A stretch of DNA of 29,990 nt from a virus. Made by a program: the position numbers and the translations under genes. Below, in pieces: positions 1 through 29,990 of the stretch (positions are counted from its first letter, which is position 1; every line of letters begins with the position of its first letter). The DNA lies in the IMG/VR virus record IMGVR_UViG_3300046000_003939, positions 1-29,990 of that record; one strand, 5' to 3'. The notes beneath the pieces are model-generated. The model was not told the origin of the DNA, made no database searches, and saw nothing but the letters and a program-made list of their open reading frames with translations.

Positions 1-3000
1 CTCAGATCCAACATCAAATGTAAGTTCATTGGTGTTGAAATCAATTGTATATGTAGATACCGGTTGACGTAATCCATTGACCTCAACTACTGCATTTTCA
101 GGGTTATCTTGACCAACAAAGTTAGTCAATTCAAACGGCCCTATTGTACCATCGCCTGTAAATCTTTGTACTTCAGGGATTGTATATCCATATTGATCTG
201 GTGTGGTTTCACCAAACAAGGTATATGTAATATAGTCATCATCTGTATTATAATCTCCAGTAGAGAAGATGATAGATGCAGAGATACCATTATCAGCGAT
301 ACCGAATGCATAATCATTAGTAATAAATTCTGCGCCACCAGTAGCATCTGTCAATGTAATTACAGGACCGCTGAGTGTAGCTGATACTGTAAATTCATTG
401 TTGTCATAGATACCGCTAACGTAGTATGTTGTTTGTGGTAATAATACGTTACCAAACATACTATCACTAAACACAATTGGTTCTCCCACAACCATACCGT
501 CTGTGGTGTTAGTTGTGACTGCATTGTTACTTGCTTTTGTTCGTGTAACGGTACTTGTTGTGCCGATCAACAACTTACTTCCATTGTGATAGATAATGGG
601 GTCTGTCCAAGGTGCACCATAACCAACTTTGATAACGATGTTCATTGAACCGGTTGCAGTTGTCAACGCAAATGTAGGTCCAGCAGTTCCTGTACCGGCA
701 TTGATTGTAGTTGACACTGTAATTCTATTAGTAATATAACTGATTGTTTTGACATAGTACGGAGTATCTTCTTGTAAACCACCAAATACATTACCTTGGA
801 ATCTAATAGGATCATTCAATACAAAGTCCTTAACACTAGCACAAGTGATAGCATTAGATGTAGCATCAGTTGCAGTAGCTAATACATCTACCGGGAAAGT
901 TTCAGGACGAATTACGCCTGAACCGTTGTAAAGTTGTCCTGTATAGTTACAGTTGACATAGATTTCATTCCAACCAGTAGTAGTATTTGTTCTGATAGGA
1001 TCAGTCTTAGTACTTGCCTTAACCAATTGATTACCATTACCTACTTCATATACATCTACACGTAACTTATCAGAAACGGGTAAGAATGGTAGGGGAGAGT
1101 TCAATGATACTACAAAGTTAACCCAATCTATAGTATAATCCAATGTTTCATATAGTGATGTACCTAATCCAGTAGTGCCGTCGATTTGGTATACGGCAAT
1201 CTGTGCTGGCGTCTGTACACTGTACAAGTTTCCAATATCAAAGCTATACGCAGTTTGGCTACCTGAAGTTGGATTATATTCTACTGAAACTACATTGTAA
1301 CCAACGTGAGCATATACAGTAGCATTCCAATCTGTACCAGGACGTGTGGCAACAGTCATCATTATATTGTCTGTAACGACCCCTGGAACTAATTCTTCTG
1401 GGCCATAACCATATTCAAATGTTGCACCTTGAACATCATAAGTAGTTGTCTGTGGTGCAAATACTGATGAACTAACCCATGTAGTACCATTGTTAACACT
1501 AGTTAAAATTGCATTGTTGTCTCCAACTACAACCCATGTTGCGTCATCTGCATTATATATGATTCCATTTAGATTTTCTGTTATACCAGACGTTCTAGTT
1601 GTCCATGTGATACCGTCACTAGATGTTCTAATTAAACCTGTATCACCTACAGCAATAAATGTTCCATTAGCATAAGATATATCTCTTAATGATCCAGTTG
1701 TTGGATATGAATACATGTAAGTAGTTGAAGAAGGTCCAACTGACGTTACAGTAACCGGTGAACCTCCGAATGATGTGCTCAACTGAAGCTGAGTACCTGA
1801 TATAATATTAACAACATAGTAATTGGTTGCTGTAGCAAACACGTTAAACGATTGTGAGAAGCGAACTATATCACCAACCGTGAATCCACCAGTGCTAGAA
1901 ACACTTAATGAATTGGTTACTGTGTTAGTACTAATGATAGATACTTCATTAACACCTGACCAGTTTGCACCGTTGTTAGAAATATAAATTATACCATCTT
2001 CACCTACTGCTACCGCATTAGTAGCACTACATGCAATAGCATACATACCCTTTGAACTGACTGCAGGTAACTGAGTCCAAGTTATGCCATCAATGCTAGT
2101 TACAATTAAGTTAATATCTACTGTAGTAGTTATTGGTCCAGAATAGTTAAATTCTTGTCCTTTACCTACTGCTATAAAACCAGTGAACGATGTAATGTTA
2201 ATACCAGCAACACCATATAAGGTGTTACTTAATAGTGGGTTTGCAAATGAAAATCTTTCATACCATCTATAGGTATCTGTGCTATAAACAATGTTCTGAC
2301 CAACAGCTACCCATGCATTATTTCTATATCCAATTGAATTTAAATATAATGACGCTACTTCTAATGCAGTCATATCATAGTTAGTATCATCATACGGTGT
2401 AGAACCCCATGGTGTAAAGTAACCGTTCGTAGTCCAAATAACACCATCAGTACTTCTGAATAACGGTGTTGCTTGATTATTTGTAGTTAATATGTACAGT
2501 CCTCCTGCATATATTATATCGGTTGTGCCTAGAGGAGTGTTTGCTAATTTCTTAATTTCCCAAGTGTTACCGGCTGCACTAGCAATAACTCCCGAATAAT
2601 CAGGTGTGTCGACCGGTGCAATGTATGATGTACCGTCCCATGCAATAGCGGTAACATCTATTTCAGTTGGGTAGAATGCCTGATCTTGTAGAATAGTGTC
2701 TAACGGATATTGTAATGCAGGTTCAAATGCATTACCTAAATACGTACTGTTTGGATAAGTAACACCCTCAAATAGTTGTGTCAAGTCTACACCAGGCATG
2801 TTGTCTGTTGGAGCATAATAACCCTTGACACGATCCATAGCATTCAATCTACGATCACCTGAATCTAATAATTCCCATTTACCAAACACAAACTCTTGGT
2901 CGTTGTTAGAAATAACACATACATAAACACGGTTATTGTACTTAACCAAACTCTGATTAAAGATGAATGGTTCAGGTAGTAATGCAAATGATCCTGATTT

Positions 3001-6000
3001 AGCCATTGTAAAATCAACACTGATTGTGGTAACCATATTCACAATTGTAGCAGAAGTCATTGAGGTAGACAAAACATTCTGTAAGATATTAACAATGTAG
3101 GTACCTGCACCACCTGAACCAGTTCCATATCCAACAATTTTTGTTGCTGCCGAAACTCCAGATCCTGTAATTATCATGCCTACTGTTATAGGATTACCTG
3201 AGGTAAACGAAGAAACTGTCAATACAGTATCTGCAATACTACCTACAAATGAGCTACTAGAGTTCAAACCAGGTACTGTGCTAATTCTAAATTGAGTGCT
3301 AGATGGAATATCATAGATATAGTATGTTGCACCTTCAGTGATATTTGTTATAGCTGTCTGAACAGATCCGGTAAACACAACTGCATCATTAACATCAAAC
3401 ACAGTAGTATCATCTATGGTTAATCTGTCATTAGATGAATCAATAGCAGTAACTGTAGCTTGTGTAGTTCCAATGAAAGGTAAATTTAATCCACTTGCAG
3501 GTACGGTCATTAACTGATTCTCATATAGAGCAAACTCAGTAGGAGAAACGACCTTCAAGTAATATTGCTGTGAGCTTCCTGGTACTGTACCTGAACAAAT
3601 TACACTAGTAATAGCGCCAACACTGTCAATAGCATTTACAGTCAGTGTTAAATCATTTGCGGGAGATGTTCCTCCCATACCTGTACCAAGAATAGTAATT
3701 ACGTTATCAACTGCATATCCAGAAGCTTGGTCATTAATAATGACACGATAGCCACCTAAAATATAACTTACATCAAACTCAGGAGTTGACAATGGAGTTT
3801 GATCCATTGTAGCATCTGTAGCAATAATCATTTTTTGAATACCATCCTGCGTTCCTGATGTAGTAATTGGAGATCCACCCGAAGTCAACGAAATAGTAAA
3901 TGTTGTAGAACCAGTATTGGTAACAAAATATTCTGTATTTTCTGACACGCCACCTGGCAATGCACCGGTTGTTCTAAAGAACACTTTAGTACCAGTTGCC
4001 GGAGCTTCAGTAACTGTAATAGTTGATGAAGGTATTGTAAATGTCGCATTCTGTTGGGTAGCACCAGGACTTACTGCTGTTCCGCCAGCTGATGTTCCAA
4101 CACTTACATAAGGTAAACCAGTACCGGTCATTAATCCACTGCCTGCTAGTAAATCTATTTCTAGACCACCCGGAGTATTAGTGATAGTAAACTGTGTTGC
4201 ATCATGAACGTTTTTCACCCAATACTCAACGTCAATTTGTACTCCACCGATACCTGCCCCGGAGAACGTGATTGGCATGTCTGTAAACAATGAGGCCGTT
4301 GATTCACATATTAAGTAATTGCCGGCTGTTGTAGCTGTGACTTCTACCTGAATAATGCCATTAGCAACAACATAATATTGTGTGCCGGCGGTCAAGAAAC
4401 TTGATCCGTATGTCGTAGAGATTTGTAATGGTAAATTATTGTAGATGTTTGTCAACCAAAGAGCAACAGTATCACCTGGGTTAAAGTTTGACAATACAAC
4501 TTTACCTGCAAGTGTAGCAGTACCTGTACCAGAACCAACACCTGTTGCAACAAATGTTACACCAACTGTATTAGATGAAGCACCAATCTCAATGAAATTA
4601 GTTGATCCTACAGCAGTGATGTTATATGCTTCTCCGATAATGAAATCCCCGGCGTTTGTTGCACTGCCGCTCTCATCTATCAATCCAGCTACACCGCGTG
4701 TAATCAAGTCAGTGTCAGTGCCAGTTAATCCTGGATATTGACCGGATGTTTCATATAATGTGAAGTATTGACCGTTAACTTGACCAGGACTTACTGGCAA
4801 GCTGACGTTGACAACCATAGTGTTGCCGGTAGTAGTTGTCAATGTTGTAGTATTCTTTTGGCTTGTTACTAACATTGATGTGTCATCGGCTTCTGCTACA
4901 GTAGTTAGATTTAATACTGCACCGTTAACTATAGCAGAGATTTGGAATGAAGTAGTAGACACAATAGAAGAAACATAATATGTTACACCAGATGTGATTC
5001 CACCAAAGCTAGTGACAGATGAGCCACTGACAATCATATTATTGAAAATTATTGATTCGTTTACTGCTATCTTCTGTGTGTCTCCGTTAATGACAACAAC
5101 ATCAGTAGAACCATCCGTAGATAATACGTCAAATGTCAATGGATCTTTAGTATCAGACATAGTGAATGTCTGATTGTCTACAACTGTTGTTATGTAATAA
5201 ATTTGGTTTTCAACTATACCACCAAATACACCATTATTAGGTAGTGAGGTATCTGTGCCGGTAAAGAAAATTGGTAAGTTAACATAGAAACCTTCTGTTC
5301 CTCCTGTACCTGTAGGGTTTAGAGGAACTGTTACTTTGTTTGTAACCGCAGTAGTCGCTGTTATGTCAAGAATACCTGGATAGTCTACTGTAATTACCGC
5401 AGTATCAGAAACTTGACCTACATAGCAAGACAATCCTGCTACACTTACTGTGTAGTTTGATAAATTTGTTATAGGGCTGCCGCTAGGATCACTAGAGATA
5501 GTAAAGTCTGTTTGACTCAAGATGCTATTAACGTAGTAAACTTGCTCGTTGACTATTCCACTTGATCCAACTGCACCAACAAACTTAACCGGCATTCCAA
5601 TATAGAAACCAATTGTTCCGCCGGATGCGTTTGGATTACCAGAACCATCGTCTTGTAACGCTAATCTAACTGCATCAGTAGATCCAATTACACTTCCTAC
5701 ATTACGTACAAAAGAACTATATGTAACTATACGATCATTTCGTACATCTGTAATTTCAAATGCTACACCCTGAGCACTAGCTAAAATAGATGCAATAGGT
5801 GGTTGAGTATTTTCTAATGTAATAGATGAACTAGCAACAGAACCACTATTGTGATATGAACCTGCATAGAATGCACCATAGTATCTTCCTGCTATCCATT
5901 CAATTATTTCAGAATTATAAGATGTTCTATCAAAACGTAAGGTAATGTTATTCTCTCTTACTGGCAATGCAGTAGAAATAGCACTTGCTTTTGCACCTAC

Positions 6001-9000
6001 ATTAAATGAATGATTAGAACCAGTACCAGTGGTGTATAAAGGTAATCTATTTTGATTCTTCACTGCATCAGAGTATTTTTCATATAAGCCTACACTGACT
6101 GAAGGTACAGTTTCTAAAACGTTAACATAATACCACTGTCCATCTTCTAAACCACCAACATTAGTGCTATCTGCACCTAGTTTGTATTGAACTAAATCAC
6201 CTGTTTGTAATAAAGGAGCATACACTTGAATAGTGTTTGTTAATGTGCTTACACTATTGCTGCCAAAAGAAACTACAACCGCAGAATCAATTACAATACT
6301 AGGTAAAACAGCATAACCTTGTCCCGGATCAATAACATCAATACGCAATACACTATCTAAGTTCATTACTGCGTTTAGTACAGCGGCTATAGTTGGAGCA
6401 GGATATATAGTGGTATCAATGTATGCGGTTACCTTAGGAGGTTCTGAGTATCCGCGACCACCATCTAACACTAATACAGCAGGCAAATCAATGTATATCA
6501 AGTCACCTGGAATGTGTGTTGTAACTGATGTTCCATTAACACCTCGAGTTAAACCTGACAGCACATTTAATGCACGGTCGACCGTAGCATAACCAATCTG
6601 TTCTACACCAATTTGAATTACTCCGTTGATAGGTAATCCCTGTGCGTTATCAACTGCAAATGTATTAGTGTTCAATGAAAGATATGAAGCCAATGTAGTA
6701 ATCTGTACATTGTCTTGTCCAGTCAATGCCACACCGTAGTTTTCAAACCACTGAGAATATTCAGATTCTTGCCAGATAGGATCATCAGGTGTAAATTGAT
6801 TCACGCCATTGGGATTAGCATACACTAGTTCAGGTGTTACAAATTGTCCAATCGAACTATTATACTTTGCAGGCAAGTCAAAATCAGTAATATCACCTGC
6901 ATACAATTCAGCACCAGTATACTTGAACAAGAACTCTTTAATTACAACATGATAAGGTTTGATCTCGTTTAAGTATCCTGCCAAGAAGTCTTGATTGTCG
7001 CTTTGGAATACTTCAATAGGTTTCAACTCACGTATAGTATGAGCTACATCCATAAATGAAGTTTTGTTCAACCACGGCAAGTAGTTTTGATTTTCTGTGC
7101 TTTCAGCTTGAATGTATTGAAATAACAGAATCAAACTCTTGTTTCTGTAAATTAACAAATCATTGGTATACAACTGTTCATTTAGAGCACGAACAATTTT
7201 ACGTGTTTCTTCACTCGGATACACATCGTAGGTGTCAGTATCAAAGAAGTTATCGCCGTAACCCAATCTGACTGATGCGTAATCCCACAATGATGATTTG
7301 AATTCGATTGTACCGTTTTCCAATCCAATACGTCTCCAGTTGCCTGTTGATTCATAAACATACGTTTCTGATTTACCGCTTCCGTTTGTAGCTACTGTGA
7401 CAATAGTACCAACACTTACTGACAAGGTAGACAAGTCAGCATACACTGGAACTTGTAGTGATGCCTTAGTATTATTGTTATACCCAGTTGCCCACCAGTT
7501 GATGTATTGCCAATAATTAGCAGTATCATAGAATTCACCGCTGGATGTTAGGAAAGAAGAATATCTAATTTCTGTTATAGGAAACTGAGCTAATACAGTA
7601 TTTGCATATTGTAAGTAGTTCTTTAATGCCAAGAATCTATTCAAGAAGAAACTCTGACGCGGTCTTGCTAATATACCTGTTTGTACTGCTTTTGGTAAGT
7701 ATGGGTTAGGAACTACAGAACCTAATTCATCAACTCCGCATAGACTGTCGAGTAGTCTATCATATAAACTTTCAGGTGTGTCATTAGTAACTAACGGGAC
7801 ACCTGGTAAAAAGTCACTTGCATAACCGTCACGTATCAAGTTGAATTGAGAGTGAGCAGGGTCATCATTACTACCAGTAGCAAATCCAATATGCAATACG
7901 CTATCATTCGCATTGATATAATCACCGCTATTGTATAATCCATATACGCTAGGTAGTAGAGGAGCAAAATAGCTTACTCCTGATGCTTTTGGACTCTCGA
8001 TGTATGATGCAACTACTGAATCAGCTAACGTTTTGCCATTATCAGAGAAGATGGTATTTGTATTTCTTGCCCAGAAATAATAAGTAGGAGTCAATGCGCC
8101 GGCGGCACTAATTACGTATTGAACAGAATAAGAGTTAACGTTAAACGGAGTACCAGGACCTCTATATTCTCCAGGCAACACAGTACTTGCTACCCAGCTA
8201 TAAATCGCAACATCACTGCCAGGGAACAATGTCGCCCAATACTGACTGTTATATGAAACATCATCGTTTTGATGATAGTTCACATATCGCATACTTCTAG
8301 TGTTTAACCAAACTGTACCTAGTTGGGCGGCGCCCCATGTAATTCCACCTGTTACTACTGATGAGTTATTGTAAATTGCAGGATCAGCATTTGAAACAAC
8401 ATCAATGTTTTCTCTTGCGGCGCCTAAAATTTTACCTTGTAATGGATCAATGTAATCCATGTTGATTAAAGTATTGTTTGTTTCAGCACTAAACAATTGA
8501 ATGTTGTAAATCTTTTCAATGTCTACTATAGGAGCAGAATAACGATGTAATGACCAATCTTTGACTCCTGTTAAATTGTTGTACGTTGTTACTGAACCTG
8601 CATATGTAGTACCGCTTGTAGCACCTGTATCATTAGGTGTACCAATAGCTACACTATAATCGTTAAAGTCTAATGCTGTACCATAATATGGTTGGTTGTT
8701 GTACGTTACGTCGGTTGCCTGAGCGTATGAATTATATGCTGAGTACACCAAATTAGGTGAGTTAACGCTCTGTGCATATATAAATTCACCAGGAGTTGAT
8801 AAACTTTCATTGTATTGGTCTATATAATCAAACATGTAAACTGCACCAAAGTTTGGTGACTCGTCTACCCACTGAGTGGCATTGTTATCAAATATAGTAT
8901 CATCATCTTGGTTTTCATTATCCAAGAAGTCAAACGTAGTTGCAGAGTAACGTGTTCCAGTAGGAGCACTTGCTACAAAGCTACCATACTGATTAAATTT

Positions 9001-12000
9001 AACTTTACTACCAAATTGAGTAGGTCCAATTTTATGTGGGCAAAGAATTTCTTGTGTCTTTGTGAAAACAGTTAGTCCTAATTCTGATAATGTTGCAGTG
9101 TCAACTACACCTAAGTATAACTTCTCGTCATAAGTTGTTATATCATAATTCAACAAGTAGATAGCAAGTTTTCCATCTACTGAGGCAGCAGTCACATTAG
9201 TTATACCTGCAGATTTAATTGCATTAGCTACAACTTCTGCGTTTCCTGCAGGAAGAAATGTTAAGTAACCATTAATCAATAACTTGCGTGTTGTAGTAAC
9301 GTTACAATTTGTTGTTCCCAAATATGTGCCATACTTAGCACCAGGATCTGTATAGCGATATACAGTTCCTTCGTGTGCTTGTGAATCTAACTGGAATGGA
9401 GCACCAATAATTATTTCACTTGCGTTGGTGTTTACGTCAACAGAGATACCAAACTGTGATCCTGTTTGAGGAGCTTCTTCAGTTGTCAATGTTTGTAGCA
9501 ACACAATTTCGTGACCACTTACATTAACAATATCACCTGCGTTTAGTGAACCAGTGTAGATCAAAGAATCACTTACTACTGCGTAGTTGTTGTCAGTAAC
9601 AACAGTACCATTTTTAGATACGATTAAAGATTGTGTTTGAACTGTTGCAGTTGCACCAGTGATAGATGCATTGGTTGTTACAGATACAGTAGATGCACTT
9701 TCTCTAGACGTTTTCAAAGTAATATATGAGCTAGGTACGTTGATAGTTGCAACGTAATAAACTAAATTAACAGAAACGTTTGTACCTGTCATAGTGCCAG
9801 TAAAAATTATAGGATCATTTACTGTTATACCAGAAACGCTGGTTAATGTTACTTTATTACCTGTACTATCAGTAGAAGATACCGTTCTAGAAACAGTAGT
9901 AGGAGTCCATGCTAACTGTAACGATTGTGATGCAGGTGAAATACTACTATAACGAATTTCAACATTTTGAGATAGACGTTGGAATGTATAAGTGTAACCC
10001 CAGTTATCCACTGTACCGTTGTTTTGATTAGGAGTACCGATGACAATTTCATCACCGTAAAAATCTGTAGCGATTGAATAACCAAAGTTGTCACCGGCAG
10101 TAGTTAGACCTAGTGCATCACCGTCGATTGAAGTGATATTGATATATGTTGTTTTGTTTGCAACACCCGTACCAGAACCAACACCAGTTGCGATGAATGA
10201 AACACCTACATCGTTAGATGCGGCTCCAACTGTAGTGAAATCAGTTGTACCAATACTTTGAATCGTGTATGTTTGTCCAACTACAAAATATCCTGCTGTT
10301 GTAGGTATGTTTGATCGTTCGTAAACATGAACAGTATTTTGTTCAATGTCAGAAATATAGATCCAATTTTGATCTCCAGATATAGCAATTGATGTTCCCC
10401 AAGGCGCATTAACGGATCCACCTGCAGTATAAGGCAATGTTTGAATCAAAATCAAATCATCAGATGTTGTAGTCTGTAGTAATTGATACAGTTTTACATT
10501 TCTAGTTACGCCAGTTGTTTCAGCAATTGCATATAAATTGCCTGAGTATTCGATAGTGCTACCAAAGCTAATACCGCCTGTTAGTGTCTGCATAATCTGA
10601 TATTCATTAACCAAATCGTTATAAGTATAACGATACACTGATCCTGCATCTGCATCACCAATTAAGTAACCAAGTGCATCACCAATAGCAACTGCACTAC
10701 CTAAAGATTCACTAGAGGTTTTTGTTATTTGATTCTCAAGTTGATAGTTGATAGATTTTCTGTACACACCCCATGACCCGTCAGTGGCTGTGTCAACCCA
10801 AACTGTGTTCTTTCTGAATTCAGAATCTAATAGAGGTAATGTATTAATCTCAGAAGGAGTTGCCACACGTTGAGATGTGAACTTCAATCCAATACCTTGT
10901 CCAGTAATATTCTTAATACTAGGATCAAGAGTCTTGCTAATCAATACTCTATACTGGTCAATGACAATTGTTGCTAAGTAGTAACCATCAATTGCAACAT
11001 CAAAGTTTACGATTGAAAAAGGTTGATATTGTCTTAGAGTGTGAGGCGTCTTGAACGTAATTGTAACAGTGTCGTTCAAATTGTTCTTAGCGTTTGTAAT
11101 TTGACCTATAGGTGCAGTTGTGTACACTTGCCAAGTTTCTAAATAATTAGCCAACCATACATAGTCACGTACATAGAAGTCTTGTATAGGAATTACTACA
11201 CCGCTCTTGTTAATTGCGTTAGGCATCTGAGCATAATAGAATGCAGACATCTTAACGTCATTGAAGTTTACATAACCTGCATCTGGATACACGGTAGAAG
11301 GTTCGGCCGCGCTTGCAGTTGGAAGTACATCAACATTAGTAATTGGACGCCCATAGTTAAACAGTGAGTACAATGGTACTTCTTGTTGTACACCCACATT
11401 AAATACACCGTTAGTTAACCCGACAATAGAAGGGTTTCCTGTCATGTAGTTTTGATTAATTTTGAATTCGACAAAGTTATTGTTTAGTACACCACCAAAT
11501 TCACCTGCTTTGATTGCCCAATTTTCATAGATATCATAATCAATGCCACCTTGTGGTAAGTTAGCACCTCTGAATGCAGAGGCTGCGTTCAATGTACCTT
11601 TGTTTTTAATCATGTTCTTGTATACGTTGACTTGAGTAATATCAGTCAAATCTGCAAGAGCCATGTAGTCACGTGGTCGATATCCAATCAAACTGAAACT
11701 TAATAGGTCTGCATCTTTTTCTAAGTTAGCCTGATTTATATCATAGTACAATGTGCTTTCATAGCTACGGGTACTTGCATTTGGTAACAAACCTGTTTGA
11801 ATTTCATCGTAGTTTGTTCTTTTCCAATCTGCTTCTTTAAAGGTCTCGCTAGGTTGAATTACTTTAGTTGCAACCCAGTACTTGTTCTTAAAGGTTACAA
11901 TCTCACCTTTAGTATATTTTGCGGTTCTGCTCCACTCTTTAATGTTGCTTTGGTTGTAGATAAAGCCGGCTGCATCAACTGTTCCATTCCAATTAGCAGA

Positions 12001-15000
12001 TTTAGCGCCTCGTACTGTAATTCTAGTCTGACGTAATCCAGTTGTAAGATTATAAAGAACGTCACCAAATAGTGTTTCGTTATTGAAAACAATACCGTGT
12101 TCAAAATTGCTTAGGTTGAATTGACCATACGACATAATATCGCCTTGATTTAGAGCAGTAACTCTAAATTCAGTTTCTTGACGAACGACAGCCAATTCGT
12201 TAAGTTGAATAGGGTATAAGTTTTGGTTCAATACAAAGTTAGATTGTTGAAGTGTTAACGGTTGTACGATATTGCTGTCTTTATTGATGACCAAACTCTT
12301 TGCAGAAGGGTTCAATGTAACAATACTACCTGCACTCCATCCTGTTTGCGCCCAATACAAGAACTCTGCAATCATCTGATTCCAGTTGATTTCTAATTCA
12401 TTCTCTAGGTCTTGGAATTTCATGCCCAAACTTGTTAAGTAAGCACCGTAATCAGATAAGAATTGAGAAACTTCTTGAACAGTATAGAATGTAGTGTTGT
12501 ATGGTACTAGTTGAATTTGGTCAAAGTGCTCTGGCGCAATCCTTACTGATAGTTGCTCAACATCAATAGACGTGTAGGTGCCACCAAACTTTGGTTTCAA
12601 AGTCTTAAAGTATGCAACTGTCTGTGAATTACCAAAGACAGTGAATCCGCCGTTTGTTGCTATTTGAATCACAACTCCTGAGTAACTGATTCTGTTGAAT
12701 GCTTGATTATCATATAATAAAACTTGATAGCTTTCATCAGGAATCAACAAGCTACTATTGTTACTGTTTGCTGTGGATTTTTCTACATAGAATTTCAACA
12801 ACGTTTTATCACTGAAGCCAGCTAAACGATATACTAAACGTACATCCATATTGTCTAACATCTCAGTGATATTTGTAGTAGCATCAATACCTACTTGTTT
12901 TTCATAATCAACTATCCAGTTGATGTATGAGGTCTTTGCAGTACCATTGCCGTAGATTTCAATCTCGTTGATCCTCAAATGGCTTCTGTCGTTCACTAGA
13001 TACTGATTAAATTCAGCATTGTACTTGTAATTGTCTAGGTCTACTCCCAAGTTAAAGAATTCTGCTGGCTTCATCAAAGCCATGATCTTCATCAAGTCAA
13101 ATGGATAACTAGAACTACGACGGTAACTAAATTCTACCGGTGCGCCATCACCTACTTTCCAATCACGTTGGAAAAGTTTTTGATTATAACTACCAACAAG
13201 TGTTTCTATAGGTGGTAGTAATTCTCCTGCTGAGTTAACAGGAATAATCTCTAGCAATCCGTCACGAACAGCTTCAGGAATAACAATTGGATCACCATTA
13301 TTCCAGTCAATACCTTGCGCTAAATCACTCCACAATACTAAGTTATCATTTGTATACGGTGCAGAACCATAACGACTTGTCCACCAAGTTGGCATCTCAG
13401 TAAAACCTAACATTTGCCATGGTGTAGTATTAGGAGTTGTTGTATCATAGAAATACTGATATATCCCTCTCCAATAGCCTTGACTGATAGGACTATTATC
13501 TATTGAGTTTCCACTTTGAGTATAGTTATAAGTGAAGTAGTTGCCGCTATTGTAATACTGTGTCTTATAGTTAAGTCTATTCTGTCCTGCCCAACTCAAG
13601 AAATTAGGTGAGTAAATGTATAACCAATCAGCGTATGAATAGTCAATGTCTCTAAAGAATCCAGGTAGAACCTCATATGCTTTAATAGGAATAACTGAAC
13701 TGATCTTCAAATTGTTATAAACACGTAATTCAAATTCTAATAGAACTTGGTCTCTGAAATCTACAAGAATACCTGTCGTAGGATCATAGTCACCGTACAG
13801 TTTGTTGTATGAACCATCATGTCCTTTGATAAAATATGTAGGTTCGTTATAATTTTCATCTAAGATTACTTCAGGAATATATGCAGGATATAATCCCAAC
13901 TTAGTTGGAGTATTAGGAACATAAGAACCATATGTTTGATTGTATTCCTTAATAGTAACAACGTCACCCGGTAACAAGTCTGTTGTTACTGTTAATGAAG
14001 GTGCTGTTTCACTTATAGTGTAATCTTGGTTCTTGATTAGTTGTTGTGTGGTAGTGATTCCATTAGTTGTTCTAGTCAAATAAACAAGTACACCATAATA
14101 ATTTGCAGTAGTGAAGTCATAGACTCTAGACAATGGATAGATAGAAACATCCAAGCTATTAGCAAATGAGTATGTGTTAGTAATGTAAGCTGATTTGCCG
14201 GGTAGCATATCAGACCAAAAGAACGGCTGACTGTTATCTTTGGTTGCAGTAATTTGATCCAAAGAGTCATCAAGCATCACGGATGGATTATATCTTTGTG
14301 TATAATCGCTGTTCTGTACAGTGTACACTAATTGGTTTTTAAACTTAATGTATTCTCTGTCATTGAATAATAATGCGTTGAACAAGTTGTGTTCTTGCTT
14401 GCGTAAGAATGCTCCGGGCAATACTAAGCTTGCACTGTTTTGAATGATCTTGTCGCCCCACGGAACCATATTACCCAAATCACGATAGTTGTTAGGGCCA
14501 AATACATTGCCAGTTGTATTGGGATTGTTATAGAATGCGCTTTGATATTGACCACGAATATCACCCACGTTTGCTGTAATGATATCAGCATTCAATGGGT
14601 TGTTATTTAAGTTAGTAGGTATAGAATAGAAAGCCGTTGGACTTACTTGGTCACTCAATAAGGAAATTTGAACAACTGTTTCTGTAACAGGTGATGTGTT
14701 CAATACTACTGTCGTAGAGTTAGGGCTTACTGTCACTGTAAATTCACTGTACGGAACAATTACGTTGTTGATTGCAACTTCAATAGTAGGCCAATTAGTA
14801 CTTGTGCTTGATGATTTTGAAATATCACATACAAATTCAGTTGTAGGATTTAATGGATCATAATTGAACGAGAACAATTGATATTGAACACTAGGTGATA
14901 CCGAAGTTTGCCAGCCAAGCTGACGAGTAAACAATTCTCTAGTACCGTATTGAAATACATATCCAGTGTTTACGTTTTGTGTTATTGGGTTAGTACCGCT

Positions 15001-17880
15001 GACATAATCAAATGTGTCTGAATTTAATGAAACATCAAAACTAATGTCACCTACGTTGTCTATAGAACTATACCTAATAGGGAATCCTAAAACAGTATCA
15101 TCTAGACCTGTTCCAATACCATATCCAAATAATTTACAACCTGTAAAAGAAGTACCTATGTATAATGAAGCGTCACCAAAGCTGACATCATTTTTATCAA
15201 ACACATCAAATAATGGTGGTTGATTTAGTTCAGTCTTTTGTTGAGCTTTTATCCATAATGAGCCGTCGAACCAAAACTCTTTGCCGTTATTAGCATATCC
15301 ACGTAAGGCAACTGTTTGTTGGTCAGCAAAAACATCACCGTCTTTGGCTTCTGTTAAAGTTATAACAGGAGTAGATGATCCGGTGATCGTAGAGAAACGT
15401 GAAACATAAACTTTGTTTCTTACGTTAACATTTGTATCAGCCGTAAAAATTACTTTTGCACCATCAAATAGTGCATAGTTATCACTTGTAGTGTCAGTCG
15501 CAATAAAGGATACATTGGTTGTTGTTGGTAAATATTTGCTTGTGCCGTCTAACCAGTTTACTTCAATAGTAAGAGTAGTAGTTCCCGAAATTGAGGAAAT
15601 TTGAGTATTTCTAGGTAATTGATTTGCAGAGTCAGTAATATATTGACCTACAGTGAGTGCACCAACTCCAACTACAACTACATCTGAAGCAGGTACTGTA
15701 ATCGTTGCGGTATTTACTGGAGTTACAGTGTCAATGATTGTACCTGTGTATGCAGTATAAACTTCAACATCCGGATAGTAATTTTCTTGACCAGCAACTA
15801 AAGTGAATGCATCAGTTGTTCTTACATCAATGAAGTCAACCGGTGCTTTGCCCTCAGACCCAGAGTTAAACATCTTTATATTAGGATAGAATTCAATAAT
15901 TGGACGTTTTGCTTTGTATGCAGAAGTAGCATACAGTGTTATCAAATCCGGATTGTTATTGTACGTTGCAGTAGCATTGATTACATCAATATGGAACCAA
16001 CGATTACTACGTGACCATGCATTCTGATCCATTGAATTTCTAGAAATAGTGATGTAGTCCGGTATTACGGGTATGTAGGAATCACCTTCCCAATTAGCAG
16101 AATCCCATCCAGCAGTATCCCATGGAATATATGTATTCGCAGTAAAAGCCTCTGGTGCAATAAAATCTTCTACGGGACGTAATTCAATTGCAGTGCCTAC
16201 ACCTTCTACATAGTATTCACCTGTCAAATAGCTTGACGGGAGTACGTCACCTTGGAATGTAACTTTTAAACCATTAGTAAACACAACACCATTTGTTGCA
16301 GTATATTGTTGTTGACCTAAAATATCTCTTTCAACATCTAATGTGTTAAGGACGTTACTTTCAATTAATCTTATTACACCAACTTTATTAGCGGATGTGC
16401 CATCTTGATAATATAAGGTATCTAGTTGAGCACTTAGGTATGGTATTAGTAATACTATACCTGATGGATTTTTGTAAAAACTTCTAGCTATCCATTCTGT
16501 ACCAAATGTAGCAGTAATCTTTTGATTAGTAGGGATTTCATTGGCTTGTTTCAAACGCAACACTGGATCTGTAGGATCACCTAAATACTGAATAGTATAG
16601 AAGTTTTCACTTACTGTAGTATAGTAACCTTGTTCATATAGACCTTGATTAGCTACCGCAGTCATTGTGCCGGTGCCGTCAGACAATGGATACACAGAAC
16701 CATCTGGTGTAGTAGAAACAGTAAACTGAGTAGAGTTAATAACAGACTCTACATAATAAATTGTATTTGGCAATGTTGTTGAATACGCTGCCAATCCACC
16801 AAAAGGATTTCCATTGAAAATAATAGCGTTACCAACAACTAGGTTTGCAGTACTACTACAGGTGATTGCATCAGTTGACGCAGTAGTTGCTGTAACTGTA
16901 ATAGTTTCTAGTGCAGTTAAACTATCGTTTTGATCGAATGGCGTATAGTCAAAGAAGTTAGAAACATAACCAACTTCGTTTGGAATACCTGTATTGTAGA
17001 ACATCACAGTTAATCCATCTAATGATGTTACACCATCAATACTACCAATGTCTGCAAGTCTTGCCCCGTTTATATTAGCAAAGGGTAAAGTACTAACGAC
17101 ATCAACTAGGTTGTTACCTGGGAAGTTGTAATTGTCTTGTCCGTCTTTAGGAGGCACAGTAAATGTAACAATGCCTTGACTTGCGCCGTTGTTATCAACA
17201 CCTAGTACGTCACGTGTTTGCACGTTTGGTTGTGCTGGGTCGTAACCAGTAATACCCGGTTTGCCTTGAATCCAAAATTGTGTGTCTTGGTTAACTGCAA
17301 ATGTGTATGTGCCGCCACGTAACAATGTTAGCGTTGGGTTAGTAGTTCCGGAGCTAGTAGATGCAGTTACCGGAACAATGTTATAACCATTTGGAAGATC
17401 GAATACGTTATAATCGTTAGAGGAGAAAACAGTTTCACTAGAAACAACAACGCTAGCAGGACCTTGAGGAATCCAGTAATACTGATTGAAGTTAATAATT
17501 TTGTCTAGGTTAGTGAAGCTATCCCAAGAATATAATTGGCTTGTGAATAAACGATTGTTATCTTGTGTCAATCCACCTTCTAGATTCAATGCATCCAACA
17601 TGCCAGGATAGCTGATAAAATCTTTTGCTACTGATTCATTTGTCTTAGTAAAGACAACACCTGGATCTAATTGATAATCTGTTCTTGTTTTCGTAGGTTC
17701 AGTAACGTAGTAATTTTTAGCGTTTACACCGTAACCAAATTTACTACCAACATAGCCTTCAATTCGTTTAATTTCTGGTTGCTGGACAAGTTGATCTAAT
17801 GTCGCACCCAAAAATTGGCTGTTAGTTGTGGTTTGAAATACTTCTGGTAAGAAGTTTAATGTTCTAATTCTAGATGCCAT
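1..17880 (-). CDS. Giant virion structural protein, probable baseplate wedge/tail-fibre fusion (partial, C-terminus outside window)
   Basis: I read every codon from ATG at 17880 to base 1 and found no stop: 5,960 codons, frame still open. The start is MASRIRTLNFLPE, 10 bases after the gp6 stop. FLPEVFQ plus FLGATLDQL near the N-terminus resembles tail protein I/gp7-like wedge proteins, and the place after gp6 fits (family knowledge plus inference). Visible parts: conserved-looking Tyr/Trp-rich region (about residues 300-2300, with a GHDGS motif near 1345); CBM-like segment 1981-2025; FG-GAP-like propeller about 2381-3117; a block with YLNEIKPYH near 3601-3661; beta modules about 3700-4950; second CBM-like segment 4971-5014; Asp-box propeller about 5067-5474; more beta modules to the edge, ending in VEVNGLRQ and YTIDFNTNELTF, a common phage tail motif. 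No enzyme motif, signal peptide or membrane segment was seen. It probably forms peripheral baseplate or host-contact fibres. The coding assignment is very sure; the function is moderate. Confidence 0.93.
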   Translation of the reverse strand, partial: MASRIRTLNFLPEVFQTTTNSQFLGATLDQLVQQPEIKRIEGYVGSKFGYGVNAKNYYVTEPTKTRTDYQLDPGVVFTKTNESVAKDFISYPGMLDALNLEGGLTQDNNRLFTSQLYSWDSFTNLDKIINFNQYYWIPQGPASVVVSSETVFSSNDYNVFDLPNGYNIVPVTASTSSGTTNPTLTLLRGGTYTFAVNQDTQFWIQGKPGITGYDPAQPNVQTRDVLGVDNNGASQGIVTFTVPPKDGQDNYNFPGNNLVDVVSTLPFANINGARLADIGSIDGVTSLDGLTVMFYNTGIPNEVGYVSNFFDYTPFDQNDSLTALETITVTATTASTDAITCSSTANLVVGNAIIFNGNPFGGLAAYSTTLPNTIYYVESVINSTQFTVSTTPDGSVYPLSDGTGTMTAVANQGLYEQGYYTTVSENFYTIQYLGDPTDPVLRLKQANEIPTNQKITATFGTEWIARSFYKNPSGIVLLIPYLSAQLDTLYYQDGTSANKVGVIRLIESNVLNTLDVERDILGQQQYTATNGVVFTNGLKVTFQGDVLPSSYLTGEYYVEGVGTAIELRPVEDFIAPEAFTANTYIPWDTAGWDSANWEGDSYIPVIPDYITISRNSMDQNAWSRSNRWFHIDVINATATYNNNPDLITLYATSAYKAKRPIIEFYPNIKMFNSGSEGKAPVDFIDVRTTDAFTLVAGQENYYPDVEVYTAYTGTIIDTVTPVNTATITVPASDVVVVGVGALTVGQYITDSANQLPRNTQISSISGTTTLTIEVNWLDGTSKYLPTTTNVSFIATDTTSDNYALFDGAKVIFTADTNVNVRNKVYVSRFSTITGSSTPVITLTEAKDGDVFADQQTVALRGYANNGKEFWFDGSLWIKAQQKTELNQPPLFDVFDKNDVSFGDASLYIGTSFTGCKLFGYGIGTGLDDTVLGFPIRYSSIDNVGDISFDVSLNSDTFDYVSGTNPITQNVNTGYVFQYGTRELFTRQLGWQTSVSPSVQYQLFSFNYDPLNPTTEFVCDISKSSSTSTNWPTIEVAINNVIVPYSEFTVTVSPNSTTVVLNTSPVTETVVQISLLSDQVSPTAFYSIPTNLNNNPLNADIITANVGDIRGQYQSAFYNNPNTTGNVFGPNNYRDLGNMVPWGDKIIQNSASLVLPGAFLRKQEHNLFNALLFNDREYIKFKNQLVYTVQNSDYTQRYNPSVMLDDSLDQITATKDNSQPFFWSDMLPGKSAYITNTYSFANSLDVSIYPLSRVYDFTTANYYGVLVYLTRTTNGITTTQQLIKNQDYTISETAPSLTVTTDLLPGDVVTIKEYNQTYGSYVPNTPTKLGLYPAYIPEVILDENYNEPTYFIKGHDGSYNKLYGDYDPTTGILVDFRDQVLLEFELRVYNNLKISSVIPIKAYEVLPGFFRDIDYSYADWLYIYSPNFLSWAGQNRLNYKTQYYNSGNYFTYNYTQSGNSIDNSPISQGYWRGIYQYFYDTTTPNTTPWQMLGFTEMPTWWTSRYGSAPYTNDNLVLWSDLAQGIDWNNGDPIVIPEAVRDGLLEIIPVNSAGELLPPIETLVGSYNQKLFQRDWKVGDGAPVEFSYRRSSSYPFDLMKIMALMKPAEFFNLGVDLDNYKYNAEFNQYLVNDRSHLRINEIEIYGNGTAKTSYINWIVDYEKQVGIDATTNITEMLDNMDVRLVYRLAGFSDKTLLKFYVEKSTANSNNSSLLIPDESYQVLLYDNQAFNRISYSGVVIQIATNGGFTVFGNSQTVAYFKTLKPKFGGTYTSIDVEQLSVRIAPEHFDQIQLVPYNTTFYTVQEVSQFLSDYGAYLTSLGMKFQDLENELEINWNQMIAEFLYWAQTGWSAGSIVTLNPSAKSLVINKDSNIVQPLTLQQSNFVLNQNLYPIQLNELAVVRQETEFRVTALNQGDIMSYGQFNLSNFEHGIVFNNETLFGDVLYNLTTGLRQTRITVRGAKSANWNGTVDAAGFIYNQSNIKEWSRTAKYTKGEIVTFKNKYWVATKVIQPSETFKEADWKRTNYDEIQTGLLPNASTRSYESTLYYDINQANLEKDADLLSFSLIGYRPRDYMALADLTDITQVNVYKNMIKNKGTLNAASAFRGANLPQGGIDYDIYENWAIKAGEFGGVLNNNFVEFKINQNYMTGNPSIVGLTNGVFNVGVQQEVPLYSLFNYGRPITNVDVLPTASAAEPSTVYPDAGYVNFNDVKMSAFYYAQMPNAINKSGVVIPIQDFYVRDYVWLANYLETWQVYTTAPIGQITNAKNNLNDTVTITFKTPHTLRQYQPFSIVNFDVAIDGYYLATIVIDQYRVLISKTLDPSIKNITGQGIGLKFTSQRVATPSEINTLPLLDSEFRKNTVWVDTATDGSWGVYRKSINYQLENQITKTSSESLGSAVAIGDALGYLIGDADAGSVYRYTYNDLVNEYQIMQTLTGGISFGSTIEYSGNLYAIAETTGVTRNVKLYQLLQTTTSDDLILIQTLPYTAGGSVNAPWGTSIAISGDQNWIYISDIEQNTVHVYERSNIPTTAGYFVVGQTYTIQSIGTTDFTTVGAASNDVGVSFIATGVGSGTGVANKTTYINITSIDGDALGLTTAGDNFGYSIATDFYGDEIVIGTPNQNNGTVDNWGYTYTFQRLSQNVEIRYSSISPASQSLQLAWTPTTVSRTVSSTDSTGNKVTLTSVSGITVNDPIIFTGTMTGTNVSVNLVYYVATINVPSSYITLKTSRESASTVSVTTNASITGATATVQTQSLIVSKNGTVVTDNNYAVVSDSLIYTGSLNAGDIVNVSGHEIVLLQTLTTEEAPQTGSQFGISVDVNTNASEIIIGAPFQLDSQAHEGTVYRYTDPGAKYGTYLGTTNCNVTTTRKLLINGYLTFLPAGNAEVVANAIKSAGITNVTAASVDGKLAIYLLNYDITTYDEKLYLGVVDTATLSELGLTVFTKTQEILCPHKIGPTQFGSKVKFNQYGSFVASAPTGTRYSATTFDFLDNENQDDDTIFDNNATQWVDESPNFGAVYMFDYIDQYNESLSTPGEFIYAQSVNSPNLVYSAYNSYAQATDVTYNNQPYYGTALDFNDYSVAIGTPNDTGATSGTTYAGSVTTYNNLTGVKDWSLHRYSAPIVDIEKIYNIQLFSAETNNTLINMDYIDPLQGKILGAARENIDVVSNADPAIYNNSSVVTGGITWGAAQLGTVWLNTRSMRYVNYHQNDDVSYNSQYWATLFPGSDVAIYSWVASTVLPGEYRGPGTPFNVNSYSVQYVISAAGALTPTYYFWARNTNTIFSDNGKTLADSVVASYIESPKASGVSYFAPLLPSVYGLYNSGDYINANDSVLHIGFATGSNDDPAHSQFNLIRDGYASDFLPGVPLVTNDTPESLYDRLLDSLCGVDELGSVVPNPYLPKAVQTGILARPRQSFFLNRFLALKNYLQYANTVLAQFPITEIRYSSFLTSSGEFYDTANYWQYINWWATGYNNNTKASLQVPVYADLSTLSVSVGTIVTVATNGSGKSETYVYESTGNWRRIGLENGTIEFKSSLWDYASVRLGYGDNFFDTDTYDVYPSEETRKIVRALNEQLYTNDLLIYRNKSLILLFQYIQAESTENQNYLPWLNKTSFMDVAHTIRELKPIEVFQSDNQDFLAGYLNEIKPYHVVIKEFLFKYTGAELYAGDITDFDLPAKYNSSIGQFVTPELVYANPNGVNQFTPDDPIWQESEYSQWFENYGVALTGQDNVQITTLASYLSLNTNTFAVDNAQGLPINGVIQIGVEQIGYATVDRALNVLSGLTRGVNGTSVTTHIPGDLIYIDLPAVLVLDGGRGYSEPPKVTAYIDTTIYPAPTIAAVLNAVMNLDSVLRIDVIDPGQGYAVLPSIVIDSAVVVSFGSNSVSTLTNTIQVYAPLLQTGDLVQYKLGADSTNVGGLEDGQWYYVNVLETVPSVSVGLYEKYSDAVKNQNRLPLYTTGTGSNHSFNVGAKASAISTALPVRENNITLRFDRTSYNSEIIEWIAGRYYGAFYAGSYHNSGSVASSSITLENTQPPIASILASAQGVAFEITDVRNDRIVTYSSFVRNVGSVIGSTDAVRLALQDDGSGNPNASGGTIGFYIGMPVKFVGAVGSSGIVNEQVYYVNSILSQTDFTISSDPSGSPITNLSNYTVSVAGLSCYVGQVSDTAVITVDYPGILDITATTAVTNKVTVPLNPTGTGGTEGFYVNLPIFFTGTDTSLPNNGVFGGIVENQIYYITTVVDNQTFTMSDTKDPLTFDVLSTDGSTDVVVINGDTQKIAVNESIIFNNMIVSGSSVTSFGGITSGVTYYVSSIVSTTSFQISAIVNGAVLNLTTVAEADDTSMLVTSQKNTTTLTTTTGNTMVVNVSLPVSPGQVNGQYFTLYETSGQYPGLTGTDTDLITRGVAGLIDESGSATNAGDFIIGEAYNITAVGSTNFIEIGASSNTVGVTFVATGVGSGTGTATLAGKVVLSNFNPGDTVALWLTNIYNNLPLQISTTYGSSFLTAGTQYYVVANGIIQVEVTATTAGNYLICESTASLFTDMPITFSGAGIGGVQIDVEYWVKNVHDATQFTITNTPGGLEIDLLAGSGLMTGTGLPYVSVGTSAGGTAVSPGATQQNATFTIPSSTITVTEAPATGTKVFFRTTGALPGGVSENTEYFVTNTGSTTFTISLTSGGSPITTSGTQDGIQKMIIATDATMDQTPLSTPEFDVSYILGGYRVIINDQASGYAVDNVITILGTGMGGTSPANDLTLTVNAIDSVGAITSVICSGTVPGSSQQYYLKVVSPTEFALYENQLMTVPASGLNLPFIGTTQATVTAIDSSNDRLTIDDTTVFDVNDAVVFTGSVQTAITNITEGATYYIYDIPSSTQFRISTVPGLNSSSSFVGSIADTVLTVSSFTSGNPITVGMIITGSGVSAATKIVGYGTGSGGAGTYIVNILQNVLSTSMTSATIVNMVTTISVDFTMAKSGSFALLPEPFIFNQSLVKYNNRVYVCVISNNDQEFVFGKWELLDSGDRRLNAMDRVKGYYAPTDNMPGVDLTQLFEGVTYPNSTYLGNAFEPALQYPLDTILQDQAFYPTEIDVTAIAWDGTSYIAPVDTPDYSGVIASAAGNTWEIKKLANTPLGTTDIIYAGGLYILTTNNQATPLFRSTDGVIWTTNGYFTPWGSTPYDDTNYDMTALEVASLYLNSIGYRNNAWVAVGQNIVYSTDTYRWYERFSFANPLLSNTLYGVAGINITSFTGFIAVGKGQEFNYSGPITTTVDINLIVTSIDGITWTQLPAVSSKGMYAIACSATNAVAVGEDGIIYISNNGANWSGVNEVSIISTNTVTNSLSVSSTGGFTVGDIVRFSQSFNVFATATNYYVVNIISGTQLQLSTSFGGSPVTVTSVGPSSTTYMYSYPTTGSLRDISYANGTFIAVGDTGLIRTSSDGITWTTRTSGITENLNGIIYNADDATWVVVGDNNAILTSVNNGTTWVSSSVFAPQTTTYDVQGATFEYGYGPEELVPGVVTDNIMMTVATRPGTDWNATVYAHVGYNVVSVEYNPTSGSQTAYSFDIGNLYSVQTPAQIAVYQIDGTTGLGTSLYETLDYTIDWVNFVVSLNSPLPFLPVSDKLRVDVYEVGNGNQLVKASTKTDPIRTNTTTGWNEIYVNCNYTGQLYNGSGVIRPETFPVDVLATATDATSNAITCASVKDFVLNDPIRFQGNVFGGLQEDTPYYVKTISYITNRITVSTTINAGTGTAGPTFALTTATGSMNIVIKVGYGAPWTDPIIYHNGSKLLIGTTSTVTRTKASNNAVTTNTTDGMVVGEPIVFSDSMFGNVLLPQTTYYVSGIYDNNEFTVSATLSGPVITLTDATGGAEFITNDYAFGIADNGISASIIFSTGDYNTDDDYITYTLFGETTPDQYGYTIPEVQRFTGDGTIGPFELTNFVGQDNPENAVVEVNGLRQPVSTYTIDFNTNELTFDVGSE
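340..860 (-). repeat. Two C-terminal-side copies of the YYV beta module
   Basis: Two copies flank a linker. Near 660-860 the copy reads NDPIRFQGNVFGG ... TPYYVKTI. Near 340-510 it reads GEPIVFSDSMFGN ... TTYYVSGI, then NEFTVSATL. They match the main cluster in strand order and spacing. A further copy near 1740-1890 (IVRFSQSF ... TNYYVVNIISG) is inserted in the Asp-box propeller. Confidence 0.7.
1460..2680 (-). other. Asp-box / YCF48-BNR-like beta-propeller in the giant protein
   Basis: About residues 5067-5474 contain five Asp-box-like strands: RSTDGVIW (near 2434-2457), TSIDGITW (2077-2100), ISNNGANW (1960-1983), RTSSDGITW (1600-1626) and SVNNGTTW (1477-1500). Each is preceded by a Gly-Asn-x-Trp/Phe-Val-Ala-Val-Gly-type strand, for example FIAVGDTGLI or WVVVGDNNAIL. 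This is the repeat pattern of BNR/YCF48-type propellers. One YYV beta module (about 1740-1890) is inserted between two blades. No sialidase catalytic arginines or RIP motif are evident, so a binding or structural role is more likely than an enzyme. Confidence 0.6.
2840..2970 (-). other. Second CBM-like/conserved segment before the Asp-box propeller
   Basis: Residues 4971-5014 include FNQSLVKYNNRVYVCVISNN, then FVFGKWELLDSGD. The layout (Val-Lys-Tyr-x-x-x-Val-Tyr-x-Cys, then Lys-Trp) is like the CBM5/12-like segment at 11806-11940, so it may be a diverged second copy. It lies just before the Asp-box propeller, so the pair may form one receptor-binding unit. This is weak evidence. Confidence 0.35.
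3060..3235 (-). repeat. Gly-rich 'GMIITGSGV' tail module
   Basis: Residues about 4882-4940 read GNPITVGMIITGSGV, then a GTGSGGAGTYIVN stretch, then QNVLSTSMT. This Gly-Met-x-x-x-Gly-x-Gly-Val ... Gly-Thr-Tyr-x-Val pattern is common in phage tail-fibre-like proteins. A single copy was recognised in the window. Confidence 0.5.
3270..5650 (-). repeat. Main cluster of the repeated 'F-x-G ... YYV ... TxFTIS' beta module in the giant protein
   Basis: Six copies of a roughly 50-60-residue module occur here, near 5470-5650, 5130-5280, 4860-5070, 4140-4300, 3840-4020 and 3270-3410. Each has a first strand such as MPVKFVG, PIFFTG, PITFSG or AVVFTG, then a Gly-rich turn, then a strand such as QVYYVNSI, GVTYYVSSI, VEYWVKNV or ATYYIYDI, then TDFTISS, TSFQIS, TQFTIT or TQFRIS. 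The module is probably an Ig-like or jelly-roll strand unit forming the shaft. Spacer sequences differ between copies. Confidence 0.75.
4501..4650 (-). repeat. GTGTG-type module, copy 2
   Basis: Encodes IGEAYNITAVGSTNFIEIGA followed by SSNTVGVTFVATG and GTGTGTA. It is homologous to the copy at 10156-10300, about 5.6 kb away in the same gene. I recall modules of this kind from various marine phage structural proteins; no search was run. Confidence 0.75.
8530..10740 (-). other. Seven-repeat FG-GAP-like beta-propeller region in the giant protein
   Basis: Seven segments carry the integrin-alpha-type FG-GAP pattern: LGSAVAIGD, FGSTIEYSG, WGTSIAISGD, FGYSIATDF with IVIGTP, FGISVDVNTN with IIIGAP, FGSKVKFNQYG, and YGTALDFNDYSVAIGTP. 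Each has a downstream aromatic strand such as GSVYRYTY or GTVYRYTD. Seven repeats fit a seven-bladed propeller. At least two blades are separated by inserted modules: the GTGTG module near 10160-10300 and a YYV module near 9660-9850. Such propellers usually mediate protein or glycan contact. The count is by eye. Confidence 0.6.
10156..10300 (-). repeat. GTGTG-type module, copy 1, inside the FG-GAP region
   Basis: Encodes VGQTYTIQSIGTTDFTTVGA followed by SNDVGVSFIATG and GTGTG. It pairs with the copy at 4501-4650. At DNA level the block at 10169-10191 matches 4526-4548 at 22 of 23 bases, so the similarity survives at the nucleotide level. Confidence 0.75.
11806..11940 (-). other. Carbohydrate-binding (CBM5/12-like) segment in the giant protein
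   Basis: Residues 1981-2025 contain the spaced pattern KEWSRTAKYTKGEIVTFKN followed by KYWVATKVIQPS and ADWKR. This is the Trp, Tyr-x-x-Gly-x-x-Val, Tyr-Trp-x-Ala, then terminal Trp pattern of small chitin-binding-type (CBM5/12) domains. In phage tail proteins such domains may bind cell-surface glycans. Binding is inferred from the motif alone. Confidence 0.5.
16660..16880 (-). repeat. N-terminal-side copy of the YYV beta module
   Basis: Residues about 335-405 read NAIIFNGNPFGG, then NTIYYVESVINSTQFTVSTT, a full match to the repeated module. Weaker copies lie near 16200-16320 (KVTFQGDVLP ... GEYYVEGV), 15340-15520 (KVIFTADTNV ... NKVYVSRF) and 9660-9850 (DPIIFTGTMTG ... VYYVATINV). The module is therefore scattered through the whole protein, not only its distal part. 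Confidence 0.65.
17740..17880 (-). other. Tail protein I/gp7-like N-terminal segment of the giant protein
   Basis: Residues 1-47 begin MASRIRTLNFLPEVFQ, then FLGATLDQL, then IKRIEGYVGSKFG. Leu-Pro followed shortly by an aromatic residue, with Phe-Leu about ten residues later, is typical of the start of contractile-tail wedge proteins of the gpI type. These bind the gp6/J wedge protein. The gene follows gp6 directly, as I follows J in phage P2. This is a pattern-level match only; a profile or structure search is needed to confirm it. Confidence 0.4.
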
Positions 17881-17890
17881 AATATAATAC

Positions 17891-20800
17891 TTATGCTATT
17901 TGTAGTTCTGCTGGTGTAAGCGATGCGATAACTAATACGTCATTTGCAGTTGCCGCATTAACGAAAATTTCGTATGGTGCACTTTTTATTTCATAAAGAT
18001 CTCCAAACTTCATTGTAGGATCATTTGGAACAAGAACGGCTGAACTAATTAGTTCACCTACTTGATCGTGCAAGTATGCGCTCAATTCAGAGAAATAAAA
18101 TGTATCTCCAAAGTTCCAATTGTTAATATCAAAATATGCATTCATTGCTGTTAGTACTGCGCTTCTAATTTCACTATCACTTGCATTAGTGTTGGAGGCC
18201 TTTATAACTTTAATAGTTGCTCTTAGTGCGGCGGTTGCTTTAGGACCAAACAAAGGCTTAAACACTACACTATTTAACACCACACTATCAGTCAACATTT
18301 TGTAATTATTGAGTTGGCCATATGCCTCTGACAATTCGTTGATTGTTGGTTTAGGTGGCATAGGTACTGTGTTAGTAGAATCTTTAATATAGTTCTGATA
18401 TTGTGTATAGTAACTTTGTGTAACTACATACAAGTCAATAATGTTAGTTGTAGCCGGGTCAATACGTGTCGTATTGTTACTATTGTGACGATACTGGAAT
18501 TGCAATCCTTGACGACCCGGTTTCATAGAATATTGAGGTTGCGCTATTAAAACATAGAATGGAGTTTGTACAGTATTATCTTGTACAGTAGTCCAGAATA
18601 TGTTTTCACCGTATGCATAAAATAATTGTCCTTGCGGGTAATCGTATTTTGCAACTTCAATTTGTGTCTTTGTTTGATACTGAACAACATCAGTAGTAGG
18701 AACAATTTGATATCTTGTTAAGTTAATAGCATCTTGTAATAACTCAAAGAATACATAGATGCCTGTGTTTGCGCCACCAGTCACATACCCTGTAACTGTT
18801 TGAAAGAAATCTGGATTGACAATCAATCCTCTATTGTTAATATCATTACTTGCAACTTCAACTTCAAAGTCATTGATGTAGCCATCGCTCTCTACTGGTT
18901 GACCAACGATGTTTACTGAAACATTTTTAGATAATGGGTAGTTACTGTTTGGTTGTGTGTTTGTGGCCAGGACATTAACAAAGTCTTGTAGAATTTTGCC
19001 ACTAAAAGGATCATAAACTAGTTTATCACGTTCAAAACTGAAACGAGTATCCTCAACACTACCAAAGTAATATCTCAACGAACGATATGTTACTGTATAA
19101 CGACCGTTTCCGCTAATGTCAGCTTGAAAACGAACGAACCAATTTGCATTATCGTATTGTTCAATAGACCAACGATCCTGTGCAATTGTCAAAGAGTTGT
19201 TAAATACCAAACTGAAGTTTTGTTGTAACTCCATACGAATAATACACTCTTGTACAATTTCGTTTGATAATGAATTATCAAACGATGGTAACACAGTAGT
19301 TAGAATGGCACCTTCAGGTACGTAACCATTTAATGTTACTGGTCCTGTACCATTAGCAAAGTTACCTTGACCGTTGTTGTAGCCGTCACCGGTTACTGAA
19401 AGAACTGTTGTCCAAATAGTTGTTTGGTCACTTGGACTTGCAATGCCTGCAACTAAACGATTGTTTGAATCAAAATAGAAACCACTTGGTGCTATAAATT
19501 TAATCAATGCACCAGCTGTTATATACTTAACATTGTTTGTAGAGTATGTACCAATTGGAATAGAAGTATCAGTACCATCTACAATGTTAAAGAAATATCC
19601 TGTCAATGAGTTTGCATCAACAGTACTTGCATTCCAATATACAGTGCCATCACCTGATGCCGCGTTGATAGAATACTGGGGGAAATTTTGTGTATAGTAT
19701 TGAACTACACGATTGCTAGATAATACACTACCTAATGTATCTGTTAGGAACGTGATGATGTTACCAACAGTATTGATAGTCAATGATAGATAACCAGTTG
19801 TGTCATCTTGCCACAATGCACCGTCGGTAGCAAAACTATTTAGGCTTGAATACTTACCAGTAGGATCTAAAATGTCTAAGTTCTTAGACACACCTATACT
19901 TGAGCGATTAATCGCTTTTGACTTGATGATAGAACTGTATAATGTATATGGGAAGTTGTTATAATCTTCACCATTAACCATACGGTTTTGAGTGTAGTAT
20001 CTTGTAGGAGCACGTTGTTTAATTTGTGCTAATGGCTCACGTGCTTGTGCATTTGAGACTGGAAGTTGTAGTTCTAATCCCAATGTCAAAATTTCAGTTT
20101 TACCTACACGATTTATATAGCTGAATGATACCGTAATACCTTGCATTTCAGTTGGATCAATCGTGTATGTCAATGCATTGCCTGCACGTACATATGCTCT
20201 ATAAGAACCAACTGGAATCTGACTAAACACACCATCACCAAAAACATAGCTAACTTGGTCATTGAATCGTGAGTTTACTGAGAAAATCGTACGGTTGCTA
20301 GTTTCGTTTTGCAAGTATGCATCAGCATAAATGTTGTCTACTTTTGTCCAAAGTGCTCTAGTACCATTGTTGGCGTTCAATTGATACAACCATGTATCTT
20401 CATTATTGATGCCTTGAATGTCGATGTTAATAACTTGATTACTGATTTGTTGTTGCAAATTGAAATCATAATTCTGTAGTGATCCCTGCTTGAAATAGAA
20501 GAAGAACCCAGTATTTGGACTACCATAACCTAATTTGTCATTACGATACAGCATGTTGAAACGACCGCTAGGTGCAGGAGGAATTTCGTACATATAATCA
20601 GCGTCAACACTAGTTACACTGCATAATTCAAAGTTCATTGTGATACCGTCAACGGTTGAGTTGAATGGAACGATCGGCAATGCTGAGGTTGGTATTTGTA
20701 ATGTGTACTCGCTAGTTGTTACGCCTAGCAAATCAGCAACGTTTGCAGGACGTCCTACACGCTGAGTATCAACCAATGCCGCATTGATAATTGTATTGAA

Positions 20801-21265
20801 TTGCTCTAACCAAGATGGGTTTGCAGGATCATTCCAAAGAATAGGAAGATTGCCTAAATTTACACCGTTCAAGTCAGTGATGTTCTGTGTAGTCTGGATG
20901 TTTACAACTTTTAGATAACCTTGAGCGGCTAAGTTACGCTTAGGTGTATAGGAAACTAAGTTAGCAAGTTTAATAACTGAGTCACGGCGTTCAGCAGTAT
21001 CAATAAAGTTTTCACGTGTATTTACGTCATTACGGAAAGCAAGACCTTGACCCATGAAAGCAATAATATCTAGCAGGGCGATAAATTCTGACGATTCTGT
21101 GAAATCGTTAAACGTTTCCGGGTAGTACACACGTAAGTAATCAATGAAACTTTTACGTAAAGTTTCATAATCATAACTTTTAAAATCGGCTTCGCGGAAG
21201 GTTTGGTAGATTGCTTGCCAATCGTTGACGCCAAATAATGCTGATTGTCTTGAACTTGTAGCCAT
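17891..21265 (-). CDS. 6: Baseplate wedge protein gp6 (baseplate J-like)
   Basis: This is the wedge protein that forms the ring around the baseplate hub and signals sheath contraction. The N-terminal block is diagnostic: YDYETLRKSFIDYLRVYYPE, then FTESSEFIALLDIIAFMGQG, then RENFIDTAERRDSVIKLANL and SYTPKR (about residues 30-110). The baseplate-J core follows with YVFGDGVFSQIPVGSYRAYV and RAPTRYYTQNRMVNGEDYN (about 340-455). The C-terminal dimerisation-type region has NWNFGDTFYFSELSAYLHDQ and ends in LTPAELQIA. At 1,124 residues it is much longer than T4 gp6 (about 660); the extra length is mainly central. The start at 21265 is preceded by an AAAGAGAA ribosome site. It lies between gp25 and the giant gene, matching W-J-I order. 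Identity is very likely; the role of the extra region is unknown. Confidence 0.93.
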   Translation of the reverse strand: MATSSRQSALFGVNDWQAIYQTFREADFKSYDYETLRKSFIDYLRVYYPETFNDFTESSEFIALLDIIAFMGQGLAFRNDVNTRENFIDTAERRDSVIKLANLVSYTPKRNLAAQGYLKVVNIQTTQNITDLNGVNLGNLPILWNDPANPSWLEQFNTIINAALVDTQRVGRPANVADLLGVTTSEYTLQIPTSALPIVPFNSTVDGITMNFELCSVTSVDADYMYEIPPAPSGRFNMLYRNDKLGYGSPNTGFFFYFKQGSLQNYDFNLQQQISNQVINIDIQGINNEDTWLYQLNANNGTRALWTKVDNIYADAYLQNETSNRTIFSVNSRFNDQVSYVFGDGVFSQIPVGSYRAYVRAGNALTYTIDPTEMQGITVSFSYINRVGKTEILTLGLELQLPVSNAQAREPLAQIKQRAPTRYYTQNRMVNGEDYNNFPYTLYSSIIKSKAINRSSIGVSKNLDILDPTGKYSSLNSFATDGALWQDDTTGYLSLTINTVGNIITFLTDTLGSVLSSNRVVQYYTQNFPQYSINAASGDGTVYWNASTVDANSLTGYFFNIVDGTDTSIPIGTYSTNNVKYITAGALIKFIAPSGFYFDSNNRLVAGIASPSDQTTIWTTVLSVTGDGYNNGQGNFANGTGPVTLNGYVPEGAILTTVLPSFDNSLSNEIVQECIIRMELQQNFSLVFNNSLTIAQDRWSIEQYDNANWFVRFQADISGNGRYTVTYRSLRYYFGSVEDTRFSFERDKLVYDPFSGKILQDFVNVLATNTQPNSNYPLSKNVSVNIVGQPVESDGYINDFEVEVASNDINNRGLIVNPDFFQTVTGYVTGGANTGIYVFFELLQDAINLTRYQIVPTTDVVQYQTKTQIEVAKYDYPQGQLFYAYGENIFWTTVQDNTVQTPFYVLIAQPQYSMKPGRQGLQFQYRHNSNNTTRIDPATTNIIDLYVVTQSYYTQYQNYIKDSTNTVPMPPKPTINELSEAYGQLNNYKMLTDSVVLNSVVFKPLFGPKATAALRATIKVIKASNTNASDSEIRSAVLTAMNAYFDINNWNFGDTFYFSELSAYLHDQVGELISSAVLVPNDPTMKFGDLYEIKSAPYEIFVNAATANDVLVIASLTPAELQIA

Positions 21266-21282
21266 AGTTATTCTCTTTTAAG

Positions 21283-21290
21283 TATTTATC
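21283..21290 (-). promoter_or_regulatory. T4-type late promoter-like box upstream of gp6
   Basis: Minus-strand GATAAATA differs at one base from the T4 late box TATAAATA. It lies 17 bases before the gp6 ATG and just after a terminator-like hairpin. Transcription starting 5-6 bases downstream would leave a short leader that keeps the AAAGAGAA ribosome site. The match is good in position but short. Confidence 0.45.
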
Positions 21291-21296
21291 ATACCT

Positions 21297-21318
21297 AAAA
21301 ACCGTGTTTTTTTCGGTT
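21297..21318 (-). terminator. Terminator-like hairpin between gp25 and gp6
   Basis: On the minus strand AACCG and CGGTT form a 5-bp stem around a 9-base A-rich loop, followed by a short T run. The stem overlaps the gp25 stop codon. The stem is short, so termination may be partial. Because the sequence is nearly symmetric, it could also act on the opposite strand. Confidence 0.4.
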
Positions 21319-21769
21319 AGTACTGAACTGCCGCTCTATTTGTGGCTTGGCTGAAGAATACACTAAGCAATCGAGCTTGATTGAAGGGAGCAACTGCAAC
21401 TTCTAATTCTAGTAAAATTCCATTTTCTTTTGGAAAAGCTTTGACTGAATTAAGCAATAATCTAGGATCGAGACTAGCCACACGTTTAATTTCGTTCTCT
21501 AGTTTATATTGTGTATCGGGTGTGTTTGGTTCAAACACAAAAGACCATATGGTAGTGCCATAACTGGGTTGACCAACTTTCTGACCTTGAGGAATATTTA
21601 ATGCGTTTAGAAAGTCTCGTACTACTAGTGGACTATCCACTAAACGAAACTTTTTACCAGTGGTAATGGGTTGAGTTATTCCACCAACCCCACCGTCATT
21701 ACCCGTAGCAACATTTGTTGACTTTGGGGCGTTTGCATTTATAGTACTGAATCCAATGTATTGAGACAT
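21317..21769 (-). CDS. 25: Baseplate wedge / sheath initiator gp25 (GPW/gp25 family)
   Basis: Small wedge protein (150 residues; T4 gp25 is 132) that primes sheath assembly and contacts gp6 and gp53. The N-terminal 35 residues look flexible and Gly-rich. The family core begins at GKKFRLVDSPLVVRDFLNAL and continues through QPSYGTTIWSFVFEP, then YKLENEIKRVASLDPRLLL, then ILLELEVAVAP. This is the gp25 order: beta hairpin, Tyr-Gly-x-x-x-Trp-x-x-x-Phe-Glu-Pro, helix with an Asp-Pro-Arg turn, final strands. The start at 21769 has AAGGTG about 12 bases upstream, overlapping the end of the spike gene. The gap to that gene is 18 bases. Identity is likely from motif and context together. Confidence 0.85.
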   Translation of the reverse strand: MSQYIGFSTINANAPKSTNVATGNDGGVGGITQPITTGKKFRLVDSPLVVRDFLNALNIPQGQKVGQPSYGTTIWSFVFEPNTPDTQYKLENEIKRVASLDPRLLLNSVKAFPKENGILLELEVAVAPFNQARLLSVFFSQATNRAAVQY

Positions 21770-21774
21770 GATAT

Positions 21775-21782
21775 TATTTATG
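21775..21782 (-). promoter_or_regulatory. Late promoter-like box immediately upstream of gp25
   Basis: Minus-strand CATAAATA is one base from TATAAATA but lies only 5 bases before the gp25 ATG. A transcript starting 5-6 bases downstream would begin at about the start codon and lack the AAGGTG ribosome site. It is therefore either a leaderless-message promoter or a chance match between the ribosome site and the ATG. Confidence 0.25.
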
Positions 21783-21787
21783 CACCT

Positions 21788-24700
21788 TTATCCTTGTCTA
21801 TAGCTGCCGTTAATCAACGGATATAATACATTACCCAAACTATCTACAGGTGAGCTACTACCATCAGATGCATATACTACTGAGGGTCCGCTATATCCTG
21901 GAAATACTGCTTCTTTTGGAGCAGGAGCATCGTTGATGAGAGTATCAACCTGATTCAATTTAGATTGCAATTCTTGACTCATTGCAATATACTCTTCCCT
22001 TGCGGCATCGACTTCAGGATCTCCTGCTGGTAATGATAATTCTAATGAATAGTATTCTTCCCTTGCAGAAATTACTTGTGTAGCTAGGTCATCTATTTCA
22101 TCAAAAATAGCATCAACTTGATCGTTCTGTTTCAAGAAAGCTTCCAATACTGCAACTGCTGATTCATTATCTTCACCAAACGTTGGTGCCGGTATTCTAG
22201 GATCACCTAATAATGATGTAATTTGAGCCTCAACTTGAGATAAGTCGTTAGTGTTCAACCCGATAGTAGGCATCTGTAATGCGCCGGCGCCACCAAATCC
22301 AATTGCTGCCATAGCGGCATTCAATGGACCCGCTTCTCCTGCTGTCAAATCACCCATAGCCAATGTAGTCAAGTTTTGTCCTTGAGTTTGTAAATCAGTC
22401 AATGATTGTGTTATCTTATTAGACACATCACCTAAACTTGGTAAACCGGGAAGACCTGAAGGTAAGCTAGGTAGACTTAATCCTGATGCTATTCCTAAAC
22501 CTGCCTTACCTTTAATGCTCTGTGGGAATGCTATCTTGTTAATGGATGCTGTCACTGCGTTAGTAATAATCGCATTCAATGCAGGATTCTTGGGTATACC
22601 TAACGAACCCAATGATTTGTTAACGATAGAGCCAACGCTTAGTTGTCCACCTGGTAAACCAAACAGACCTGTGCTTCTACTGTTTTTACCAAATACACCT
22701 GCAATTCTACCAGCAGAATTGATAATTGAACCGTAAGCACCTAATGTTGTGTTGATGTTTTTACTTGTAGCAAGTGCGTCTACTGCTCTAAAGATTTGTC
22801 CTGTATTGGATATTACACTATTGATCTTCTTAGTAGTACTTGCTAGTCTCTTGTTACCAAATACTGCGCCACCTCTACCAATACCACCAAACACACCTAA
22901 CAATCCACCGAGTGCTTGCGATGCATTCTTAGCATTAGCAATAACACCTAGACTACGGTTGACCTGTGTGGATACACCGATGATAGAGTTAACATCTCTT
23001 GCGGCTTTGGCTAATGACTTGTTACCTAATGCAGATCCTAATGTTCCCAAACTACCAATAACACCTGTCAATCCTGCTAGACCCTGTGATGAGTTCCTAG
23101 CACTATTTAGACGATTGATAGCAGTAATTCCACCTGAAACGGCACTTGTAACTTTAGCATATCTACCGCCTACAATTTGTCCTGCTGTACGTAGAACTTG
23201 TGCAGTTGTCAACAATGAATTCGATCTTAAAAGTGCAGAGTCCATTGTTGCAGATGATGTTGCTCTTAAGTTAGAAGGACCACGTGGTAATGCAGTCAAA
23301 GATGCGGCAATCAAACCAAATGCGGCTGCACTGGCGCCTCTGTTACTCATCCTAGACCCTGCAATTAATCCTGCTACAGGTAATGCCACGCCCAATATAG
23401 ATCCTAAACCACCTGTACTAGATTCTGCAAGTCCGGCAGCAAATTTACCTGAACTAATAGCGTTTGTAACTGGATTTGTGACTCCGGGTAGTCCAACACC
23501 CGGTAATGAGATGTTACCAGCCAATGAACCTAAGTTCTTAACTGCATTGATTGTATTGCTAAGTCCCGCAGTTGCGCCGGCCATAACTAGACCTGCAATA
23601 GAGGTTGATGATTCTTTACCAGACATCAACCCTGCGCTTGTCAATGCTGATTGTGATTGCTGGAAGTTAGAAACCATTCCATTAATCTGTGCAGATGGAT
23701 TGTTCACTAATGAAGTCAAGCTAGTAACACCGTCTTTGCCTGTAAACAAGTTAGTAGGTAGTGCCTGTGACAACGATGAACCACCCTGTACTAACGAATC
23801 TACTAAGCTTGATGAGCCGGGTTTCAATATTCCGGCTGCTTCAAGTTGCGCAGGAGATTGTGCAAATGAGCCAATTGCCGCTACTGAACCAGTAGCTGTT
23901 TCTACGATACCAGCACCTTGTGCGACTGCTTCTGCTGCCGGGCCAGTTGCCGCATTTGTAGCAACTGCACCAAGCATAGATCCAGTAGCTTGCGGATCTA
24001 TAGCTTCACTTACTGGTGGTGCATTTGGTACACTAGCCAATGCCGCTGGTTCTACTGGTGTTGTTGTAGGTGATACATCCGCGGATTGGTTTGCTTTTTC
24101 AACTTCTGCACTTGGAGCTTCGGGCAAGTTATCACTTGCATTTGGACTTGTTTCAACATTAACACCTTGATTAGCATTTGACCACGGGGCGTGTGCAGGA
24201 GTTCTTGTTGTAATACTCTTAAGTGTTCCAGGAGAGGCAATATATCCTTTTGTAGAATCAAACATTGTATCCGTTTGTGCCTTATCTGTCAATGGTGCAA
24301 CCGATGCAGGGGAAGCACCTTGACCTGTATTCAAATTAACCTTGCTTCCGTTAATGTAAAATGTACCACTAGATACTAGACTGCCTTCGCCACCTGATTC
24401 TAAGCTAAATGATCCTCCTATTTTATGGCCGTGAGTTCCAGTAGTTTCAATATTATAATCACTACCAATTAGGTGTTTAGATGATTTTTCAGACTGTATG
24501 AAAATATCTTCTGCTTTGATATTCAATTTTTTCTTGGCGTGAATGTTTATATCATTATCAGCATGAAAATTGATATCACCTTGTGTCCTTACGTTAAAGC
24601 TGTTAGTACAGAACATATCGATGGTACCTTCTTTGCCCATCTCAACCCATGATTGTCCGTTACTGTGAATGATGAAGATGGTTTGTCCATCATCGCTCAT

Positions 24701-25570
24701 TAAAATCTGATGTCCGGCTGCTGAACGTAATCTAATTAATTGGTCTCTACCAACCAAATCACCATCGTCTAAAACAATAGAGTGGCCACCTCTACGTGAG
24801 ATGACTGTCATTCCGGCTGCATCTTTACCTTGTGTTGCGGCAGTAGCAATAGAAGTATCATTATATCCGCCGGCAAAAATAGGTCTTCCCGGTGAGCTAA
24901 CACCCCACCCAATACGAGATGGACTCTCACGTTGAGCACTTGATGTGATCGTACCTCTTAATGTATCACGAATAAGACCTTGTTTGAATAGAATAGAAGC
25001 TTGATAGCTATGAATTGGTTTAGGTTCATCTAAGAAGTTATTGCCATCAGCAACCGCTTCATTATTCATATTGATATTTGTTACAGGAAGTTGTGTTGCA
25101 CCACCGTAACTGTTTGCTTCACCGTCATTGTTTGTGACAATATTTTCACTTGAACCAATAGCAGGTACCATGTGTAGTGCTTCTGCTTTAGGAGCACACC
25201 CGATATAGAATCCGTAGTTAGGGTCACCGTTAATGAAAATACAAATAACAGTAGTACCTAGATCAGGCGCACTATTCCAAACACCGTAACTAGCAGGGTT
25301 TGCAGTGAAATCACCTTCTCCGGTAGTACTTGCCGTTGGTTCAACAAATCCATAGAACGGACTCATATAAGAGACGGTTGCCCAACCGGCTGGATTATCA
25401 GGATCATCACTACCCAAATCAGAGATATAAACTTGAATACGACCGGTACGTGTAGGATCAATATTGTTTTTAACTATACCTAGTACCGGTACATTTCTTA
25501 CTACACCGCCGCCGGCGTCGGGTTGACTTGCTTTTGACGCCCCGGTCTGTTTAATAATATTCTCAGCCAT
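21788..25570 (-). CDS. 5: Baseplate central spike gp5-like, without evident lysozyme domain and with a long Ala/Gly/Ser-rich extension
   Basis: This is the spike at the tip of the tail tube that pierces the cell envelope. The N-terminal OB-fold region (about residues 24-135) has VPVLGIVKNNIDP, TGRIQVYISDLG and WATVSYMSPFYG, then APDLGTTVICIFINGDPNYG and FYIGC, as in gp5/VgrG proteins. A spike beta-helix follows (about 255-420): GHSIVLDDGD, RLRSAAGHQILMSDDGQTIF, then alternating strands such as GDINFHADNDINIHAKKKLN. T4 gp5 has a lysozyme domain between these; only about 120 linker-like residues are present here. Residues about 430-1260 are an Ala/Gly/Ser/Leu-rich extension with three tandem repeats and a predicted coiled coil near 1150-1220. 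The start at 25570 has GGGAG seven bases upstream and overlaps the upstream gene by 8 bases. Identity of the first 420 residues is firm; the extension has no recognised function. Confidence 0.88.
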   Translation of the reverse strand: MAENIIKQTGASKASQPDAGGGVVRNVPVLGIVKNNIDPTRTGRIQVYISDLGSDDPDNPAGWATVSYMSPFYGFVEPTASTTGEGDFTANPASYGVWNSAPDLGTTVICIFINGDPNYGFYIGCAPKAEALHMVPAIGSSENIVTNNDGEANSYGGATQLPVTNINMNNEAVADGNNFLDEPKPIHSYQASILFKQGLIRDTLRGTITSSAQRESPSRIGWGVSSPGRPIFAGGYNDTSIATAATQGKDAAGMTVISRRGGHSIVLDDGDLVGRDQLIRLRSAAGHQILMSDDGQTIFIIHSNGQSWVEMGKEGTIDMFCTNSFNVRTQGDINFHADNDINIHAKKKLNIKAEDIFIQSEKSSKHLIGSDYNIETTGTHGHKIGGSFSLESGGEGSLVSSGTFYINGSKVNLNTGQGASPASVAPLTDKAQTDTMFDSTKGYIASPGTLKSITTRTPAHAPWSNANQGVNVETSPNASDNLPEAPSAEVEKANQSADVSPTTTPVEPAALASVPNAPPVSEAIDPQATGSMLGAVATNAATGPAAEAVAQGAGIVETATGSVAAIGSFAQSPAQLEAAGILKPGSSSLVDSLVQGGSSLSQALPTNLFTGKDGVTSLTSLVNNPSAQINGMVSNFQQSQSALTSAGLMSGKESSTSIAGLVMAGATAGLSNTINAVKNLGSLAGNISLPGVGLPGVTNPVTNAISSGKFAAGLAESSTGGLGSILGVALPVAGLIAGSRMSNRGASAAAFGLIAASLTALPRGPSNLRATSSATMDSALLRSNSLLTTAQVLRTAGQIVGGRYAKVTSAVSGGITAINRLNSARNSSQGLAGLTGVIGSLGTLGSALGNKSLAKAARDVNSIIGVSTQVNRSLGVIANAKNASQALGGLLGVFGGIGRGGAVFGNKRLASTTKKINSVISNTGQIFRAVDALATSKNINTTLGAYGSIINSAGRIAGVFGKNSRSTGLFGLPGGQLSVGSIVNKSLGSLGIPKNPALNAIITNAVTASINKIAFPQSIKGKAGLGIASGLSLPSLPSGLPGLPSLGDVSNKITQSLTDLQTQGQNLTTLAMGDLTAGEAGPLNAAMAAIGFGGAGALQMPTIGLNTNDLSQVEAQITSLLGDPRIPAPTFGEDNESAVAVLEAFLKQNDQVDAIFDEIDDLATQVISAREEYYSLELSLPAGDPEVDAAREEYIAMSQELQSKLNQVDTLINDAPAPKEAVFPGYSGPSVVYASDGSSSPVDSLGNVLYPLINGSYRQG
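22680..23125 (-). repeat. Three tandem ~56-residue repeats in the spike extension
   Basis: Copies begin near NSARNSSQGLAGLTGVIGS (about 23095), NAKNASQALGGLLGVFGG (about 22930) and TSKNINTTLGAYGSI (about 22763). Each has a matched downstream segment: LGNKSLAKAARDVNSIIG, FGNKRLASTTKKINSVIS and FGKNSRSTGLFG. The period is about 165-170 bases. Similarity is clear between the first two copies and weaker in the third. The repeats are Gly/Ala-rich with amphipathic stretches, suggesting a flexible or helical array. Confidence 0.65.
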
Positions 25571-27725
25571 TATTATCTCCCGACAACTCTTCCGGTGAAA
25601 CTATTCCGGCTGATTCACCACTTGATCCGCTACTTGGTGGAGGGTCTGTTGTAAGACCGGTTGATCTGTTTTGTAATTGTTGATTTTCAGTATCAGCGTA
25701 CTCTTTATTTTCTGTCTCTCTCATTTGTTCAGACATTTTAAGACCATCAACATCTGGAAAGGTGTTAATAGCCATGTTAATTTCTTGAGTAAACTTGCCA
25801 CCTCTAAACATATGTTTGATATCTTTGACTTGGTAACTAATAGCACCATTTAATTGTTCTGCTACTTTTACTGGATAATCCCAAAGCATAAGTTTATCAT
25901 TGATGTTCATCACACCTGTACTATTATTGTAATCAACTGCTTCTAAAAATTTTATCTCAACAAATATTTGACCTGAGTTTGATTGTATTGTGTATCCATC
26001 ATTACCATAGAATGATTTAGCATCACCCGATGAATATTCAGGGTTAGCTAACCAATCAGGGTCTCCTAAGATTTCAATCTTAGCATCGGCCCAAGCTCCA
26101 GGGTCATATAAATCAGTAACAACACTGTTCTGCGCTTCCATACCCACATCTAATTTACCTAAACGGTCTGCTTTTTGTCTTTTACCAAATACTAAAGGTA
26201 TGTTTGCTTTACCACCAGTTGAAGCCGAAGATGCACTATCACCAGATAGTGCTACAGTAAAGTAAGTATTATTCATCGTCTGTTCATACTTTACAATCTC
26301 AGAGTTTTGACCTGTCCACCAATACTCATACCGTTTTACTGCACCGTAGTAAGGTGTAGTCTTGTCTGCATAAGCTGATTTCAATATAGGAATCTCATAT
26401 GTTTTTACTTGGTAGGTGATATTGTACACCCAATCTTTAGATTTTCTATCAAACTTAATGTCCTCAATTTTAGGCATAACAGTAAACCACTTTAAACGTT
26501 TCTTACTGTCAATTTTTTCAGAACTATTAGAGTTTGTTTTTGCATCCGGTGATTCTTCGGTAGTGTATACTTCTTTCAATCCGTTAACCAAATAATCACT
26601 TTGTTTGATAACGCTTGTAATTGCTTGTATGATTGGAGTAGCACCATTGAATGCCATTGTGCGTTCTTTACTATTAGGCTGCGCCTTAATTTCAAGACTT
26701 GAGTTTACGGTAGATTTATCGCTTGGCTCTGCCATAGGCCACTTAATCTTACTAACGTCGGCTGAGCTAACGATAGTAGATGCGGCAATCTCTTGTGCAT
26801 CATCAAAATATTCTACCTTATAAGTAGTTGCAAATTCCTTGTCTCCGCTTTTAACTAAGGCTTCCTGATCTTTAGTCACTTTAGCCATTAGTTTATCAAG
26901 AATGTCACCTACAGTATTACCTGTTAGTTGATTAGCACCTTTGTCAATAATTCCTCGTTTTTGACCTATCGCACCTGATATTTCAGTATGAGTAGCTTTA
27001 ATGTTATATACAGTTGTTTTTCCATCTATCTTAAACTTTAGTTCAGTTATCTCAATATTATAGAATCGTTGAAACGTTGGATCTGAGCCTCCAAGTCTCT
27101 CATTGATATAAGAAGATTGTGTAATCAATCTTCCGGCGGGATCATAACCTAAGAATTTGATTCCTAAAATGAAGAATTGTTTAGATGCGTTCTGTGAATC
27201 TTTAAAGTTTGTAGTTGCTGAATACTGATCCAATGCGTCTTTTGCTCTTTTTAAATTAGTAATGAACGAAAGACCATAAGCTTCAGTAATATTAAACGTC
27301 ATGTCTACGTTTGTTGTTGGGCCACCTGTACTTGCACCGTTAACCGCAGAGTTGATGACTAAATTGTCAATAAAATAATCAAAGTGGAATCCCGGTGCTC
27401 TTACTGAAGGATCTTCTATACCACCACTTTGTGCAATTAGATACGCGCCGCCACCGCCTTCGTTACGGTCGTTTACTAAAAATATGTTTTTTCTACCGGT
27501 ATTATTAAATTCTTCATAGGCGTCAGGACTTATCATATACAATGACAATTGATATGTATAACTTGAGTACAAACTTAATGGATTGTACTGTCTGACACCA
27601 ATACCAAATTCGTTTGTATCTGTACCAGAAGAACCTGCTTGTGTAGTGCCGGCGCTGGATACTTCGTCTGGACCGTCACCGTAATCGCCAATTACATTTC
27701 CCAATTCATCATAGATAACTGCCAT
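25563..27725 (-). CDS. Baseplate hub-like protein (gp27/gpD-type, tentative)
   Basis: 720 residues. I infer a tail-hub role: the ring that joins the tail tube to the spike. Supporting motifs are GATPIIQAITSVIKQSDYLV (about residues 365-385), typical of the helix in hub proteins, and a C-terminal block with AKIEILGDPDWLA, then GQIFVEIKFLEAVDYN and YQVKDIKHMFRGGKFTQEIN, which resembles the end of contractile-tail hub proteins. A Tyr/Trp-rich strand pair (YEYWWTGQNSEIVKYEQTMN) lies near 470-490. It directly precedes and overlaps the spike gene by 8 bases, as hub and spike are adjacent in injection systems. T4 gp27 is about 391 residues, so this is far longer. The start at 27725 is one base after the gp53 stop and has only a weak AGG. 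The coding call is sure, the function moderate. Confidence 0.6.
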   Translation of the reverse strand: MAVIYDELGNVIGDYGDGPDEVSSAGTTQAGSSGTDTNEFGIGVRQYNPLSLYSSYTYQLSLYMISPDAYEEFNNTGRKNIFLVNDRNEGGGGAYLIAQSGGIEDPSVRAPGFHFDYFIDNLVINSAVNGASTGGPTTNVDMTFNITEAYGLSFITNLKRAKDALDQYSATTNFKDSQNASKQFFILGIKFLGYDPAGRLITQSSYINERLGGSDPTFQRFYNIEITELKFKIDGKTTVYNIKATHTEISGAIGQKRGIIDKGANQLTGNTVGDILDKLMAKVTKDQEALVKSGDKEFATTYKVEYFDDAQEIAASTIVSSADVSKIKWPMAEPSDKSTVNSSLEIKAQPNSKERTMAFNGATPIIQAITSVIKQSDYLVNGLKEVYTTEESPDAKTNSNSSEKIDSKKRLKWFTVMPKIEDIKFDRKSKDWVYNITYQVKTYEIPILKSAYADKTTPYYGAVKRYEYWWTGQNSEIVKYEQTMNNTYFTVALSGDSASSASTGGKANIPLVFGKRQKADRLGKLDVGMEAQNSVVTDLYDPGAWADAKIEILGDPDWLANPEYSSGDAKSFYGNDGYTIQSNSGQIFVEIKFLEAVDYNNSTGVMNINDKLMLWDYPVKVAEQLNGAISYQVKDIKHMFRGGKFTQEINMAINTFPDVDGLKMSEQMRETENKEYADTENQQLQNRSTGLTTDPPPSSGSSGESAGIVSPEELSGDNNG

Positions 27726-27726
27726 G

Positions 27727-28044
27727 TTATATACCTAAGGATCTCTTTAGTGTGTCTAATTTGGGTAAGTAAATTTCTATCCCTGCTACAAAGTCAAAAT
27801 ATGGATCTTTGAGTCTGTTTGGATTACGTTGTGCGAATACCCACCACAACCTGCTATCCGAATATAAGTCATATGCCAATATGTCAGGTCTAAATTCGTA
27901 GACAGGAGTGATAGTCCAAAAAACATCAGAAGCTAACGCAGGAATTGCACGATTTACCATTACATCCAAAAACTTTTTATTAACAACATCAGTTGTGTAA
28001 TAAGGACTAGTTGTTGGATACAATCCGTTATCAATTGAAGCCAT
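27727..28044 (-). CDS. 53: Baseplate wedge protein gp53-like
   Basis: 105 residues; T4 gp53 is 196, so this is a short form. The core reads FRPDILAYDLYSDSRLWWVF followed by AQRNPNRLKDPYFDF and VAGIEIYLP. The Tyr-x-Leu-Tyr-x-Asp-x-x-Leu-Trp-Trp-Val pattern, then Asn-Pro, then a Gly-x-x-Ile-x-x-Pro strand, is shared by gp53-type wedge and LysM-like tail proteins that clamp wedges together around the hub. The ATG overlaps the upstream stop codon by one base (TAATG) and has a strong GGAGGT eight bases upstream, so translation is probably coupled. Identity is likely. Confidence 0.82.
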   Translation of the reverse strand: MASIDNGLYPTTSPYYTTDVVNKKFLDVMVNRAIPALASDVFWTITPVYEFRPDILAYDLYSDSRLWWVFAQRNPNRLKDPYFDFVAGIEIYLPKLDTLKRSLGI

Positions 28045-28904
28045 TACCAGACACCTCCGCTTTGTGGTCTATTTGATCCAAGCAATAATCTTCCAGAAGC
28101 ATATTGCTCCAGACTGAAATTTTCGCTGATATCTCTGCGACTGATGATTGGAACTGCATTAATTTGTATTTGCATTTTCGTTGGTACATACGTAGGACCG
28201 TCAGAGCCACTGCCACCACTGTTAACTTGAGACAATGCCCATTGAGGGGGCATCGGTACTCCACCGGGGCTTATTCCTGCTGATGCAGTTCTAGTATTAG
28301 ATGGATTATCAGACCATTGTCCTAGTATAGAATCAGGGTTCTCTTGACTTGATATGTTTGAACGTATATAGTCAACGTCATTGGGTAAGCTATAATTAAA
28401 TCCCGTAATAGCTAACGGGTGTTTGTTAAACTGAAAGGCTCCTAGACCATATAGATAGCACAGAGGGGGAGGGGTTCCGTTCCTAGGATTTTGATCCTGT
28501 CCGTAGAACATTTTAGTAATTGATCTAAAGAAATGAATCACTGCTATCACGTAATTTGCCTCAAACGTATCTTGTGCAGTAAAATCACCTGTAATCGACA
28601 CAGTATCAACTGAGCTACTTCTGTATTGAAATATTTTATAATTGCTATGCGCTACTTCAGTTGGGTCATATGACGCTGAGTATTGAACTGCAACTTGTGG
28701 CGTGTAGGGGAATATAACACCGTCAGTCAACGCCAATGGTGCTAGAATTCCCGGGTTAGGGGCTTTGTACAGATATCCAGAAGATTCTGGTGCTAGCCTC
28801 AATACAACACGCCAATCTCTGTATTGTTGAAAGTTGGCCTGGTCTTGTGCGGTACCTTGTTCTCTGGCGTTTTTAATTTCACCTTGTAGTCCGAATTCTG
28901 CCAT
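28044..28904 (-). CDS. Tail-tube/baseplate junction protein, gp48/gp54-like (tentative)
   Basis: 286 residues, first gene of the minus-strand cluster. The core carries NYKIFQYRSSSVDTVSITGD, then FTAQDTFEANYVIAVIHFFR and SITKMFYGQD, then HPLAITGFNYSLPNDVDYIR. Near the C-terminus is YVPTKMQIQINAVPIISRRD. The order (tube-type strands, helix with a Phe-Phe, Tyr-Gly end, long variable loop, then Pro-Thr-x-x-x-Ile-x-Ile) resembles T4 gp48, which caps the baseplate hub and starts tail-tube growth; gp54 is the alternative. Both have a tail-tube-like fold. T4 gp48 is about 364 residues. The start at 28904 has AAGGA about 10 bases upstream. The stop overlaps the gp53 start. The coding call is very sure; the function is inferred from pattern and gene order. 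Confidence 0.5.
   Translation of the reverse strand: MAEFGLQGEIKNAREQGTAQDQANFQQYRDWRVVLRLAPESSGYLYKAPNPGILAPLALTDGVIFPYTPQVAVQYSASYDPTEVAHSNYKIFQYRSSSVDTVSITGDFTAQDTFEANYVIAVIHFFRSITKMFYGQDQNPRNGTPPPLCYLYGLGAFQFNKHPLAITGFNYSLPNDVDYIRSNISSQENPDSILGQWSDNPSNTRTASAGISPGGVPMPPQWALSQVNSGGSGSDGPTYVPTKMQIQINAVPIISRRDISENFSLEQYASGRLLLGSNRPQSGGVW
28053..28058 (-). promoter_or_regulatory. Strong ribosome-binding site for gp53, inside the upstream gene
   Basis: GGAGGT lies 8 bases before the gp53 ATG at 28044, within the last codons of the upstream gene. It is the best Shine-Dalgarno match in the cluster and fixes the gp53 start. Confidence 0.75.
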
Positions 28905-28924
28905 AATAGTTTTTTCCTTATCTA

Positions 28925-28932
28925 TATTTATT
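28925..28932 (-). promoter_or_regulatory. T4-type late promoter-like box for the baseplate cluster
   Basis: Minus-strand AATAAATA, followed by TAG, is one base from TATAAATA. It lies 20 bases upstream of the first cluster gene (ATG at 28904), which leaves room for a short leader with the AAGGA ribosome site. This is the best placed of the late-like boxes. Confidence 0.5.
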
Positions 28933-28940
28933 CATAAATA
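28933..28940 (+). promoter_or_regulatory. Late promoter-like box facing the sigma gene
   Basis: Plus-strand CATAAATA is one base from TATAAATA and directly abuts the minus-strand box at 28925-28932. If active, it would give the late sigma gene a late, possibly self-driven promoter with a leader of about 80 bases. Short AT-rich motifs arise by chance, so confidence is low. Confidence 0.25.
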
Positions 28941-28974
28941 TTAGTTCGTTTTTTACCTTTTCTTCACCCTAAGT

Positions 28975-28990
28975 GTTGCATTTTCGCAAC
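28975..28990 (+). other. Small inverted repeat over the -35 region of the sigma gene promoter
   Basis: GTTGC and GCAAC form a perfect 5-bp inverted repeat with a 6-base spacer (ATTTTC). The left arm overlaps the -35 hexamer. It could be an operator or only a structured stretch. A related TTGC-TTTT-GCA stretch occurs at 29958-29968. Confidence 0.35.
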
Positions 28991-29004
28991 TTTTGTGCTA
29001 TGCT
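28976..29004 (+). promoter_or_regulatory. Sigma70-type extended -10 promoter for the late sigma gene
   Basis: TTGCAT (28976-28981) and TATGCT (28999-29004) are 17 bases apart. TG one base before the -10 makes an extended -10 (TGCTATGCT). Predicted transcription starts near 29011, giving a leader of about 17 bases that includes the AAGGA ribosome site. This fits transcription by host polymerase before late genes are turned on. Confidence 0.55.
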
Positions 29005-29027
29005 AGAGCAATAACAACAAGGACCCT

Positions 29028-29939
29028 ATGAGCTTACCTTCAAAAAAACCGGTTAACTACCTCAATAACAAAGACATTCTAAAAGAGATTCATGAAAGCA
29101 AAACAACATATTGCTACTTTACAAAACCTGAGTATCATCAATATGACTACATCGTAGACATGCCCCAAGAACCCTTAGAAAAATCATTTGAACACGCATT
29201 TTCAGCAGAATCTATACAACAAGCCCGAGAAACTAGAGCATTAAGAATGGATATTGAGCAAGGATTGGCAAAGGGAACAACTGATTCTTTATCTATTCCT
29301 GTGACTGATTTGATGTTCCGTATCATGACTTGGGACCATATTCCGGTATCACAAAAACAACCACGCAAAACAGTGAAGAAGAAAACAGCAAAAGACATAT
29401 TTGAGTTTGAAGAGGGCGATCCAGATGAGATTTTTGCTGACTTAGAAGATACAACTACTAAAGATGAAGTTGATGACATGGTTCATGTCAAAGTCAACTT
29501 TCCACCATTTCAACACTACAAGATTGATGAAAACAATTCATTCTATTGCGTGGGAAAAAGTCATTGGACTGGTGGATTGACCCGTGGTAATTTTAGTAAA
29601 GAACACGGACAGATTACAAACAAACTAGCACGTATGTACATCATGATGTGTGAAAAGTACGCCATGAAATACAATTGGCGTGGATACACATATAATGATG
29701 AGATGCGTAACAGTGCTATTCTACAACTAACTTATGTTGGATTACGATTCAATGAAGCAAAATCAGCTAATCCATTCGCTTATTACACTGCCGCTATAAC
29801 AAACAGTTTCTGCCGTGTATTAAACACAGAAAAACGCAACCAAAACATACGTGATGATATTTTAGAAATTAATGGCTTAAACCCAAGTTGGAGTCGTCAA
29901 GGTTCTAGTGCCGGCGTTTCAATGACATACGAAGAATAA
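29028..29939 (+). CDS. 55: Late-transcription sigma factor gp55-like
   Basis: This protein would recruit bacterial RNA polymerase to phage late promoters. The N-terminus VNYLNNKDILKEI (residues 9-21) matches the T4 gp55 N-terminus (NYVNNKELL). The sigma region 2-like core is about residues 190-275: QITNKLARMYIMMCEKYAMK, YNWRGYTYNDEMRNSAI, then ANPFAYYTAAITNSFCRVLN and TEKRNQNIRDDILE. The Gly-Tyr-Thr and Asn-Pro-x-Ala-Tyr positions align with T4 gp55. It is 303 residues against 185 in T4. The extra length lies between the N-terminal motif and the core (about 25-185) and includes a basic stretch (KTVKKKTAKD) next to an acidic one. The T4 C-terminal clamp-binding motif is not obvious; the end reads GVSMTYEE. 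The start at 29028 has AAGGA five bases upstream. Identity is likely. Confidence 0.87.
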   Translation: MSLPSKKPVNYLNNKDILKEIHESKTTYCYFTKPEYHQYDYIVDMPQEPLEKSFEHAFSAESIQQARETRALRMDIEQGLAKGTTDSLSIPVTDLMFRIMTWDHIPVSQKQPRKTVKKKTAKDIFEFEEGDPDEIFADLEDTTTKDEVDDMVHVKVNFPPFQHYKIDENNSFYCVGKSHWTGGLTRGNFSKEHGQITNKLARMYIMMCEKYAMKYNWRGYTYNDEMRNSAILQLTYVGLRFNEAKSANPFAYYTAAITNSFCRVLNTEKRNQNIRDDILEINGLNPSWSRQGSSAGVSMTYEE

Positions 29940-29950
29940 TCAATTTAACC

Positions 29951-29980
29951 AAGGGGGTTGCTTTTGCACTCCCTCTTCTT
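29951..29980 (+). terminator. Rho-independent terminator-like hairpin after the sigma gene
   Basis: GGGGG (29953-29957) pairs with CTCCC (29969-29973) with one G-T pair. After a bulged T, TGC (29959-29961) pairs with GCA (29966-29968) around a TTTT loop. A pyrimidine-rich TCTTCTT follows. It begins 12 bases after the stop codon. The tail is not a pure T run, so efficiency is uncertain. Confidence 0.5.
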
Positions 29981-29987
29981 ATATAAT
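29958..29987 (+). promoter_or_regulatory. Possible promoter for the next plus-strand gene at the right edge
   Basis: TTGCTT (29958-29963) and a perfect TATAAT (29982-29987) are 18 bases apart. It overlaps the terminator-like hairpin, a compact arrangement often seen between phage genes. The downstream gene lies outside the window, so this cannot be confirmed. Confidence 0.35.
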
Positions 29988-29990
29988 AGC

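Follow-up and report, generated by a model that had tools for sequence, protein, structure and literature searches.

The minus strand of this viral DNA reads from position 17880 to position 1 without a stop codon, which raises the questions of whether a single gene of this size exists here and what kind of protein it encodes. The stretch analysed, hereafter called the window, corresponds to one IMG/VR record in full (29,990 bases). An earlier note had described an uninterrupted frame of at least 5,960 codons starting 10 bases after gp6, and both statements were confirmed: the frame opens with an ATG 10 bases past the stop of the gp6-like gene at 17891-21265, covers 5,960 codons and runs off the first base of the record. 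The only other listed open reading frames of at least 80 aa within 1-17880 are of 91 and 98 aa. At a GC content of about 37%, a random frame would by arithmetic hit a stop about every 15 codons, and a chance open frame was thus ruled out.

Since the window is the complete record, the end of the gene was sought in other records, using the last 960 residues as query, and seven loci were returned. One record, IMGVR_UViG_3300042398_000275 (L107, L114 and L115, equal to G032), aligns with the window over 12,880 bases at 99.992% identity and with 0 gaps; the match reaches the window's left end, and the extension to the left that had been proposed as a check led, 1,707 bases further on, to an in-frame stop. 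The complete gene in that record encodes 6,528 aa (708.9 kDa), and over the 5,960 residues in common the two proteins differ once (D3367E). A locus from another metagenome (L007) is 99.965% identical to the window over 11,538 bases, including the first part of the giant gene. Tandem Repeats Finder reported no array in the window, and the copies of the repeated module described below share no more than 50% identity within a protein, which makes repeat mis-assembly unlikely. As far as assembled sequence allows, mis-assembly or repeat collapse was rejected on these grounds and on the agreement of separate assembled records, and the giant frame of the window is one real gene.

A relative of the giant protein is encoded in 354 of 355 candidate stretches in IMG/VR, and 80 loci were retained. 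We checked 40 records, consisting of 31 of the 80 retained loci, mostly long contigs, and nine more, five of them from the gene-end search; some of the 40 look like near-copies with the same frame length (e.g., G016-G019). In 31 of the 40 the frame stays open for 5,943 codons or more, counted from stop to stop, with a maximum of 6,749, and the other nine comprise seven shorter frames that reach the contig end, as judged from coordinates, and two broken ones. Among 21 compiled regions including G032, 19 carry one complete frame of 5,940 to 6,673 aa (trimmed starts), and the last residues are similar in all 19 complete proteins of the clade. When the 18 others were aligned to G032, 11 matched end to end in one piece and seven in several pieces. 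The interrupted regions, G023 and G025, look like broken frames from their sequences; a split gene as a natural two-gene form was rejected, because some 59 residues are missing from G023 where the frame breaks, and in G025 the frame shifts inside contiguous homology. In three pairwise comparisons, dN/dS was 0.03 to 0.19 in all 500-codon bins with unsaturated dS (four saturated bins of the pair G032-G014 gave no ratio), and for these three pairs the gene is under purifying selection along its length.

The giant gene and the neighbouring genes in the window are as follows:
1..17880, minus strand: giant gene, residues 1-5960 of 6528; open frame, complete in G032, phrog_10938; 3' end beyond the window
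17891..21265, minus strand: gp6-like baseplate wedge protein, 1124 aa; phrog_10646 (E 7.7e-260) and phrog_219 (E 4.9e-25)
21317..21769, minus strand: gp25-like baseplate wedge protein of 150 aa; matches the wedge-subunit family phrog_43 (E 8e-6)
21788..25570, minus strand: gp5-like baseplate hub protein, 1260 aa; phrog_13211 (E 8.7e-36)
27727..28044, minus strand: gp53-like baseplate wedge protein of 105 aa; matches the wedge-subunit family phrog_7145 (E 7.2e-23)
29028-29939, plus strand: gene for a sigma factor of late transcription (phrog_12791), in divergent orientation to the baseplate operon

The gene order is a phrog_12050 virion protein, the gp53-like protein, a phrog_11190 virion protein, the gp5-like hub, the gp25-like and gp6-like proteins and the giant protein, with gp25 and gp53 named as in T4. 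In the hub protein the profile match stops at residue 514, and the remainder is by eye largely rich in Gly, Ala and Ser. Antisense to the hub gene lies a 473-codon open frame with a GTG start (22749-24170, plus strand), where GC rises to 45%, and this frame is probably a shadow of the hub gene's composition. Downstream of the giant gene in L107 come first a 206-aa phrog_11259 protein and then a 406-aa protein (L107:15408-16628), whose N-terminus is like virion protein phrog_14394 and whose residues 256-332 match the Peptidase_G2 autoproteolytic chaperone; judged from its sequence, the 406-aa protein is probably a spike or fibre.

The results of the profile searches showed that the giant protein belongs with phrog_10938, a family annotated as 'virion structural protein' with a 3,324-column profile, which is matched by pieces one to four out of six, of 1,000 residues each (E 3.4e-63, 2.8e-126, 1.5e-16 and 1e-57, respectively); pieces five and six gave no match in the PHROGs profile search. 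The 11 isolate orthologs examined are 3,313 to 4,555 aa long, and in 10 of the 11 isolate regions, as in the window, the gene lies immediately behind a gp6-like gene, which for Munch and Vibrio 2.275.O was assigned in a separate step:
Phosso (294), 4,555 aa
Atu_ph07 (gp180), 4,449 aa
PA5oct (gp355), 3,857 aa
PBECO4, 3,333 aa
CBB (CBB_236), 3,340 aa
RaK2 (ORF070w), 3,326 aa (from coordinates)
Vibrio 2.275.O, 3,771 aa (from coordinates)
Munch, 3,342 aa (from coordinates)
XaC1, 3,332 aa (from coordinates)
XacN1, 3,313 aa (from coordinates)

The XacN1 ortholog is distant, with a match over 25% of a single 1,000-residue query (E 2e-8). In Salicola phage SCTP-2 the ortholog gp140 (3,807 aa) is preceded by a gene of 3,096 codons (L005:10609-19899), which may encode an enlarged gp6-like protein. 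In a Foldseek search of a library of predicted viral structures, 21 matches were obtained at E<=0.001, the top ones being uncultured-phage proteins and the Atu_ph07 structural protein, and several of the library entries are split into parts. The family is thus already present in PHROGs and, as multi-part entries, among predicted viral structures, and in the available parts of PMC5259590, PMC7247149 and PMC11242549 orthologs appear in the tables, including one of 4,455 aa listed for phage AP-J-162 (PMC11242549).

Some of these relatives have been detected in virions. The available part of PMC5259590 reports CBB_236 (3,340 aa) by mass spectrometry with 21 unique peptides and 7.72% coverage, and that of PMC7247149 reports phAPEC6 gp245 (381.88 kDa) with 17 peptides and 7.6% coverage, listed after the 131.18 kDa wedge protein gp244. 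The latter was identified as an ortholog from gene order and mass only, the computed masses of PBECO4 gp538 and gp537 being 383.1 kDa and 131.2 kDa, and the annotation of PA5oct gp355 carries an ESI-MS/MS note. Based on the place after gp6, the match with phrog_10938 and the detection of orthologs in virions, the giant protein is very probably a virion protein of the baseplate, and its earlier description as a phage structural protein is upheld at this strength.

To describe how the giant protein compares with its smaller orthologs, a block map was drawn from five of the isolate orthologs, although not all blocks align with all of them:
17281..17880, minus strand: N-terminal core block, residues ~1-200; aligned locally to 4 of 5 isolate orthologs at 30-34% identity, and seen in the conservation profile
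15661..16413, minus strand: core block, residues ~490-740; aligned locally to 2 of 5 isolate orthologs, and seen in the conservation profile
11131..15603, minus strand: core block, residues ~760-2250; longest block common to the family, by profile match and alignments
6721..8793, minus strand: core block, residues ~3030-3720; common to isolate orthologs, by profile match and alignments

The sequence outside the four core blocks is mostly specific to the window's clade. The isolate members of phrog_10938 are like the window protein in profile match, place after the gp6-like gene and core blocks; however, among the six best pieces for each of the five orthologs no local alignment extends past residue 3,715 of the giant protein, and, unlike the window protein, the five contain 0 copies of a repeated module of about 74 residues, here called module A. 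The complete giant protein has 14 copies of it, at 330, 2668 and twelve sites from 4075 to 6255, of which the following lie in the window, while three further copies and the C-terminus lie past its end:
16654..16893, minus strand: module A copy 1, residues 330-409, in an insertion mostly absent from isolate orthologs
9649..9879, minus strand: module A copy 2, residues 2668-2744, from repeat search
322..5658, minus strand: C-terminal array, residues 4075-5853, in which nine module A copies are separated by other sequence, from repeat search

A search with the module A profile gave 9 to 17 copies per protein for the 19 clade members (domain E<=0.001); six other proteins of the window had no domain at E<=0.01. 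Under a stricter limit, 256 copies fell into 20 rough positional groups, six of which are filled in 19 of 19 proteins and the others variably, e.g., a group near residue 722, inside the ~490-740 core block, which is present in 8 of 19. For 243 of the 256 copies the best cross-protein match was the positional counterpart, and only one had a closer relative inside the same protein, so that homogenised copies were rejected; these positional matches, together with the low identity of copies within one protein, indicate that the array is ancient and has for the most part been passed down in register. At a distance from the giant gene, the genomes G008 and G015 have further stretches resembling the module A region, in frames of 834, 822 and 828 aa (G008:C1:209656-209904, G008:C1:212364-212657 and G015:C1:310462-310719), and module A seems to be shared among different proteins.

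A 568-residue C-terminal piece from L107 passed the cut-off of the Pfam family E1_FCCH (PF16190; 34.4 vs 29.5 bits), and of single module A copies 2 of 14 matched it at E<=1 (best 6.9e-4). AlphaFold models were made with 50 sequences each for residues 3051-4250 and 1060-2250; their mean pLDDT was 60.1 and 54.6, respectively, and only local domains are usable. Foldseek with either whole model gave no PDB match at E<=0.001. The modelled module A copy at residues ~4053-4158 aligned with Uba6 (7pvn_A) at Z 8.6 and rmsd 2.1 A over 79 residues, and with the listed E1 chains at Z 6.2-8.6 and rmsd 2.1-3.1 A over 76-89 residues, values to be read against the tool's stated background of Z 7-8. In this model the copy has the same barrel fold as the E1_FCCH domain of Uba1 and Uba6; it differs in that the phage protein is without an E1 enzyme context and repeats the barrel as an array. 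Phage chains also matched the copy, namely head-to-tail 9jlf_E (Z 7.3), tail-tube 9l0f_G (Z 7.0) and phi92 endosialidase (Z 6.5), and since head-to-tail and tail-tube chains are among them the barrel is not specific to E1. Against PDB sequences the best match of module A was the insertion domain of the P22 coat protein (weak, E 0.011), and 5 of 14 copies weakly matched the tail-fibre family phrog_9370 (best E 0.0019).

Other domains were predicted along the chain:
13927..14196, minus strand: beta-domain, residues 1229-1318, like fibre or baseplate adaptor domains (P1 baseplate, CBA120 TSP4, T7-type fibres)
11794..11949, minus strand: CBM5/12 (chitin-binding type 3)-like domain, residues 1978-2029, from Foldseek, structural alignment and Pfam
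9982..10101, minus strand: FG-GAP repeat, residues 2594-2633, in the variable region ~2250-3030, from Pfam PF14312
6487..6699, minus strand: module E copy 1, residues 3728-3798, a barrel like a JBD30 baseplate domain
1471..2628, minus strand: Ycf48/BNR-type beta-propeller region, residues 5085-5470, from profile match, with a module A copy (5316-5388) inside

The adaptor-like domain aligned with 9vzk_T (Z 8.4, rmsd 2.8 A, 76 residues), 7rfv (Z 8.1, 2.0 A, 64 residues) and 9ay5_0 (Z 8.0, 2.4 A, 73 residues), Z values near 8 being close to the tool's background, and it had no credible match in the PDB profile search. The CBM5/12-like domain matched chitinase C (1wvv_B) with a Foldseek probability of 1.00 (E 0.077, rmsd 2.1, 43 columns) and the baseplate of phage Milano (8fqc_P1) at Z 7.4 and rmsd 1.0 over 45 residues; Pfam CBM_5_12 was found in 12 of 13 orthologs at E<=1 (best 4.3e-4), the window copy scoring 18.0 bits against a cut-off of 26.2, and the matches with PDB profiles were weak (best E 0.1). 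The FG-GAP family reached 28.1 bits against a cut-off of 23, and the propeller region matched Ycf48 (8am5_S) at E 6.4e-5 for the whole sequence; in both cases no single stretch passes alone. Module E, for which the repeat search found a second copy at residues 6418-6480 outside the window, gave alignments of 75 residues with JBD30 8rk3_b (Z 9.7, rmsd 2.0 A, 23% identity) and of 78 residues with a capsid chain from Vibrio phage VP1 (Z 10.0, rmsd 3.1), and had no credible sequence match in the PDB profile search. Residues 3758-3868 (window 6277-6609, minus strand), which overlap module E, weakly matched the head-closure family phrog_460 (E 7.9e-4), a match that points away from a baseplate, and part of the same fourth piece weakly matched phrog_7578 (E 0.0074). 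Of the wedge, shaft and receptor-binding modules that had been named earlier, what can be retained is that the adaptor-like, CBM5/12-like, propeller and barrel domains, all predicted or profile-matched, are of tail-fibre or receptor-binding kinds. Much of the extra length is, as predicted by profiles and models, the C-terminal array of E1-FCCH-like barrels and the Ycf48-like propeller.

Taken with its neighbours and relatives, it is rather likely that the giant protein is the largest structural chain of the contractile-tail baseplate of a jumbo phage, made as one polypeptide of 6,528 residues. Its core blocks (~1-200, 490-740, 760-2250 and 3030-3720), which also exist in phages of the RaK2, PA5oct and Atu_ph07 types, would probably build into each baseplate wedge beside the gp6-like protein and may form a platform for fibre attachment. 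The inserts specific to the lineage and the last 2,800 residues, with FCCH-like barrels, propeller and beta modules, would probably project as arms, which in turn would probably contact the cell surface or brace fibres. We infer the wedge location, copy number, outward projection and surface contact. The fusion of several tail functions into one chain, as proposed in the earlier note, would likewise be an interpretation; the appearance of the array is that of modules acquired inside a single gene and does not resemble T4 genes joined together. A more speculative extension, to which we give limited credence, is that the clade's wedge protein absorbed a surface-contact function, each copy bearing its own arm of FCCH-like barrels and propellers; if true, the reach of the baseplate grows by module gain inside one gene and not by added fibre genes.

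It is possible, though on the unlikely side, that the extension is a long fibre-like arm serving as the main receptor-binding device, which would be compatible with a baseplate location. The array of beta modules with a propeller fits such an arm, as do the weak match of module A with phrog_9370 and its alignment with a stretch of phi92 endosialidase. However, a separate spike-like gene with a Peptidase_G2 domain near the C-terminus of its product lies downstream, most module A copies are found at corresponding places from genome to genome, and purifying selection acts on the region, in contrast to hypervariable tips.

Somewhat more doubtful is descent of the giant protein from a common ancestor with T4 gp7 followed by great enlargement, which is also compatible with the baseplate reading and would agree with the position of T4 gene 7 directly behind gene 6, the same place as that of the giant gene. 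T4 gp7, however, has 1,032 aa, and no sequence or profile similarity was detected: hhalign of two family profiles against T4 gp7 gave probabilities of 0.5% and 0.05%, a weak test with gp7 as a single sequence, and the PDB profile search had no T4 baseplate chain among its matches. T4 gp7 was also absent among the structural matches listed for the two weak models, which excludes nothing. An equivalence with gp7 was not borne out, and since no homology was found the giant protein is not filed as gp7.

A polyprotein, i.e., one chain cut by a phage protease into several baseplate or fibre proteins, is quite improbable. The strong modularity, with conserved core blocks between variable inserts, and the autoproteolytic Peptidase_G2 gene two places downstream in L107 would suit it, and the peptide coverage of less than 8% for CBB_236 and phAPEC6 gp245 is compatible with cleavage too and does not establish a single chain. 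On the other hand, both relatives are listed as single virion proteins in the available tables, which give no band masses, and the Pfam scans made found no protease domain inside the giant chain. We consider that the giant protein is likely one uncut chain in the virion. An assembly artefact, be it a chimera or a false fusion of adjacent genes, has a negligible chance in spite of the broken frame in 2 of 21 regions, given separate records that agree at 99.97-99.99%, one uninterrupted frame in 19 of 21 regions with 11 of 18 aligned to G032 end to end, the similar C-terminus in 19 of 19 and the purifying selection.

The giant protein is an oversized version of a protein known from the particles of other giant phages, enlarged by an array of small barrel modules. 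The statement that it would be among the largest phage proteins holds in so far as the giant gene is real, but the case is less singular than was thought: the family is known, 354 related stretches exist, and the available part of Al-Shayeb et al. 2020 (PMC7162821) describes, for huge phages from metagenomes, predicted proteins as long as 7,694 aa, of which some are tentatively structural; they are alike as giant predicted proteins and were compared with the window protein by size only. In a literature search that covered few subscription journals, no paper was found on the function of the giant protein or on FCCH modules in phage tails, nor were the complete length in the window's clade and its explanation by FCCH-like modules found in print. 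A class of giant phage genes, for the most part unannotated, is linked by the analysis to a likely tail location and to a growth pattern of a conserved core with gained beta modules, and the smaller orthologs in RaK2-like and PA5oct-like laboratory isolates are open to study.

As a minor observation on the surroundings of the baseplate operon, L107 carries two adjacent radical-SAM genes nearby (20830-22245 and 22242-23471), the second with a SPASM domain, and radical-SAM genes are annotated downstream in Phosso and Atu_ph07 too.
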